A DNA stretch of 64,000 bases, taken from NCBI RefSeq assembly GCF_001445575.1, contig NZ_CP013200.1, positions 4,154,001 to 4,218,000 of the forward strand, read 5' to 3'. The position numbers and the translations under genes are program-made. How positions within the stretch are numbered: position 1 is the stretch's first letter; every line of letters begins with the position of its first letter. Below, piece by piece: positions 1-64,000 of this stretch. Source of the stretch: Arthrobacter alpinus (lineage in GTDB: Bacteria; Actinomycetota; Actinomycetes; Actinomycetales; Micrococcaceae). The notes beneath the pieces were generated by a model. That model was not told the origin of the DNA, made no database searches, and was given only the letters and a program-made list of their open reading frames with translations.

Positions 1-2
1 AT

Positions 3-236
3 TTCACGTTCTCGCCGGGGCTGTCGCTGGAAGTCTCCTGCGCCGATCAGGAGGAAATCGATCGGTTATGGGAGGTGCTCTCCAGCGTGCCAGAGGCCGA
101 ACAATGCGGCTGGGTGGTGGACCGCTTTGGCGTGAGCTGGCAGATCGTGCCGGAAAATATGGGCGAGTTGATGCAGCACCCGGGCGCGTTTTCACGGATG
201 CTGGAGATGAAGAAAATCATCATGGCCGAGCTATGA
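3..236 (+). CDS. VOC-superfamily (PhnB-like, 3-dmu-9_3-mt) protein, C-terminal part
   Basis: The open frame runs from the window edge to a TGA at 234-236, so only about the last 77 residues are present. They contain the end of a glyoxalase-like fold: a CADQEEIDRLWE helix, then a GWVVDRFGVSWQIVP strand pair and a MGELM helix. This order is typical of the PhnB-like family of small VOC proteins. Members are often of unknown substrate, so no reaction is assigned. It is followed by 68 bases before the end of the broken GH27 gene on the opposite strand. Family call is fairly secure; function is not. Confidence 0.75.
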   Translation, partial: FTFSPGLSLEVSCADQEEIDRLWEVLSSVPEAEQCGWVVDRFGVSWQIVPENMGELMQHPGAFSRMLEMKKIIMAEL

Positions 237-520
237 CGCTCCACGGTCAGGGCTTTTAGGGCGACGGGCCCAGAAACAAATACACAGCACCCTTCAAGAT
301 GCGCTCAATCTGAGGCCGCCTCAGACTCAACACGCATAAGTTCGTACCAGCGCACCCCGTGGGGCGGGACAGCAACGGCGAAACGACCCTCGTCGTCGAG
401 CTTGAGATCCTGCGCCGGGCCCTGCTCCCAGAGGTCACGGGCGGCCCATCCTTCCCGCGCGGCGGTGAACCCCACCACCGAGCTCAGCGCCACGGACAGT
501 TCGCATTCGGACTCGCCGGT

Positions 521-528
521 CCAAAACA
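521..528. repeat. 8-bp target-site duplication, left (CCAAAACA)
   Basis: CCAAAACA directly abuts the left inverted repeat of the ISL3 element and recurs exactly at 1977-1984 beyond the right inverted repeat. Eight base pairs is the duplication size known for ISL3-family elements. A perfect duplication indicates a fairly recent insertion. Confidence 0.93.
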
Positions 529-1976
529 GGCTCTTCCGAATGCAGGGTGTAGGTGGGGTTGGTCAGTGATGAATCCGGGCGAGGAACTCGTTTCGGTATA
601 GGTGAGGGCCTTGGTAGAGAATCAGATTGTCTAGATCCAGATTTTTCTACAGCAAGGCCCTCGTGTTCAACGCTACCCTTCAATGCCCTGACCTGACTAC
701 TTTCTGCCGCCTTGACGGGCTTGGTCTGGAAGCGACCGGGCAGTTCCTTGCTCCTGATCGTGCTGTGATTGCCTGTCGGGTGGTGGCCACGGATGAATGG
801 TGCCGTAAGTGTGGCGGCGAAGGTATCCCGCGGGACACAGTGACCCGGGAACTCGGCCATGAACCCTTCGGCTGGCGGCCGACGACGTTGCTGGTCCGGA
901 TCCGCCGCTATCGGTGTACCGGGTGCGGTCATGTCTGGCGGCAAGACACCACCCAGGCAGCCGAACCACGGTCAAAGCTTTCCCGTCGCGGCCTGGTGTG
1001 GGCGTTGGAAGGCATCGTGTGCCAGCACCTCACCGTCGCTCGCGTCGCCGAGGGGCTGGGCGTGTCCTGGAATACCGCGAACAAGGCCGTGTTGGCCGAA
1101 GGACGGCGGGTGCTGATCAATGACGCCACACGCTTCGACGGAGTGAAGATCATCGGTGTTGATGAGCATGTGTGGCGCCACACCAGACATGGAGACAAAT
1201 ACGTCACCGTCATCATCGACCTCACCCCGGTCCGCGACAAAAAGGGCCCCTCTAGGCTGCTGGATATGGTTGAGGGCCGTTCCAAACAGGTCTTCGCTAC
1301 CTGGTTGAAGGAACGCCCTCAAGCTTGGCGTGACGGGGTGGAAGTCGTGGCCATGGACGGGTTCTCCGGGTTCAAAAGCGCTGCCGCCGAAGAGTTGCCT
1401 GCCGCTGTTGCGGTGATGGATCCATTCCATGTCGTCCGTCTTGCCGGCGACGCGCTCGATGACTGCCGTCGCCGGGTGCAGCAGGCCACGTGTGGGCATC
1501 GGGGACGGGCCGGGGATCCGCTCTACAAAGCCCGGCTGACGCTGCATACCGGTGATGGGTTGCTGACCGAGAAACAACAAAAGCGAATCGCTGATCTCTT
1601 CGCCGAGGAGAAACATGTCGAAGTCGAAGCTACGTGGGGCGCCTATCAACGCATGATCGCCGCCTACCGGGCAGAAGACCCGGCCCAAGGTAAGAAGCTC
1701 ATGCAAGCCCTCATTGATTCCCTCAGCAGCAGGGTCCCTGCAGCTCTGAAAGAACTGAAAAAGATGGGCCGAACACTCAAACGCAGGGCAACTGACGTCC
1801 TCGCGTACTTCGACCGTCCGGGAACTTCTAACGGCCCAACTGAAGCAATTAATGGAAGATTGGAACACCTCCGAGGATCCGCCCTTGGCTTCCGCAACCT
1901 CACCAACTACGTCGCCAGATCACTGCTGGAATCCGGCGGCTTCAGACCGAAACTACACTCTCAATTCTGAAGAGCC
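529..1976 (+). mobile_element. ISL3-family insertion sequence, complete, inside GH27
   Basis: A 1448-bp element. Its left end begins GGCTCTTCCGAATGCAGG. The right end, read in reverse from 1976, begins GGCTCTTCAGAATTGAGA, and both continue to a shared GTGTAG block. Both ends are flanked by CCAAAACA. It carries one intact transposase gene that stops inside the right terminal repeat. The element lies opposite to GH27 and interrupts it in the C-terminal beta domain. Intact ends, an intact transposase and an exact duplication suggest it may still be active. Confidence 0.95.
663..1970 (+). CDS. tnpA: ISL3-family transposase
   Basis: About 435 residues. An N-terminal zinc-finger-like stretch (WCRKCGGEG near residue 50, then CTGCGHVW near 90) is followed by a helix-turn-helix (VARVAEGLGVSWNTANKAVL). 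The DDE catalytic domain contains GVDEHVWRH, VAMDGFSGF and a C-terminal TSNGPTEAINGRLEHLRG. This is the DDE_Tnp_ISL3 layout. GTG at 663 (MFNATLQCPDLTTF) is chosen because relatives begin there and AAGG lies just upstream. An in-frame TTG at 627 is also possible. The gene fills the ISL3 element and its stop is in the right inverted repeat. Confidence 0.92.
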   Translation: MFNATLQCPDLTTFCRLDGLGLEATGQFLAPDRAVIACRVVATDEWCRKCGGEGIPRDTVTRELGHEPFGWRPTTLLVRIRRYRCTGCGHVWRQDTTQAAEPRSKLSRRGLVWALEGIVCQHLTVARVAEGLGVSWNTANKAVLAEGRRVLINDATRFDGVKIIGVDEHVWRHTRHGDKYVTVIIDLTPVRDKKGPSRLLDMVEGRSKQVFATWLKERPQAWRDGVEVVAMDGFSGFKSAAAEELPAAVAVMDPFHVVRLAGDALDDCRRRVQQATCGHRGRAGDPLYKARLTLHTGDGLLTEKQQKRIADLFAEEKHVEVEATWGAYQRMIAAYRAEDPAQGKKLMQALIDSLSSRVPAALKELKKMGRTLKRRATDVLAYFDRPGTSNGPTEAINGRLEHLRGSALGFRNLTNYVARSLLESGGFRPKLHSQF

Positions 1977-1984
1977 CCAAAACA
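1977..1984. repeat. 8-bp target-site duplication, right (CCAAAACA)
   Basis: Exact direct copy of 521-528, adjacent to the right end of the ISL3 element. Deleting the element with one copy restores a continuous GH27 reading frame across the junction. Confidence 0.93.
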
Positions 1985-3108
1985 CTGCGACAAAATGACC
2001 AGTCTCGGCGGTGGCGGCCCAAACAATAACTTCACCACTCCCCTGACTTTTGGGCTCCCGAATGATCTCGCGGTTGTCCGTTGCCGTGGCGAGGGGCCCT
2101 CGACAGGGCGGGATTTGCCAGGCGCTCTATGGTTGCCTTATCGGTCGAGGGCAGGTCGCCACCCATCATCAGCGGCGAGCGCCCCATGACCCACAACGTC
2201 AGCAAGGTCTGCTGTTCCGCAGGTGTCAGGCGAGAATCACGTGGCTCACCACGTTCAGCACGGAGACCGATCCGGCCAAGCGGAAGCATGTCGGCATCAG
2301 CCCAGCCGCCGGCGCGTTGAAGTGGTGCCCAACGCGCCAGCCGGGCAAACTGGGCGTGCACGTCATCCCACCGGTCCCAGAGGTCATCGGAGATGCGCCA
2401 CATGTTTGCATTCGCGCGAAGATGCTCAAGGTGCGTCGTGGGTAGATTCGTGCCAGGGGAAAGCGACAGCGCCATCGTCCTCCCGCTGCGGGCAATGGCG
2501 GTTGCATAGGCCGTGATTTCGTCATCATGGTAGGGCGCCTGCATGTCATCCACTTTGAGGAAATCGACTCCCCAGCGGGCGAACTGAGCCACTTGGCCGT
2601 CGTAGTACGCTTGGGCACCTGGATGTCCATGGTCGAGCCCGAAGTTGTCAGGATTCCAGCTGCAGGTGTCACCTTGGTTGGCGATCTGCGACGCCGTCCA
2701 TGCAGTCCCCTCGACCGGGAGATTCTGTTCGACGGCCTTGCGCGGAATGCCACGCATGACATGGATTCCCAAGCGCAGTCCCATGGCGTGAATTGCGTTA
2801 GCCATGGCGGTGAATCCGGTATTGCCCTCCGCCGAGGGGAACCGGTTCTGTGCTGGCAGCTGGCGGCCGTACGCATCGAGCACAACAGGGGCATCTTCGT
2901 TGTATCCGTGAGCTCTCGCCGTCGGGTCATACCAGGCGATATCGACGACGACTGTGTCCCACCCCGAGGGGAGTAAATGGTCTCGGACAAACCGGGCATT
3001 TTCTAGGACTTCGTCCTCGGTCACCGTGGTGCCATAGCAGTCCCAGCTATTCCATCCCATAGGCGGAGTTGGTACCAACAGGGAGAAAGCGCGGTTTGTC
3101 GAAGACAT

Positions 3109-3442
3109 TCGTTGACTCGTTTCTGATTTGCAGCACTCTGCTTGGTGAACCGTTGGGTGTTGAGCACTCGCGAGCCCTCAGCGTTGGGCCGTTAAGGCTG
3201 CCCTTGTCCTCAAGATAGTTGCTAGGACTTGGCATGTCACGGGCCCACTCGGTCACTAACCCAATATTTTGTTGTTAGCGTCACATTATTCTCATCGAGC
3301 CTCCGCGGTGGGGGCCGGACGCCTAGACCGATTGGTCTTGGAACGGCGCGAAAGAGTCAGCCGTAACTCTGCCCGTATTACTGTCCGCCGTAAGTATCAT
3401 TGGATAAGGCGATAGTTTCGAAGGGACAGGAGGGAAGCTGAG
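3109..3442. other. Divergent intergenic region between GH27 and lacI
   Basis: This 334-bp gap should hold the promoters for the GH27 gene (minus) and the LacI gene (plus). GGTCACTAAC (3251-3260) and GTTAGCGTCAC (3274-3284) form an imperfect inverted repeat 13 bases apart. An operator-like site at 3407-3424 is listed separately. No open frame in the gap looks real. Confidence 0.5.
3407..3424. promoter_or_regulatory. Operator-like site upstream of lacI (CGATAGTTTCGAAG)
   Basis: The sequence around GCGATAGTTTCGAAGG lies about 20 bases upstream of the LacI start codon. It shares its core with the perfect palindrome TTCCGA-N5-TCGGAA in front of the sugar-binding lipoprotein gene at 16689-16705. 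A shared site at the regulator and the transport operon fits autoregulation plus control of the xylan-type operon (inference). Confidence 0.45.
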
Positions 3443-4459
3443 ATGGTCAAAGGACGCATCACGATTGCAGAGATTGCCGAAGAGCTTGGCGTTTCCGTTC
3501 CCACAATTTCCCGAGTCCTCAATGGCAGGGAGGACGTTGCCGCACAAACGCGGATCCGGGTTGAGGAAGCACTTACGCGGCACAACTACCGCAAACCCGT
3601 TGCCCCGAATTCCCCCTTCCGCTCAGCAGACCTGCTGGATCTCGTTTTTCACGAAGCAGGCAGCGGCTGGGCCCTTGAAGTCATTCGGGGCGTTGAACAA
3701 GCCGCGGGACCAGAACACATCGGCGTTGTGCTCTCGCAATTGGGAGGATCGCGCCGGCCCTCCAAGGAATGGCTCGATAGCATCATGGCCCGCCGTTCCA
3801 TCGGCGTGGTTTTGGTGCTCTCTGGACTCGATGAAGCCCAACGCCAGCAACTTGATGCCCGCTCCATACCCTACGTAGTCATCGATGCGCACGGCGAACC
3901 CGCCTCAAACGTTCCCACAGTGGGCTCCAACAACTGGAACGGTGGCCTCGTAGCAACCCGGCACCTCATTGAGCTGGGCCACAAGAGAATCGCCATGATT
4001 TCCGGGCCCAGCGATGTTCTCTGCAGCAGGGCCCGCGTTGACGGATTCAAGAGCGCCCATGACGAGGTGGGACTGCGCTATGACCCAGCGTTGATTCGTT
4101 GGGGGAACTTTGAAAAGGAGGCCGGATATCACCATGGGCTTGAACTCCTCCGGGGTCCGAACCGCCCGACAGCAATCTTCGCCGGCTCTGATTACCAAGC
4201 ACTGGGAGTGATGCGCGCGGCCCGTGAACTTGGGTTACTGATTCCCCGTGATCTCTCCATCGTCGGGTATGACAACCTGCCCGTTTCGGACTGGCTCACG
4301 CCGCCGCTGACCACGGTGAATCAGCCGCTCGCCGAGATGGCGATGCTGGCCACCCAAACGTTGATCTCCATGGCCCGCGGGAAGTCGATTGCGTCGCCGA
4401 GGGTTGAGCTAGGCACGGATCTGGTCATCCGGGAATCAACGGCACCTCCGGCCGGCTAA
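3443..4459 (+). CDS. LacI-family transcriptional regulator
   Basis: 338 residues, the usual LacI length. The N-terminal helix-turn-helix TIAEIAEELGVSVPTISRVLNG (about residues 6-28) is followed by the hinge helix region RIRVEEALTRHNYR and a periplasmic-binding-like effector domain. That domain contains the usual AIFAGSDYQALGVMRAARELG and the closing LSIVGYDNLPVSDWLTPPLTTV. A purine-rich stretch (AGGAGGGAAG) lies just before the ATG. It lies between the two broken glycosidase genes and points away from them. The effector is probably a xylose- or arabinose-containing sugar (inference from neighbours). The related palindrome near its own start suggests autoregulation. Confidence 0.93.
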   Translation: MVKGRITIAEIAEELGVSVPTISRVLNGREDVAAQTRIRVEEALTRHNYRKPVAPNSPFRSADLLDLVFHEAGSGWALEVIRGVEQAAGPEHIGVVLSQLGGSRRPSKEWLDSIMARRSIGVVLVLSGLDEAQRQQLDARSIPYVVIDAHGEPASNVPTVGSNNWNGGLVATRHLIELGHKRIAMISGPSDVLCSRARVDGFKSAHDEVGLRYDPALIRWGNFEKEAGYHHGLELLRGPNRPTAIFAGSDYQALGVMRAARELGLLIPRDLSIVGYDNLPVSDWLTPPLTTVNQPLAEMAMLATQTLISMARGKSIASPRVELGTDLVIRESTAPPAG

Positions 4460-4949
4460 GGAGTATTCTCTCGTTGTGCCTTGGAGTTCGACGCCGGTGC
4501 TAGGCTGCCAGCGGTACCTCCAGTTGCACTTCTCCAACAGGCAACTGGACGGTTCCCTTGGACCGGCCTGCCGCAACCTCAAAGAGCCCCGCAAATACTG
4601 AGAGGCTGATGCGCCCTTCTCCGTCTGCAATCATCTCGACCGGAACAAGCCACCATTCCCCGCGGATAAGGTTCTGAAGTGCCGTGTAGGCCGGCTTCGG
4701 CGATCCGTCCTTTCGGATCAGGCCGCTTGGCGCACCGAGCCATGCCGTGGCGTCGTCAAAACCCCAATAGGTAATCGATTGAACCGCTGGGTGCGCCACA
4801 AGCGTTGAGTAGTGGCGGATAATTTCCGCTGCCTGACGTTCCTCACCGGCGGGCGTTGTGGGCCAGTTATCGACCACATAGTCGTTGAGATCCCTCTGCG
4901 TCAGGCTGGTTGTGAGTCACTCATTAACCGTTGATTGAAGGAGCCGGCC

Positions 4950-5354
4950 GTGGCCGTTGATAACAAGGGATTTACCCGTGAAGAGATCCGTGAGTTCGTG
5001 CATGAGTACTATTTGCAGCCGCGGGGGTCGCGGAAGGAGTGGCTTGCCTCGAAGTCCATCTCCGATTGGATCTTCCGCAGGTGGCGCACGATGGTGGTCG
5101 AAGGCGATATCGACCGGGGCCTGATTCCGCGAGAACATGGAGGTATGGTCCCGACAAATAGTGAGCTCTCCGCGTTTGAAAAAGCACGCGCGAAAGAGAT
5201 AGCCGCCCATCGTGTTGAAGTCGAAAAATTCCAGAAGCGCATTGCTGAGCTTGAAGGAGTAAATTCGGCTCTGGGAAAAGCTATAGGGCTCTTGCACGAG
5301 TTGAACGTGCCAGAGTCCGATACAACCCCGACGAGCGATCAGAAGCGTTCATAG
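4950..5354 (+). CDS. IS3-family OrfA (helix-turn-helix protein)
   Basis: About 134 residues. An N-terminal helix-turn-helix region (FTREEIREFVHEYY, then WLASKSISDWIFRRWR) is followed by a heptad-rich helix FEKARAKEIAAHRVEVEKFQKRIAELEG, the leucine-zipper-like part used for oligomerisation. GTG at 4950 is preceded by AAGGAG at a 6-base spacing and is preferred over an upstream TTG. Its end overlaps orfB, which is in the -1 frame. Confidence 0.85.
   Translation: MAVDNKGFTREEIREFVHEYYLQPRGSRKEWLASKSISDWIFRRWRTMVVEGDIDRGLIPREHGGMVPTNSELSAFEKARAKEIAAHRVEVEKFQKRIAELEGVNSALGKAIGLLHELNVPESDTTPTSDQKRS
5273..5279 (+). promoter_or_regulatory. Programmed -1 frameshift heptamer G GGA AAA
   Basis: In the orfA frame the bases read ctG GGA AAA gct, an exact X XXY YYZ slippery heptamer. 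Slipping back one base moves the ribosome into the frame that continues as SYRALARVERARVRYNPDERSEAF and on through orfB. This fits the known IS3 mechanism for making the OrfAB transposase. No downstream pseudoknot was modelled. Confidence 0.7.
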
Positions 5355-6382
5355 CAGCTGAGACCACCCTCGTCCTGGAGCTGAAAGAGCTCACCAGATC
5401 CCAGCGGACGGCTCTGAAGCTGACCGGGGTTTCGCGTGGGACCTGGCACTACAGGTTCAATCCCCGCCCAGGCGTGGAGAACCCCACCCATCAAGCCGAC
5501 CGGGCCTATGAAAGCCGGATCAGTACCATCCATCAGGAGTGGATTCTTGAGTTCATTCTGGCCGGCTGGGAGAAGAACAACTCCGTGGATCATTCTTTCG
5601 CCACGGCCTGGGACAACGGCGTGATGATCGCCTCCCGCCGCACGTGGTGGCGGGTCGCGGCAGAGTACGAGGACCAGAATGCGCGCCCCACAGTCCCGAC
5701 CAAACGCGGCGGTAAACGCGGCACCGCGCAGAAGCCGGTTCTCAAGGCCACCGGTCCCTGCCAGGTCTGGTCTTGGGACATCAGTGACGTCTATTCCAAG
5801 TGGCAGGGAAGGGTTTACAAGGTGTATTCCATCATGGATATCTACTCCCGGGAGATCGTCGGCTGGCGGATCGAGGAACGCGAGGCTGACTACCTCGCCG
5901 TCGAGATGTTCGAGGCCGCCATCGCCCGCTACGGCGCCCCGCGCGTGGTTCACGCGGACTCGGGCCCATCCATGAGGTCACACCTGCTCCGTGACTCTCT
6001 CAATTCCCACGGCGTGGAACTCACTTTTAACCGTCCCTACGTCTCCAACGACAATCCCTTCAGTGAGTCAGGTTTTCGCACGATGAAATATCGGCCCGGT
6101 TACCCTCGAATCTTCGAAAGCCTCGAGGCCGCCAGGGACTACCTCACCGACTACGTGCGCTGGTACAGCAACGATCACAAACACTCCGGCATCGCCTTGT
6201 TCTCACCAGCACAAGTCCACGACGGGTCCTGGAAAGAGCTCTGGGATAAACGCGAAAAAACCCACCAGGAATACTACGAACAAAACCCAGGAAGGTTCCG
6301 CCAACGACCCACCACACCAGCCCCAGCCCAACACGTAGGGATCAACCTCCCCAAACCCGAAGAACACCAAAAAATAGCCTAG
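5279..6382 (+). CDS. IS3-family transposase catalytic part (OrfB, reached by -1 frameshift)
   Basis: The frame is open from the slippery site at 5279 to TAG at 6380-6382. An N-terminal HTH-like stretch (LTRSQRTALKLTGVSRGTWHYRF) precedes the rve/DDE integrase core. The core has first Asp in VWSWDIS, second Asp in VVHADSGPSMRS and Glu in SNDNPFSESGFRTMKY, followed by YVRWYSNDHKHSGI. No good independent start with a ribosome site is seen before the first internal ATG at 5474, so the product is probably an OrfAB fusion. The catalytic residues are intact. Confidence 0.88.
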   Translation, partial: SYRALARVERARVRYNPDERSEAFIAAETTLVLELKELTRSQRTALKLTGVSRGTWHYRFNPRPGVENPTHQADRAYESRISTIHQEWILEFILAGWEKNNSVDHSFATAWDNGVMIASRRTWWRVAAEYEDQNARPTVPTKRGGKRGTAQKPVLKATGPCQVWSWDISDVYSKWQGRVYKVYSIMDIYSREIVGWRIEEREADYLAVEMFEAAIARYGAPRVVHADSGPSMRSHLLRDSLNSHGVELTFNRPYVSNDNPFSESGFRTMKYRPGYPRIFESLEAARDYLTDYVRWYSNDHKHSGIALFSPAQVHDGSWKELWDKREKTHQEYYEQNPGRFRQRPTTPAPAQHVGINLPKPEEHQKIA

Positions 6383-7268
6383 TGACTCCACACAGCTTGA
6401 CAATTTTCGGATCCCCAACATTTGAGGGCATCAAGTCCCCGGAGAGGAGAGTGGTCTCTGTCCAATGCAGGGGAAGGCCAAACCTGGCGAATCGCTGGCA
6501 CACGTCATTGAGTTGGTCTTCCCCACGGAACCCTTTGTGCATATGGGATTGCAGGCCAATGGCATCGATCTGGATCCCGGCATCGAGGACTTCCTCCACG
6601 AGTTGTTCATACCGCGGCCCCAGATCAAAGTCGTTGAGGATCAGCTGCGCCCCAGAGTTCTGGCCCCGCGCCTCTTCAATCGCGAGCCTCACCATCGGCA
6701 CACGTCCCTTGTCAGCGCAGATCCGGGTAATGGCATTCTGGACACCGTCGGGCTCATTGACAAACTCGGGCATGATGACAACTTCGTTGATCGCGTCCCA
6801 CGAATCGATGAGCCCGGCGAAATCCTTGACCTCTCGGCGGATTCTCCCCCGCAGCAGTTCTTCGGCAACGGGTAGCGGCAACGCATCCACCCACGGCGCT
6901 TTGACCGTGTGCCACACCAGCGGGTGGCCCTTGAGCCGAACCCCGCGATTGGAAAGCCAATGGGCTGATTGGAGTAGTTTTTTGCGTTCGGTGACGCCAC
7001 GCGTGGGTTCGTAGCGGCCCCAGTAGAAAGCGAGTGTTGCCGTATCAAACAGCCCCTGCCAACGTTCCCGACTTTGATCTTCTCCGTCGTCCATAGTCGG
7101 GGGCGTGCACCCGAAACCGAAAGCATGCTGCAGCTGTTTTACCAGGACCGGCTGCCCACGCAACGGGTTGCCTTGGGCATCGGTGACGGTGATGGTGGCA
7201 TTGCTTTTGCGATGGGCGTAGCGATCAGCTGTCATTAGTTTTCTTCCTCATGGGCAGTCGTTGATGGC

Positions 7269-8249
7269 TCACCGTGGATAAAAAGCGTCCAAATTGCGGT
7301 ACTCATCGCCTTGGAGTGGGAGGACGGCGCCATGTTTGGTGTTTTCTGGCAAGGTGAAGCCCGGTACGTGCTTCCAGTCGCCCGATTCCAAATTGGTGGT
7401 GCTGTAAGCGTGATATCCCTGCGGCATGTCGGCGTACCGATCGACCCAGAGATACCAGCGATTCTCGTGGTTATGGCGGAAAACCAGCGGACCTTCAACA
7501 TGGGGTGAAATTTCGTGCCCCACGTTCTTGGCCACGGTGATGAAATCGTCGGCAAAAACCGAGGAGCCTCTTTGGTGGAACAGCTGAAGTGACAGGGGTG
7601 CGTCGTCGTCGTGCTTGGCCAAACGATGTACGGCGGTGTCAGTGACGAGCAAGGTCATGTCGATGACTCCACCGGGAAGATCCAAGTACACCTCTGGAGC
7701 GGTGAAGCCGACGAAGTCCTTGGTACGTGACACGAGAATCTTGCTGGGACCCGTCTCGGCTGATGCCAGAGATGCTGACTCCAGAGACACCGGCTCCGGG
7801 GACACTGCCTCCTGCAGTCCGGAGGACCAGAAGACCAGGAAATCGCCGGAAACCGGATCGTAAACCGATTTGGGCGCCCATGCCATGCCTGCTCCGTCCG
7901 GGGCAATCCTCACGTACCGCGGTTCCGACCAGGTGATCAAATCAGTGGAATCCCACATCACTACATCCAGGCTGCCTCGGTGCCTGAATTCCCACCAGTC
8001 GGGTCCCTCCGGGCGCCACACGCGCAGATCGGTGGCCAGAATGTGGAACGTCCCATCGGGTCCCCGGACAATGTTGGGATCCCTAACACCACCGGTCCCC
8101 TCCAAGGACTCAAGAACGGCTGCGCCGCCGTTTAGGCGCCGCCACGAAAGCGGGTCATCGCCCTCACTCAGCGATAGATAAATCTTCTCTTTGTGTTCCA
8201 GCGGGTCCTCAACGAAATGCACCAGCAGATAGCCGAACGCTTCGCTCAC
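7269..8249 (-). CDS. GH43-family glycosidase (arabinofuranosidase/xylosidase type)
   Basis: 326 residues, five-bladed beta-propeller GH43 style. GGVRDPNIVRGPDGTFHILATDLRV (about residues 52-76) is the characteristic early blade, followed by LDVVMWDSTDLITWSEPR and the catalytic-region MAWAPKSVYDPVSGDFLVFWSS. No signal peptide. The ATG at 8249 overlaps the stop of the upstream GH43 gene (ATGA), showing translational coupling. The subfamily is one usually annotated as beta-xylanase or arabinosidase; the exact linkage cannot be read from sequence. It likely trims arabinose or xylose from imported oligosaccharides. Confidence 0.85.
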   Translation of the reverse strand: MSEAFGYLLVHFVEDPLEHKEKIYLSLSEGDDPLSWRRLNGGAAVLESLEGTGGVRDPNIVRGPDGTFHILATDLRVWRPEGPDWWEFRHRGSLDVVMWDSTDLITWSEPRYVRIAPDGAGMAWAPKSVYDPVSGDFLVFWSSGLQEAVSPEPVSLESASLASAETGPSKILVSRTKDFVGFTAPEVYLDLPGGVIDMTLLVTDTAVHRLAKHDDDAPLSLQLFHQRGSSVFADDFITVAKNVGHEISPHVEGPLVFRHNHENRWYLWVDRYADMPQGYHAYSTTNLESGDWKHVPGFTLPENTKHGAVLPLQGDEYRNLDAFYPR

Positions 8250-9808
8250 AGTCCCCCCTGGAGATCCGCGAAGTCAGCGGAACCGCTATCCCCCACAGCC
8301 AATGCTCCGTAGGTGACGCCCACGAATCCGCCGTTCTTCTCGGCGCACAGGTGGGAGATATCCAGCACATCAGAGCGAACTGATCCCCCATCGTCCGGTT
8401 CCCAGATAGCAACAGCACTAGTGCCATGCACCTCAAAGGCAAGAACACCTTTGCCTGTTCCCTGGGGCAGCGTCAGCCTTGGTGCGTGAGTGGAGACAAC
8501 TGAGGCGTCGCCCGAGACTGTGTCAATACTCAGCGTCCCGCCTCCCACTGTGACCGCCACAAAAGCCGTGGATGAGTAGCGCAGTGCCAGTCCGGCGCGA
8601 ACTCCGTAACTGGCATCCACCAGTCGAATCTGCACGCGCGTACTCAGGCTTGCCAACCGTCGGGCCACAAATGCGGGTCTAGAATCGGTGAGATCATTCC
8701 CGGCCTGCAGCCGGAATGTACCTGAGACCCCAGTTTCTGTGACGATCTCTGACGGATGACGCCGGACGGCAATGACGTCCTCACCTCCGGTTGCAGCGGG
8801 GTTATCTGGTGAGTCAAAGGGCAAGTGTTCCTGGCCAGTCAAACCCTGAAGGCCCTTGGGATTTTGGGGCAGCTGCCCTTCGCCCGGGGCAAAGACTGGC
8901 CAGTCGTTTTCCCATGTCACCGGAACCAAGAACGTTTCCCTCCCCAGCAAATCACAGCTGTCCCAGGCTCGGGTCGCCAAACAGACAGCCCACCAGCTGC
9001 CATCTTGCGCCTCAACGAGGTCTGCATGGCCAACATTTGTCACCGGCGTTGCGCGGCCAAGATTGCGGTGCGTCAAGACAGGGTTGGCAGGATTGCCGAC
9101 GAACGGTCCAAGTGGTGATTCGGCTCTAGCGACGACGATCGCATGGTGGAAGCTCGTGCCGCCTTCTGCCGCAAGGAGATACACAAACCCGTTGCGACGG
9201 AGCAGGTGCGGTCCCTCCGACCAGATGGCTCCGCGCAAGGCTCCGGACCAGACAATGGTCTCCTCCGTGTCCGGCACCAATGTTTCGTTGTCGAGCCTGC
9301 GTACCCACACTTCGGTTTGCTGCGCCCATTCAGGGAGCGGTGCCAGTCTGGTGCCATGAGCCCACATGCTGCCGTCAGGCTCAATCATGATGGAGGGGTC
9401 AATTCCGTCCATGTCCCACCAGATGGGATCCGACCACGGACCGGCCGCGTTCTCCGCCGTGACAACGAAGTTCCCCGAGGCTCCTTCGGCCCCGCCAACC
9501 AGCGTGCAGACCACCAGGAAACGGGTTCCATCGTGTCTGATCGTCGGTGCAAACAAGCCGCCGGAATCTCTCACGGTTGAGAGATTAATCTGGCCCGGAC
9601 GGTCGATCACATGGCCGATGAGTTCCCAACTGAGCAAGTCACGCGAGCGGTGCACGGGCAGACCGGGCAAATACTCGAAGGTGGAATTCACCAGGTAGAA
9701 CCAGGTCCCGTCATCCCCATCGACGCGGCACACGGACGGATCAGGATAAAATCCGGGCAAGACGGGATTGGTCTCGCCCCACATAGCAGTGGTTTGGTTC
9801 TCAGTCAT
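8246..9808 (-). CDS. GH43-family beta-xylosidase/alpha-L-arabinofuranosidase
   Basis: 520 residues. The first propeller motif NPVLPGFYPDPSVCRV carries the general-base Asp near residue 19. It is followed by STFEYLPGLPVHRSRDLLSWELIGHV and APTIRHDGTRFLVV. MDGIDPSIMIEPDG holds the transition-state Asp, and AIWSEGPHLLRR holds the acid Glu. A C-terminal beta-sandwich (VSGTFRLQAGNDLTDSRPAFVARR onward) matches the DUF1349/GH43_C2 extension of long xylosidases. ATG at 9808 is the start that matches the family. It overlaps the end of the DUF624 gene by 8 bases. No secretion signal, so it is cytoplasmic. Confidence 0.9.
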   Translation of the reverse strand: MTENQTTAMWGETNPVLPGFYPDPSVCRVDGDDGTWFYLVNSTFEYLPGLPVHRSRDLLSWELIGHVIDRPGQINLSTVRDSGGLFAPTIRHDGTRFLVVCTLVGGAEGASGNFVVTAENAAGPWSDPIWWDMDGIDPSIMIEPDGSMWAHGTRLAPLPEWAQQTEVWVRRLDNETLVPDTEETIVWSGALRGAIWSEGPHLLRRNGFVYLLAAEGGTSFHHAIVVARAESPLGPFVGNPANPVLTHRNLGRATPVTNVGHADLVEAQDGSWWAVCLATRAWDSCDLLGRETFLVPVTWENDWPVFAPGEGQLPQNPKGLQGLTGQEHLPFDSPDNPAATGGEDVIAVRRHPSEIVTETGVSGTFRLQAGNDLTDSRPAFVARRLASLSTRVQIRLVDASYGVRAGLALRYSSTAFVAVTVGGGTLSIDTVSGDASVVSTHAPRLTLPQGTGKGVLAFEVHGTSAVAIWEPDDGGSVRSDVLDISHLCAEKNGGFVGVTYGALAVGDSGSADFADLQGGL

Positions 9809-10490
9809 TCTTGATAAACCTCCGGGAAACGTCTGCGATGAGCGGCTGCGCAATAAGCCAGAGAATGCCACTAAAGGCCCACGCGAAGACCAGCAGGGCC
9901 AGTTCCGTACCAAGGTGCACCGTGGCTAGGGCAACGATCATGAGGGACAAAAAGCCAAGGCTCACCTTCCACTGCGCGAAAAGTTCGACGGCGGCGATCC
10001 GCATCGAATCTCGGGTGCGGAAGGAAAACAAGGACGAGACCACCAGCAGGTGCCCCGCCCAGACACCGAGTAGACCCAAGACGATGATCCCTACCGGTCG
10101 AAAAGTTACCCCGAAGGGAACTGACTCGGCAAAGACAATGTTGACGATCAACACCAGCGCCACGGCAACAACCACAGCCCACCACTTCATGGTGTCGAGA
10201 AAGTTCAGCCGGTATCCACGCCACAGGGCACGGGCCGGTGACAGATCTGGCGATGCGGCCCAAGTACGCATGGCATACACGGCTGCCGAGAGCGCAGGCC
10301 CCACGGGCAGCAGCGCAATGACGAAGAACGCAGCATTGGCAGCCGCATCGCCCAATACTGTCCATGCAACCAGTGTTGGCCCGCACATCAGAATGAGAAA
10401 AACCGCCAGCACCAGTAGCCGATACACACCTGCCGCCATCCGAGACAATACGCCGCTGCCAATCTCATTGGCGAGAGCGCTGGAACTCAT
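9801..10490 (-). CDS. DUF624 (YesL-like) integral membrane protein
   Basis: 229 residues with about five hydrophobic helices, beginning near residue 20 (YRLLVLAVFLILMCGPTLVAW), then FFVIALLPVGPALSAAV and further segments at about 98, 125 and 180. This is the YesL/DUF624 pattern commonly encoded with CUT1 oligosaccharide importers and glycosidases. Its role is unknown; an accessory function in oligosaccharide uptake is inferred from such neighbourhoods. It overlaps GH3 upstream by 4 bases and GH43 downstream by 8, so it is part of the same transcript. Confidence 0.85.
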   Translation of the reverse strand: MSSSALANEIGSGVLSRMAAGVYRLLVLAVFLILMCGPTLVAWTVLGDAAANAAFFVIALLPVGPALSAAVYAMRTWAASPDLSPARALWRGYRLNFLDTMKWWAVVVAVALVLIVNIVFAESVPFGVTFRPVGIIVLGLLGVWAGHLLVVSSLFSFRTRDSMRIAAVELFAQWKVSLGFLSLMIVALATVHLGTELALLVFAWAFSGILWLIAQPLIADVSRRFIKND

Positions 10491-12850
10491 CGCTGTTCCC
10501 CGGCCAGGGAGGCGGATCGAACGTGGACATGGCTGGTAGCCATGAGTTTACGATCTGCTCCAACAATTTGTTCGCGTCCCACAAGTGTCCGCCGAACCAC
10601 GGCATGCACGTCGGTGCTGGAGCGCGAGATGCGCAGTTCCAGCTCTCCCGGCTCCACGAGCTGATGCAGCTTGAGCCCCGCGAAGGAGGTCAGATCCGAG
10701 TGCAGCGTGAAATTCACCGTTGCGCTCTCTCCCGGTTCAAGGTCCACCCGCTGGTATGCGATCAGCCGAATGTCCGGGCGGGTGACTTGGGCCACGGGAT
10801 CATGCAAATAGACCTGTACGACGTCGGCCACCCTCCTTGCGCTGTTGTTGCTGAGCTCCATGGTCAGCGCGGTGCTTTCACCAATCTGCCATTGCTGATT
10901 CCCCGTGGTCACGTGGCCCCAACTCAGCTCGCCATAGGAGAGGCCGTGGCCGAAGGGGAACAGAGCTGTGGGGTCGAGATTTGAAACCCCGTTGCGCATG
11001 CCCAGCGGGGGCGCCAAATAGGTCCCCGGCTGAACATGGGGACTGTTGGGAATGCTCACCGGCAGGTGTCCACTGGGATTGATGGCACCCGTGAGCACTT
11101 CCGCGATGGCTTGTCCTCCACGTTGTCCCGGAAAGAACGTTTGCACTACCGCGGCACACTTCTGCGCCACCGAACCAAGTGCATAAGGGCGGCCGGAGAG
11201 TAGGAGTAGGACAACGGGTGTCCCGGTCGCCAAGATAGCTTCCAGCAGAGCTTGCTGCTCACCGGGCAGGCGCAGATCCGCAGCATCGCAGCCCTCCCCG
11301 GATGTTCCACGCCCAAACAGCCCGGCCTGATCTCCCAACACCACCAGTGCCACATCTGCGCCGGCCGCCGCATCCGTCGCGGCAGCAAAACCGCTCCTGC
11401 CTGCAGCCTTGACATCGCAACCCTTGGCAAAAGCGATCTCGCCTCGATGCTGTCCACGCAACCCCTCGAGCACGGTTCCGATCTCCAGCCCAAGGCCCCG
11501 CTCCGGATGCTTGACGCCAACATGTGCCGGAAATGAATAGCAGCCAAGCATGCCGTAAGCATCATCTGCCAGCGGGCCGACGACGGCGAGACGAGCCTCC
11601 GGACGCAGCGGCAGCACGCCGTCGTTCGCTACCAGAACGACGGCTTCCCGGGCGAGTTCCAGCGCTAGGGCTTGGGAATCTGTGGTGTCGAGCTCCACCT
11701 GATCCGGCACTTCCGGTTGGTAGTCCGCATCTAGCAGTCCCAAGTCAATCTTCTGCACAAGGACCCGTCGCAGTGCCCTGTTGACGAGCTCCTCGGAGAC
11801 GGCGCCAGAGCGAACGGCGTCATTCAGGGGTTTGCCGTAAGCAGCCACCGACGGCAACTCAACATCAATCCCTGCTGCGAGCGCGCGGGCGGCGGCTTCG
11901 GACTCGGTTCCGGCAACACGCTGAAGTGTGCGCAGGAACGCGATGGCAAAGTAGTCCGCCACCACAACGCCGTCGAACCCCCACGTGCCCCGCAGCAATT
12001 CGGTGAGCAGCTGCGGATCGGCAGCGGCGGGTACGCCATCAACCTCGGCGTAGGAATTCATCACCGACCGGGCGCCGCCATGGCGCAGCGCCATCTCGAA
12101 CGGCGGGTAGTAGACATCTGCCATCTCCCGTGGGCCCGCCGCGACCGGCGCGTGGTTGCGTGCCGCCCGCGAACCGGAGTATCCGGCAAAATGCTTGAGT
12201 GTGGCAACAATGCCAGCACTTTCAAGCCCTTGAACATACGCGGCGCCAACGGTACCAACTAGATACGGGTCCTCGCCGATGGTTTCTTCCACTCTTCCCC
12301 ATCGGTAATCCCGCACCACGTCCAAAACCGGCGCGAGCCCTTGGTGTACGCCCACGGAACGCAACGACCTGCCAATCTGCCCGGCAATGCGGCCAACCAG
12401 CTCCGGGTTGAAGCTGGCTCCCCAAGACAGTGGAACCGGATATGCCGTTGCGCCCCACGCGGAGAAGCCGGCTAGGCATTCCTCGTGGACCTGGGCAGGG
12501 ATTCCGAAACGGTTGGCGGCCATGATCTGCCGCTGAGCCCTGGCCAAGGATTGCGCCCCGGCCGAAGGATCAACCGGAACGGTGCCGAAGGGCCGAGTGA
12601 GTTGCCCTAGCCCGTCGACAATCACCTCGGCAAAGACGGGAGTGTCCTGGCTCATGTCGCTTTGGTACGGCGCCACGTCCCCTCCCCCATCGTCGGCGCC
12701 AACCCACAGGCCCACGAGTTGGCTCGTTTTCTCCTCTAGCGTCATTTCAGCAATCAGCACATCGGCCCGATCTGTTGCCGAAAGTGAGGTGTCATGCCAT
12801 GGCCTTGCTTTCAGGAAATTGGACTGGACCACTGAACTGTCAATTGTCAT
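10487..12850 (-). CDS. GH3 beta-xylosidase/beta-glucosidase
   Basis: 787 residues, normal for three-domain GH3 enzymes. The N-terminal barrel has MTLEEKTSQLVGLW, GRVEETIGEDPYLVG and ATLKHFAGYSGS. The nucleophile Asp lies in FDGVVVADYFAI near residue 290. The alpha/beta sandwich follows (VLVANDGVLPLRPEARLAVVGP), then the fibronectin-III-like end (DVVQVYLHDPVAQVTRPDIRLIAYQRVDLEPGES). ATG at 12850 has AGAAGG ten bases upstream and is preferred over a TTG at 12859. No signal peptide. In this operon it most likely releases xylose from xylo-oligosaccharides, though glucose specificity cannot be excluded. Confidence 0.92.
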   Translation of the reverse strand: MTIDSSVVQSNFLKARPWHDTSLSATDRADVLIAEMTLEEKTSQLVGLWVGADDGGGDVAPYQSDMSQDTPVFAEVIVDGLGQLTRPFGTVPVDPSAGAQSLARAQRQIMAANRFGIPAQVHEECLAGFSAWGATAYPVPLSWGASFNPELVGRIAGQIGRSLRSVGVHQGLAPVLDVVRDYRWGRVEETIGEDPYLVGTVGAAYVQGLESAGIVATLKHFAGYSGSRAARNHAPVAAGPREMADVYYPPFEMALRHGGARSVMNSYAEVDGVPAAADPQLLTELLRGTWGFDGVVVADYFAIAFLRTLQRVAGTESEAAARALAAGIDVELPSVAAYGKPLNDAVRSGAVSEELVNRALRRVLVQKIDLGLLDADYQPEVPDQVELDTTDSQALALELAREAVVLVANDGVLPLRPEARLAVVGPLADDAYGMLGCYSFPAHVGVKHPERGLGLEIGTVLEGLRGQHRGEIAFAKGCDVKAAGRSGFAAATDAAAGADVALVVLGDQAGLFGRGTSGEGCDAADLRLPGEQQALLEAILATGTPVVLLLLSGRPYALGSVAQKCAAVVQTFFPGQRGGQAIAEVLTGAINPSGHLPVSIPNSPHVQPGTYLAPPLGMRNGVSNLDPTALFPFGHGLSYGELSWGHVTTGNQQWQIGESTALTMELSNNSARRVADVVQVYLHDPVAQVTRPDIRLIAYQRVDLEPGESATVNFTLHSDLTSFAGLKLHQLVEPGELELRISRSSTDVHAVVRRTLVGREQIVGADRKLMATSHVHVRSASLAGEQR

Positions 12851-12928
12851 GCGTTGCAAACCTTCTGATGGAAATGGGCCCGGACAGTTAGCCGGGAAAC
12901 AACTGTTGGAGAAGGGACTCGATGGCGG

Positions 12929-13876
12929 CTAGCCCTTGACGGAACCAAGCATGATGCCTGAGACAAAGAACCTTTGAACAAACGGATAGATGCACAGTAT
13001 GGGGATGACTGTAAGGATCATCGTCACCGATTGAATGTTTGCGGAGAGTGCTGCTGCCGAACTGCCGGAGGCGGCTGCGCCCTCTGACGCTGCACTGGAC
13101 GCACCGGCAATCAAGTTCCGCAGGAACAAGGTGACGGGGAAGAGCTCACTTTTGTCCAGGTAAAGGAACGCGGCAAACCAGTCGTTCCAGAATGCCACTG
13201 AATAAAACAAGACCATTGTGGCAATGACTGCTTTAGAGAGCGGGAGGACTATGCGTCCGAATATCCCGAACCAGCTCAGACCATCGATCTGTGCTGCCTC
13301 TTCCAAATCCTTGGGCAGATTCTCAAAGAAGGACTTCATCACCAAGAGGTTGAACACGGAGATGGCACCAGGGATAACGAGCGCCCACATGGTGTTCTTC
13401 ATGCCCAATGAGGAAATCAAGACGTAGTTCGGGACAATTCCACCGTTGAAGAACATCGTGAAGACGGCAATGCCAATCAAGATCTTCCGTCCGCGAAGGT
13501 GCTCCTTGGAGAGGACATAGGCGAAGGCGGTGGTGAGCGTCATGGCGATGATGGTCGCCACCACGGTGTACAGGACCGTGTTGCCGTAATTACGCCAAAA
13601 CATCCCGTTATTCATCACTGCCACGTAGGAATTAATGTTGAAATCAACCGGCAGCACGTTCACTTGCCCGGCCTTGATGGCCCCAGGAGAGCTGAAGGAT
13701 TGGGCAAGGACAGTCACGAACGGATAGAGCATGATCAAACACAAGGTGATCAACGCCATTGCGTTCAACCATGTGAAAATCCTGTATCCGGTGGAGTCCC
13801 GGGACCCTCGCGGCCTGCCTGTGCGGCGTACCTTGATTCCCTTGGCTCCCTTGGCTAGGTCTGTTTGAATCACCAT
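12929..13876 (-). CDS. CUT1-type sugar ABC transporter permease (LplC/YtcP-like)
   Basis: 315 residues, six predicted membrane helices starting with FTWLNAMALITLCLIMLYPFVTVLA. The cytoplasmic EAA loop EEAAQIDGLSWFGIFGRIVLPLSKA, which docks the ATPase, is clear near residue 203. The C-terminal IQSVTMILTVIPILCIYPFVQRFFVSGIMLGSVKG is typical of the YtcP group. It carries an unusual Ala/Ser-rich insert (about residues 258-275) before the last helix. It overlaps the second permease by 7 bases. No ATPase gene is present in the operon, so a shared MsmK/UgpC-type ATPase elsewhere is expected (established for CUT1 systems, inferred here). Confidence 0.93.
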   Translation of the reverse strand: MVIQTDLAKGAKGIKVRRTGRPRGSRDSTGYRIFTWLNAMALITLCLIMLYPFVTVLAQSFSSPGAIKAGQVNVLPVDFNINSYVAVMNNGMFWRNYGNTVLYTVVATIIAMTLTTAFAYVLSKEHLRGRKILIGIAVFTMFFNGGIVPNYVLISSLGMKNTMWALVIPGAISVFNLLVMKSFFENLPKDLEEAAQIDGLSWFGIFGRIVLPLSKAVIATMVLFYSVAFWNDWFAAFLYLDKSELFPVTLFLRNLIAGASSAASEGAAASGSSAAALSANIQSVTMILTVIPILCIYPFVQRFFVSGIMLGSVKG

Positions 13877-14904
13877 AAACTTGCTCCTACTACTCGCCGT
13901 GAAATGAAGTTCGCGGACAAAACCATGACCAACCCAATCAGCGCTTGGAACAGCCCGATTGCCGCGGCATAACTGAGGTTGTTCGACACTAGGCCCACTC
14001 GGTACAGGTATGTCGAGATCACATCTGCGGTGGAGTAGGTCAAGGGGTTGTACAGCAGGAGGACCTTTTCAAAGCCAACGTTGAGGAACGTGCCGATGTT
14101 GAGGATCAAAAGCGTCATCATGGTCGGCCGGATTCCGGGGAGGGTGACATGCCAGATCTGGCTCCACCTGTTGGCCCCATCGATCTCGGCCGCCTCGTAC
14201 AGCGACGAATCAACCGTGGTCAGTGCCGCGAGGTAGAGGATGGTCCCCCAGCCAACTGTTTGCCACACTTCAGATCCAACGTAGATGGCGCGGAACCACT
14301 CAGCCCGCTGCAGGAACGGAATCGCATCACCGCCAAAAGCGGTGATGATTTGATTCGCGGTCCCTTGCACCGACAACAACTGCATGACCATTCCGACGAT
14401 GATCACAATGGAGAGAAAATGCGGTAGATACGAGATCGACTGCACCAATCGCTTGAAGGCTTTCTTGCGCACCTCGTTAAGTAGGAGGGCAAGAAGGATT
14501 GGCAGCGGAAAGCAAACGATGAGTGTCAGGGCACCAAGGATGACCGTGTTTGAAAAGACGTGCCAGAACGTTGGGTCATTGATGAACATGGAAACGTACC
14601 TCAGACCCACCCATTCATCGCCAAAGATATTTCCCCCTGGCCTGAATCGGCGGAACGCAATCACGTTTCCGAGCATGGGCGCGTACCGGAAGATCGCAAG
14701 AAAGATCAGCGGCACGATCGCCAGAGCGTACAGCTGCCAATCGCGTTGCAACGATTTTCGCAACGGCCTACGCCCGGCATTTTTGGATGTGCGGCGGGAC
14801 CGGGCTGGCCCATCGTGTCCGCCGTGAGTCGAGGATTGGCTCGGAGGCAGGCCGTCAGTCTTAGTCGCTGGCTGATTCACCTGCACCGTGTTTGTGGTTG
14901 TCAT
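13870..14904 (-). CDS. CUT1-type sugar ABC transporter permease (LplB-like)
   Basis: 344 residues. A long positively charged N-terminal tail (about 50 residues, RSRRTSKNAGRRPLRKSLQRDWQLY) leads into the first helix ALAIVPLIFLAIFRYAPMLGNVIAF. The EAA motif YEAAEIDGANRWSQIWHVTLPGIRP is near residue 236. The closing LIGLVMVLSANFISRRVVGASLW is the LplB ending. With the downstream permease it forms the heterodimeric channel for oligosaccharides captured by the lipoprotein at 14982-16652. Confidence 0.93.
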   Translation of the reverse strand: MTTTNTVQVNQPATKTDGLPPSQSSTHGGHDGPARSRRTSKNAGRRPLRKSLQRDWQLYALAIVPLIFLAIFRYAPMLGNVIAFRRFRPGGNIFGDEWVGLRYVSMFINDPTFWHVFSNTVILGALTLIVCFPLPILLALLLNEVRKKAFKRLVQSISYLPHFLSIVIIVGMVMQLLSVQGTANQIITAFGGDAIPFLQRAEWFRAIYVGSEVWQTVGWGTILYLAALTTVDSSLYEAAEIDGANRWSQIWHVTLPGIRPTMMTLLILNIGTFLNVGFEKVLLLYNPLTYSTADVISTYLYRVGLVSNNLSYAAAIGLFQALIGLVMVLSANFISRRVVGASLW

Positions 14905-14981
14905 GTCATCGCCCCATCAGCTCAGTGGCATGGCGATTCAAACACCCTCTCGCGGCCTGGACCGTCGCGGATTCCAAGGAC

Positions 14982-16652
14982 CTACGCCTTTTTCGCGAAG
15001 CGGTCGTGGGCGGTGTTAAGCAGGTCAACGTAACTCGTGAGACCTTGTCCTTCAAGCTCGGCAACGTACTTATCCCATTCGCTGAGGTTGCGCTCTCCAA
15101 GCACGAACTTCAAGGTATTGGTATCGACATTGTCTTTCAAAGGAGTGGCAAGCAAGGAGGACTGCTCCAGTTCCGCCTCTTCCAACGGTGCCGGCTCGTC
15201 TGGTTCGCGGAAAGTCCTGGTCTTCAGGACCGAATCAATGTACGCCACGGCATCTTTGGGGCTGTAAGACTCTTTCAACTTCCGGCTTTCGGTTCCTTCA
15301 GCGGCGAATGTGGAGTATCCAAGGTCCTTTTGAATATCCACGGCACCCTTGCTCATGAGGTTCCATGCGTCAAGCGAGAATCCGTCCTTGAGCTTGATGA
15401 CACCTGCAGCATCCTTTGTGTACTGTTTGCCTTCTACGCCCCACCGCAGCAGGTCCCGTGCATCAGGGTTGTAGAAGTACCAGTCAACAAACTGCAACAG
15501 GGCCTGGAAGTTGGGTTCGTCCTTGGCCTTTGAACTGAGCATGAAACCGTGCCAGAAGTTGCGGGGTCCAATGACATTGCCAGCGGGGCCGCCGGGCGGG
15601 GCAATGAGAATGACCTCGTGCTTACCCTTCCCCAAGGTCTTGTCGAGCGCCGTCGAATATTCAATGACAGTGCCGGTGTTCCCAGAAGCGGCAAAGACCT
15701 TATTGTTGGCGAATTTCTCCGAAACAGTGGCGTTTCCGCCACCAGCATCGGCCGCCGTCAAAGATTCCGGATCCAGCAGACCGTCCTTGACCAAGCCGTG
15801 GAAGAACGTGAGAAGGTCCTTGTACTCTTTCGATGTGGCGACGGACTTGAGCTTCTTTGTTTCCTGGTCGAGAATTGTGCCCGTTCCGAAACCCCAGCCA
15901 GCCTGCGTACCGAAGGCGCGAGCAGCGTAATTGAGCAGTGATTGCCCTTCGAAGCCGTCAGCTAGCGGATAGGAATCCGGATATTTGGCCTTGATCTTGA
16001 CCAATCCTTCCCGCACCTCATCCCACGTATTGGGAATTCCGGCGCCAACCTCCTCGAACACATCCTTGCGGATCATGAGTGAAAAGACGGGTACGGAAAC
16101 CTCTTGAAGGCCCGGCAACATGTAGTACTTCCCGTCAGCCTGGCGCAGATTCTCCATCATGGCTCCAAGATCCCATTCCTTCACGTACTTCTTGAAGTTG
16201 GGCATGTGCTCTACGTAGTCACTCATGGGCAGGACAGCGCCGGAGGACACAAACGGCTTCTCATCACCTGTGTAGATGAGCGGAATGATCGAGGGAGCAT
16301 CGCCGGCGCTGATGAGCAGGCTACGCTTCTCCACTGCGTCGCTGAAGGGAATGTGGGTCAATTCAAGGTTGACGTTGGTTCGAGCCTTGATTTCCTTGAA
16401 TACTTCCCAAGAGTCCTTCACCGGAAGTTCCGGCCAATCCGTCCAAAGAATGGAGAGATCCAACGGCTCCGTGGCCTTGAACTGCATGTCTGCCTCGAAG
16501 CCCTCCATGGCGCCGACGTTCTGGGTTGAGATGTCCACGGGGGCATCTGATTTCTTACTGCAACCAACGAGGGCCACAAGTCCGGCTGCGGCGATGCCCG
16601 TGACAAACGCGCGCCGACTAATGGGTGGGTTTTTAAACGTGAAAGCTGCCAT
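14982..16652 (-). CDS. Extracellular oligosaccharide-binding lipoprotein of the CUT1 importer
   Basis: 556 residues, the large size of LplA-type binding proteins. The N-terminus has a twin-arginine-like SRRAFVTG followed by a hydrophobic stretch and the lipobox LVALVGC (Cys about residue 31). It is therefore probably a membrane-anchored lipoprotein, perhaps exported folded by Tat (inference). The mature part has the family 1 binding-protein pattern (DWPELPVKDSWEVFKEIKARTNVNLEL and GIPNTWDEVREGLVKIKAKYPDSYPL). First gene of the minus-strand operon. A perfect palindromic operator lies 36-52 bases upstream of its start, pointing to LacI control. Confidence 0.93.
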   Translation of the reverse strand: MAAFTFKNPPISRRAFVTGIAAAGLVALVGCSKKSDAPVDISTQNVGAMEGFEADMQFKATEPLDLSILWTDWPELPVKDSWEVFKEIKARTNVNLELTHIPFSDAVEKRSLLISAGDAPSIIPLIYTGDEKPFVSSGAVLPMSDYVEHMPNFKKYVKEWDLGAMMENLRQADGKYYMLPGLQEVSVPVFSLMIRKDVFEEVGAGIPNTWDEVREGLVKIKAKYPDSYPLADGFEGQSLLNYAARAFGTQAGWGFGTGTILDQETKKLKSVATSKEYKDLLTFFHGLVKDGLLDPESLTAADAGGGNATVSEKFANNKVFAASGNTGTVIEYSTALDKTLGKGKHEVILIAPPGGPAGNVIGPRNFWHGFMLSSKAKDEPNFQALLQFVDWYFYNPDARDLLRWGVEGKQYTKDAAGVIKLKDGFSLDAWNLMSKGAVDIQKDLGYSTFAAEGTESRKLKESYSPKDAVAYIDSVLKTRTFREPDEPAPLEEAELEQSSLLATPLKDNVDTNTLKFVLGERNLSEWDKYVAELEGQGLTSYVDLLNTAHDRFAKKA

Positions 16653-17285
16653 TTTCTCTTCCTTGAGTGTGAGCTAAACCTGCGCCAGTTCCGATAGTTT
16701 CGGAAGACTTCCGATACTTTTGAAGAGTAATCTAGCTCACAAATGAAGTCAATGGCTCCGCTGACTCAGGTGGATGAGACCAGCATGATTAGGGCTCCAC
16801 AGCTGTAATAAGTGACCCGCCGGTCGTTTCGGGCGCCGCTATTGAACCGCGCAAGGGCGGGAAATAGCCTCAAAGCCGCAATCGTCATCGGTAAGCGGTG
16901 GCTATATTGGTCCTTTTGGACAGTTCTGGCGGGATCCGTCACGATTCCAGCCTTGGAAGTCACAAAGCGCCAGTCTGAGGCACAGAACCGTCAGGGGCGG
17001 ACGGGACCCTCACCGCGGTCATACGCGATGGAGCCGACGAAGAGGCGTCCGTGCCGATCGCATCCGCCTTTATTGAGTCTCACGTTTTCGCCGTGAAGAA
17101 TTTCCGGCCCGGCGAGAGCGTTTCAAGATCGATCTCGGCCAAGTCCAGGCCGCGCTTCGTATCGATGACAAATACGTTTCCGCGCCGCCGCCTGATCAGG
17201 CGGCACTCCAGGGATCGGCATGGGGCCTCGCTCGAGTGAAACCTCTCCAGCGCCGAACTTGCCCAGGTTCGCCGTTTATTGTTCG
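16653..17285. other. Regulatory gap before the transporter operon
   Basis: 633 bases between the binding-protein start and the end of the frameshifted LacI gene. The operon promoter and operators lie at its right-hand (gene-proximal) end, 16689-16725. The rest has no convincing gene. A minus-strand stretch ending VFVIDTKRGLDLAEIDLETLSPGRKF near 17080-17180 reads somewhat protein-like and may be a remnant, but no start or family could be assigned. Confidence 0.5.
16689..16725. promoter_or_regulatory. Tandem LacI-type operators before the sugar-binding lipoprotein gene
   Basis: TTCCGATAGTTTCGGAA (16689-16705) is a perfect palindrome, TTCCGA-N5-TCGGAA. A second, imperfect copy TTCCGATACTTTTGAAG follows at 16709-16725, with 20 bases between starts (two helical turns). 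The core recurs before the LacI gene at 3443. Odd-spaced palindromes of this sort are typical LacI-family operators. The regulator at 3443 is the likely binder; the damaged one at 17286-18298 is an alternative. Confidence 0.7.
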
Positions 17286-18298
17286 CTAACCAAGCGTTTG
17301 TGAGGCGCTGGATTCTCGCATGATGAGCGACGGTTCTACTTTCTCGCACCCTTTGGGGACTGGTTCGCCGCCAATCGCATTGATGATGATTGTGGCGGCG
17401 CGGCGGCCGATTTCCGCGAGATGGAGATCGATAGTCGTCAGCGGCGGGCGCGCTGCCTGGGCCATGACGTCCCAATTATCGACGCCGACGACGCCGACTT
17501 GCGAGGGACGTCAACGCCGGACTCGCGAAGTCCTGTTTCGAAGCCACGGGCTATCTGGTCGCTTCCGCAAAACGCGCCATCGAATTCACCCCCGTCGCGA
17601 ACAAGACGGAGTGCCGCCTCGCGTCCCCATCGTTCGGACCATTCACCGAACTGAGGTACTGACACCCATGTGAGCCCGTGACCGGAGAGCGCAAGGGATG
17701 CGCCGCGGTGTCGTTCTGCCGTGGCGGCTTGGTCCCCGTTTCCCGATATCTGAACCAGCCGACGTCGACCACTCCCTACGAGGTGGTCGATTGCGAGTGA
17801 GCCCACTGCGTGATTATTCGGGACTACTGAGCAGTCATCGGGTTCAGTGGAGGGCGCAAACGCATAGACGACGGGAACGGATCCGGTTCCCCGAACTGGC
17901 GGCCTCGGGTCATTGCCGCGGCCAGTGACAATAATTCCGTCCACTCGCCGTCGCATCAGGCTGTCGATGTAGAACTGCTCACGAAGGGCGTCCCCGCGGC
18001 CGTCACACATCAGCACCGCTACCCTGCCCGGCCCCAGAGTGTCTTCGGCGCCCAACATGATCGGATTGGTGAAACGTCCGAAACTATCGGAGGTGAGCAC
18101 ACCAACGGAATAAGCGAGATCAACAGTTGCCCCCGAGTTTGCTCGTGTACGGGGCACGAATCCCAGCCGCGCTGCCTCTTGAAGAACTCGCTCCCGGGTA
18201 TTGGATGACACCCGGCCAGTTCCGTTCAATGCTTTTGACACCGTTCCGATGGACACGCCAGCGGCCTCGGCAACGTGGTTAATCGTGATTGCTCGCAT
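17286..18298 (-). pseudogene. LacI-family regulator with a single-base frameshift
   Basis: ATG at 18298 has AGAAGG five bases upstream. The N-terminus ITINHVAEAAGVSIGTVSKALNG is a standard LacI helix-turn-helix. The frame is good through FETGLRESGVDVPR and then shifts near 17497-17503. In the next frame the expected VGVVGVDNWDVMAQAARPPLTTIDLHLAEIG and a LacI-like end continue to TAG at 17286. With the missing base the protein would be about 337 residues, exactly family length. Either a recent loss-of-function mutation or a sequence error. It is divergent from GH127, so it probably controlled that gene and perhaps the transporter operon. Confidence 0.85.
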
Positions 18299-18423
18299 GG
18301 CCACCTTCTTGGGAAAAAATATTCCGTTGAACTTTCCCTTTCTTTCTCATACTGTTCACATCGCGGGCCGAAGTCAAGAGGTTCATGGTCACGCCCATCA
18401 CTTAATCGCAAGGAGTTCCGTCA

Positions 18424-20337
18424 ATGCAGACAATCCACGCCGAGCACCATGGTCCTACCGGTCTGACCCGATCGAGTAATGCAGCCGTGCTGCCGCTGCC
18501 ACGAGGAAACGTGCACTTCAGCGACTCCGGATTCCTCGGGTCATGGCAGGAGCTCAACAGGGCTGCGACGATCCCCCATTGCATTCAGCAGATTGAAGCG
18601 TCCGGTGCCGTGGACAACTTCCGCAGATTGATCGGGGAATCACTCTCCTCGTTCAGGGGCCCACCCTTCGCTGATTCCGACGTCTACAAGACGCTCGAAG
18701 CGATCGCTTGGGAGATTGGTCGAACCGGCACCTCGGACTACGACGTGTTTGTCGATGAGGTCGTTTCATTGCTTGGCCGGGCGCAGGCAGAAGACGGCTA
18801 CCTCAACACCTGGGTGCAAGGTGGCACCTCGGATCAGAAGCTTTCCGCCATGCGTTGGTCGCATGAACTGTACTGTCTGGGACATTTGATCCAAGCAGCG
18901 ATCGCGTTCGCGCGGACGACGGGCCGGTGTGAGCTCCTCGAGATCGCCATCGGCTATGTGGACTTGGTCGAACGCGAGCTAGGACCCGGAGCACGTGCCG
19001 AACTGGATGGTCACCCGGAAATAGAGACGGCTCTCGTCGAAATGTGGAGACTTACCGGGGAACGCCGGTTCCTAGAGTTGGCGAGGCATTTCATCGACAG
19101 GCGCGGGTACCAAACCATGGGTCCAGACCAATTCGGAGCTGACTACTTTCTGGATCATGAGCCGATCCGAGAAGCCACGGAGGCCGTTGGTCACGCAGTT
19201 CGCCAGCTGTATCTGACCGCTGGAGCCACCGATCTCATGATTGAGGAGGGCGACTTTGAGCTGGGGGCGGCGCTCGAGAGAATCTGGCTGAGCGTTCACC
19301 AACAGAAAATGTATATTACGGGCGGCTTAGGTTCCCGTCATCGTGGCGAATCCTTCGGGGACGCCTATGAATTGCCACCGGACAGGGCTTATTCCGAGAC
19401 GTGCGCGGGGATCGCAAATTTCATGTGGAACTGGCGGATGTTACTGCTCACGGGTGAGGCACGATTCGCCGATGAAATGGAGCGTGGTCTCTATAACGTG
19501 ATTGCCGCGTCGACTTCAATGTCTGGCACTGAGTTCTTCTACGTCAATAGGCTGCAAGTGCGCGAAGGGCATATCTCCGATGAGAACGCATCGTCGATCC
19601 GGCGATCGTGGTTTGGCTGTGCATGCTGCCCGCCGAACTTGGCCCGCCTCATAGCTTCCCTGGACTCTTATGCGGCCACGAGCAACGATCGGGGCGTGCA
19701 GGTGCACCTATACAGCGACGGAAACGTGGCTCTGGGGTGCGAACCGGACAGCCCGATAGCTGCCATCAGAACGGATTATCCGTGGGATGGGCGTGTTAGC
19801 GTCACGCTCGACCGTCCACTCGGTGTCGAACTGCGTCTTCGAGTCCCGGCCTGGGTGGAAGACTATTCAGTGACGATCGACGGGGCCGCAGCAGGCCCTG
19901 CGAAGGCTGACGGATACCTTGTGTTTGAGCCAAACTCGGTGAATCATTCCATCGAGCTCGACTTCCATGCCACTCCGGTGATCGATCTGCCGCATCCATA
20001 TCTAGACGCATCACGCGGGACTATGGCGGTGAGGAACGGCCCGATCGTCTACGCCTTCGAGCAGGCTGATTTGCCCGATGGCGTCGACGTTCAAGACGTC
20101 TATCTTCCCTTCAAGACCCAGCTCGAGGTCGTTGGGGCGCCTGACGGTTTGGATGTCCCGGCCATCATCGCCAAGGGCGGAATAGTCCGCCGCTGTGCCG
20201 GTGGTCCCTTGTACTCGAATCAGAGCCAAACCACACAGGAAGAGGATCGGGAACTGGGTCCACTGACTTTGATTCCCTATTTCCGATGGGGAAACCGTAG
20301 TCAGGCGGCTATGCGCGTCTGGATCCCCGGCATGTAA
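18424..20337 (+). CDS. GH127 beta-L-arabinofuranosidase (DUF1680 family)
   Basis: 637 residues, normal for GH127. The (alpha/alpha)6 barrel contains ADSDVYKTLEAIAWEIG, GYLNTW and MYITGGLGSRHRGESFGDAYELP. The catalytic signature is present by comparison with HypBA1: a Glu in RGESFG (about 309), ETC (about 325-327) and GCACCPPN (about 399-405). Together these supply the acid/base, zinc ligands and nucleophilic Cys. AAGGAG lies 8 bases before the ATG. No signal peptide. Expected to release beta-L-arabinofuranose from arabino-oligosaccharides in the cytoplasm. It stands alone, divergent from the broken LacI gene. Confidence 0.92.
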   Translation: MQTIHAEHHGPTGLTRSSNAAVLPLPRGNVHFSDSGFLGSWQELNRAATIPHCIQQIEASGAVDNFRRLIGESLSSFRGPPFADSDVYKTLEAIAWEIGRTGTSDYDVFVDEVVSLLGRAQAEDGYLNTWVQGGTSDQKLSAMRWSHELYCLGHLIQAAIAFARTTGRCELLEIAIGYVDLVERELGPGARAELDGHPEIETALVEMWRLTGERRFLELARHFIDRRGYQTMGPDQFGADYFLDHEPIREATEAVGHAVRQLYLTAGATDLMIEEGDFELGAALERIWLSVHQQKMYITGGLGSRHRGESFGDAYELPPDRAYSETCAGIANFMWNWRMLLLTGEARFADEMERGLYNVIAASTSMSGTEFFYVNRLQVREGHISDENASSIRRSWFGCACCPPNLARLIASLDSYAATSNDRGVQVHLYSDGNVALGCEPDSPIAAIRTDYPWDGRVSVTLDRPLGVELRLRVPAWVEDYSVTIDGAAAGPAKADGYLVFEPNSVNHSIELDFHATPVIDLPHPYLDASRGTMAVRNGPIVYAFEQADLPDGVDVQDVYLPFKTQLEVVGAPDGLDVPAIIAKGGIVRRCAGGPLYSNQSQTTQEEDRELGPLTLIPYFRWGNRSQAAMRVWIPGM

Positions 20338-21187
20338 TCCGCCACGTCCCGCACTATTAGCGCCGTACCAACAAGGGTCCCGGGAGCTACAGGAGATTCA
20401 TGCGATCTCCGTATTTCCGGGGCACTTGGGCCATTGCTGGACTAGAACCGATGCCGCCGCCCCGGGTAATGACTAACGGGCACACCTTTCGCTGACACTG
20501 GACGTGTTGCGGCCTAGATCGGAACCCAAGGTTCCACATGTGGTCTACGGAGAAGTAGGAATACCAGGGTTAGTGCGGAGTCTTGACCGGGAGTCAGGTC
20601 TTTTCAAGCCGGCACGCCTTGCTGTGTACGCCAATTGTGGAGCATTAGTAGGGTGATCCCATGACGACGATTATTTCGGCCTTTGGTGATCTCATTGTTG
20701 CTACCAGCGCTAGCACGGACGTATGTTTCGCGGGCATCGAGTTGTCAGTCGAGGTGCCAGCAGGTTCGGGTGAATTGGCAGAAGTACGGGGTCTGAGGGT
20801 TTACCTCGAGGGGGTTCGCAGCGCCTAGACCAGCGTCTCGACCTAATCTATCTAGAGGACCTCGATCGCTGGATCATGCTCCGGAAACGCATGGGTCTGA
20901 GGGCGCTGGCGCGCAGCCCAGTTAAGTCGGAAATCCCGGATGATGTGGAAACCGAATACAGGTGCGTTGCCGGGCAGGTCGCCGGAACTGGCACGGAGTT
21001 GGACGGATCCTTGGCGTGTCTGCCGAGTCCCCCAAGGGTGCTCAAGTCCTCACACTCAAATTCACGCATGGTGGGGAACCAATGGGAAAGGATGCGACAT
21101 TGAGCATTGAAGCCTCAGCCATATACCAGCCGAGACCATCCCCGGCATTCACGGTGACATCCCATCGAAAGATGGCAAGATGAGGAT
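20338..21187. other. 850-bp gap with one weak small ORF
   Basis: No recognisable gene. A 55-codon frame at 20661-20828 (ATGACGACGATTATTTCG to TAG, reading MTTIISAFGDLIVATSASTD) is the only candidate. It has weak ribosome-site support and no family. Further plus-strand fragments follow up to the DUF427 gene without a usable start. Confidence 0.4.
20661..20828 (+). CDS. Hypothetical 55-residue protein, weak
   Basis: The frame has ATG at 20661, an in-frame stop at 20826, and a GGGTGATCCC just upstream that could act as a poor ribosome site. The protein starts MTTIISAFGDLIVATSAST and ends YLEGVRSA, slightly acidic, no motif. Not recognised. It may be the N-terminal remnant of a longer decayed gene, since a nearby frame continues LDQRLDLIYLEDLDRWIML after the stop. 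Confidence 0.25.
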   Translation: MTTIISAFGDLIVATSASTDVCFAGIELSVEVPAGSGELAEVRGLRVYLEGVRSA

Positions 21188-21715
21188 ATGACTGCTGCCA
21201 AAGGTTATTCAGGCTTCTCTCGCCGTCCCCAGCCCATCAAGCCCAAGGCCGGTCAAGAATCGGTATGGGACTACCCTCGACCACCAAAAGTCGAGCCAAG
21301 ATCGGAACGGATCATTGTTCGCCTCGGCGGACAGGTAATTGCCGACACCACCGATGCCGTGCGGGTCCTAGAAACGAGCCATCCTCCCGTCTACTACTTG
21401 CCATTGGACGCGTTCCCCTCCGGTGTACTCATCCCAGCTCCGGGCACCAGTATCTGCGAATACAAGGGTGAAGCACACTACTTTGACGTCATGGCCGGCG
21501 GAATCATCGCTTCCCGTGCCGGGTGGACCTACCCTGAACCAGTCTTGGGTTTCGAGATGCTCAGTACCCGCGTGGCGCTCTACCCAGGCCGAATGGAATC
21601 CTGCGAGGTCAACGGCCAGCAGGTCAGCTTCCAAGAAGGCGACTTCTACGGCGGTTGGATCACCGCGCAGATCGTTGGACCCTTCAAGGGTGGACCGGGC
21701 ACCGCCGGCTGGTGA
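21188..21715 (+). CDS. DUF427 domain protein
   Basis: 175 residues and a full match to the DUF427 pattern. ESVWDYPRPPKVEP is followed by IIVRLGGQVIADTTDAVRVLETSHPPVYYLP and CEYKGEAHYFDV. The end is DFYGGWITAQIVGPFKGGPGTAGW. DUF427 proteins are small cytoplasmic beta-rich proteins, common in Actinobacteria, whose role is not established. It stands alone on the plus strand with no clear operon partner. Confidence 0.9.
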   Translation: MTAAKGYSGFSRRPQPIKPKAGQESVWDYPRPPKVEPRSERIIVRLGGQVIADTTDAVRVLETSHPPVYYLPLDAFPSGVLIPAPGTSICEYKGEAHYFDVMAGGIIASRAGWTYPEPVLGFEMLSTRVALYPGRMESCEVNGQQVSFQEGDFYGGWITAQIVGPFKGGPGTAGW

Positions 21716-22012
21716 GCGCAGTGCCCCGACCCTCCGTCAAGATCGGGCCTTGGGAACTGTATCTGGTTGACCCATAAATGGTTCCAGTTCCGCGCCGACA
21801 CGATCGATGTACCCACATGGCCTTCCATTTTTGGGCATTTACGATAAGGGAAAATCAGTGTTGTCTGGCACGCTCACTCATCGCTTGCGGTCGCGGAAAA
21901 ACTACCACCAGGCCGTGTCATCGAGGGCAGCCGCACACCTCGCTGCCAGCCGGGATTCGGTCCTCCGCTCTTGCGGCCAGCCAAGAAGGAGACAAGCATG
22001 TTTCGTTGACAG

Positions 22013-22399
22013 CTATGTAGCCGGCGACGGCTTCTTCCATGCTGTTGACTTGCTCATCGCAAACACCACCATTGCAACGACGACAAGGAACGCCGCTACG
22101 CTGACCATGTACAAGGGTGCCTCCACAGCGAATGCCTCCTCGGAGTTCCCATCCGAGTAGGTATCGCCTACGGAATTCACGTTGGCGAACGACATGAAAA
22201 AGTATGCTGGCGCACCCAACGTAATGATTCCAGCCCATAGTGACACGGCGGCCCAATGGGACAATACGGTTCGCCGGACAATCGTCGTCACGCCCCAGGC
22301 AAGCGCGAGCAATATACCCAGCGCAGCGAAGACGATGCCTGGTCTAGGGGTGTAGTTCTGACCTGCAGCATCCATCGCAGCAATCGCAGTTCGAAGCAT
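22013..22399 (-). CDS. Small integral membrane protein, unknown function
   Basis: 128 residues from ATG at 22399, preceded by AAAGG six bases upstream. Three hydrophobic helices are visible: IVFAALGILLALAWGVTTIV, AAVSLWAGIITLGAPAYFFMSFA and PLYMVSVAAFLVVVAMVVFAM. The loop between helices two and three is acidic (SVGDTYSDGNSEEAF). The C-terminus is basic (KSTAWKKPSPAT) and presumably cytoplasmic. No family recognised. It is divergent from the epimerase-like gene at 22496. Confidence 0.6.
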   Translation of the reverse strand: MLRTAIAAMDAAGQNYTPRPGIVFAALGILLALAWGVTTIVRRTVLSHWAAVSLWAGIITLGAPAYFFMSFANVNSVGDTYSDGNSEEAFAVEAPLYMVSVAAFLVVVAMVVFAMSKSTAWKKPSPAT

Positions 22400-22495
22400 T
22401 AGTGCCTTTCTGCGGGCCTCACCTTTCGGTAGACGGCCGGAAGTCAGGTTGACTTCGATGACTGCGGCGGGGAGGTGTTCTGGCACGATAGTCCT

Positions 22496-23347
22496 ATGAC
22501 TATCTTGATTGTGGGATGCGGAGACCTTGGAACGGAAATCGGACTTCGACTCGTCGCCTCGGGACAAGACGTTGTTGCCTGGCGCCGTAGGGCCGATGTG
22601 CTCCCCCAAGAATTTGAACGTGTATCCGTAGATCTGGCTAACAAGCTCCCAACGATCCCTCAGAGCGTCAGCATCGTTATCGTGGCCGTCGCCGCAGATA
22701 GTTACACCGAAGAGGCCTATCATTTGGCCTATATAACAGGGCTGACAAATGTTCTGGATGCCCTTGAACGGGATCAGATTAAGCCAGAAAAGGTGCTTCT
22801 AGTCTCGTCTACGACTGTCTACGGAAACACAACTGGCCATGTTGATGAAACCACGATTGCCACACCCAACTCTTTCAGCAGCAAGATTACTCTGGAATCA
22901 GAGGCAATTCTTCACGCCCGCTACTCGGACACTTCCACGAACAGTATTGTCTTGCGCCTGGCCGGCATCTACGGTCCGGGGCGGACTCGACTCATCGACC
23001 TCATCACAAACCAGACAGCCGTCATCCCCGACAGCCCTCGCCTGACAAATCGCATTCATCGCGACGATGCCGCAGCCGCAGCAGTCCACCTGCTAACGGT
23101 TCCCAACCCCAGCGACCTCTATCTCGGCGTAGACGAACACCCCGTAGATCTGGGAGAAGTCTTTCGCTTTCTTGCTCACGAAATGAGCTATGACGAACCA
23201 CCAACAGGGTCGGTGCCCATCGCCCGCGGCGGCGACAAATACTGTTCTAACACTCGCCTGAAAGCCAGCGGATTCCAGTTCGCGTTCCCTAGCTACATCG
23301 AGGGCTACAGGTCCCTGCTATCCGGAATCGGTACAAGGCACCCCTGA
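22496..23347 (+). CDS. NAD(P)-binding epimerase/dehydratase-like protein (YeeZ type)
   Basis: 283 residues. The N-terminal TILIVGCGDLGTEIGLRLVASG is a Rossmann GxGxxG dinucleotide site. LVSSTTVYGNTTGHVDE carries the Tyr-containing motif of extended SDRs. IVLRLAGIYGPGR and RIHRDDAAAAAVHLL are the usual later motifs. The size and the one-word GCGDLG motif resemble E. coli YeeZ. ATG at 22496 is preferred to an upstream in-frame ATG because the fold begins there. The ribosome site is weak. Substrate unknown. Confidence 0.8.
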   Translation: MTILIVGCGDLGTEIGLRLVASGQDVVAWRRRADVLPQEFERVSVDLANKLPTIPQSVSIVIVAVAADSYTEEAYHLAYITGLTNVLDALERDQIKPEKVLLVSSTTVYGNTTGHVDETTIATPNSFSSKITLESEAILHARYSDTSTNSIVLRLAGIYGPGRTRLIDLITNQTAVIPDSPRLTNRIHRDDAAAAAVHLLTVPNPSDLYLGVDEHPVDLGEVFRFLAHEMSYDEPPTGSVPIARGGDKYCSNTRLKASGFQFAFPSYIEGYRSLLSGIGTRHP

Positions 23348-23703
23348 TCGGGTCTGTCCCGGCTCATCTCCAAAAAAGGTCAAAATCTCTTCCGGCCAAC
23401 GTCCACTCTTCAATAAGTTCAGGAGTACTGGGCCTAGGTGAGGACGCCAGATCCACCGGCAGGAAATCTAGGACGGCCACTTCAATTTTGGATGCGAGCA
23501 ACGGCCGTGTACTTTCAGCCCTGTGAGCGGCCCGAACGACCGTACCCAAGAAATTTCTGCGAGCAGCCTACCCAGTACCGAAGGCGGGGAATCAGCCGTC
23601 GCATCGTCGATGAAATGTTCGCTGGCGTGGCTGTCCCTGCTGCGGTGCTGTCTTGATGCCTGGAAACCACGGTACCGACAAAGAGCACCGTTCGCCGGTG
23701 GGT
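23348..23703. other. Gap without a supported gene
   Basis: 356 bases between the ends of two convergent genes. No open frame with a family match or good start. No strong hairpin with a T-run was found. Confidence 0.5.
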
Positions 23704-24573
23704 CTAGAAGAACTTGGGGAGCAGCACTGGCGTCTTCGCCTTGTAGGCCTCGTAGTCAGCCTGTCCGCCCCACTTAGATTCTGCCTTCTTTTCCAGCAAC
23801 GGCACGCCACTGACCTTGGTCAGCAACAAGATGACAAAGATCGGTGAGATGAGCGCAATGTTCTGCCAGCCTTCCAGTGCGGGGAAGGCAATGATGGCTA
23901 CGCCGATCCACAAGAGGATTTCACCAAAATAGTTGGGGTGGCGAGAGACGGACCACAGACCTGTGGAAATGAATTTGCCCCTATTTGCGGGGTCGGCGTT
24001 GAAACGTGATTTTTGCTGGTCAGCGATGATTTCCATGCCGAATCCCAGCACCCACAGGACAAATCCAACGAGTGCAAAGCCATCAAGCGGTACCGATTTT
24101 CCGGAAGTCATGGCAACCCACGCCGCCGCTGCCGTGAACGTGACCCACAGTCCTTGAATAGTCCAGACATTCAAGAACCGGATAAAAGAGGGCTTGAGTG
24201 CATCAAAGCGATCATCCTTACCGGCCTTGCTGATACGCCGGAACAAGAAGATGCCTAGCCGCAAGGTCCACACCAAAACTAGGGCACCCAAGACCAGGGA
24301 TCGCGCGTCGAGCTCGGGCGTCACCAGGAGGATCATCACGGTTATGGAAACATAGGTCAATGTTCCGGTGATGTCATAAAACTTCTCGGTTTGCTTCATG
24401 AAAGAGGGTATGAAGACGATCCACTGGATCACGATGGCAGCTGCTACCGCGAGCGTGAAGGTGGGGATAGCTCCGATGAAGCTACCGCCACTGCTGCCAG
24501 CCAGTGCAAGTAGCGCTCCGATCAACAAAACCACGGGAAAGATAGCGAGCGCCTTACGATCGGACTGTTTCAT
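23704..24573 (-). CDS. DUF1295 (steroid 5-alpha-reductase-like) membrane protein
   Basis: 289 residues with about seven hydrophobic helices. The diagnostic C-terminal part GKFISTGLWSVSRHPNYFGEILLWIG (about residues 207-232) is the DUF1295/ICMT-like cofactor-binding signature. KFYDITGTLTYVSI and RLGIFLFRRISKAGKDDRFD are also family-typical. The start at 24573 (MKQSDRK) has AGAGG upstream and fits the family; a longer frame upstream is not needed. It is divergent from the MarR/acyl-CoA synthetase/DUF2177 operon, which suggests a lipid-modification role (inference). Confidence 0.88.
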   Translation of the reverse strand: MKQSDRKALAIFPVVLLIGALLALAGSSGGSFIGAIPTFTLAVAAAIVIQWIVFIPSFMKQTEKFYDITGTLTYVSITVMILLVTPELDARSLVLGALVLVWTLRLGIFLFRRISKAGKDDRFDALKPSFIRFLNVWTIQGLWVTFTAAAAWVAMTSGKSVPLDGFALVGFVLWVLGFGMEIIADQQKSRFNADPANRGKFISTGLWSVSRHPNYFGEILLWIGVAIIAFPALEGWQNIALISPIFVILLLTKVSGVPLLEKKAESKWGGQADYEAYKAKTPVLLPKFF

Positions 24574-24651
24574 GGGATGTGACCTCTCTTGACTGCGGGC
24601 TGTAAGTGGAGACTCCATTGGTGACGAATCTCCCCCATACACTCTAACTTG

Positions 24652-24674
24652 TTCAAATTGGTTTGATGATCAAA
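24652..24674. promoter_or_regulatory. Candidate MarR operator in the divergent promoter
   Basis: The stretch TTCAAATTGG followed by TTTGATGATCAAA contains three related half-sites. TTTGAT-G-ATCAAA (24662-24674) is a perfect inverted repeat. It lies between the DUF1295 and marR starts, where a MarR repressor would control both directions. AT-rich palindromes of this size are typical MarR operators. Confidence 0.55.
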
Positions 24675-24716
24675 GACCATTGAGTATGATTGAAGCCTAA
24701 GAATGTGAGGAAAGCT

Positions 24717-25178
24717 GTGAGCGAATCGTCATGCGAGTCCGTTGCTGGAACCCTCCGGGCCCTGGTTGCTCTGGTCCGTGAAAGTGAGCGGGCGATGGCA
24801 CTGAGACTAGGTCTAAATCTCACGGATTACAGGGCCTTGTGTGCGCTAGCGGAGTCAGGACCACTCACCTCCGGGCGGCTGGCCGAGGAACTGGGCTGTA
24901 CCGCCGCCACCACCACAGCCATCACGAACCGCTTGGAACTACACGGTTATGTGATTCGTGAGCGCAGCGAAACAGATAGGCGCTTGGTGACCTTGTCAGC
25001 AAGCCCGGAAGCGTCCCAGCGCATCTTGAACCTGACGTTCCCTTTGGTATCGGTCCTCTCCGAACAGCTCCAAGCCCTCCCGGCTGATCAAATCAGCACG
25101 GTCGTTGCTTTTCTTGATGTAACACAAGACCTCATGCGCACCCATCTGCAGACACTTTCTAGCAAGGACGCCACATGA
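24717..25178 (+). CDS. MarR-family transcriptional regulator
   Basis: 153 residues from GTG at 24717, chosen because GAGG lies six bases upstream. A winged helix-turn-helix follows: LNLTDYRALCALAESGPLTSGRLAEELGCTAATTTAITNRLELHGYVIRERSETDRRLVTLS, including the conserved wing DRR. Helices at both ends form the dimer interface. Its stop overlaps the next gene's ATG (ATGA), so it heads the operon with an acyl-CoA synthetase. Regulation by acyl-CoA or a lipophilic ligand is plausible but inferred. Confidence 0.9.
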   Translation: MSESSCESVAGTLRALVALVRESERAMALRLGLNLTDYRALCALAESGPLTSGRLAEELGCTAATTTAITNRLELHGYVIRERSETDRRLVTLSASPEASQRILNLTFPLVSVLSEQLQALPADQISTVVAFLDVTQDLMRTHLQTLSSKDAT

Positions 25179-27043
25179 AAGAGATCACTACACCAGCTTT
25201 GTCCGGAGACGCCGATTACCCCAATGCGACTGAACTGCTCATGCAGCGGTTCCGCATCGCGCCAAATCACATCGCCTTTGAGGTTCGTTCCAGCCTTAGT
25301 TCCATCATCGATCCGTGGCGGGGCGTTAGCACCCGCGAGTTTGTCACTGAAGTCCGAGCCTTGGCCAAGGGATTGATAGCCGCTGGGTTGGAGCCCGGTG
25401 AAACCCTGGCCATCATGTCACCCACCCGGTATGAGTGGGCCCTCATGGATATGGCCGCCTGGTTTGCTTCTGCCGTGGTGGTACCTATCTATGAGACATC
25501 AGCACTAAACCAGGTATCGGCTATCCTTCAAGACGCCTCGGTGCGCTTCGCCGTGGCTGGCACTGCCGAACACGCTCAGCTACTGGAGCAAGGATTTGCG
25601 CAGGCCGGCGTGTCCGGCTGGCAGCTCTGGTCCATGGACGCAGGTGCGGGGCCCACACTGACAGATCTGGTCCATGGCGGCGTGGATATCACCCCAGAAG
25701 CCCTAGAGGCTCGGCGCCTGCTGGCCACCCTAGATTCGGTGGCCACCATTGTGTACACCTCCGGAACCACCGCCGCCCCCAAGGGCGCACTCATCACACA
25801 CGGAAATTTTGTGGGCCAGGTGCGCAGCGTTGCTGGCGCCTACACAGAGGTGGTCAAGGAATCCGGGAACACCATCATTTTTCTCCCCATGGCCCATGTG
25901 CTGGCCCGCGGCCTGCAACTCATTTGCCTGGCCAACGGCATGCGCATTGCCCATCTCAGCGAGACCAAAGAAGTAGTGCCGGCGTTGGGGCTTCTGAAGC
26001 CAACATTTTTGGTTGTGGTGCCACGCGTACTGCAGAAGATTCAGGCGTCCGCTGCTGGTGCCGCCGCGAAGAAGAACCTTGGGGGCCTGTGGTCAGTGGC
26101 GCAGGCAACCGCCGTGGACTGGGGGCTTCTGGCGCAGGAGCGCGAGAGCGATCCCAGCCGTAAAGCTGGGCTCTCACTCCGGGTTCGGCATGCACTCTTT
26201 GACCGTTTGTTCTACTCCCGCATCCGCAAACTCGTGGGCGGGCGCCTAGAATACCTTCTCTCCGGAGCAGCCGCGCTGGACGCCGAACTTTCGCTGTTCT
26301 TCCGGGGGCTGGGCTTACCGGTCATTGAGGGTTACGGACTGACAGAGACCACGGCGCCGTTGACGGGAAATCTGCCGGGCTCCATCAAGTCAGGATCCGT
26401 TGGCGTGCCTATGCCTGGAACCACCATACGCATCTCGGAGAACGGCGAGGTGCTAGCCCGTGGAGTTGGAGTTTTTGCCGGATATAACAGGCCTGCGGAT
26501 AACACTCACGCGTTCCAGGACGGTTTCTTCCGCACCGGCGACACCGGCGTCCTCGATGATCAGGGACGGCTAACGCTCACCGGCCGCATCAAGGACGTCA
26601 TTGTTACCGCCGGAGGAAAGACTGTGTCCCCCACTATCTGGGAAGGCTATGTGGAAAGTGACCCCCTGATAGCCCACGCGGTCATGGTAGGCGAGGGCAA
26701 ACCCTTTTTAGGAGGACTAGTCCTCTTGGATTCCGGCTCCGTCTCAGAATGGGCGCAAAGTAAAGGTTTCACTGATCTCCAAAGCTTGAGAACCCCCGAC
26801 GACGGCGGTTGCGTGGAAATCGACGACGCTCGCCTGCGCAAAGCCATCAGCAAGGTGGTGGGCGCGGCTAACTCCAAGATTGCCCGCTCGGAACAGGTGC
26901 GGAAGATCGTGTTGCTGGTGGCCGACCTCAGTGAAGCCAACGGGCTAGTGACCCCCACCATGAAGCTCAAGCGGAACATCTTTACCGACCGTTCGCTGAA
27001 CTTCATTGACAAAATTTACGCAGAGACAGGGCACCAAGTATGA
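25175..27043 (+). CDS. Long-chain fatty acid--CoA ligase (FACL-type AMP-binding enzyme)
   Basis: 622 residues. AMP-binding motif A5-like TIVYTSGTTAAPKGALITHGN lies near residue 192. IEGYGLTETTAPLTGN near 385, FRTGDTGVLDDQGRLTLTGRIKDVIVTAGGKTVSP near 450, and a C-terminal TPTMKLKRN with the catalytic-loop Lys complete the ANL fold. The long insert and C-terminal domain match the FACL15/FadD15 type that activates long-chain fatty acids to acyl-CoA. It overlaps marR by 4 bases and the DUF2177 gene by 4 bases, so all three are co-transcribed. Confidence 0.92.
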   Translation: MKEITTPALSGDADYPNATELLMQRFRIAPNHIAFEVRSSLSSIIDPWRGVSTREFVTEVRALAKGLIAAGLEPGETLAIMSPTRYEWALMDMAAWFASAVVVPIYETSALNQVSAILQDASVRFAVAGTAEHAQLLEQGFAQAGVSGWQLWSMDAGAGPTLTDLVHGGVDITPEALEARRLLATLDSVATIVYTSGTTAAPKGALITHGNFVGQVRSVAGAYTEVVKESGNTIIFLPMAHVLARGLQLICLANGMRIAHLSETKEVVPALGLLKPTFLVVVPRVLQKIQASAAGAAAKKNLGGLWSVAQATAVDWGLLAQERESDPSRKAGLSLRVRHALFDRLFYSRIRKLVGGRLEYLLSGAAALDAELSLFFRGLGLPVIEGYGLTETTAPLTGNLPGSIKSGSVGVPMPGTTIRISENGEVLARGVGVFAGYNRPADNTHAFQDGFFRTGDTGVLDDQGRLTLTGRIKDVIVTAGGKTVSPTIWEGYVESDPLIAHAVMVGEGKPFLGGLVLLDSGSVSEWAQSKGFTDLQSLRTPDDGGCVEIDDARLRKAISKVVGAANSKIARSEQVRKIVLLVADLSEANGLVTPTMKLKRNIFTDRSLNFIDKIYAETGHQV

Positions 27044-27480
27044 CTTCACGCAGTAAATCATGGCTCCTGCATTATGTTCTCGCGGCGGTGATTTTCGCCG
27101 TCATCGATGTGGTGTGGATTCTTACGGTCGCGCTGCCGCAATACCAGAGGAACATCCCGGACCTAATGGCCGCTGAGCCCCAACTGGCCGGAGCTGGATT
27201 CTTTTACTTGATCTTTGTGGCAGGAATAGTGCACTACGGCGTCCGCCCACTCGAGCTGAAAGCACCGCTGCGCCAACGCTTGGCCGCGGGGGCGCTCTTT
27301 GGCTTCTTCAGCTACGCAACCTGGGCCCTGACGGCATTTTCAATCCTGAAGGACTTTCCGCTCAGTGTTGCCATCACCGATATCCTCTGGGGCACTGGCG
27401 CCTCCGCCGTGGTGGTGTGGCTAACACTCATGGTGTCTACGGCGCTTCGGAAAAGCCGCAAGCAGCAACCCGTGCTGTAA
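27040..27480 (+). CDS. DUF2177 family membrane protein
   Basis: 146 residues, four hydrophobic helices. DUF2177 features are present: YVLAAVIFAVIDVVWI at the start, a GIVHYGVRPLE turn, GALFGFFSYATWALTAFSILKDFPL and DILWGTGASAVVVWLTLMVS. DUF2177 is a bacterial membrane family of unknown function often found with lipid-modifying genes. Translationally coupled to the acyl-CoA synthetase (ATGA). Together with the divergent DUF1295 gene it suggests a small lipid-remodelling unit (inference). Confidence 0.88.
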   Translation: MTSRSKSWLLHYVLAAVIFAVIDVVWILTVALPQYQRNIPDLMAAEPQLAGAGFFYLIFVAGIVHYGVRPLELKAPLRQRLAAGALFGFFSYATWALTAFSILKDFPLSVAITDILWGTGASAVVVWLTLMVSTALRKSRKQQPVL

Positions 27481-27559
27481 CGAGGATCAATTGCAGAATG
27501 AGGGGCTTCTTGCTAAGTGAAGCACTGTCGCTACTTGGGGGTCTTAGGAGGTGGAGTCA

Positions 27560-28590
27560 CTAAACGGTCTCTTCGCTGGGTTCAGCAGTCTGCGTTGAGC
27601 TCACGCCCGCTGTGTGGATGGGTTTGAGTCTTAGCCTTGTCAAGAATCCCAAGGTCAAGACTGCCGCAGCGATCCATGCCGCCACTGATACCCCTTGGGT
27701 CAGCGCATTTCGGGCTGCCTCCGATATAGCCACGGTCTGTGGATTACCCGCCAGTGCCGCGATCGTTCCCCGGAACTACTGGTGACTGAGTCCACCGCGC
27801 CCTGCAATTGCGGAAACTGGGATATGAGCTCAGCAACCTGGGTTTCGGTGGAATTTTTGAAAGTGCTAAACAATGCTGTGCCCAGAATGGCGAGGCCCAA
27901 TGCAGAACCACTTGACGGGCAGTGGCAAAACCCACCCCAATGCCGTAGAAAAAACAGAATTCCCGAGGTCATCCACGTGGAAGAATCCGGCTTCAATAAT
28001 AGGGCCAAGGCTGCAACGGAAATGATTTCCAAACCAACACCCAGTTGCACCATCCATAGTGCCGGCCCTCGATCAGATCAAAGACCAGCGAGCCAAAGCC
28101 CACCACGGACAGGAGCGGACCAGAATAATCGTTAAGCTTCCCGATGGCTGCATCACTGGACTCAGCACGAAGTACACTACACCGCCGACGGCAACCAACC
28201 CCAGTGGAACATTGATTAAGAAGGCCCAGTTCCACGAGAAAGAGGAGGTGAGCCAGCCTCCAACGATGGGGCCAAGGGCAGCCATGCCGCCGATGGTAGA
28301 ACCCCAAACGGCGAAGGCGATGGTCCGTTCTTTCCCACGGAAGTTGGCGTTGAGCAACGAGAGCGTGGTGGGCAGAAACATCGAGCCACCGATCCCCTGT
28401 ACTGCCCGTGCCGAGATCAACCACAAGGCCGCGAACACCAAGGTGTAGATTTCCTGGATCCACTGCACCTCTGTGGTGCTCAGTCCTAGATCCTTGATGA
28501 TCGCGGGCACCGCAACAGCAACAATGGTGCTGCCCATGATGATTAATGCCACCGGCAAGCTGATGGCCCCAAGTCAACACAAACGTAGTT
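27560..28590 (-). pseudogene. DHA2-type MFS transporter, degenerate
   Basis: Pieces of a drug:H+ antiporter are found in order but in changing frames. An N-terminal SLPVALIIMGSTIVAVAVPAIIKDLGLSTTEVQWI has no start. An internal deletion joins YTLVFAALWL directly to ISARAVQGIGGSMFLPTTLSLLNA. Then come WGSTIGGMAALGPIVGGWLTSSFSWNWAFLINVPLG, a frame change near 28130, YWMVQLGVGLEIISVAALALL, and a last fragment (RNALTQGVSVAAWIAAAVLTLGFLTRLRL) ending at TAG 27560. Several frameshifts, a missing start and lost transmembrane helices 2-3 make it non-functional, and this cannot be a single read error. Confidence 0.85.
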
Positions 28591-28782
28591 TTACGTATCT
28601 GCTGCCATTCTTTGCTTCCACGCGCGCAACACCATCGGGTGACTCTTAGCGCGCTGTTCTTGTGAACTCCTAACTGCCCGTGCCGAAAATTTTCTCATCC
28701 AAGCCGGATGCAAGGTGTCTCTTAGCAGCTCTCTTAGAGGGAGAATGAAGTCCAGTATTAGTCGTCAGTTTGGAGCGAAAAA

Positions 28783-29781
28783 ATGACCATTGAGGAACCG
28801 AATACACCCGCAGAATTCGCTGCTGGGGGCAATCGGGCCATTACCCGCATCGATACGTTCCTTTTCTGGGCAGTCCGCAGCGTATCCACCCTGGGCGTTG
28901 CTGTTACCGTCTGGGCGGCCATCTCCACCGGTGGAATGCTCGTGCATGGCCACCCCGCATATGCAATTCTCTTGGGAATTGTTTTCATCAGCTGTGCGGT
29001 GGTTGCCGCGCGCTCCTGGCTTGCTCGCGCAACCACCCGCCGCAGGTTTAAAGTCATGCGGGGGATCGGCCTAGTGGTCTCGTGTGTGGTCTTGGCCCTT
29101 ATCTGGTGGCTGGTTCCCTACAGTGCCGCACCTCCTGCCCTCGCGGCCATGACATCTGATGACACCGTCACCGTCACCGAGACCCCGAGTCAAATAGTGA
29201 TGACACCAACAGGTACCGCAAGCGAGGTGGGGGTGTTCTTCCAGCCTGGAGCCCTCGTTGATGCCCGGGCCTACGCCGCGGTCTTGCGACCGCTGGCCAA
29301 AAGTGGCCACATTGTTGTCATTCCGAAACAGCCTTTCGGTATCGCTTTTCTGTCCACCGGCGCATTCACCTCAGCACGAACCCAGCACCCACCCGTAGAG
29401 CGTTGGGTACTCGGTGGCCATTCACTCGGTGGCGTCGTCACCGCCAATGATGCCCAAGCTTTCTCCAAAGAACCCGGTGACCCTGTGGCCGGCGTAATAT
29501 TTTTCGCATCCTACCCAGCCTCAGACATGAGCACTTTGCCTGTACCCGTGCTCTCAATCTCCGCATCCAACGACGGATTGGCTACCCCAGAAAAGATCAA
29601 TGCTTCAAGGGACACGCTTCCCAAGGACACCAACTTCACAGTGATAGAAGGTGGTGTCCACGCAAACTTCGGAGACTACGGGCCACAAGCTAGCGATGGC
29701 AAACCAACTATTTCCAACGATGACGCCCGCACCGAAATTTCACGTGCCAGCCTCGCATTTGTGGAATCACTCAGCAAGTAA
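28783..29781 (+). CDS. Membrane-anchored alpha/beta hydrolase
   Basis: 332 residues. Three hydrophobic helices (LFWAVRSVSTLGVAVTVWAAI, AYAILLGIVFISCAVVAA and IGLVVSCVVLALIWWLVPYSA) precede an extracytoplasmic alpha/beta-hydrolase domain. The nucleophile elbow GGHSLGG is near residue 214. YPASDMSTLPVPVLSISASNDGLA contains the acid Asp, and GVHANFGDYGPQ the catalytic His. This resembles the alpha/beta-hydrolase fold-5 proteins of Actinobacteria. Substrate unknown, probably an ester. It stands alone. Confidence 0.85.
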   Translation: MTIEEPNTPAEFAAGGNRAITRIDTFLFWAVRSVSTLGVAVTVWAAISTGGMLVHGHPAYAILLGIVFISCAVVAARSWLARATTRRRFKVMRGIGLVVSCVVLALIWWLVPYSAAPPALAAMTSDDTVTVTETPSQIVMTPTGTASEVGVFFQPGALVDARAYAAVLRPLAKSGHIVVIPKQPFGIAFLSTGAFTSARTQHPPVERWVLGGHSLGGVVTANDAQAFSKEPGDPVAGVIFFASYPASDMSTLPVPVLSISASNDGLATPEKINASRDTLPKDTNFTVIEGGVHANFGDYGPQASDGKPTISNDDARTEISRASLAFVESLSK

Positions 29782-30305
29782 CACCTTCAGTTCCGCGGCG
29801 GACTGACGCCGAGCAATAGAAAGCTGGGAAACCGGTGCAGCCACTACCCCTTCAGAATCGAAAGTTGAAGCTTACGAATCAGTTACCGGCAATTCCTCTC
29901 GCCAACGTAGCGCCAGATCGAGGTTCTCGATCGCAGTAGTTCTTGCCGCCAACTAGCATTTAGTGCAGGTCATCTATGAGGAGCCGGTTCATAGCTGAGG
30001 TGACGGCAAGGATCTCCAGGAGAGCCTCACATGCATCGGCCTCCCCCGGTCAGCTGGTACTTCATAGCCGCCCTCCGGCTAGGTCTGAGGAGTCGCCGCT
30101 GAAGTGCACCAGGAGGGAGCAGACGAAGGCGCGCTGCCGTATTTTTTGTCCGGCACGGACGTTAGTCCCCAGTCTTCGTGTCCCTCGCCTCCGACGCTGG
30201 GAGTAGCCCCTGTGGGTGAGCCGAGGCAATGCACGGCATTTCAACCGGTGGTTGCTGGTTCAAACAGACATAGCACTTTCCAAATACCCTGGTGTCTCTG
30301 TGGTG
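29782..30305. other. Gap without a supported gene
   Basis: About 520 bases between the hydrolase and the SOUL gene. Frames are short and without family features; no tRNA fold or clear terminator was recognised. Confidence 0.5.
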
Positions 30306-30904
30306 CTAGTCCTTGCCACTTGGGCTGGGTTCTTCAAGATCGAGGAGGATCTCGTTATGACGCATGAACCATGGCTTGAAAGGCGGATCAAACCTGGCGA
30401 ATCGAGGTGTTCCCAGTGAGGTCAGTCCGGTTTCCTGCAGTGCAATTCTCAGCATCTGTAGGTGTTGCTGATAGTTCCGAACGCTCCAGCCTCCACTGAA
30501 GCGGATAACTGCAACAAGGCCGGCGGGGACCGGTCTTAGGTGAACGTTCGGATTGGTGGGTGAAGGCGCGTTCTGCAGCGTGAAACCTTCCGGCAAAACG
30601 AAAGCAATCCGGAACTTTGGTGTCCTCTGATTATCGTCTTGAGTCGCAAACTCCTGCTGCAGAACCGGAGCGGTCATCTCCAGCATTTCTGAGGAGAGGT
30701 CCTGCACCACGGGCGCCGTCATCGAGATTTTTTGGGTGACTTGGTTCTCTCCGCTGATATAGGCGAAGAGGTCGCGGAACCCGCGATTGCCGGCGTCTTC
30801 AAAGCTCCCCCGCTATTGATCTCGGCAAGTAGGTGCTCGGGATAGCGGCGCACCTCAAATTGATCGTATTTTCGAACCATTTGGTAAGGCTGTTGTTCAG
30901 TCAT
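30306..30904 (-). pseudogene. SOUL heme-binding family protein with a single-base frameshift
   Basis: Starts at 30904 (MTEQQPYQMVRKYDQFEVRRYPEHLLAEI), the standard SOUL opening. After NSGG the frame shifts at a run of five Gs (plus strand CCCCC at 30807-30811). One more G would give GGSFEDAGNRGFRDLFAYISGENQ, which continues without break into KISMTAPVVQDLSSEMLEMTAPV and the C-terminal half. The full protein would be about 199 residues, normal for bacterial SOUL proteins. Because the only lesion is one base in a homopolymer, a sequencing error is as likely as a real mutation. Function in such bacteria is not well defined; heme or tetrapyrrole binding is a family property. Confidence 0.85.
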
Positions 30905-31120
30905 GCCACCACCGTACTCCGCCAATGCCGGGCGCCAGCCGATGCCGTTCCCTGCAGAATATTTCGACGCACAGTGAAGAAACAAATAATGTGGCAGGCC
31001 ATATTTTTAGGCTTGTAGATTCACTATGGTTGCACCAAGCGTCACGCAGGGCCGTCCGGTTGTCCACAAACAGCCATCGGGTCAGCGTTTCTTGATAGCG
31101 ATTGGGCAGTCCCTAGTTTC

Positions 31121-32551
31121 GGTTGCGTCCCGTGGAGTGGTGGAGTTTTCCTCGACACCGTGCGGGGCAGTGCTTTGATTATGCTGCAGTGAGTTCTGGG
31201 AGCAAAATTCCTTCTTCTTCTACTGGGGTGGGTGTTGTGGTGTTCATGGTTTTGAGTTCGGTCATGGAGGCTTCGGAGAGGTAGCGGCGGTCTCCGGCTT
31301 CCCACTCGTCGTGTTGCTCGACGAGGACGGCGCCGGCGAGTCGGAGCAGGGCTGCCGGGTTGGGGAAGACCCCGACAACATCGGTGCGTCGTTTGATTTC
31401 TTTGTTGACCCGTTCCATGGGATTGGTAGACCAGATCTGGCGCCAGTGCCTGGTTGGGAAGCCGGTGAACGCGAGCACGTCTTCTCGGGCGTCGCCGAGC
31501 ATTGCGGCGACTTTGGGATGGGACTTTTCTAGCATTCTGGCGACTTCATCGAACTGGGTATTCACGTGTTCGGCGTCGGGCTGGGCGAAGGCGGTCCGGA
31601 TGATTGAGCCAACCATGTCTTGGGATCCTTTGGGCACGATCGAGAGCACGTTTCGCATGAAATGCACCCGGCAGCGCTGCCAGGAAGCTCCCTGGAAGAC
31701 CGTGGCGATGGCCTTCTTCAAGCCGATGTGGGCATCGGAGATCGTCAGCTTCACCCCGTCTAGTCCACGGTTTTCATGGAACGCAGGAACGCGGTCCAGA
31801 ACCCTTCGTTCTCGCTGTCGCCAACGTCGAAGCCCAGGACTTCTCGTCGCCCGTCCGCCGCCACCCCGAAAGCGACCACGACCGCTTGAGAGACGACCCG
31901 GTGCCCGACCCTTGCCTTGCAGTAGGTCGCATCAAGGAAAACATACGGGTAGTCCAGGGCCGAGAGGTCACGGTTACGGAAAGCACCGACTTCATGATCG
32001 AGGTCCTCACAGATCCGGGAGACCTCGGACTTGCCAAATCCCGGTATCGGCCCCGAGTGCCTTGACTAGGTCGTCGACCTTGCGGGTAGAAACTCCGTGC
32101 AGATAGGCCTCCATCACGACTGCGTAGAGGGCCTGGTCAACGCGACGGCGCCGCTCGAGCATGGCGGGGAAGAATGATCCATGGCGCAGCTTGGGGATCT
32201 TCAGGTTCAGGTCCCCGGCTGTGGTCGTCAACGTCCTGCTTCGGGAGCCGTTGCGCTGGGTAGTGCGCGCCTCGGAGCGTTCGAAGGGGCCGGCGCCGAT
32301 GAACGCGGTGGCCTCCGCTTCGATGAGTTGTTGATATAAGGTTTCGGTCGCGGTACGGATCCGGTCGGAGACATCAGTGAGTTTAAGTTGGCCAAGCAGG
32401 TCGAGCAAGGCAGACTGGTCTAGAGCCATCGTGTGTTTGTGTCCTTTGTGAGTTCTTTGATCGGTACTCACTGACCATCGCACGATGGCTCTTCACGTCG
32501 GAAATCCGAAGCTCAGACGCCGGGAACTACACCACTCCACGGGACGCAACC
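31121..32551 (-). mobile_element. IS256-family insertion sequence, transposase frameshifted
   Basis: Near-perfect terminal inverted repeats: GGTTGCGTCCCGTGGAGTGG from 31121 inward, and the same sequence reading back from 32551. After them the two ends continue TGGAGTT and TGTAGTT. The total is about 1431 bp and it contains one mutator-type transposase frame. The flanks CCTAGTTTC and CCTGATTTC resemble each other but no exact target duplication was found. It sits in the gap between the SOUL gene and the fructoside operon and breaks no recognised gene. Confidence 0.88.
31179..32429 (-). pseudogene. IS256/mutator-type transposase with two frameshifts
   Basis: ATG at 32429 begins MALDQSALLDLLGQLKL. 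Expected motifs follow: TTAGDLNLKIPKLRHGSFFP and EAYLHGVSTRKVDDLVKALG. The frame then shifts at a TTT run (plus AAA 32036-32038) to KSEVSRICEDLDHEV. It continues through the YPYVFLDATY Asp region and NEGFWTAFLRSMK, and shifts again at AAAA (plus TTTT 31771-31774) into GVKLTISDAHIGLKKAI. It ends through TNPMERVNKEIKRRTDVVGVFPN. The DDE residues are all present when frames are joined. Two homopolymer shifts in one gene make either true inactivation or read error possible. Confidence 0.85.
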
Positions 32552-32626
32552 GTCCTGATTTCGACGGGGTGGAATGAAATGGGCCCCGAAGGGTGCTGAC
32601 ATGGATCTCGAGACGACCGGTGGCTG

Positions 32627-33550
32627 TTACAACTCGGTAAGGCCAACTTGTAGTTCTGTTAGAGAGGGAGGGTTAGCTCCCGGCCGTCCAACGGTGATGG
32701 AAGCTGCCTTGGTCGCTGTTCGACCGAGTGATTCCAGAACGCTCGGTGTCCAGTCATCGGCGCTATTGGTGAGTAGTCCGAAGATCAGTGCGGCCATGTA
32801 GGAATCACCGGCACCGATGGTATCGGCAACAACCGACCGTACCGCTGGGACGATGACGCCAGAGTCCGGAGTCATCAACAGCGAGCCCTTGGCTCCGAGC
32901 GTAACTGCTGCCAGATCGGCACCGAGCGCGAGTATGTGCTGTCCCGCTTCTTCCGGTGTCTTACGAGGGTAAAGCCATGCCGCGTCCTCATCGCTGAGTT
33001 TGACAACGTTTGTGAGGGGTACGAGTTCTTCGAAAATGGAGAGTGCTTCGTGGTGGCTACCGAGCAGATCTGCCCGGATGTTCGGATCGTAGGTGACGGT
33101 AGTGGTTCCAGCGCAAGTTTGCAGAATGGCCGTTACAGCCGCGGCTCCGGGGGCGAGAAAACTCGCAATGGATCCAGTATGAAGAAGCCTGGACTGGTAT
33201 GCGAGTGCGGCCGAGCCCAAGTCCCAGGTGAGGTCAAAGGCGTAGGTGGCGGATCCGTCGTCGGCCAGTGTTGCCGTGGCTGTTGACGTGGTGTCTTTGG
33301 ACCGGGATCCCGGCAGAAGCGTGACGCTGGCGCCCGTCAGGTGGGCGTGGATAGCGGTACCGCGAGCGTCGTTGCCGATGGCGGTGAGGAATCCAGTGGA
33401 CATTCCGAGCCGTGCCAGGCCAAAGGCTACGTTTGCGGGCGAACCTCCAGGATGTTCGGAGACAACACCATTGGCATGAACTACGTCGACTAGCGCTTCA
33501 CCGACCACAATTACGTCGAAAGCGTCGGAAGCAGCGGCAGAAGGATTCAT
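32627..33550 (-). CDS. PfkB-family sugar kinase, probable fructokinase
   Basis: 307 residues. The N-terminal VIVVGEALVDVV and HPGGSPANVAFGLARLG form the PfkB signature 1. TYDPNIRADLLGSHHE is the sugar-side strand. VADTIGAGDSYMAALIFGLL near residue 248 is signature 2, with the catalytic Asp in GAGDS. GAAG (GAAAG) lies about 9 bases before the ATG at 33550; an in-frame start slightly upstream is less likely. It is the last gene of the fructoside operon, after GH32. Phosphorylating the fructose freed by GH32 is the natural role (inference). Confidence 0.9.
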   Translation of the reverse strand: MNPSAAASDAFDVIVVGEALVDVVHANGVVSEHPGGSPANVAFGLARLGMSTGFLTAIGNDARGTAIHAHLTGASVTLLPGSRSKDTTSTATATLADDGSATYAFDLTWDLGSAALAYQSRLLHTGSIASFLAPGAAAVTAILQTCAGTTTVTYDPNIRADLLGSHHEALSIFEELVPLTNVVKLSDEDAAWLYPRKTPEEAGQHILALGADLAAVTLGAKGSLLMTPDSGVIVPAVRSVVADTIGAGDSYMAALIFGLLTNSADDWTPSVLESLGRTATKAASITVGRPGANPPSLTELQVGLTEL

Positions 33551-33799
33551 CGTAAGTACTTTCAAGTTGTGGTCAGCAGGCGGAAGTTGAATTCATCGCC
33601 CGCCGTTGGTCGTGAGGGATACCTGCGGCGGAGCCCCTGCATATGGTTCCGCCGCAATGGTTGGATCTAATGCAGGACACCGAATTTCTTGCGTGTCAGG
33701 TTGTTCAGGAGGGAGCGGTGAAGGCAATGGACAGTGCGATGGTCCGGTGAGGGCGCGGCTTCTGCGAAACCGCGCCCTCACCAGAGGTAACGCCCCGGT

Positions 33800-35356
33800 C
33801 TAGGGAAAGAGCGTTCGGGATTCTTGCTGTGAATCAGCCATGTCCCATGCGTCAAAGCGCACCAATTCGGCTGTACCTTCGGCGGTGAGGGTGACGGATT
33901 TGCCGCCCAGGGTGGGATAGATGCGGCCGGTCAGGGCAACGCCGTTGGCGAAAATTTCCACAGCAGACCTGTCCACAATGACACGCAAGTGAACTCGTCC
34001 CTCCGGCATGGAAACCGGTCCGGACTTGTCCTCTACATCAACCTCGGAATCGAGGCTGCTGCGGGTGCGGTCCAGACGCAGGGTTCCTGCAGGCGATCCG
34101 TCGGTGCTGCAGGCGAGCTCGATAATGGTTTCTTCTCGAGCGCGCCCAGAATCATTCAGCTCGGCAGAGGCGAGAATTCCGAGCTTGAACACGGCACCGG
34201 TCTGGAGTTTAAGATCCAATTCCAGATCGAGTTGGTTGCCGGAGAACTCGCTGTTCAGAGGAAACGAAGCGTCAGTGAAAACCTGCGCGACCACACTGCG
34301 GTGATCCCGGCGCAATTGCTCGATTTCCGGAACCGGAGCGAAGAACAGCGAACCGTCCTTCGCTACAGTCGCTGTCCGGGGCAAGCTCATCACGCCGGAC
34401 CAGCCAGCTTCCACCATCGCCTCATCGCTGCGGCCTTCTTGCATCCAGCCAAACATCACCCGGCGCCCGGACTCGTCCTGGAACGATTGGGGCGCGTAGA
34501 AGAAGCGTCCGCCGTAGTCCAAACGGTGCAGCGCTGCTGGCTCGAAACTGTCTCCGGCGTAGCGGCCTGTCCAGTAGAGCGAGTGGCGAGTGTCGCCGTT
34601 GTCCCATGCTGAGAAAACCAACACGTCCGGTGAGCCCTCCTCGGCAGCAGTACCCAATGATCCGCCACCGGCGCGGAACAAGTCCACACACTCCCACATG
34701 GTCCCGGTCCAGTCTGTGTCAGCGGGGTCACCGTGTGAGGCATCGCCAATGAACAAGGGTCCAATGTAGTCCCAAGAACGCAAGTCATCAGACTCGTAAA
34801 GGAACGCAGTTCCGCCCCGTTCGCGAATACCGGACCCAATCAGCTGGCGCCATTTGGTGCCTTCACGCCACACGCAGTGATCGCGGTAGGCAGTGACCTC
34901 AACGCCGGCGGGAGGCCCGGAAATAACCGGATTTTCGGATATTTTGGTCCAGTTCAATAAGTCCGGGGTACCCACAGCGACACAGGGCAGTTCGTGTTCG
35001 CCGAGGCGTCCCGAGTACACCAAGGTGGGTGTCCCGCCGTCGTTCACTAGAACACCTGACCAGCAGCCCTCGGCATCCGGACCCGCGGACGGTTCCAAAG
35101 CTACCGGGACGTCCTTCCACGTCACCAGGTCTGTGCTGATGGCGTGTCCCCACTGGATCTGGTGGTGGAAAGCACCCTCAGGGTTGTACTGGTAAAAGAG
35201 GTGGTACGTACCATTCCACTGGCTGACGCCGTTGGGATCGTTGAGCCAGCCCGCGGGGGAAACAAAGTGAAAGCGCGGTCGAAGCGGGTCAGCCTCCGCC
35301 CGTGCGATCAGTTCACCCTGCGGAACGGTAGCGAGCGGGTGGGCAATTACGGTCAT
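33800..35356 (-). CDS. GH32 beta-fructosidase (sucrose/fructo-oligosaccharide hydrolase)
   Basis: 518 residues. GH32 marks in order: FHFVSPAGWLNDPNGV (nucleophile Asp near residue 40), DAEGCWSGVLVNDG, AYRDHCVW (transition-state Asp of the RDP-type site, here RDH), MWECVDLF (acid/base Glu near 223) and a C-terminal beta-sandwich (VHLRVIVDRSAVEIFANGVALTGRIYP). No signal peptide, so it works on imported sucrose, kestose or short fructans. Its ATG overlaps the ATPase gene's stop (ATGA). The RDH variant rather than RDP is worth noting; it occurs in some bacterial members. Confidence 0.92.
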   Translation of the reverse strand: MTVIAHPLATVPQGELIARAEADPLRPRFHFVSPAGWLNDPNGVSQWNGTYHLFYQYNPEGAFHHQIQWGHAISTDLVTWKDVPVALEPSAGPDAEGCWSGVLVNDGGTPTLVYSGRLGEHELPCVAVGTPDLLNWTKISENPVISGPPAGVEVTAYRDHCVWREGTKWRQLIGSGIRERGGTAFLYESDDLRSWDYIGPLFIGDASHGDPADTDWTGTMWECVDLFRAGGGSLGTAAEEGSPDVLVFSAWDNGDTRHSLYWTGRYAGDSFEPAALHRLDYGGRFFYAPQSFQDESGRRVMFGWMQEGRSDEAMVEAGWSGVMSLPRTATVAKDGSLFFAPVPEIEQLRRDHRSVVAQVFTDASFPLNSEFSGNQLDLELDLKLQTGAVFKLGILASAELNDSGRAREETIIELACSTDGSPAGTLRLDRTRSSLDSEVDVEDKSGPVSMPEGRVHLRVIVDRSAVEIFANGVALTGRIYPTLGGKSVTLTAEGTAELVRFDAWDMADSQQESRTLFP

Positions 35357-36438
35357 GCGGAAACCTTCATTTCAGTGTCGTCGGCGGGCAGTGCAGGTTC
35401 GCCTGCCAATGCGTGTCCCCCGGCTCCAGCCCACGGACGGTACAGGTGACAGCGCACCCAGTGCCGGTTCTCCGGATCCCCCACTTGATGGCGGACGGGC
35501 TCTTCGGAAGAACAGGCCTGGTTCGGATCGCCTTCGAGAGCACACGAGGTAGACGCCATCACTGCTTGGCGCAGTTCTGCACGGCGCACAGGATCATAGG
35601 AGCCGGCACGGGCCGGATCCGGCACCGCCGAGACCAAAAGTTGGGTGTATGGGTGGGCCGGGTTGGCCAAAAGGTCCAGGGACTCGCCCTGTTCAACAAT
35701 TTCCCCGGCAAACATCACTGCAATTCGGTCAGCCAAATAACGGGCGGAGGCGAGGTCGTGGGTGATGTAGAGCATCGAGATGCCCTTGTCATCGCGCAGT
35801 TTACGCATCAGGTTCAGCACACCGATCCGCACCGAAACATCCAGCATGGAGGTGGGCTCGTCAGCCAGAATAACTTCCGGCTCCACCGCAAGCGCCCGAG
35901 CAATAGCAACGCGTTGACGCTGCCCGCCGGAGAGCTCGTGCGGGTAGGAGTTGAGCATGTCCGGCTGCAGGCCAACCGTGGTGATGAGTTCTTCGAGGCG
36001 TCGCTGGGTTTCTTTCTCGGAACCGCCGGTTTTGCCGTGGATCGTCAAGGAGCGGCGCAAGAAGTGCTCAATGCGATGCGCTGGGTTCAAAGAGCCAAAG
36101 GGGTCCTGGAACACCATTTGAACCTGGGCGCGGAATGCCCGGGACGCCTGGAATCGATCGCGCTTGAGAACGTCAACACCGTCCAACAGGATCTCTCCGG
36201 TGGTGGGTCGCTCCAAGCGGGCAACACAGCGCGCCAGGGTGCTTTTGCCGGAACCTGACTCGCCTACGAGGGCCACAATCTCGCCACGGCCCAAGGACAA
36301 ATCAACACCGTGCAGAGCACGGACCGATTCCCTGGAGAACAGTCCACCCAGGGGGAACTGCTTGCCCAAGCCACGGATTTCAAGTGCCGGGGTGTCATCT
36401 GTGGGCCGAGTTGAGGAATGCATTGTTGAGTGGCTCAT
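35353..36438 (-). CDS. Dpp/Opp-type ABC transporter ATP-binding protein (DppF-like)
   Basis: 361 residues. Walker A GESGSGKST near residue 59, Q-loop MVFQDPFGSLNP, signature LSGGQRQRVAIARAL, Walker B VILADEPTSMLD. The C-terminal extension has the oligopeptide-type tail with cysteines (STSCALEGDPNQACSSEEPVRHQV), as in DppF/OppF. It is coupled to its partner by ATGA. Together the two ATPases drive the permeases at 37391-39333. The position before GH32 and the sugar kinase indicates an oligosaccharide rather than peptide substrate (inference). Confidence 0.93.
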   Translation of the reverse strand: MSHSTMHSSTRPTDDTPALEIRGLGKQFPLGGLFSRESVRALHGVDLSLGRGEIVALVGESGSGKSTLARCVARLERPTTGEILLDGVDVLKRDRFQASRAFRAQVQMVFQDPFGSLNPAHRIEHFLRRSLTIHGKTGGSEKETQRRLEELITTVGLQPDMLNSYPHELSGGQRQRVAIARALAVEPEVILADEPTSMLDVSVRIGVLNLMRKLRDDKGISMLYITHDLASARYLADRIAVMFAGEIVEQGESLDLLANPAHPYTQLLVSAVPDPARAGSYDPVRRAELRQAVMASTSCALEGDPNQACSSEEPVRHQVGDPENRHWVRCHLYRPWAGAGGHALAGEPALPADDTEMKVSA

Positions 36439-37394
36439 TGTGCAACTCCTTCGAGGACGGCTGGGGTGATCGCCGGAGAGTCTCCGGAGGGGGCCACAAA
36501 ATGACCTGGGAATACTTCAGCAAGATCTGGGATGTTGCGGAACTTCACGCCCTCGGCCAGACCGGTCAGGGGAACTCTCGGACCGGTCAGGGGAGGGAAA
36601 GCGCCCATGAGCGCTTGAGTGTAGGGATGCTGCGGGTTGGTGTGGATTTCCGATGCCTTGGCCGTTTCCACGATCCGCCCCCCGTACATCACACCCATGC
36701 GGTGGGATAACTCCACCATCAAGGACATATCGTGTGTGATGAACAGGACCGAGAAACCCAGTTCACTCTGAAGTTCTTTGATCTGGGCCATGATTTCCTG
36801 CTGCACCACCACGTCAAGTGCCGTGGTGGGTTCATCCAAAATCAGCAGTGACGGCTTGAGAGCAACGGCCATGGCGATGACTGCACGCTGGCGCATGCCG
36901 CCTGAAAGTTGGTGCGGATAGGATTTAAGACGCGAGGGGTTGATCCTCACGAGTTCGAGCAGCTGGCCCGCACGGTGCAGGGATTCTTTGCGGGAGTAGC
37001 CGGCGTGGGTGGAGTAGATGTCTGTGATCTGCTCACCAATGGTCAGTACCGGGTTGAGCGAGTTCATGGCGGACTGGAAAACCATGGCCACGTCTTGCCA
37101 GCGGAAGCGCCGGAGCTCTTCGGTGTTCATGGCCAGGACGTCTTTGCCGCCGAAGCGGATACTGCCGGCGGCAATCTTCGCCGGGTCCTTGAGTAGCCGC
37201 ATGATCGAGTTGGCAATGGTCGACTTTCCACAACCGGATTCGCCGGCCAGCCCAAAAACTTCGCCGGTGCCGATGCTGAAGGAGACGCGGTCCACGGCGG
37301 TGGTGGAGCGGGTGTCGCCGATGTACTTCACGGTGAGATCTTTGACTTCAAGAACTGGCTCATGCGAGCCGAGGGATGTCTGGGAGACGGTCAT
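36435..37394 (-). CDS. Dpp/Opp-type ABC transporter ATP-binding protein (DppD-like)
   Basis: 319 residues from ATG at 37394, which overlaps the stop of the permease gene. Walker [10 protein letters not shown] near residue 48, Q-loop [16 protein letters not shown], signature [15 protein letters not shown], Walker [17 protein letters not shown], and the [14 protein letters not shown] tail typical of OppD/DppD. A longer upstream frame is only the shadow of the permease gene. Confidence 0.93.
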
Positions 37395-38347
37395 TTTGTG
37401 ACGCTCCTTTCGGGGGTGGATGCCGCGGTTGCAGGTACGACGACGGCAGCGGGCTTGGGTGCCTTGATCTTGCGAAGGCGCGGGTTGGTGACTTCGTCGA
37501 CCGCGTAGTTGATCAGGGACAAGGCGAAGGCCACAAGTGCGATGCACAAACCTGAGGGAACAAATACCCACCAGCTGCCGGTCAGGAGTGCGCCTTCGTT
37601 GCCGGCCCAGAAGAGGTTGTTTCCCCATGAGACGGTGCTGGTGTCACCCAGGCCAAGGAACTCCAGGCCGGCCTGTGCGCCGATGCCGTAGATGACACAG
37701 CCCAGCAGGGTGCCCATGACAATTGAGGCCATGTTGGGCAAGATTTCACGGAACATAATCCGCCCGGCGCGTTCACCGGAGACCACTGCTGCTGCCACGA
37801 AATCTTTGGAACGGATGGAAAGTGCTTGGGCGCGGAGCACACGTGCTGATCCGGCCCAACCGGTGATGATCAGGACAACAATGACTGTGCCCAGTCCCGG
37901 CGGCAAGAATGCTGCGAGGATCACCAGCAGGGGCAGTCCGGGCAGGAGCAGGAATACGTTGGTGATCAGGGAGAGGGACTCGTCAATGAACTTGCCGAAG
38001 TATGCCGCTGCCAGTCCCACGAGGATGCCCACGAAGGTTGAGGCGAAACCTACCGTCAGACCCACCAGCAGCGAGCTGCGGGAGCCGTGCACGGTCAGAG
38101 CCAAGACGTCCTGGCCTTTGGCGGTGGTGCCCAGCCAGTGTTCGGGCGAGGGTTCAAGACTTGCCATGTCCGTGATCCGGGACGGGTCACCTGGAAACAG
38201 GAGCGGTGCCAACAATGCCAGAGCAATAAAGATCAGCAGGATGGTGGCGCCGACCATGGCTTTGGTGTTGGTAAACAAGCCGTGAACCAGGCCCTGTTTT
38301 GGTTTTGTTTTGCGGAGCTCCGGAGTGGGCTCAATAAGTGTGGTCAT
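37391..38347 (-). CDS. Dpp/Opp-type ABC transporter permease (DppC-like)
   Basis: 318 residues from ATG at 38347, with AGGGA five bases upstream. The N-terminal cytoplasmic segment is followed by a first helix AMVGATILLIFIALALLAPLLF. The conserved GTTAKGQDVLALTVHGSRSSLLVGLTVG is the DppC signature after helix 1. The EAA-like loop lies at DFVAAAVVSGERAGRIMFREILPNMASIV. The C-terminus is rich in Ala/Pro. It works with the DppB-like permease 9 bases upstream. Confidence 0.93.
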   Translation of the reverse strand: MTTLIEPTPELRKTKPKQGLVHGLFTNTKAMVGATILLIFIALALLAPLLFPGDPSRITDMASLEPSPEHWLGTTAKGQDVLALTVHGSRSSLLVGLTVGFASTFVGILVGLAAAYFGKFIDESLSLITNVFLLLPGLPLLVILAAFLPPGLGTVIVVLIITGWAGSARVLRAQALSIRSKDFVAAAVVSGERAGRIMFREILPNMASIVMGTLLGCVIYGIGAQAGLEFLGLGDTSTVSWGNNLFWAGNEGALLTGSWWVFVPSGLCIALVAFALSLINYAVDEVTNPRLRKIKAPKPAAVVVPATAASTPERSVTK

Positions 38348-38355
38348 GATGATCC

Positions 38356-39333
38356 CTAGTTGCTGCGTACACGCGGGTCGAGTCGGACATAGAGGATGTC
38401 CACCAGGAAGTTGGCTATTAGTACAGCGGCGGTGATGGTCAGGAAGAGTCCTTGCATCAGCGGGTAGTCCAGGCCTTGTACTGCGGTGAGGAGTTGGTAG
38501 CCAACACCGGGGTAAGCGAAGACCACCTCGGTGAGCATGGCGCCACCGACTACGAAGCCAAGGCTCATGCCAAAGCTTGTGACGGAGGGGAGCATGGCGT
38601 TGCGAGCTGCGTAACGGAACATGATGCGTCCCGGGCGCAGGCCCTTGGCCTCGGCCATGGTGATGTAGTCCTCGGAGTTGGTGGCAATCATGGTGTTGCG
38701 CATACCGAGCATCCACCCACCGACGGAGACCAAAACTATCGTCAAGGCTGGGAGCACAAGGTGGGCTCCGACGTCGGAAATGAATTCCCACGAGAAGCCA
38801 GGTTCCAGGCCGTCACTGAAGGCGTGCCGCAGCGGGGCCCAGCCCAGAATCACACCAAAAAGGTACAGGGCGCCCATGGCGAGCCAGAAGTAAGGGAAGG
38901 ATCCGATGAAGATCAAGATGGGCGGCAAGGCGGAGTCAATAGTCCCGCCGCGTCGCCATGCGGCCAAGATACCGAGAAGGTTACCCAGAACGGCGGCAAT
39001 CACCAGTGCGGTTCCACCCAGAAGGAGAGTCCAGCCAATCTGTCCGGCGATGACTTCCGTGACCGGGGTGGGAAAGCGGGAAATAGAAATGCCCATGTTG
39101 CCGGTGACGATGTTGTGCAGGTAGTCGACGTACTGTTCCCAAATGGGGCGGTCGTCCACACCGAGCAACTTGCGGAGTGCGTCGAGCTGTTCCGGCTGCA
39201 TCTTGCCCTGCGTGCGGGCGAACATGCGTGAGACGGGGTCGCCCGGCATAAAGCGGGGAAGCAAAAAATTTAGGGTAATTGAGGCCCAGAAGGCGATCAG
39301 GTAGAAACCCAGACGGCGCAGGATAAAGCGCAC
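38356..39333 (-). CDS. Dpp/Opp-type ABC transporter permease (DppB-like)
   Basis: 325 residues. MRFILRRLGFYLIAFWASITLNFLLPRFMPGDP is the classic DppB start. The loop EDYITMAEAKGLRPGRIMFRYAARNAMLPSVTSFG is the EAA docking motif, and AYPGVGYQLLTAVQGLDYPLMQGLFL is also conserved. Six membrane helices. Separated from the upstream binding-protein gene by 178 bases with a strong hairpin. Confidence 0.93.
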   Translation of the reverse strand: MRFILRRLGFYLIAFWASITLNFLLPRFMPGDPVSRMFARTQGKMQPEQLDALRKLLGVDDRPIWEQYVDYLHNIVTGNMGISISRFPTPVTEVIAGQIGWTLLLGGTALVIAAVLGNLLGILAAWRRGGTIDSALPPILIFIGSFPYFWLAMGALYLFGVILGWAPLRHAFSDGLEPGFSWEFISDVGAHLVLPALTIVLVSVGGWMLGMRNTMIATNSEDYITMAEAKGLRPGRIMFRYAARNAMLPSVTSFGMSLGFVVGGAMLTEVVFAYPGVGYQLLTAVQGLDYPLMQGLFLTITAAVLIANFLVDILYVRLDPRVRSN

Positions 39334-39456
39334 GGATTCCCTCCGTTCGGTAAGTGCGGGTGGCCGGAACCGCGGGTGTTCACGGCCGGGAAAGATGGCA
39401 GACCATTACGCTGCGGCTCAAGAAGTTTGGTGTTTGAGACGGTAATGGTGCGCGCC

Positions 39457-39498
39457 CGGTGGCGGCGCGGCTCACCTGCAGTGAGCGGCGCGCCACCG
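39457..39498 (-). promoter_or_regulatory. Strong stem-loop between binding-protein and permease genes
   Basis: CGGTGGCGGCGCGGCTCAC and GTGAGCGGCGCGCCACCG fold into a long GC-rich stem around CTGCA, just after the binding-protein stop. There is no T-run, so it is more likely an mRNA-stabilising or partial-termination element. Such elements commonly raise binding-protein levels over the downstream permeases and ATPases. Confidence 0.65.
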
Positions 39499-39511
39499 TG
39501 CGGCGGTAGTG

Positions 39512-41188
39512 CTACTTGCTGGGTTCCAAGGTGGTGAGAACCAGCACCGTGGTGGGAGAACGGTCACTCAGTGTCGCGTAAGGGTTCTCTTCTGTGGGCC
39601 ATCCGCTGAAGTGGATGTCCGTGTAGTTACCCCATTCAGGACCGGAGAACAACGGCACCAGCGGGGCTACGGCGTTGTATTCTTCCTGGAGCTTGTTGGC
39701 AATTTCCTTTTGTTTGGCTTCGTCACCGGCGGCAACGAATTCGTTCAAGAGCACATCTGCCTGCTTGTCCCCGAAACGGTGATAGTTGTCGAAGGTTTTA
39801 GTGCCAACAGCCTTGACGGTGGCGCTGCCCATGGCGTTGTTGAAGTATTTGAACGGACTTGGATCGTTGGCACTCCAGACAATACCGGTGTCAAAGGTGC
39901 CCTGTTCGTAGCTGGCAACAACCGAGGCCCAGTCAGGGGAATCAACCTTGGCCGTGACGCCAACGGTCTGGAGGTTCTGGGCGATCACGTTGGCTACTGA
40001 GAGCCAGTCCGAGGAGGAAGAACCAACGGAGATCTTGAACTCGAACGGTTTTCCGTCCTTCAAGGTGCGCAAGCCGTCAGACCCTTTGGGGTAGCCGGCG
40101 GCGTCGAGGGCCTTGTTGGCCTCGTCTACGTTCAGCTTGGTCCACGTGCAGTTGTCCTTAACTGCCGGGTTCTTCCACTTGTCATAGTTGCCGGAAAGGC
40201 CGGTGCAGTCAGCCGGCTGGGCGTAACCGCTCATACCAATCTTGGTCACCTGGTCGCGGTCAACGGCCATACTCAAAGCCTTGCGGACCTCGGGGTCGTT
40301 GAACGGGGCCTTGGTGGTGTTCAGCTGCCAGTTGATCATGGAACCTGTGGGAGGGAACCAGTAGCGGCGGTGATCCTTATCCTTGGAGATAAAGGTCTTT
40401 TCGATGTTCGGGATGTACTGGTTGGACCAGTCCACGTCTCCGCTTACGCTTGCCAAGTTGGCTGCATCGTTGCCTGACATGGCGAGCATCTTGATGCCTG
40501 CAATCTTCTGCTTCTCCGGCTGCCAGTAGTTGGGGTTCTTCTTCAGCACGTATGACTGAGCCTGGAAAGAGTCAACCTCTGTGTACGGGCCAGTGCCAAC
40601 GGGCTTGGCGTTGGGGTCCTTACCTGGGTCGGCGATTGCAGACCAAATGTGCTTGGGCAGGATGGGCAACTGGCCTACTTCGTAGAGAGCGGGAGACCAT
40701 GCCTTGTTGAAGGTGAACACAACCTTGTTGGTGCCTTCTGCCTTGGCGCCGACGAGGTATTCGAAGCCACCCTTGAGCTTCTTCTGAAGCTCGAAGGTGT
40801 AAGCAACGTCGTCAGCAACGAGCGGCTTGCCGTCAGACCACTTCACGCCGTCACGCAGGGTGAAGGTAATGGATTTGCCATCGGCGGCGGGCTTCCATTC
40901 GGTGGCGAGCCACGGAGTGGTGTCTCCCTTGGCCGGGTTGAAGACCATCATGGGTTCATAGATTGCCTGGTTGACCATGGGGTTCACGGCCGGGGCAAAG
41001 GGGTTGAAGTTCTTGTCAAAGGTGCTCATGTCCTCGCGAGGAATGGTGAGGAATGCACTCGCGTTCGCTGCGGCGTCCGCGCCGGTGGGTTTGTCGACGG
41101 TGGCCACGCAGCCTGTCAGCAACATTGCGCCGACTGCCAGTCCGGCCGCGGCGATGCGGGTGGACGTCAAAAATCTCAGTTGTGCCAT
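39512..41188 (-). CDS. SBP_bac_5-family extracellular binding lipoprotein
   Basis: 558 residues. Signal peptide with lipobox MLLTGC (Cys about residue 27). The mature part has the DppA/OppA pattern: EPMMVFNPAKGDTTPWLATEWKPAADGKSITFTLRDGVKWSDGKPLVADDVAYTF. Later come GTGPYTEVDSFQAQSYVLKKNPNYW and DPEVRKALSMAVDRDQV. The family usually binds peptides, but some members bind oligosaccharides. Here the operon encodes GH32 and a sugar kinase and no peptidase, so fructosides are the likely ligand (inference). It directly follows the LacI regulator gene on the same strand. Confidence 0.92.
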   Translation of the reverse strand: MAQLRFLTSTRIAAAGLAVGAMLLTGCVATVDKPTGADAAANASAFLTIPREDMSTFDKNFNPFAPAVNPMVNQAIYEPMMVFNPAKGDTTPWLATEWKPAADGKSITFTLRDGVKWSDGKPLVADDVAYTFELQKKLKGGFEYLVGAKAEGTNKVVFTFNKAWSPALYEVGQLPILPKHIWSAIADPGKDPNAKPVGTGPYTEVDSFQAQSYVLKKNPNYWQPEKQKIAGIKMLAMSGNDAANLASVSGDVDWSNQYIPNIEKTFISKDKDHRRYWFPPTGSMINWQLNTTKAPFNDPEVRKALSMAVDRDQVTKIGMSGYAQPADCTGLSGNYDKWKNPAVKDNCTWTKLNVDEANKALDAAGYPKGSDGLRTLKDGKPFEFKISVGSSSSDWLSVANVIAQNLQTVGVTAKVDSPDWASVVASYEQGTFDTGIVWSANDPSPFKYFNNAMGSATVKAVGTKTFDNYHRFGDKQADVLLNEFVAAGDEAKQKEIANKLQEEYNAVAPLVPLFSGPEWGNYTDIHFSGWPTEENPYATLSDRSPTTVLVLTTLEPSK

Positions 41189-41252
41189 GATGGAGTTATC
41201 TCTTTCCTATTCTTCATCAGCAAGGTGAAGGGGTGGGTGGGGTTTAGCTCTT

Positions 41253-41266
41253 CGAAATTGATTTCG
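41253..41266. promoter_or_regulatory. Palindrome CGAAAT-TG-ATTTCG between lacI and the binding-protein gene
   Basis: A perfect 6+2+6 inverted repeat four bases after the lacI stop and 65 bases before the binding-protein start. It is a likely LacI-type operator for the transport operon. Too short and AT-rich in its arms to be a convincing terminator. Confidence 0.5.
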
Positions 41267-41269
41267 CGG

Positions 41270-42340
41270 TCAGACCGAAGAGCGTTCTAGCAGCGGACAG
41301 TCGACTAGTTGCTGATTAGCAACAATCGACTGTCCTGCTGTAAGGATGGCGAGCGTTTGGACGCCGAGGGCGCCCATTTTTTGGAAGGGCAACGCAACCG
41401 TTGTGAGCTTGGGCCTTAGATAGGCCGCAATGAGCTCTTGGTTGTCGAAGCCGATCACGGCAATGTCCTCGGGGATTCGTAGTCCCCGCTCCTTGATCGC
41501 GTCGTAAGCGCCCATGGCCATACGGTCATTGAGGCAGAACAGCGCTGTTGGGCGGTCTTTTTCCGGGTAGCGATCAAGAATCTGGCACGCAGCATCATAG
41601 CCGCCGTCGGCAGTGGCATGTCCGGTCACGATAAGTTCGGGGTCCAGTTCCAGGCCGGCTTCGGCAAGGGCTTCGCGGGCACCTGCCAAGCGCCCAACTG
41701 AGGCGGGAATGATGGGATCCAAGTTGATTACACCAATGCGCTGGTGACCCGCTTTGAGCAAGCGTTCAATAGCAACTCGGCCGCCTCCGTGTTCGTCCGG
41801 GACGATCGAGGGGAGTTTGCCGTCAATATCAAAGCAGTTGATCAGCACGGTGGGAACTTCATGTGCGCTTTGGGGAACATGGACACCACGGTGGAACGTT
41901 GCAGCGTAGAGCAGACCTTCGACGCGCTGTTCCAGCAGCTTTTCGATTGCTGCATCTTCCATGCCTTTGTTTGGACCTACGGCATCGGCTTGGTCAGAAG
42001 GTGCAATCAGGAGGAAGCGGCGGTCCAACCAGGCTTGGTCTTGGGCGCCTTTGATGGTGTCAACGGCGAAGGGGGCTGTCACAATCTCGGTGACAATTCC
42101 GTACCAGTCGCTGCGTTGGGAGGCAAGGGCGCGGGCGCCGGCGTTGGGGCGGTACCCCAAAGCCTGCACGGCAGCTTTGATCCGGGCCCGGGTGTCCTCG
42201 GAGATGCTGGCGTCTTGACGATTGTTCAGAACGAAGGAGACCGCCGTCCTGGAGACGCCTGCATGCTTGGCGACATCCTTCATGGTGACCGCCCGCTGAC
42301 GCACGGCCGCGGCCTTGCTCAGGTTGGTGGTATTCGCCAT
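41270..42340 (-). CDS. LacI-family regulator of the fructoside operon
   Basis: 356 residues from ATG at 42340 (MANTTNLSKAAAVRQRAVTM). The helix-turn-helix VTMKDVAKHAGVSRTAVSFVLNN starts near residue 18, after a longer-than-usual N-terminal tail. The effector domain shows RPTALFCLNDRMAMGAYDAIKERGLRIPEDIAVIGFDNQELIAAYLRPKLTTV. It is the first gene of the minus-strand set. The paired 10-base inverted repeat upstream (42421-42465) and the palindrome downstream suggest it controls itself and the importer. A fructose-containing inducer is likely but inferred. Confidence 0.93.
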   Translation of the reverse strand: MANTTNLSKAAAVRQRAVTMKDVAKHAGVSRTAVSFVLNNRQDASISEDTRARIKAAVQALGYRPNAGARALASQRSDWYGIVTEIVTAPFAVDTIKGAQDQAWLDRRFLLIAPSDQADAVGPNKGMEDAAIEKLLEQRVEGLLYAATFHRGVHVPQSAHEVPTVLINCFDIDGKLPSIVPDEHGGGRVAIERLLKAGHQRIGVINLDPIIPASVGRLAGAREALAEAGLELDPELIVTGHATADGGYDAACQILDRYPEKDRPTALFCLNDRMAMGAYDAIKERGLRIPEDIAVIGFDNQELIAAYLRPKLTTVALPFQKMGALGVQTLAILTAGQSIVANQQLVDCPLLERSSV

Positions 42341-42420
42341 TGAAAGCTCCGTTGATCTTCGTTGATGCTGGATGTTGTGCCAGCTTCCAGCGATAGGTGT
42401 GTTCCAGTAATAATCATCTA

Positions 42421-42465
42421 GTAACGCGCGCAACTAGATGATGTGATTTAGATTACGCGCGTTAC
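42421..42465. promoter_or_regulatory. Paired operator-like inverted repeat upstream of the fructoside lacI
   Basis: GTAACGCGCG (42421-42430) and CGCGCGTTAC (42456-42465) are exact inverse copies 25 bases apart. Each arm is itself close to a LacI-type operator (AACGCGCG-like, ACGCGCGT palindrome at 42455-42462). The centre-to-centre distance of 35 bases would suit cooperative binding or autorepression. Confidence 0.6.
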
Positions 42466-42593
42466 TTCCGCGCTGTCAAGAGGACGACGAGACTTAGCTA
42501 AAGTGCTCGCGTAATGGGGTGTGTACCTCATTTGAGGAGTGCTCGCGAAATCTCTGGCGCATGGTTGGGTGCTTTGTTGTGCTGGAGGGATGC

Positions 42594-43169
42594 ATGGGAA
42601 GACGAAAGTCTGCGCGTAGGGAAATCACGAAGAAGGAAGCCGGCGCGAATTGGGCGGCGTCGAAGAAGGCCAAGGGCGAGATCCTGGACCGGCTAGTGGC
42701 CGAGGTGGGCCGGTCCGGGGCGAATGCCCGCCGCCAACTCGGCAGGGCATTCAAGCGGCGATGGTCGGCCCATATGGCGGGACGCAGGCCACGACCGCCG
42801 ACGTATGACTATGACACGGTGAAGGTGCTCCAGCAGGTGTGGGTTGTGGCGGGGCAGCCGTGCGGGAAGTACCTGGCCGCGGTCATGGAATCCACGTTGG
42901 CCAGCATGAAAGCACATGCACGTGCCGGTTCTTTCGGCAGGGCGTGGGTCCGTTATGGCCCGGAGGTGCATACCCAGTTGCTGGCGATGAGCGCGGCGGC
43001 GATCGACCGGCTGCTGGCGCCGGTCAAACTCTCGATGTACCCCGAGGGGAAGTCAACGACCCGGTCGCGGCGGAACCAGTATAGGGAGGCGGTACCGATC
43101 ATGTCTCGGACCCCTCAGTCCTTCCTATCCCGCGCGCATTTGCGGAATTCGGAACCTCTCAATGGATAG
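42594..43169 (+). pseudogene. N-terminal fragment of an integrase/DDE-type transposase
   Basis: ATG at 42594 with GGAGGG upstream. Homologous to the start of a transposase family seen in Actinobacteria: EILDRLVAEVGRSGANARRQLGRAF, YDYDTVKVLQQVWVVAGQPCGKYLAAVM and MSAAAIDRLLAPVKLSMYPEG. The family match stops at about 43105 (YREAVPIM), just where the catalytic integrase core should begin. The remaining codons to 43169 look unrelated. About 170 of some 400 residues remain, so it is a truncated relic marking the left border of the accessory region. Confidence 0.75.
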
Positions 43170-43279
43170 CACTTTCAAGTACGAATCAAAGGCTCTACCG
43201 AAGGTCATCCACGGCCTGCGGCAGAGTGACCCACTCCGCCGCAGCGAACGAATCTGGTCCGCAACCCGGAACATGGGAA

Positions 43280-43545
43280 ATTCGAACCGAAGTAGCCGAT
43301 ACTGAACCGTCGACACTACAACCGCAAGTAAATACCAACGAATACTATCGCCGCAGATCAGCGCATGCTGAGAACTGAAAACCCATCGTTACTTATCAAC
43401 GTTTATGAACCCCGCTTGCTGATCAGGGGTCAATAAAAATCTGCCAATAGGCTATTTTCACCTGTTCCTGCATCGATTTATTGCAACAATGCAAGGTACT
43501 AAATAGCCGTCAGTGCGCCTTCAAAAGTGTGAGTTTTGTATGACG
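43280..43545 (+). repeat. 266-bp repeat, copy 1 (left part; interrupted by IS110)
   Basis: Begins ATTCGAACCGAA and ends ATGACG. It aligns without any gap to 50584-50849 and 54437-54702; all three are exactly 266 bp. Conserved islands include GCCGCAG.TCAG, TATCAACG, GAACCCC, CTGCCAATAGGC, TACTAAATA and TGAGTTTTGTATGACG. The continuation seen in the other copies is found about 1.47 kb further on at 45015-45115, beyond an IS110 element. Confidence 0.85.
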
Positions 43546-43568
43546 GGGGGGTGCCCCTATGTATTTTG

Positions 43569-44765
43569 TCAAGCAGCTTTTAGCTCCGGAAGATCGTAAA
43601 GGGTTTTGTCTCGAAGCAGGGCGAAGAGGACTGTGAGTCGGCGGTGGGCTAGTGCGATCAAGGCTTGGTTGTGGCGTTTCCCTTGGGCGCGTTTCCGGTC
43701 GTAGTAGGCGCGGCTGGTGGGGTCGAATCTGATCGAGGCGAAGGCCGAGAGGAATAGTGCTCTTTTCAGGCGTTTGTTCCCTGAATGGCTGACGCGTTCG
43801 GATTTGATCGAGGTACCTGACTGGCGTGTTGTTGGCGCTAAGCCTGCGTATGAGGCCATGGCGGCGGCGTTAGCGAAGGTTTTGCCGGAGATCTCGGCAA
43901 TGATGATCGCTGCGGTCCTGACGGCGACCCCTGGCATGGATGTCAGGACCGGGTAAAGAGGGTGGGCCTCGACCATTTTCTCCAGGTGAGTGGCCACATC
44001 GCTGCGTTGGGCATGCAGGGAGATCAACTGATTGGCGAGGTGTGGGATCACTAGTGCGGCAGCGTCGGTGCCGACCACGATAACGCTCTGTTTCTCCAGT
44101 GCGGCAAGGATTGTCGTTGCCCACGCGGTGTGGCGTCGGGCTCCGTGCTTCTTGAGTTTCGCAGCGATCCGCGCTTTGCCGGCCTGCCTGAGTTGGGTCG
44201 GTGTGGGCCAGGTCGCGAGGACTTCAAGAACGGCGTCGTGATCCAACCAAGGGCCAATGACGCGTTCCAGGGGTGGGTGAATCTGGGTAAAGAGCCCGCG
44301 GATTCGATTGCTCGTTTGCGTGATCTGGCGTGCCAAGTCCAGATCGAAACCGGTGAGCATGGCTAACGTGGCTTCGTCCTCGTCAGCGACCTCGATGCTG
44401 CGCAGGGTGTGAGGCATGGTGCGGGCCGCGTCCGCGATGATGAACGCATCCTTCTCATCGGTTTTCGCCGATCCCGGGTACATGTCCGCGATTCGACGCA
44501 TCGATAACCCGGGCAGGTAGGCCACCGGGATACCCAGGTGTTGAGCGAGTGCGACGGCTAACGCGCCGATGGTCGCTGGCTGGTCCACGACAACGAGAAC
44601 CGTGCCCTTGGCGCTGAGGTCTTGATAGACGGCGGTGAGTTTGGCTTCGTCGTTAGGAAGCGTTCTGTTCCAGATTTTCGTGCCATCTTTGGTAACAGCG
44701 CAGGCCCAGTGGTCGGTTTTGCCGACATCGAGGCCTAGAAAGATCTGCACGTCATTAGTGATCAT
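43569..44765 (-). CDS. IS110-family DEDD transposase
   Basis: 398 residues. The N-terminal RuvC-like DEDD domain has IFLGLDVGKTDHWACAV (first Asp near residue 14), VLVVVDQPATIG (second acid) and YPGSAKTDEKDAFIIADAAR (third and fourth acids). The C-terminal Transposase_20 domain has LTSMPGVAVRTAAIIIAEISG (HhH-like), FANAAAMASYAGLAPTTRQSGTS and a Ser nucleophile region SHSGNKRLKRALFLSAFASI. All key residues seem intact, so it may be active. The stop is 24 bases from the element's end; the 5' leader of about 220 bases is long, as for bridge-RNA-bearing members. Confidence 0.92.
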   Translation of the reverse strand: MITNDVQIFLGLDVGKTDHWACAVTKDGTKIWNRTLPNDEAKLTAVYQDLSAKGTVLVVVDQPATIGALAVALAQHLGIPVAYLPGLSMRRIADMYPGSAKTDEKDAFIIADAARTMPHTLRSIEVADEDEATLAMLTGFDLDLARQITQTSNRIRGLFTQIHPPLERVIGPWLDHDAVLEVLATWPTPTQLRQAGKARIAAKLKKHGARRHTAWATTILAALEKQSVIVVGTDAAALVIPHLANQLISLHAQRSDVATHLEKMVEAHPLYPVLTSMPGVAVRTAAIIIAEISGKTFANAAAMASYAGLAPTTRQSGTSIKSERVSHSGNKRLKRALFLSAFASIRFDPTSRAYYDRKRAQGKRHNQALIALAHRRLTVLFALLRDKTLYDLPELKAA

Positions 44766-44990
44766 GGCTAGTGCTCCTTTGAACTAGTTCTTGTTCAAGG
44801 CCGACCAACCGCCGGTAGCAAAGTCTTACATCCACGTTATGACAGGCGTCCATATTTTGGCGCCGCGCCCCTAATCAGCAATCACCTCGCTGCCATCCCA
44901 ATCTCGGTGGCAACACCCCCCGGATCATTGGATAGACAGGGGCAAGACACCATGCCGAGATTGGTCGGCCGACAATCCCTATGATCCTCT
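44766..44990 (-). ncRNA. Candidate IS110 bridge RNA leader
   Basis: The non-coding leader upstream of the transposase contains a 10-base complementary pair (CCAATCTCGG 44898-44907 with CCGAGATTGG 44955-44964), forming a hairpin. It also has GCCCCTA (44867-44873), matching the element end at 43553-43559. TATGAC.GG at 44838 matches the insertion target TATGACGGG at 43539. IS110 elements encode a structured bridge RNA in this position whose loops match element end and target (established for IS621 and relatives). The short matches here fit but could be chance. Confidence 0.5.
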
Positions 44991-45014
44991 TTCTAGGGAC
45001 TATCAAAAAGATAA

Positions 45015-45115
45015 CGGGGAAGTCCCACGTGACGGCTGCGCGGCCTCGAATACATCCAGACAGCTATAAATGCTGCGGCTACCATTCTACTCTCGATTCG
45101 TCCCGAGTTGCCCGT
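45015..45115 (+). repeat. 266-bp repeat family, copy 1 continuation (right of IS110)
   Basis: CGGGGAAGTCCC, then GGCTGCGCGGCCTCGAAT and TTCTACTCTCGATTCGTCCCGAG, line up with the sequence that follows ATGACG in copy 2 (50850-50951) and copy 3 (54703-54803). This tail is less conserved than the 266-bp core and drifts by single-base gaps. Confidence 0.7.
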
Positions 45116-45275
45116 CTGGTCTCATATCCCATGCGTTACAACACCCCTCAAGATGGTCTGTGTTGCCTTTTCGTCGTGACAGGGTAGTGCTTCTGAGCTT
45201 GATAGTCCGGCTATGCTGCAGTTTTTGAAAGTGGATGGCTAGCCTGTCTTTCGAAGGAAAAGAATGCCTCCGCGG

Positions 45276-45767
45276 CTACTTTCGGTCGTCCTGAGGGGTG
45301 ATGGAGTGCGTTGAGGAAACCCGGGGCCGGTCTTTCCAAGCGCCGGTGGACCATAAGGTCACCGCGATGAGCGCTGGCTGGAAGAAGAGTCGCACCAGAC
45401 GCTTGGAGTCGGTGTCGAGCCCAAAGCCGTCGCGCGCATGCAGCCACTGGGCGATGTTCCCGGGGAAGACGGCGATAAAGAACAGTGCCACCACCCAACC
45501 CACAGGGACGCGCCGCCGCGCGAGCAACATCAGCGCGGCACCAAGGGTGATCTCGACAATGCCGGAGGCTACGACGACCAGGTCGGCATCAAGGGGCACG
45601 AACTTCGGGACCTGCGCTTGGAATTCCTCGCGGGCGACGGTCAGATGGCTGACGCCGGCGAACGCAAGCATTGCCCCCAGCACTAGACGAACGATCGTGC
45701 GTCCCGTGGATGTGCGTCCCGACGGTGCGACGAGTCGTGCCAGGAATGTCTTACCGTGATCAGTCAT
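45276..45767 (-). CDS. DoxX-family membrane protein
   Basis: 163 residues from ATG at 45767. Four hydrophobic helices, beginning IVRLVLGAMLAFAGVSHLTVAREEF, with the DoxX-typical EITLGAALMLLARRRVPVGWVVALFFIAVFPGNIAQWL and a closing PALIAVTLWSTGAWK. It overlaps the Ohr-like gene upstream by 8 bases, so the two are co-transcribed. DoxX proteins are linked to membrane redox and oxidative-stress functions, which suits the partner. Confidence 0.85.
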   Translation of the reverse strand: MTDHGKTFLARLVAPSGRTSTGRTIVRLVLGAMLAFAGVSHLTVAREEFQAQVPKFVPLDADLVVVASGIVEITLGAALMLLARRRVPVGWVVALFFIAVFPGNIAQWLHARDGFGLDTDSKRLVRLFFQPALIAVTLWSTGAWKDRPRVSSTHSITPQDDRK

Positions 45768-46182
45768 TGGACACCAGCACGATGACGTCGATGTTGCCTC
45801 GAGTGGCCTTGGAGTATGGACACACGAGATGAGCGGCGTCGGCGAGCTCTTGGGCCTGCTCATAGGGCAGGTCCGGGCTGGTGACCTCCAGTTCGACGGC
45901 CAGTTTGAAACCGCCCACGTCGTTATTCCCGATCTGCATCCGGCCGCCGACGGTCGAGTTCTCGATATTGATTTTCTTGCCGCGGGCCACCGCATGCAGG
46001 GCTGAATGGAAATAGGCCGCGAATCCTGCAGCAAAGAGCTGTTCGGGGTTGGTACCCTCGCCCAAACCACCCAATTCACGCGGAGGAGCTAGGGTGACGT
46101 TGAAGGTTTCCTCCGAGGTGGAAACCCTTCCTTCCCGCCCGTGACCGGCGGAAAGCGCTTCGGCAGTGTAGAGAGTGTTCAT
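45760..46182 (-). CDS. Ohr/OsmC-family protein lacking the peroxidatic cysteine
   Basis: 140 residues from ATG at 46182. Ohr features: ALSAGHGREGRVSTSEETFNVTLAPPRELGGLGEGTNPEQLFAAG near the start and HLVCPYSKATRGNIDV at the end, which holds the resolving Cys (about 126). In Ohr enzymes the peroxidatic Cys lies in AGYAACFHSAL; here the motif reads AGFAAYFHSAL, with Tyr (codon TAT) in its place near residue 61. The rest of the fold is intact and 140 residues is normal length. It probably cannot reduce organic hydroperoxides by the known route. Binding role, altered chemistry or loss of function are open. Coupled to DoxX. Confidence 0.85.
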   Translation of the reverse strand: MNTLYTAEALSAGHGREGRVSTSEETFNVTLAPPRELGGLGEGTNPEQLFAAGFAAYFHSALHAVARGKKINIENSTVGGRMQIGNNDVGGFKLAVELEVTSPDLPYEQAQELADAAHLVCPYSKATRGNIDVIVLVSND

Positions 46183-46372
46183 GATAGGTACCTTTCGGAA
46201 GCTTGCTTTTCTTGGCCGGCGGCGCCGCCGCCGGGTCTCATAATCTCCCGGGGAACTTGCGTGCTCAGTGAACCATCCCAAGAATCATGCCGGCGTTTTG
46301 TGGGGCGCGTCGTAGGATAACGAACTGACTTCACGAGCATAGTAGGTTTGCTCGCACTCTTCAGGGGCGTGG

Positions 46373-46432
46373 TGTCTCATAACCTAGGCGCCTCTAAAGC
46401 TATGGGATTCGAGACGCATAGGTTATGAGACA
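46373..46432. repeat. Perfect 14-bp inverted repeat TGTCTCATAACCTA / TAGGTTATGAGACA
   Basis: Arms at 46373-46386 and 46419-46432 are exact reverse complements, separated by 32 bases. There is no T-run, and AT-containing arms make a terminator unlikely. The arrangement resembles a site-specific recombinase site or the abutted ends of a lost mobile element. No recombinase gene is adjacent. Confidence 0.7.
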
Positions 46433-46736
46433 GTCGACGGCAGTTTCTGCTCAGTCTCGGGCCATAACTAATTAATGGGCCTAACTATCATTGAGCAGAA
46501 CCCGACAAGATGAATTCCTACAGTCGCGTTCACGACGATACGTGCCCGCAAGGGGAAGGTCCGACGGGCATGATTGCCATTGGGTTCAGCGAATTTGAGA
46601 AAGGCGAAATTAGACAATATGTGATTGTCAGTTTTTGATCCTCTCGTGTTCTTCGGCTTGGGTATCAGGGAAACTGCACTTGGTCGGCTATGACTGGCCG
46701 CGGCCAGTGCCGCCACAAGCGCGGGGTGAGCATCCA

Positions 46737-46772
46737 GTGAACATTTCTGGGCAAGGGTGGCTAGCGGATGTG
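46737..46772 (+). pseudogene. Short fragment resembling the M20 amidohydrolase N-terminus
   Basis: Twelve codons read VNISGQGWLADV. The neighbouring amidohydrolase on the opposite strand begins VNITGQGWLVEV. Nine of twelve residues agree. It lies opposite in orientation to the intact gene and is followed by unrelated sequence. Likely a relic of a duplicated or rearranged paralogue. Confidence 0.45.
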
Positions 46773-46853
46773 TCGGTGGTGAGCTTCAGCCCCCAGCGAG
46801 CTGGACGCTGGGGATCGCTCTCAAAAGCGACTCCGTAGCCCGTCGTAGTTATA

Positions 46854-48092
46854 TCAAGGCGCAGGCAACCAGGTGCGGGTTGCGGTGGTAAGAGCCGTCA
46901 CGCCGAGAGCCAAAGTCGGTTCGATGACTGGGGCATACATCGGCGAGTGGTTGGAAGGGATCGTGCGCAGGGCCGGGTCTGCTGCATCGCCGGTTGTGAA
47001 TAGCGCCGGATCCGCGCCGCCGAGCAGCCAGAAGGACAACGGTGCCCCAGCGGCACTCGCGAGCACACCGACGTCCTCACTGCCGGCGCCGGCGCCAGGA
47101 TCCAGGACAGCTTCGGGGCCAAGCCATGTTCTGAAGCTCGCCAATGTACGGCCCAGCGCGTCCTCGTCGTTTACGACGACCGGGAAACGCTCGATCTCGG
47201 TCAGAGTCGGCATCTGGGAAGCACCGGCAGCCAGAGCCTCTGCACGGGCGATGCGTGCAATGCTAGCCAGAATGTGCTCGCGAACAGTGGGTGTGTAACT
47301 GCGGACATTGAGCAACAACTCCGCCTGATTTGGGATAACATTCGCAGCTTCGCCAGCACGGATGGACCCAACCGTGAGGACTGCGACGTCTGTGCTGGGA
47401 ATCTCGCGAGAGATGATCGTCTGCAGGCGCAACACGGTCTGAGCGGCCATCACGACGGGATCAACCGCGTTTTGCGGCATCGAGCCGTGGGCTCCTTGGC
47501 CCACAAGGGTCAAGCGCAGGGAATCCGAGGCTGCGTAGGCAGCGCCGGCGTGAGCGGCTATCTTCCCCGCCGGCAGAGGGGCAACGTGCTGACCGAGCAC
47601 CACATGCGGCGTGGGTACCTGATCGAAGAGCCCGTCATCCACCATGGCCTGGGCCCCAGCTCCGAGTTCCTCGGCTGGCTGGAAGACAACCACCAAGGTC
47701 CCTTGCCACCGAACTCTGTCAGCTGCCAGGTCAGCCGCCGCGCCGAGGAGGCACGCCGTATGCAGGTCGTGGCCGCAAGCATGACTCACCGGAACGACGT
47801 TGCCGTGTGCGTCGGACGATTGAGCCACACTGGCGTAATCCAGCCCCGTGTCCTCACGAACAGGCAACCCGTCCATGTCCGCCCGCAACAGCGCGGTCGG
47901 ACCGGTTCCGTTCTTCAAGATACCAACGACTCCAGTCTGTCCCACCCCTGTGATGACGTCGTAGCCAAGATCGGTCAGTCGCTGCGCGACGATAGACGCT
48001 GTGCGATGCTCTTGGAACCCTAACTCCGGGTGTCGGTGCAAGTCTTTGTAGACCTCAACCAGCCACCCTTGACCCGTTATATTTACGACCAT
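46854..48092 (-). CDS. M20-family amidohydrolase (hippurate/N-acyl-amino-acid hydrolase type)
   Basis: 412 residues. M20D features: YKDLHRHPELGFQEHRTA at the start, LLRADMDGLPVREDTG, and VSHACGHDLHTACLLGAA near residue 103 with the metal-binding Cys-Gly-His. FQPAEELGAGAQAMVDDGLF supplies the EE pair, and GAHGSMPQNAVDPVVMAAQ lies in the dimerisation domain. No signal peptide. It likely removes acyl groups from N-acylated amino acids or cleaves related amides in the cytoplasm; substrate is not readable from sequence. Stands alone on the minus strand. Confidence 0.9.
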   Translation of the reverse strand: MVVNITGQGWLVEVYKDLHRHPELGFQEHRTASIVAQRLTDLGYDVITGVGQTGVVGILKNGTGPTALLRADMDGLPVREDTGLDYASVAQSSDAHGNVVPVSHACGHDLHTACLLGAAADLAADRVRWQGTLVVVFQPAEELGAGAQAMVDDGLFDQVPTPHVVLGQHVAPLPAGKIAAHAGAAYAASDSLRLTLVGQGAHGSMPQNAVDPVVMAAQTVLRLQTIISREIPSTDVAVLTVGSIRAGEAANVIPNQAELLLNVRSYTPTVREHILASIARIARAEALAAGASQMPTLTEIERFPVVVNDEDALGRTLASFRTWLGPEAVLDPGAGAGSEDVGVLASAAGAPLSFWLLGGADPALFTTGDAADPALRTIPSNHSPMYAPVIEPTLALGVTALTTATRTWLPAP

Positions 48093-48458
48093 GACGCCTC
48101 CCAGCAGGTAGAACCATCCAGTCAGAGCGATTATTCACCACATTCATCGGCACCACAATGGCTTCCCCGCCAAGACAAGGCGCATCCTGTCGAGTGCTCA
48201 ATCTCCTTGATAGGGCGTTGATCCCGGAGACGAGCCTCGGTGCTCGGCACGCCCTCAAAGTACACGGCAAGGCATCTATTCCCTTGCACCCCACCTGCTC
48301 ACTGGGTAGTAGAAAGGCCGGCTCCATACCGGCAATCCGCACATCCATGCCGACACTAGTTGCAATAACGAGATCATCAACGGCGGAAAATAGACGTCAC
48401 CATCAACTGAACCGTTCCGGGTTTGATGCCGCTGTCCTTTTTGAGAAGGATGGTGAGT
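48093..48458. other. Gap without a supported gene
   Basis: 366 bases before a transposase fragment. Frames are short and unrelated to known families. It presumably carries the amidohydrolase promoter at its left end. Confidence 0.45.
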
Positions 48459-48698
48459 ATGCCTAAGAATTTTCCTTCTGAAGCCCGAGCCCGTGCAGTG
48501 CGCATAGTGTTGGATCGATTGCCGGAATACCCCTCAGTGAATGCTGCTTGCAAAGTGGTGGCTCCGAAGCTCGGCGTTGGCACTGAGTCGTTACGCCGCT
48601 GGGTCATCCAGGCCCAAGTTGATGCTGGCGTGAAAGAGTGCCCGAGCAGTAACGAGCTTCGGCGCGAAAGGCGGACGCCCGCCCAGCTTCGACAATGA
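48459..48698 (+). pseudogene. IS3-type OrfA fragment
   Basis: ATG at 48459 begins MPKNFPSEARARAVRIVLDRLPEYPSVNAACKVVAPKLGVGTESLRRWVIQAQVDAG. This is the typical HTH_Tnp_1 domain of IS3 OrfA proteins. After VKECPSSNELRRERR the sequence no longer fits the family: the zipper and orfB are missing. About 60 of 100 expected residues remain. It abuts, in another frame, a fragment of an unrelated IS5-type transposase. Confidence 0.75.
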
Positions 48699-48857
48699 AG
48701 CTTACAAACGCCGCAACGTCATCGAGCGCTGTTTCGAGGCTTTCAAGCAGTGGCGAGCCACGCAACACGCTGCGAGAAGCTCGCTGTCACCTACCGCGGA
48801 GGGGTCGTCCTTCGGGCCATCACAATCTGGCTCAAGGTGTTAGGAGACATGCCCTAG
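48661..48857 (+). pseudogene. IS5-family transposase C-terminal fragment
   Basis: Reads GAKGGRPPSFDNEAYKRRNVIERCFEAFKQWRAT, the end of a DDE_Tnp_1-type IS5 transposase with the final acidic residue in NVIERC. After a one-base shift it continues ATRCEKLAVTYRGGVVLRAITIWLKVLGDMP to TAG at 48857. It lacks the N-terminal two thirds and is fused to the OrfA fragment, showing nested or sequential transposition followed by decay. Confidence 0.75.
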
Positions 48858-49168
48858 CGACTATTCACCTAGATCCTTCGCGGTCAGACTGTGAAGATCA
48901 ACCAGTTGGTGTCCAAGTCAGGGAAGTCGGCGCAGGTGCTGGTCTTGCAAGGAGGGATGGATAACAGGCCGAATAAGCATCTTCAACTAAAGGAACCCTC
49001 TCAACACAGGACCATTCTCCTGCCACGCTAACCACCAATCACCACGCAAAATCGACATTAGGGTCTGTAGCCACGTCGCTCAGTCTGATGCACAGCGGAA
49101 TGAATCGACGCCAGATCGCGCTGCCCCTAATGAAGTACATACAAACACATCAAATAAGGAGCAGTCTC
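48858..49168. other. Upstream region of the alcohol dehydrogenase gene
   Basis: 311 bases of mixed sequence between the transposase relics and the dehydrogenase start. No gene seen. The dehydrogenase promoter should lie in its right half; its ribosome site AAGGAG is at 49157-49162. Confidence 0.45.
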
Positions 49169-50122
49169 ATGAAGGCATGGCAGTTCACCGGAACCAACAA
49201 GCCCTTGGAATTCAACGATGTTGCGGAGCCCCACGCGGGCCCCGGCCAAGTTGTGGTCGAAGTCCGCGCGGCAGGCGTATGCCACTCTGATGTCACGGCA
49301 ATCGACGACGCAGGCTGGATGCCACTTTTCCCGCACCTGCCTCGCACCATGGGGCACGAAAATGCCGGTGTCATCACCGAAGTTGGCCCGGGCATGGAAG
49401 AGTGGAAAGTAGGCGACCGCGTTGGTCTGGCACCCGTCATGAGCGACGGTGACGCCATCGGCTACGGAAAGTGGGACGGCGGCTTTGGCCCCCAGCTCCT
49501 GGCCACCAACGACAACCTCGTGAAGCTGCCAGACGAGGTCTCGTTTGAACTCGGCGCGATGGCAACCGACGCAGGCCTAACTGCATACCACGCCATCATG
49601 GCAGTCGGCGGGGCCAAAGCGGGCATGAAGGTCGGGGTGATTGGCCTCGGAGGTCTCGGCTACATCGGCGCACGCGTCGCAGCTCTTTCCGGTGCTGAAG
49701 TTTACGGTGCTGAAGTGAACCCCCAGACGCGCGAGCTGGCGGACGAAATCGGTCTTGCTGGCGTGGCTGATTCCATCGATGCCTTCAAGGACAAGAACCT
49801 TGACCTGATTGTTGACTACGCCGGATTTGGAACAACGACTTCAGCCGCCATCGAGACACTGGCCGAATTTGGCACGCTCGTGCAAGTGGGTATGGGCCGG
49901 CTCGAGGCCAACATCAATACCTATCCAGTAATCGTCAACCAGCTCACCATTAAGGGCTCAAAATCCGGAACCAAGGAAGACCTGGAAGCGCTGTACATCC
50001 TGATGAAATCAGGGCAACTCAACCCGCCCATGAATATCATCACCCAAGCCGAGATCCCTGACGCCATCGACAAGCTGCGAGCCGGGGGCGTTGTTGGTCG
50101 CTTCGTTGCCGTCTACAAGTAG
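49169..50122 (+). CDS. Zinc-type medium-chain alcohol dehydrogenase, without structural-zinc loop
   Basis: 317 residues from ATG at 49169, with AAGGAG nine bases upstream. GroES-like N-terminus with catalytic-zinc ligands in AGVCHSDVTAIDD (Cys near 37) and TMGHENAGVITEVGP (His-Glu near 61). After KVGDRVGLAPV the usual four-cysteine structural-zinc loop is replaced by a short cysteine-free stretch (MSDGDAIGYGKWDGGFG). The Rossmann domain has VGVIGLGGLGYIGARVA. It likely oxidises an alcohol or reduces an aldehyde with NAD(P); substrate unknown. A strong terminator follows 17 bases after the stop. Confidence 0.9.
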   Translation: MKAWQFTGTNKPLEFNDVAEPHAGPGQVVVEVRAAGVCHSDVTAIDDAGWMPLFPHLPRTMGHENAGVITEVGPGMEEWKVGDRVGLAPVMSDGDAIGYGKWDGGFGPQLLATNDNLVKLPDEVSFELGAMATDAGLTAYHAIMAVGGAKAGMKVGVIGLGGLGYIGARVAALSGAEVYGAEVNPQTRELADEIGLAGVADSIDAFKDKNLDLIVDYAGFGTTTSAAIETLAEFGTLVQVGMGRLEANINTYPVIVNQLTIKGSKSGTKEDLEALYILMKSGQLNPPMNIITQAEIPDAIDKLRAGGVVGRFVAVYK

Positions 50123-50139
50123 GCCTCACTAGGCATAAT

Positions 50140-50174
50140 CGAGAGGAGGTGGGGGTTTCCCGCCCCTCCTCTCG
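50140..50174 (+). terminator. Stem-loop terminator after the alcohol dehydrogenase
   Basis: CGAGAGGAGG pairs perfectly with CCTCCTCTCG around a 15-base loop that can pair further (GGGG with CCCC). Located 17 bases after the stop codon. There is no T-run, which is common for high-GC actinobacterial terminators. Confidence 0.75.
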
Positions 50175-50583
50175 CACCGACCAATGTGCGGGCCTCGCAT
50201 ACGGCGGTTCGCTAGGTCACTGAAAACGATCCCTTGCCTCGCGAAAGAGCATGGGCCTGCCCCGGCTTCAGTTGACTCCATCAGCCGAGAATTGGATATC
50301 CTGGCAAGGTCATGAACGACGCCTGACCTATACCCAGCAGTTCCTTTCATTTGGAGGAAATGGTCACCATCCCAAGACCAATTATTCAAAGCCGCCTCGA
50401 GAACGGATTTAGGGCCACCGCTGGTAGAGTCAGCCCGATCGCTTAGCCCCCGCGATCATTTCACGCGGACCCTAACCAGATTCACCGCCCGACTGAATGA
50501 TCTAGGCCAAGTTGGATCCATTGAGCGAAAGCGGAGCAACGCCTCCTGCGAGAGCAGCATTCTGCGGGTAGGGAACCCTGGAC
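50175..50583. other. Gap before repeat copy 2
   Basis: About 410 bases with no supported open frame. It lies between the dehydrogenase terminator and the second copy of the 266-bp repeat. Confidence 0.45.
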
Positions 50584-50951
50584 ATTCGAACCGAAACAGC
50601 CGGTGCCGAACGGTCGACATTGCAACAGCAAGTGAATACCAGCGAATACTATCGCCGCAGGTCAGAGCATGCTGAGCAGTGAAATTCCATCGTCACTTAT
50701 CAACGTTCATGAACCCCACTGTCCTGCCATGGGTCCATTTCAAGCTGCCAATAGGCCCTTTTGACCAGTTTCTGCATAGCCTGCTTACAGCAATGCAAGA
50801 TACTAAATAACTACTGTTCCACCTTCAAAAGTATGAGTTTTGTATGACGTGGCGGGAACTCTCGGCAGACGGCTGGACGACCTCGAATGCAAGCAATCAG
50901 CCAACATTGCTTCACTTCTCATTCTTCTCTCGATACAACCCGAGCTACGCG
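50584..50951 (+). repeat. 266-bp repeat family, copy 2 (core 50584-50849 plus tail)
   Basis: The core starts ATTCGAACCGAAACAGCC and ends TGAGTTTTGTATGACG, exactly 266 bp like copies 1 and 3. The tail (TGGCGGGAACTC, then GACCTCGAATGCAAGC and TTCTCTCGATACAACCCGAG) matches the tails of the other copies less closely. No conserved open frame runs through the core on either strand. Confidence 0.85.
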
Positions 50952-51197
50952 TTTGCTTCACAGCCGGGGCTGCCTATTTTTGGATCCGAGAGGGGCCTGG
51001 TGCACACCATCAGCGAGCTGGTGCTGGAGAAAAACAGGCTTCTCTCGAACACTGTGCTGACGGAAATTTCCGCCGTCGTGGCCACCACCCCGGCGACCGG
51101 CGGTTGCCTGCAGCCCAGTCCAGCTGGCGACAGCTATTTCAGATTGGGTGGCGTTCCACGAACTGGTTGCGACCCAGGCCGGCATACAGGAGGCCAG

Positions 51198-52283
51198 TCA
51201 GGCAGGAATGACCCGTTCCGCGCGAAGTGTGTCGAATAGGGCTGCGAACGAGGCGAGCGTGTCGGCATGGCCGGTGAACCCGGCATTGCGGCTGCGGCTC
51301 ATGTCGGTGAAGCATTCAACGGGACGGTTAAGGTCGCTGTCTGTGTGCCACCAGGATGCCACTCGGGAGAGGTCAGGTTCGGCCAGACCCTCGCGTTCCA
51401 CCAGCTGACGCCATGCATCGGCCTTGCCGGCCATCTGCTCTTCCAAGGGACGAGGCCGTTCGCTGAAGCCCTCGGCTTCCACGCCGAGAAGCTCCGCAAT
51501 CCGTGGCCACATCCAGCGCCAGCGGAATACATCGCCGTTCGCTGTGTTGTAAGCCTGGCTCGGCAAGCCTGGGGTGGTTGCGGCCCAGACCATCTGACGG
51601 GCAAGCAGCCCACTGTCTGTCACGTCCGTGACGCCATTCCACTGCACCTCGTTGCCGGGGAAGATAAAAGGCGTGCCCTCCGCGCGGGACAGCGCTGCCT
51701 GGGCAGCCAACGTCTGGCCAAGATTCATGGCGTTGCCGATGGCATGTCCGATCATGGTGTGCGAACGGTGGACGCTCCAACCGAAATCGTAGAGATCAGC
51801 GGCTCGCCACAGCTCATCTTCCTGGGCATAGTAGAAATTCGGCGCATCCAGGCGGGGCTCATCCTCGTGGAAAGGGGTGTCACGTGTCGCGCCCGTGCCG
51901 TACGCCTCGAATGGTCCAAGATAGTGCTTGAGTCCGGTCACCAGAGCCACGTGTTCCAGTGTCCCGGACGGACCGACGGCATCAAGGACATTGCGGACCA
52001 TGCCGGCATTGACCGAGATGTTTTCGGCCTCGGTGGGCATCCGGCTCCAAGCCGTGAAGTAGACGTGCGTAGGATTCAGCCCGGCCAGCGCAGCCTGCAC
52101 AGACTGCGGGTCGGTCAAGTCCGCCCGCACCGACTCGATACCATCCTGAGGAGAGACCTCACGCCGGGACAGACTGATGGTCCGCCACCCCTGAGCGACG
52201 AGTTCGCGGGTGAGCGCACTGCCGGAAATTCCTGTCCCGCCAACGACCAGAGCTGCTCCCTGAGGGCCAATTGGTGCATTCAT
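51198..52283 (-). CDS. PRISE-type SDR reductase (progesterone 5-beta-reductase-like)
   Basis: 361 residues. The N-terminal ALVVGGTGISGSALTRELVAQGWRTISLSRR is the atypical dinucleotide motif (GGTGISG) of the PRISE group. ESVRADLTDPQSVQAAL, HVYFTAWSRMPTE and VALVTGLKHYLGPFEAYG (motif with Lys) follow. FYYAQEDELW carries the catalytic Tyr, and WSVHRSHTMIGHAIGNAMNLG is the later PRISE block. These enzymes reduce enones with NADPH. It is divergent from a MerR gene, with matching palindromes in the shared promoter, so it is probably MerR-controlled. Confidence 0.88.
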   Translation of the reverse strand: MNAPIGPQGAALVVGGTGISGSALTRELVAQGWRTISLSRREVSPQDGIESVRADLTDPQSVQAALAGLNPTHVYFTAWSRMPTEAENISVNAGMVRNVLDAVGPSGTLEHVALVTGLKHYLGPFEAYGTGATRDTPFHEDEPRLDAPNFYYAQEDELWRAADLYDFGWSVHRSHTMIGHAIGNAMNLGQTLAAQAALSRAEGTPFIFPGNEVQWNGVTDVTDSGLLARQMVWAATTPGLPSQAYNTANGDVFRWRWMWPRIAELLGVEAEGFSERPRPLEEQMAGKADAWRQLVEREGLAEPDLSRVASWWHTDSDLNRPVECFTDMSRSRNAGFTGHADTLASFAALFDTLRAERVIPA

Positions 52284-52382
52284 CGAAGGTCTCCTTGTTT
52301 ATTCACCCGCATATTTGGTGTGCGGGTTGTTGCCCGGGCCCAGCGGATGTCCGGCCGGGTCTTCAAAGGATAAACGTTGACG

Positions 52383-52398
52383 TTGACGTTAATGTCAA
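52383..52398. promoter_or_regulatory. Palindrome TTGAC-N6-GTCAA on the reductase side
   Basis: TTGACGTTAATGTCAA lies 100 bases upstream of the reductase start. The same TTGAC-N6-GTCAA layout recurs at 52472-52487 next to the merR gene. A doubled identical-pattern palindrome in a divergent merR promoter is a strong candidate for the regulator's operator. Confidence 0.65.
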
Positions 52399-52471
52399 AT
52401 GCGAGACTTCCTGCCTGACGGCCATGAACGCCCCCACACCTTGGCCGCAAGCGGCCGGCATTCGGTAAACT

Positions 52472-52487
52472 TTGACAAGAACGTCAA
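52472..52487. promoter_or_regulatory. Palindrome TTGAC-N6-GTCAA on the merR side
   Basis: TTGACAAGAACGTCAA lies 32 bases upstream of the merR ATG at 52519, close to where the merR promoter should be. Matches the site at 52383-52398 in arms and spacing; 89 bases separate the two starts. Confidence 0.65.
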
Positions 52488-52518
52488 TGTTGGCCTCTAA
52501 CGGGTGGTGGATCTGCGC

Positions 52519-52887
52519 ATGAAAATTGGTGAATTGGCGTTCCGCACCGGTGTGACGCCCCGGGCCTTGCGGTACTACGAGGAGCAGGAGTTGTTGCACC
52601 CAGAGAGGGAGGGCAACGGGTACCGCACCTATCCTGAGTCTGCAGTCGTACAGGTGGAGCAGGTGCGCGATCTTCTTGCGGCAGGCCTGTCCACACGGGT
52701 CATCCGTGTGGTGGTGCCTTGCTTTGACGGTTCTGGGCCGGAGTTGCGGCCTCAGGTGGACAAGGAGCTTGCGGACAATGTTGCCCGCGAGGTGGAGCAG
52801 ATGGGTGCCCGCATCGATGCCCTGACCCGGAACCGGGATGCCGTCCGCCGCTTCCTTCAGACCGCGACCCCGACCGCGCCCGACTAA
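52519..52887 (+). CDS. MerR-family transcriptional regulator
   Basis: 122 residues from ATG at 52519, the start that aligns with the family (MKIGELAFRTGVTPRALRYYEEQELLHPEREGNGYRTYPE, winged helix). An upstream GTG at 52504 is less likely. RDLLAAGLSTRVIRVVVPCF, then the long coiled-coil helix PQVDKELADNVAREVEQMGARIDALTRNRDAVRRFL, complete a short effectorless MerR. There is one Cys (VPCF), not a metal-binding set, so a metal sensor is unlikely. Divergent from the reductase, which it probably activates in response to an electrophile or drug-like compound (inference). Confidence 0.9.
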   Translation: MKIGELAFRTGVTPRALRYYEEQELLHPEREGNGYRTYPESAVVQVEQVRDLLAAGLSTRVIRVVVPCFDGSGPELRPQVDKELADNVAREVEQMGARIDALTRNRDAVRRFLQTATPTAPD

Positions 52888-53097
52888 GTATTGGCTTCAC
52901 CGTGGTGACTGGCGCAGGAGCCCCCCACGATCCCGCGCCTCGATGCGTCTGGCATCCACATGCAGCTCTAGACGAGCACGGTGTTGAGAAGGCTCTGTAT
53001 ACGGGTCAGCCTGTGGGAATGACCGCGAGAACCTACCTCGTGAGCCTGGCCTCCAACCCGGAGATAACGACGTCCGCGGAAACGTCGAGAGCCGGTG

Positions 53098-53137
53098 CAG
53101 AAGCACCCGTGACGCCAGGTCAACGAGTGCTTCTGCG
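53098..53137. terminator. Possible bidirectional terminator between merR and the lipoprotein gene
   Basis: GCAGAAGCAC (53098-53107) and GTGCTTCTGC (53128-53137) are exact reverse complements with a 20-base loop. The smaller GGTGC-AGAA-GCACC also folds. It lies just before the end of the convergent lipoprotein gene. No T-run, so only moderate support. Confidence 0.4.
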
Positions 53138-53153
53138 CAGAGTCTTGAAGGGG

Positions 53154-54155
53154 CTATTTAGCCGAGAAGTTGAACCTACCGCCGGTGCTAGCGACGTCGC
53201 AGTACCCCGGCTCACTCTCCCACGCCACCGTGCACGTGCCGACCCCCTTGCGGCCTACGACACCGGCGTGAATAGGCTCCTCAAGCATTACCGTTAGAAA
53301 GGTCTTGACCTCCTGGCAGGAGAGCCCAGAGTCGCCGAGCTCGTAAGAGAACCGAGCCCCGATGCACTGGCCACCAAGTACACCCGCTTCCTCCGCCGGC
53401 GCTATGTCCTTGAGCTGCTCGAACGAGAGCATGGCGTTCTTAAGTTGAGAGTACTCGTCGGTTTTGGCATACGTCTCGAACCGCTCAATACCCTTCAACG
53501 AATCGGCTACCCCGGGAAGCTTAGTCTCGCTCGTCAGTACGGTGCTGAACTCGCCTGAACCGCCTGTGTAAATAAGACCCGGAAGCCGGCCTCCCCAGTT
53601 CTTGATATTGGCTGGTTGCAAGGCGGTGAGCATCATTTCAGCATTGTCCGACTGTCCTTCGTAGGAGAGGAATGCAAAGTTGATGCCTCCGAACTTGCCT
53701 TCCCCTTGTACATCAAGAACCGAGTTCTCGGCCATGTTATTCATAGGATTAGTGTCGAAGACTGCGGCGCCGCCGGTGCGGATCTCTGCAAGCTGGCGGC
53801 CATCGGCTGCCATGATCCTGAAGCTCGCGGTGCTGCCCTGGTGGACCTGCGCGGCAATATCGGTGAGCTCCTCCAGTCTCCAGGCTGACGGCATCGTGAT
53901 CTGGAAATGCCCGTTGGCAATCTGGCGGGTTTTCAGCGTCGCCTCGGTGGGGCTGGCCGCGGCACCCGCTGTCGCTGCTGCAGTCGACGGGCCGCTCGAC
54001 GCTCCGGTCACTGGTGACGGCGTTGCCGATGTCGGTGCTGCAGTTTCAGCTGGCGCTGAGTTACCCGCTTGGCTACATCCAGTGAGCACCAGTGCTGCCG
54101 TCATCACAGCACCCGCCCACATGGTCATTTTCCGGCGCGTGCTGAGAATGGTCAC
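53154..54155 (-). CDS. Secreted lipoprotein of unknown function
   Basis: 333 residues. Signal peptide MTMWAGAVMTAALVLTGC with lipobox LTGC (Cys about residue 27), then a low-complexity Ala/Ser/Thr/Pro linker (about 30-70). The globular part has FQITMPSAWRLEELTDIAAQVHQGSTASFRIMAADGRQLAEIRTGG and EVKTFLTVMLEE. Three or four cysteines in the second half (QCIGARF, LSCQEV, GTCTVAWESEPGYCD) could form disulfides outside the cell. No family recognised. It is flanked by a repeat copy on its 5' side. Confidence 0.75.
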   Translation of the reverse strand: MTILSTRRKMTMWAGAVMTAALVLTGCSQAGNSAPAETAAPTSATPSPVTGASSGPSTAAATAGAAASPTEATLKTRQIANGHFQITMPSAWRLEELTDIAAQVHQGSTASFRIMAADGRQLAEIRTGGAAVFDTNPMNNMAENSVLDVQGEGKFGGINFAFLSYEGQSDNAEMMLTALQPANIKNWGGRLPGLIYTGGSGEFSTVLTSETKLPGVADSLKGIERFETYAKTDEYSQLKNAMLSFEQLKDIAPAEEAGVLGGQCIGARFSYELGDSGLSCQEVKTFLTVMLEEPIHAGVVGRKGVGTCTVAWESEPGYCDVASTGGRFNFSAK

Positions 54156-54436
54156 TTATGTCCCCCAAGACTTGGTGCGGCGTGAAACCTCTGATGAGAC
54201 CGCGAATTTCTCCGAGTCTATCTGACGTACACATCTATCTGACGTACACACGTCTACGGTGACGTCCATTGTGTTTTGCTTCGCCAATGCGCGGTCAACG
54301 GAGGTGTGTCAACGGTCTGGGACCGCTGGGACCGCCCCAGCGTTGCTTGAGAGTCAAAGAAACATGGGGAGTCCCATTCAACCAGTGAACCGGACCGACC
54401 GGGAAGTCACCTGCGCGACATGATGCCCATTCTGGA

Positions 54437-54803
54437 ATTCGAACCGAAACAGCCCGCGTTGGAGGGCCGGAATTTCAACCGTATGTAAATACTAACGAAA
54501 ACTATCACCGCAGGTCAGAGCCTGTTGAGCACTCAAAACCCCTCATTAGTTATCAATAGCTACGAACCCCGCTGTCCTGCCAAGGGTCCACTTAGAGCTG
54601 CTCATAGTGGGTTTTGGCCTGATTTTACATAGTGCAGTTGCAACAACGAATGATACTAAATACTCTCCACTTTGCACTGATAAGGATGAGTTTTGTATGA
54701 CGTGGTGGGAACTCCCGCCCGGATGGTGCGCGGCCTCGAGCAAGCCAGTCAGGCACCAATGTGGCGCTTCCAATTTTACTCTTGATTCATCAGTGTCAGA
54801 CCG
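54437..54803 (+). repeat. 266-bp repeat family, copy 3 (core 54437-54702 plus tail)
   Basis: The core starts ATTCGAACCGAAACAGCC and ends GATGAGTTTTGTATGACG, again exactly 266 bp. It is the most diverged copy but keeps GCCTG.TGAGCACT, TATCAA, GAACCCCGCTGTCCTGCCAAGGGTCC and GATACTAAATA. The tail (GTGGTGGGAACTCCC, then CGGCCTCGAGCAAGCC) matches the other copies. Confidence 0.85.
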
Positions 54804-55305
54804 TCAGCAGCTCGGTTCCGGGACCCTACCTTATTTGTCCCGACGCGCATATTAGCTAATTGGCGCACCTGAAGTAAGCAAGCAAAGCCCGGGCGGTCTC
54901 CTGAACACTGCCCATTAGTTCGCCGTCCCCGCCCAGATTGCGGCACCCATCCGGGCGCAGGCTCCCGTCGCAGGACACTGCAAATCATCGACCGGACCAC
55001 GGAGTTCGCGGCCACGGCCTGGGTAAAAGGAACATGGCTCATGTTTAGGAAATTCACGTTTTTCAGTCTCAGGGACGCACTGGAACAGCGCATCGCCCAG
55101 CAGCTCATCGTGGCCATCCTGACCGGTTCGTCCGTGATGGGCTCCATCCCGCTCGTCACCGGCAACGATGAGCCCCTCCTGACCTCGCAACTCCAACTTT
55201 GCCTTGTATTGTCTTCGCTTTGCTCTTGGCGGCTTCGCGCTGGGCTGTGTGCCACGATGTTGGTCTTCAAGCGAGACTTCGACGGCTAGGCCTGAAGATT
55301 CAACG
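54804..55305. other. Gap between repeat copy 3 and purU
   Basis: About 500 bases. A plus-strand frame (near 54975-55200, reading TTEFAATAWVKGTWLMFRKFTFFSLRDALEQRIAQQLIVAIL) looks mildly protein-like, but no family or start was found. It may be a remnant of a lost gene. Confidence 0.4.
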
Positions 55306-56217
55306 CTAGCGCAACACGATTGTCCGGTTGCCTTGGACGATCACCCGGCCCTCGCAGTGCCAGCGGACGGCGTTGCTCAGTGCCTTGCATTCGGTGTCCC
55401 GGCCTGCGGCCACGAGGTCTTCGGGTCCGAAGGAGTGGTCCACCTCGACCACCTGCTGGGAGATGATGGGGCCCTCGTCCAGTTCGCTGTTGACGTAGTG
55501 GGCCGTGGCGCCCACCGTCTTGACTCCCCGGGCATAGGCCTGGTGGTACGGCTTGGCGCCCTTGAAACTGGGCAGGAACGAGTGGTGGATGTTGATGGCC
55601 CGCCCGTCCAGGCGGCGCGTGAGACCGTCGCTGAGGACCTGCATGTAGCGAGCCAGCACCACCAGTTCGACGTCGAACTCGGCCATGAGCCCAAGCAGCC
55701 TCGCCTCCGCCTCCGGTTTGGTGTCGGCGGTGACGGGCACATGGAAGAACGGGATGCCGTGCCATTCGGCCAGCCGACGGTGGTCCTGGTGGTTGGAGAC
55801 CACGGCGACCACCTCGACCGGCAGTTCCCCCGTGCGGGTCCTAAACAGCAGGTCGTTGAGGCAGTGCTCAAACTTGGACACCATGATCAGCACCCGCCGC
55901 TTGGCCCCGTGCGGGCGCAGCGCCCAGCGCATGCCGTGCCGGTGCGCCACCGGCTCCAGGACCGCCCGCAGCCCGGCCAGGGCCAGTTCCCCGGCCGGCG
56001 CGGAAAAGTGCAGCCGCATGAAGAAGTGGCCGTCCGGTTCGGGCGCCCCGGCCACGGGCCGCAGGTGCTGGCGGTCGCTGAACTGGAGGAGGTCGATGAT
56101 GTCGGAGCCTTGTTCCAACAGGGCCCCTGAAACCTGGTGGACGATCCCGGGGCTGTCCGGGCAGTCTAGTGTTAGCACGTATTGGGCCGTTTCGGCCTGC
56201 TCAAGAAGAGTGCCCAT
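55306..56217 (-). CDS. purU: Formyltetrahydrofolate deformylase
   Basis: 303 residues from ATG at 56217, one base after the sdaA stop; a TTG at 56229 is the alternative. The N-terminal ACT domain (YVLTLDCPDSPGIVHQVSGALLEQGSDIIDLLQF, about 10-85) is followed by the formyl-transferase fold. Catalytic motifs are INIHHSFLPSFKGAKPYHQAYARGVKTVGATAHYV and SELDEGPIISQ (Asn-His-Asp triad). It hydrolyses 10-formyl-THF to formate and THF. At the end of the sarcosine operon it returns THF for further rounds of demethylation. Confidence 0.95.
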   Translation of the reverse strand: MGTLLEQAETAQYVLTLDCPDSPGIVHQVSGALLEQGSDIIDLLQFSDRQHLRPVAGAPEPDGHFFMRLHFSAPAGELALAGLRAVLEPVAHRHGMRWALRPHGAKRRVLIMVSKFEHCLNDLLFRTRTGELPVEVVAVVSNHQDHRRLAEWHGIPFFHVPVTADTKPEAEARLLGLMAEFDVELVVLARYMQVLSDGLTRRLDGRAINIHHSFLPSFKGAKPYHQAYARGVKTVGATAHYVNSELDEGPIISQQVVEVDHSFGPEDLVAAGRDTECKALSNAVRWHCEGRVIVQGNRTIVLR

Positions 56218-56218
56218 C

Positions 56219-57592
56219 TCAGCACTCAACCACGTTCACGGCGAGGCCCCCGCGGGAGGTTTCCTTGTACTTGCTCATCATGTCGGCACCTGTTTCCCTC
56301 ATGGTCTTGATGGCCTTGTCCAATGACACCTTCTGGCTGCCGTCCCCGTGCAGGGCCAGCCGTGCGGCGTTGATCGCCTTGACGCTGGCGATGGCGTTGC
56401 GTTCAATGCACGGGATCTGCACCAGCCCGCCCACGGGGTCGCACGTCAGCCCCAGGTTGTGCTCAATGCCTATTTCGGCGGCGTTTTCGGCCTGCACGGG
56501 TGTGCCGCCCAGCAGCTCGCACAGGGCACCGGCCGCCATGGAACACGCCGAGCCGACTTCGCCCTGGCACCCCACCTCGGCGCCCGAGATCGAGGCGTTG
56601 AGCTTGAAGAGCATGCCGATGGCCGCGGCCGTCAGCAAGAAGCGCACGACGCCGTCGTCGTTGGCGCCGGGCACGAACTTCAGGTAGTAGTGCAGCACGG
56701 CCGGAATGATGCCGGCCGCCCCGTTGGTGGGGGCGGTGACAATGCGTCCGCCGGCGGCGTTTTCCTCGTTGACGGCCAGGGCAAAGAGATTGACCCACTC
56801 CATGGCCCGCAGGGGGTCCGCAGTGTCCTCGGGCGCCTGCAGCGTGCGGAAGAGTCCCGGCGCCCGGCGCGTCACCTTCAGTCCGCCCGGCAGGATGCCC
56901 TCGGCGGCGCAGCCGTTGGCCACGCACTCCTGCATGACGGACCAGATGTTGAGCAGCTTGGCCCTCAATTCCTCCTCCGTGTGCCACACTAGCTCGTTAG
57001 CCTGCATGACCTCGGAGATACTCAGTCCCTCACGGGCGCAGATGGCCAGCAGTTCGTCGGCCGTTCTGAAGGGGTGGGGCAGCACGGTTTGGTCCATGAC
57101 TACCCGGTCCGCACCGACGGCCTGCTCATCGACCACAAAGCCGCCGCCCACCGAATAGTAGCTGCGTTCACGCACCACCGCCCCGGCGTGGTCCAGCGCC
57201 CGGAACGTCATGCCGTTGGGGTGGGCAGGCAGCGACTTGCGCCGGTGCAGCACCACGTCCTGCCCGAAGTTGAAGTCGATCCGGTGCAGGCCCGCGAGCA
57301 TCAGCTCGGCATCCAGCGCCGCCGCGGCGACCTGGTCGTCGGCCGTGGCGGTGTCCACCGTTTCGGGGTCCTGCCCCGACAACCCCAGGACCACTGCCTT
57401 GTCCGAGCCGTGACCGCGGCCCGTGGCGCCCAGCGAACCGAACAGCTCGGCCTCGACCCGGACGACGCCGGTGAGCTCGCCGTCGCGCTCCAGGCCGTCG
57501 GCAAAGCGCTTGGCCGCGCGCATCGGGCCCACCGTGTGGGAGGAGGAAGGCCCGATGCCGATGGAGAACAGGTCCAGGACGCTCAGTGCCAT
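56219..57592 (-). CDS. sdaA: L-serine ammonia-lyase (iron-sulfur, single chain)
   Basis: 457 residues, standard for the single-chain enzyme. [24 protein letters not shown] opens the beta domain. The alpha domain has [17 protein letters not shown]. The Fe-S-ligating cysteines are in [17 protein letters not shown] (two) and GLTCDPVGG. It converts L-serine to pyruvate and ammonia. Its start overlaps soxG by 10 bases. In this operon it channels serine made by GlyA into central metabolism. Confidence 0.95.
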
Positions 57593-58224
57593 GACGCGTC
57601 CGTCTCGGCGGCGAATTCCCGCATGCCGTCCAGGAGCCAGCGGCCCAGGTAGTCGGCAAACGATGCCCGAGGGAAGAGCAGGAACTCATCGTCCCCGACC
57701 TTCCACAAGATGGTGGGGATCTTGCCGATTTCGGTGGTTATGGCGGTTCCGGTGGCGAAGGAGCGCGGGTGCAGGTCCGCCGCGCAACTCTTCTCGAGCA
57801 CTGCGCGGGCGCTGGGCCCGGCCAGTTCGAAGGTGGTGCGGTTGCTGGAGAGCTCGATGGCCTGCCCGGCGCCGTCGCCCAGTGCCGCGGCAAGGCTGGC
57901 GGCCAGTCCGCCACGGTCCGCGCCGCCGTCATCAGGGGCGATGGCGAGGAACTCGTCCGGGCCCAGCCATAGGGCGGCCACCCCGCCAGGACCGGCGGTG
58001 ACCTGCCCGCAATTTGCGGGCAGTCCGCCCGTCAGGGCCCCGATCCGTTGCCCGGCCAAGGAGACGGGATCGACACGGATGCCGACCATCCTCTGGAACG
58101 GGACCTCCCGCAGGGCAACCCCGCGCTCCCCGGCCACGGCGGCCACGGCAAAGTCCGCCCAGAGGTGCCGGGCCGGGCTCCGTCGCAGTGCCTGTACATC
58201 TACGTTTGCTGCTGTGTTATCCAT
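57583..58224 (-). CDS. soxG: Sarcosine oxidase gamma subunit
   Basis: 213 residues from ATG at 58224. Family stretches: [57 protein letters not shown] region ([14 protein letters not shown]), [13 protein letters not shown] and [28 protein letters not shown]. SoxG is the small structural subunit of the heterotetramer. It overlaps soxA by 8 bases and sdaA by 10, so it is tightly co-expressed. Confidence 0.93.
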
Positions 58225-61162
58225 CTCGGCGCTTCCCTTCGGCATCAAAAAGTACTGTTTCCCCAACAACCACATCGACCAGCTCGGACCCGACCACGGC
58301 GACAAGGGGTTCGCCGATCCGGTCGCGTCCGTCCTTGATCAACGCCAGCCCAAAGGACCTGCCCAGGGCGGCGCTGTGGTAGCTGGAGGTGACGAATCCC
58401 TGCATGGGCACGGGTCCGTAGGCGGGGTTGGTCGAGACGCCCGCTTCCACCAGCTGGGTGCCCTCCGGCAGGCGGATGGAGCCGTCCACCGGCAGCACGC
58501 TGACCAGGTGCTTTCGGCCTTCCCGGACGGCGTCGGCGCGCTGGTAGGAGCGCTTGCCGATGAAGTCCTTGGCCTTGGAGACCACCCAGTCCATGCCCGC
58601 ATCCTGCGGGGTGACCGTGCCGTCGGTGTCCTGGCCGACGATCGGGTAGCCCTTTTCGGCGCGGAGCACGTGCATGGTTTCGGTGCCGTACGGGGTGATG
58701 TTGAATTCCGCCCCGGCCGCCGTCACGTCTTCCCAAGTGGCCAGCCCGTACCAGGATGGGACGTTGATTTCGTAGGCGAGCTCGCCGGAGAAGGAGATGC
58801 GGCACACCCTGGCCGCGACGCCGGAGGCCAGCACGGTCTCCCGGAACGCCATGAAACCGAATGCCTCGTTGGCGAGGTCCAATTCCGGTGCCAGCTTGGC
58901 CAGCACGGCGCGGGACTTGGGGCCGACGACGGCGATCGTGGTCCACTGTTCGGTCACCGAGGTGAAGGTGGCGTCGAGTTCGGGCCACTCGGTTTGCTGC
59001 CATTCCTCCAGCCAGTCCAGTACCTTGGCGGCGCCTCCGGTGGTGGTGGTCATGAAGTAGCTGTCCTCGTCCAGGCGCAGGGTCACGCCGTCGTCGAAGA
59101 TCATCCCGTCCGGGGTGCACATGACTCCGTAGCGGGCCGAACCCGGGGCGAGCTTCTTGAACGCGTTGGTGTAGATCCGGTTCAGGAACTCCCCGGCGTC
59201 CTTGCCGCGGATCTCGATCTTGCCCAGCGTGGTGGCGTCCATGTAGCCCACGGAGTCCCGGACAGCGGCGCACTCGCGCAGCACGGCCGCGTCCATGTCC
59301 TCGCCCGGCTGTGGATAATACCACGGGCGCTTCCACTGGCCCACATCCTCGAACAGGGCACCGCGGTCCTCGTGCCAGGAGTGGATGGATGTGCGGCGGG
59401 CGGCGTCGAACAGTTCGCCGCGCTGCCGGCCAGCCAATGCCACGAACGGGACGGGTGTAAACGGTGCACGGTAGGTCGTGGTACCGATGGCGCCGATGTC
59501 CGGATCCACCACGGTCCCCTGCTGGCGGAAAGCGGCGGCAATGACGCCAATCGCGTTCACGCCCGAGGTCTTGCCCTGATCGTTGGCCGTGCTGATGGAG
59601 GTGTAGCGCTTGATGTGCTCCACACTGCGCAGCCCGGCACCCGTGGAGCGCCACACGTCGGCCACGCTCTGGTCGCGCTGGAAGTCCACGAAGTGGTGGT
59701 GCCAGTCCGACGCCGAACCTTGGGTCCCGCCGACCAGCCACAGTGCGCGGGTGGGGCCGTTGGGCTGCGCCGGACGGGCCGGGCGCGCCGCCGCGGCGGT
59801 GGCGGCAGCTACGGCGTCGGCCGTGGCAAAACCCGCCTTGACGGCGGCCACGGAGCCGGCCGTCGAGCCTTCGGCAAGACAGTCGGCCAGTGCGTAACTG
59901 CCGCGGCAGGCGCCGGCGTTCTGCTGGTTTTTGACCGTTGTGGACGGCACAAAGCCGGCCAACTCCACGTCCCAGCGAACCTTCCCCTGGGCCTGGCTGT
60001 GCAGGTGGACCACGGGGCTCCAGCCGCCGGAGACGGCGAGCAGGTCGGCAGAAATTTCCTCCACCCCGCCAACGGGGGCGCCGTCGGCGTCGATCCCGGC
60101 AACCATGACCGTTTCCACGTGGTCGCCACCGGAGGTGTTGACCACGGCGCTGGCGTAGATGACGCGCACGCCCTCGCTGAGCGCCGCGGCGGCCAGCGGG
60201 GACAGCTGCGGGCGGGCGTCGACGACGGCGGCCACCTCGATGCCTGCCGCCAGCAGGTCCGCTGCGAGCTGGTAGGCGCTGTCGTTCGTGGTGCCGATGA
60301 CCACCCTGGATCCGGCGGCCACGCCATAGCGGTTTAGGTAGCTGCGGGCCGCAGAGGCGAGCATGATGCCGGGGCGGTCGTTGTTTTCAAACACGATGGG
60401 GCGTTCGTGGGCGCCGGTGGCCAGGACCACCTGCTTGGCGCGGATGTGCCAGATGCGCTGGCGGGAGACGCCGTCGGCCGGGGCCGTTGCGAGGTGGTCG
60501 GTGCGGTTTTCCACGGCGATCAGGAAGTTGCTGTCGTAGGAGCCGAACACGGTGGTGCGGTGCAGCACGGTGCATTCGGTGGCTGTTGCCAGTTCGGCTT
60601 CAACGTCCGCCACCCAGTCGAGGGCCGGTGTCCCATTGATGTGCTCGTCGCGGCCGGAGAGCAGGGTCCCGCCCAGTTCCGGCTGGTCGTCGATGAGGAT
60701 GACTCGGGCGCCGGTGCGTGCCGCTTCCCGTGCCGCGGCGAGCCCGGCGGGCCCTGCTCCGACCACCAGGACGTCCGTGTGGACGTATTTTTTGTCATAG
60801 GTGGCCTCGTCCTCGGACGGGTCGAGCTTGCCCAACCCGGAGAGGAATTCGGCGTCGAGCCCGTCCACGAGGGACACGGCGGTGGCCGGCAGCATGGATT
60901 CGGCGGCGTGGCCGGGGAATCGGCCTGCGACCTTGACGAGGGCGTTGGACTCCTCCACGCCGGCTGAGATGATGCCACGGGGCCGGTCCTCATACATTGA
61001 GTTCCCGGCGGCCAGGCGGCCGTTGGCGATCAGTGCCGAGGCGATGGTGTCGCCCGGGTGCCCGGAGTAGCCGACGCGGTCGACGGTGAAGTTCCAGGTG
61101 GTGGTGCGGTCGATGCGGCCGCCGCTGGTGAGCCGGTTGGGCTGCTTGTCTTGCAAGGTCAT
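58217..61162 (-). CDS. soxA: Sarcosine oxidase alpha subunit
   Basis: 981 residues from ATG at 61162, close to the family's usual 965. The N-terminal small domain begins [33 protein letters not shown]. The NAD-binding domain has [21 protein letters not shown] near residue 135. The C-terminal half is a GcvT-like folate-binding domain ([30 protein letters not shown] and [22 protein letters not shown]). It supplies the THF site where methylene-THF forms. The ATG overlaps the soxD stop (ATGA). Confidence 0.96.
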
Positions 61163-61488
61163 GACTTTGCTCCTTCCGGTGCTGGGATGCTCGGGTTGTG
61201 CTGGGTGCGGTCGGCTATTGCCGGTGGCTGTTCGCCCATCCGGTAGACGGCCTTGATCTCGTAGCTGACGGTGTCGCGGACCATGTTGAACCACTTGCGG
61301 CAGCCGGCACTGTGCACCCATCGCTCGGCAAACAGGCCCTTGGTGTTCTCGCGGTAGAACAGGTATTCCGCCCATTCGCGGTCGGAAAGCTGCTCCGGCT
61401 GTTCGGGGTACGCCACATGGGCCTGTCCCCCGTAGTGGAATTCGGTCTCGTTCCGTGGCCCGCAGTTGGGGCAGGAAAACAGCAACAT
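61159..61488 (-). CDS. soxD: Sarcosine oxidase delta subunit
   Basis: 109 residues, slightly longer than the usual 98-100. The zinc-binding start [21 protein letters not shown] (Cys-x-x-Cys and His) is followed by [44 protein letters not shown], which supplies the fourth ligand Cys. The extra C-terminal residues are Pro/Ala-rich. Coupled to soxA by a 4-base overlap and 18 bases from soxB. Confidence 0.96.
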
Positions 61489-61506
61489 TGCGTGCTCCTT
61501 CTACTG

Positions 61507-62727
61507 TTAGTGGGCCACGGCAGCGGCGCCGTGCTCGTCGATGAGGGCGCCGGTTTCAAAGCGTTCCAGGGAAAACGGCTTGTTGAGCGTGTGCGGGGTG
61601 CCGGTGGCGATTGTGTGGGCGAACGTCAGCCCGGCGGCGGGCGTCCCCTTGAATCCGCCGGTGCCCCAGCCGCAGTTCACATACATGTTCTCCACCGGGC
61701 TCAGGCCCACGATCGGAGAGGCGTCCATGGTGGTGTCCACGATCCCACCCCAGGTGCGCAACACGTGAGCCCGGGCGAAGATGGGGAACAGTTCGACGGC
61801 GGCCGCCATCTGTTCCTCGATGACGTGGAAGGAGCCGCGCTGGCCGTAGCCGTTGTAGGAGTCGACGCCAGCACCCATCACCAGTTCGCCCTTGTGGGCC
61901 TGGGAGACGTACACGTGCACGTGGTTGGACATGACTACCGTGGGGTGCACCGGTTCGTGCAGCTCGGAAACCAGTGCCTGCAGTGGGTGCGACTGGATGG
62001 GCAGGCGGAAGCCTGCCATCTCGGCGAGAACCGAGCTGTGACCGGCGGCGCACAAGCCCACCTTTTCAGTGTTGATGGTGCCCCGACTGGTCTTGACGCC
62101 GGTGACGCGGTTGCCGTCCTTGATAAAGCCGGTGACCTCGCAGTTCTGGATGATGTCCACGCCCAGCTCGTCGCACTTGCGGGCGAAGGCCCAGGCCACG
62201 TGGTCGTGCTTGGCGATGCCGGCCCGGGGCTGGTAGGTGGCTCCCATGACCGGGTAGCGGATGTTGTCGTTGATGTTCAGGATCGGGCACAGTTCCTTGA
62301 CCTGCTTCGGGTCCAGCCACTCGGCGTCGACCCCGTTGAGCTGGTTGGCGCCCACGCGGCGAACGCTTTCGCGCACATCGCCCAAGGTGTGGGCCAGATT
62401 CATCACGCCGCGCTGGCTGAACAGGAAGTCGTACTCGAGTTCCTCGGGGAGGATCTCCCACAGTTTCAGGGAGTGCTCATAGATCGCGGCGCTTTCATCC
62501 CAGAGGTAGTTGGAGCGGATGATGGTGGTGTTCCGCGCCATGTTGCCGCCGGCCAGCCAACCCTTTTCCAGGATGGCGATGTTGGTCATCCCGTGGTTCT
62601 TGGCCAGGAAGTAGGCGGTGGCCAGTCCATGCCCGCCGCCGCCGACGATCACGGCGTCATAGGACTTCTTGGGGTCCGGGTTGCGCCACAAGAACTCGGG
62701 GTGTTCCGGGAGGTGTTCGGTGCTCAC
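61507..62727 (-). CDS. soxB: Sarcosine oxidase beta subunit
   Basis: 406 residues, exactly family size. The FAD-binding start [22 protein letters not shown] (about 27-48) is followed by [39 protein letters not shown] contains the His that carries covalent FMN in characterised enzymes. [29 protein letters not shown] and [16 protein letters not shown] complete the DAO fold. It oxidises sarcosine to the imine with O2 forming H2O2. Its start overlaps the glyA stop by 4 bases. Confidence 0.96.
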
Positions 62728-64000
62728 TGGGCTACTCCATTCGAGACGGTCTCGGTGGACAGGTTGGGGTACAGCGGGAATTTTTCCGCCAGCACGGTGA
62801 CCCGGTCGCGCAGCAGCACGGCCGTCTCCTCGCTGAGCTCGCCCTTGATGGCCTCGGCGATGATGTCGGCAACCTCGGTGAACTCGGCCGCGCCGAAGCC
62901 ACGGGTGGCCAGGGCCGGGGTGCCGATGCGCAGCCCTGAAGACACCATGGGTGGGCGGGGGTCGAAGGGGACGGCGTTGCGGTTGACGGTGATGCCGATC
63001 TGGTGCAGCCGGTCTTCGCCTTGCTGGCCGTCCAGCTCGGAGTTGCGCAGGTCCACCAGGACCAGGTGAACGTCGGTGCCTCCACCCACCACGGAGATTC
63101 CGTACTCGGCAACATCCGGGGCCAGGAGGCGCTCGGCCAAAATCTTGGCGCCTTCCAGGGTACGTACCTGGCGGTCCTTGAAGGTGGCGGTCGCGGCGAT
63201 CTTGAAGGACACGGCCTTGGCTGCGATCACGTGTTCCAGGGGTCCGCCCTGCTGGCCGGGAAAAACGGCGGAGTTGATCTTGCGTGCCAGCGACTCGCGG
63301 CTGAGGATGACGCCGCCGCGCGGGCCGCCCAAGGTCTTGTGGGTGGTGGTAGTGACGACGTCGGCATACGGCACGGGGTTCGGGTGCAGGCCCGCGGCCA
63401 CCAGGCCGGCAAAGTGGGCCATGTCCACCATGAGGTAGGCGCCCACCAGGTCGGCGATGCGGCGGAATTCGGCAAAGTCGAGCTGGCGCGTGTAGGCCGA
63501 CCAGCCGGCCACGATCAGCTTGGGCTGGTGTTCCAGCGCGAGCGCCTCCACCTCGACCATGTCGACAGTCATATCCGATTCACGCACGTGGTACGGGACC
63601 ACATTGTAGAGCTTGCCGGAAAAGTTGATCCGCATGCCGTGAGTCAGGTGGCCGCCGTGGGCCAGGTCCAGCCCCATAATGGTGTCGCCCGGGTCCAAAA
63701 GGGCGAACATGGCGGCGGCGTTGGCCTGCGCCCCGGAGTGCGGCTGGACGTTGGCCGCCTCCGCCCCAAAAAGTGCCTTTACGCGGTCGATGGCCAGCTG
63801 TTCGATCACATCGACGTGCTCGCAGCCACCGTAGTACCGCTTGCCGGGGAGGCCCTCAGCGTATTTGTTGGTCAACACCGAGCCCTGGGCTTCCATGACT
63901 GCGGTGGGGGCAAAATTCTCGGAGGCGATCATCTCCAGCGTTGATTGCTGGCGGAGAAGTTCGGCCGTAATGGCCGCGTCGACTTCGGTGTCGAGGCTTG
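62724..64000 (-). CDS. glyA: Serine hydroxymethyltransferase, N-terminus beyond the window
   Basis: About 424 residues are visible, open to the window edge; the first visible residues read [29 protein letters not shown], so only a few are missing. Family motifs: [57 protein letters not shown] and the PLP-lysine motif [15 protein letters not shown]. It joins glycine and methylene-THF, both made by sarcosine oxidase, into serine. First known gene of the operon in this window; its promoter and any folate- or glycine-responsive leader lie outside. Confidence 0.96.

Follow-up and report, generated by a model that had tools for sequence, protein, structure and literature searches.

Repeat copies and cassettes in the window

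The window, a 64,000-nucleotide stretch of the Arthrobacter alpinus chromosome (contig NZ_CP013200.1, positions 4,154,001 to 4,218,000), carries three copies of a repeat, at 43280–43545 (copy 1), 50584–50849 (copy 2), and 54437–54702 (copy 3). The three 266-bp copies that a first-pass annotation had placed here were borne out: all align over 266 bp, and the matches of the other two to copy 2 (80% identity, E = 1.0e-62; 74% identity, E = 1.3e-38) imply that their likeness is not due to chance. A fourth, more diverged copy lies outside of the window, at G000:C1:4230576-4230833 (G000 being the window's genome). The annotation had also described a 266-bp core followed by a weaker tail. The tail is present, but conservation runs beyond 266 bp at both ends: according to profile models of 226 and 174 positions, it continues for ~85–90 bp past ATGACG (this is the weaker tail) and for ~35–40 bp beyond ATTCGAACC.

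Read in the orientation of the tRNA gene described below, a copy consists of a P arm, the core AGCGGGG, and a right half. The P arm contains two predicted arm-type integrase sites 11 bp apart, while the right half is either T, a mimic of a tRNA 3' end, or I, a conserved segment of ~170 bp. All copies in the window are of the P-I type, and the features given here for them are on the minus strand. In copy 1, the P arm up to an IS insertion (43417–43545; alignment, profile, letters checked) includes putative arm-type sites at 43527–43535 and 43538–43545. It adjoins the crossover core (43410–43416, AGCGGGG on the minus strand, letters checked), at which identity between genomes switches, and the I half (43249–43415; profile match at r 100586-100752 of the G000 region, letters checked), which forms the left end of the cassette that follows in the leftward direction and contains the T-loop-like end ATTCGAACCGAA (43280–43291, letters checked). 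The insertion belongs to the IS110 family (43546–45016, borders approximate) and was recognised from Pfam matches, the split P-arm match, and border sequences; its transposase gene occupies 43569–44765 (PF01548 and PF02371), and the displaced outer tail of the P arm is found at 45017–45099 (profile positions 1–83 at r 98902-98984, 40 bits). Copy 2 comprises an I half (50551–50717; profile, letters checked) with its T-loop-like end at 50584–50595, a core with one change, AGTGGGG (50714–50720, letters checked), and a P arm of the alpha type (50721–50935; profile, letters checked) with predicted arm-type sites at 50831–50839 and 50842–50849. The corresponding parts of copy 3 are the I half (54408–54572; profile, letters checked), the T-loop-like end (54437–54448), the core AGCGGGG (54567–54573, letters checked), and a P arm of the alpha' type (54574–54788; profile, letters checked) with predicted sites at 54684–54692 and 54695–54702 and a further inverted motif at 54662–54669.

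Cores 2 and 1 delimit a cassette of 7.3 kb including the IS (43410–50720), which codes for an OsmC-like protein, an M20 peptidase, and an alcohol dehydrogenase. The 3.85-kb cassette between cores 3 and 2 (50714–54573) codes for a Rossmann-fold oxidoreductase, a MerR regulator, and one protein without a Pfam match; a 1.95-kb stretch of this cassette recurs at 94% identity in another array (genome G010). The 22.1-kb cassette between core 4, which is outside of the window, and core 3 is present in part (54567–64000), and its genes there, named by eye, look like those for formyltetrahydrofolate deformylase, serine deaminase, and sarcosine oxidase.

The copies belong to an array behind a tRNA-Thr(UGU) gene located on the opposite strand, 86–97 kb from the window copies. 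Blast hits were obtained in 17 of 23 congeners and, in a 158-genome sample of the family, were confined to the genus. Seven genomes (G000, G001, G002, G006, G010, G019, and G021) have a chromosome-size contig, and there all 32 hits share one orientation and fall to a single side of the tRNA-Thr locus. The strand of eight region pieces without the tRNA (G006b, G007_8, G007_10, G008b, G011_3, G014b, G016_26, and G017) was set by the repeats, so profile matches give no independent evidence of orientation there; orientation is independent where tRNA and copies share a contig (G006 and G014). The array's far end could not be located. DNA downstream of the tRNA in G009 did not mark it in other genomes. 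Window positions 2000–14000 match G001 near its array, but in G021 the match is on the other side of the tRNA, and G002, G018, and G019 gave no match to this segment. A tRNA-Leu(GAG) gene at the edge of the G021 region proved to be a false lead. Copy 2 with its tail had no match in plasmid and phage collections.

Junction architecture and integrases

By set criteria, 71 junctions were divided into those with a T half (25), an I half (38), or neither (8). At T junctions, the tRNA 3'-end mimic follows the P arm directly, and its T stems are compensated (GTCGG/CCGAC, ATCGG/CCGAT, ATCAG/CTGAT, and ATGGG/CCCAT). The window junctions have only the 11-nt TCGGTTCGAAT end of the tRNA, displaced by ~125 bp. 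I and P together have a mean identity of ~63% over 38 copies, with some blocks at 80–95% or more. The P arms resemble those of integrase-bearing elements, and I is without a counterpart among T-type left ends. In a motif scan, a tandem pair of arm sites was detected in 1 of 38 I halves versus 12 of 16 tRNA loci; T halves have such tandem sites, and I halves as a class are without them.

The constant, exact length that the first-pass annotation had ascribed to the repeat does not extend to the genus, since the distance from the core to the ATTCGAACC end is 124–127 bp in the 29 of 38 P-I copies in which both marks were found. Likewise, its “substitution without indels” does not strictly apply to the wider family: gaps were needed in every one of the 38 rows of the P-I alignment. 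The pattern is accounted for by the ends that att sites have in common.

An integrase ORF starts in the 900 bp that follow 13 of 16 tRNA loci (a count that takes in G002, where only a 108-residue piece is present), 4 of 25 P-T junctions, and none of the 38 P-I junctions. P-I units have att cores on both sides and no integrase after the left end. In Pfam, the integrase matches Phage_integrase along with phage-type N-terminal domains. Integrase clades co-segregate with the adjoining arm motif: all six gamma integrases (84–94% identical) are accompanied by ACTCTCCA, the three alpha integrases by ACTCATAC, and the three beta integrases by ACTCATTA. In the window's genome, the integrase beside the tRNA (PF00589) is of the beta type, whereas the P arms of the four junctions are gamma, alpha', alpha, and alpha. 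The cassettes of the window may therefore be stranded now.

Units common to several genomes

Partners change at the core in pairs of genomes. G006b and G017 are ~99% identical for ~240 bp before the core and then differ, one continuing into an I half and the other into a T half, while G010 and G021 are unlike before the core and agree after it. Sharing of entire cassettes was followed in six chosen pairs. In the best shared unit, that of G002 and G018, identity is 65% ahead of the core, rises to 97% in I and 96% in the body, is 85% in the unit's own P arm, and falls back to 65% past the next core; the corresponding values for G002 and G006 are 63%, 94%, 92%, 94%, and 60%. A T-type unit of G006 and G017 follows the same course (65% before, 97% in the left half, 96% in the body, 86% in its own P arm, and 55% after). 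Chromosomal DNA beside the tRNA is 70–77% identical in G002/G018, 69–74% in G002/G006, and 76% in G006/G017. In another of the six pairs, G002/G019, only the I half is common (88%), the body being 67% identical. In selected pairs, units differ between genomes exactly between cores; overall, 10 of 53 array-internal blast match ends lie no more than 250 bp from a core in both genomes, against a mean of 0.04 and a maximum of 3 in 1000 random shifts. The other 43 ends fall away from cores, and other rearrangement is therefore frequent. The comparisons indicate that a stretch bounded by two junctions can pass as one piece from species to species.

Nature of the array and related systems

Judged from sequence, the repeats are very probably att junctions, products of site-specific recombination among integrative elements that lie in tandem behind tRNA-Thr(UGU). 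The architecture, the role of the core as the partner-switch point, and the occurrence of whole units in more than one species are shown by comparison of genomes. An element or cassette starts directly behind the core AGCGGGG with its left end, which is T or I, and finishes with a P arm that has two predicted arm-type sites; where two units adjoin, P arm, core, and left end make up one junction. T-type units carry the tRNA 3' end, so that integration beside the tRNA would rebuild the gene, and in many of them the left end is closely followed by a tyrosine integrase gene. Units of the I type, the kind seen in the window, have a different conserved left end that never has an integrase there. Recombination is presumably carried out by tyrosine integrases, and I-type units may be moved in trans by the integrases of other elements, entering at P-core junctions already in place rather than at the tRNA. 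We tentatively propose, as one possibility, that I-type units are specialised non-autonomous cassettes rather than debris. With the I left end in place of the tRNA 3' end, they would be housed safely only at such a junction, never at the tRNA itself, and would be moved in trans by any integrase clade to which their P arm is suited. In this proposal, the locus is an integron-like platform of tRNA-targeting phage-type integrases with several specificities, one core, and genus-wide exchange of cargo.

The array could be the same and the I junctions inert scars, i.e., ancient, decayed left ends of once-autonomous elements for which homologous recombination in flanking DNA is now the sole source of shuffling. 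Such an origin would agree with the lack of an integrase after all I halves, with their lack of tandem arm sites, and with the position of most match ends away from cores. We nevertheless regard it as rather unlikely, because I is conserved in 38 copies, with blocks of high identity, and because in G002 and G018 identity is 96–97% in the I half and body but 65–71% in the P arm just ahead of the core, leaving little there for homologous recombination to act on.

The first idea of the first-pass annotation had been a regulatory leader or RNA placed before a degenerate small gene. Although the sequence is conserved and non-coding and has an ATG within its conserved end, this origin is highly improbable. 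RNAalifold found almost no structure in the 38 aligned P-I copies (z of −1.48 and +0.33 on the two strands, relative to 60 column shuffles per strand), and no Rfam family matched window positions 36000–60000 at E up to 1. ATGACG was rejected as a start codon, as it sits inside the arm-type integrase site GTATGACG, and junctions of other types have different arm motifs in its place. A constant neighbour gene is also missing: genes adjoining the copies differ, and clustering of the ORFs from the 3.5 kb that follow each I (many of those listed being spurious) gave largest clusters that covered 4 or 3 of 38 loci. The annotation's other suggestion, the end of an unknown mobile element, was right in substance, the copies being att junctions of integrative elements, but not as an insertion sequence end: the ends of an IS or a MITE-like transposon, while multi-copy and non-coding and, in copy 1, abutting an IS110-family element, can be practically dismissed, since that element interrupts copy 1, whose tail is found on its far side, and since the copies on complete contigs lie, unlike a transposon, on one side of one tRNA locus in one orientation.

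As an att array, the locus has the marks of a tRNA island built by tyrosine integrases, namely 3'-end junctions, an integrase beside the tRNA, and core-bounded units. It also resembles an integron, whose single integrase heads an array of integrase-less gene cassettes that all point the same way and have a recombination site apiece: here, too, an integrase stands at the head of integrase-less units of one orientation with one site each. Integrons have an IntI-type integrase and folded attC sites. In the array, by contrast, a phage-type integrase lies beside a tRNA, I-type units span 0.5–58 kb with several genes each, and there is no attC-like fold. Membership among integrons was rejected on the lack of a consensus fold and on the Pfam assignment of the integrase.

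Tandem islands behind one RNA gene, some without integration genes, are likewise described for Dehalococcoides, where they lie within ~100 kb downstream of ssrA and a repeat of the ssrA 3' end delimits each of them; integration genes adjoin the left end in 16 of 31 islands and are lacking in 15, which the authors consider possibly cis-mobilizable, and the cargo drives strain differences (PMC3146451). That system, as described there, uses a serine recombinase (DsiB), the tmRNA gene ssrA, and a 20-bp repeat. The array studied here, in contrast, has integrases of the tyrosine type and tRNA-Thr(UGU) as its target. Its junctions include arm-type sites and show conservation across some 400 bp, several integrase clades share one core, and there is a second left end (I) that does not contain the tRNA 3' end. 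By its target and enzyme, the array is not an ssrA island of that type. CIMEs are decayed elements that kept attL and attR, and tandem accretion of ICEs and IMEs is described in Streptococcus (PMC5704250). Like CIMEs, units without integration genes keep their att sites here, beside integrase elements with the same core; unlike CIMEs as presented in that source, I-type units have a conserved left end of their own, are numerous, and occur whole in different species. Cargo also piles up behind a tRNA gene in additive flexible genomic islands such as those at tRNA-Lys of Ca. Methylopumilus, where it is marked by repeats of the 3' end that consist of the final 20 bp of the tRNA, and in tycheposons, which carry a tyrosine recombinase (as cited in PMC10872708). 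A second left-end class, present in our array, is absent from the description of the additive islands consulted (PMC10872708). None of the top literature titles listed deals with this array in Arthrobacter, which is no proof that it is undescribed.

The process at the locus is tandem accretion of tRNA islands, in soil bacteria, and its unusual part is an integrase-less class of cassettes whose left end does not rebuild the tRNA. Under the att-junction reading, a repeat that had no name becomes the mark of where mobile units meet, and a hypervariable region spanning up to ~250 kb can be divided into its units by rule. The arms and core together make predictions for each integrase clade. If I-type units do move in trans, the locus would be an integron-like platform for gene sharing that arose independently of integrons.

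Anatomy and host range of the repeat

Alignment and a sequence check confirmed the three 266-bp copies reported by the first-pass annotation at window positions 43280-43545, 50584-50849, and 54437-54702 (copies 1-3), and a fourth copy was found 22 kb past copy 3, outside the window, which spans G000:C1:4154001-4218000. Of the 23 genomes of the genus, 17 contained the repeat family when searched with copy 2 as the query, and a profile search added one more (G008). In a family-level sample, the repeat was present in 7 of 158 genomes, all from its own genus (1 of 32 genera), while sequence searches of a plasmid collection and a phage collection gave no match. One record carrying the repeat, L149, is titled Sporosarcina beigongshangi, a title that is probably wrong or outdated.

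Profile searches covered 24 stretches of DNA drawn from 17 genomes. Each was oriented with the tRNA reading forward or, for pieces lacking it, with the repeat reading forward. According to the profiles, the repeat consists of a P arm (made up of an outer tail, a pair of arm-type sites, and an inner part), the crossover core AGCGGGG, and a right half. Among 71 junctions, the right half was I in 38, T in 25, and neither in 8. T corresponds to the 3′ end of the tRNA, with a T arm whose stem changes are compensated, an acceptor-like stretch, and a terminator-like sequence. I is about 170 bp long and ends in TTTCGGTTCGAAT, which corresponds to the ATTCGAACCGAA previously taken as the repeat start. 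The best conserved block within I halves (e.g., window 43249-43415) is CATGCTCTGACCTGCGG; CTCTGACCTGC is also found after two other tRNA-like 3′ ends in the genus genome G021. The fourth copy, like the three in the window, is of the P-I type. An IS110-family element of about 1.47 kb sits in copy 1 between the arm sites and the outer tail; because it displaces the outer tail, this copy is the only one without the shared tail. An ORF without a Pfam match (window 42519-43169) adjoins the I half of copy 1, and related ORFs adjoin I in G001 and G006, both of the same genus.

A tandem array behind tRNA-Thr(UGU)

Seven genomes have a chromosome-size contig; in these, all 32 repeat matches lay in a single region and in a single orientation, with dnaA 0.55-0.87 Mb away. 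An intact tRNA-Thr(UGU) gene is located ~24 to 250 kb from the copies, its 3′ end towards them; in the window's genome it occupies positions 4294580-4294654 on the minus strand, at a distance of 86-97 kb from the three copies in the window. Twelve genomes have the tRNA locus and copies on one contig, and the copies there fit the same arrangement. The two contig ends of G006:C1 are 99.3% identical over an overlap of 35.8 kb, which means that this assembly either is circular but untrimmed or contains a duplication.

Genes between copies are mostly not common to different genomes. Read from right to left, in the tRNA orientation, a unit of 22.1 kb crosses the right edge of the window and extends to core 3; a unit of 3.85 kb (cores 3 to 2) encodes an oxidoreductase and a MerR regulator; and a unit of 7.3 kb (cores 2 to 1) encodes an OsmC-like protein, an M20 peptidase, and an alcohol dehydrogenase. 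About 1.9 kb of the 3.85-kb unit is 94% identical to DNA at another array position in G010, and the first 9.8 kb past core 1 is 95% identical in G001, where a different P arm precedes it. A stretch of about 1.5 kb (window 4893-6411), probably an insertion sequence, is also present at four places in G010 (92%) and four in G005 (73-74%).

In the window's genome, a tRNA-proximal element carries a BREX locus (L043:4556-10661, i.e., G000:C1:4262556-4268661) with PglZ, BrxC, and a split pglX, whose parts encode 843 aa (profile positions 1-870) and 326 aa. Between them lie a tyrosine recombinase gene and an opposite-strand 363-aa ORF matching PglX positions 505-870, and the arrangement looks like an invertible, phase-variable pglX. 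A TrwC-type relaxase gene (L042:15614-18505) is present in the same tRNA-proximal stretch and suggests that this stretch includes, or once included, an integrative mobilizable or conjugative element. Three tyrosine recombinase matches stand side by side near the array in G005 (C1:1117059-1119408) and G006 (C1:35512-37950); we take these triplets to resemble recombinase-in-trio elements.

Integrases and exchange at the core

At 13 of 16 tRNA loci, an integrase ORF starts no more than 900 bp past the tRNA; in one of them, G002, this ORF is only a 108-residue piece, and a full-length integrase gene lies further on. At 12 of the 16 loci, a motif scan of the T halves downstream of the tRNA revealed arm-type sites repeated directly at an 11-bp spacing. 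The clades formed by 15 integrases match their arm motifs: ACTCTCCA for six gamma integrases, ACTCATAC for three alpha integrases (and ACCCATGT for a relative), ACTCATTA for three beta integrases, ACTCATTA and ACTCATGA for a single integrase in G005, and ACACGCCA for a single one in G006. P arms contain the same motifs, again with the 11-bp spacing. A gamma integrase was encoded by five of six integrase-bearing units ending in a gamma P arm; the sixth, in the window's genome, has a beta integrase. All 32 measured I-type units (units whose left end is I) had a terminal P arm of alpha, alpha′, or beta type; gamma and delta P arms were absent.

Three junction pairs aligned around the core change partner there, to within a few bases. 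Six chosen unit pairs were measured by segment: three have the whole unit between two cores in common and nothing outside, two have the left boundary and the start of the body in common, and G002/G019 has only I in common. In the best pair, G002/G018, I is 97% and the body 96% identical, compared with 70-77% for chromosomal DNA next to the tRNA and 89% for the 195-bp segment that contains the tRNA. When array-internal matches (at least 700 bp, at least 85% identity) were counted for end positions, ends lay at a core in both genomes in 10 of 53 cases, while random shifts gave 0.04.

In the probable mechanism, a circular P-core-T element would recombine with the core inside the tRNA gene; the incoming T half would rebuild the tRNA, and the element's P arm would then stand before the old 3′ end. 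Repeated integration at the tRNA would stack units, and, since every junction keeps a core, units could also enter between other units. I-type units cannot rebuild the tRNA, and I follows the tRNA at none of the 16 loci; these units would thus have to enter at junctions. Because these units lack an integrase gene of their own, yet have P arms with arm sites, we infer that they use integrases supplied by other elements. A real difficulty for this view is that I lacks tandem arm sites.

Relation to known tandem islands

Islands that accrete in tandem at an RNA gene, some of them lacking an integrase, are already known from the Dehalococcoides ssrA islands (PMC3146451) and from cis-mobilizable elements (CIMEs; PMC5704250), and the array is of this kind. 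The portion of the literature on such islands that we could draw on did not describe a further type of conserved left end restricted to units that lack an integrase. On this basis, I is what sets the array apart from the tandem islands described there.
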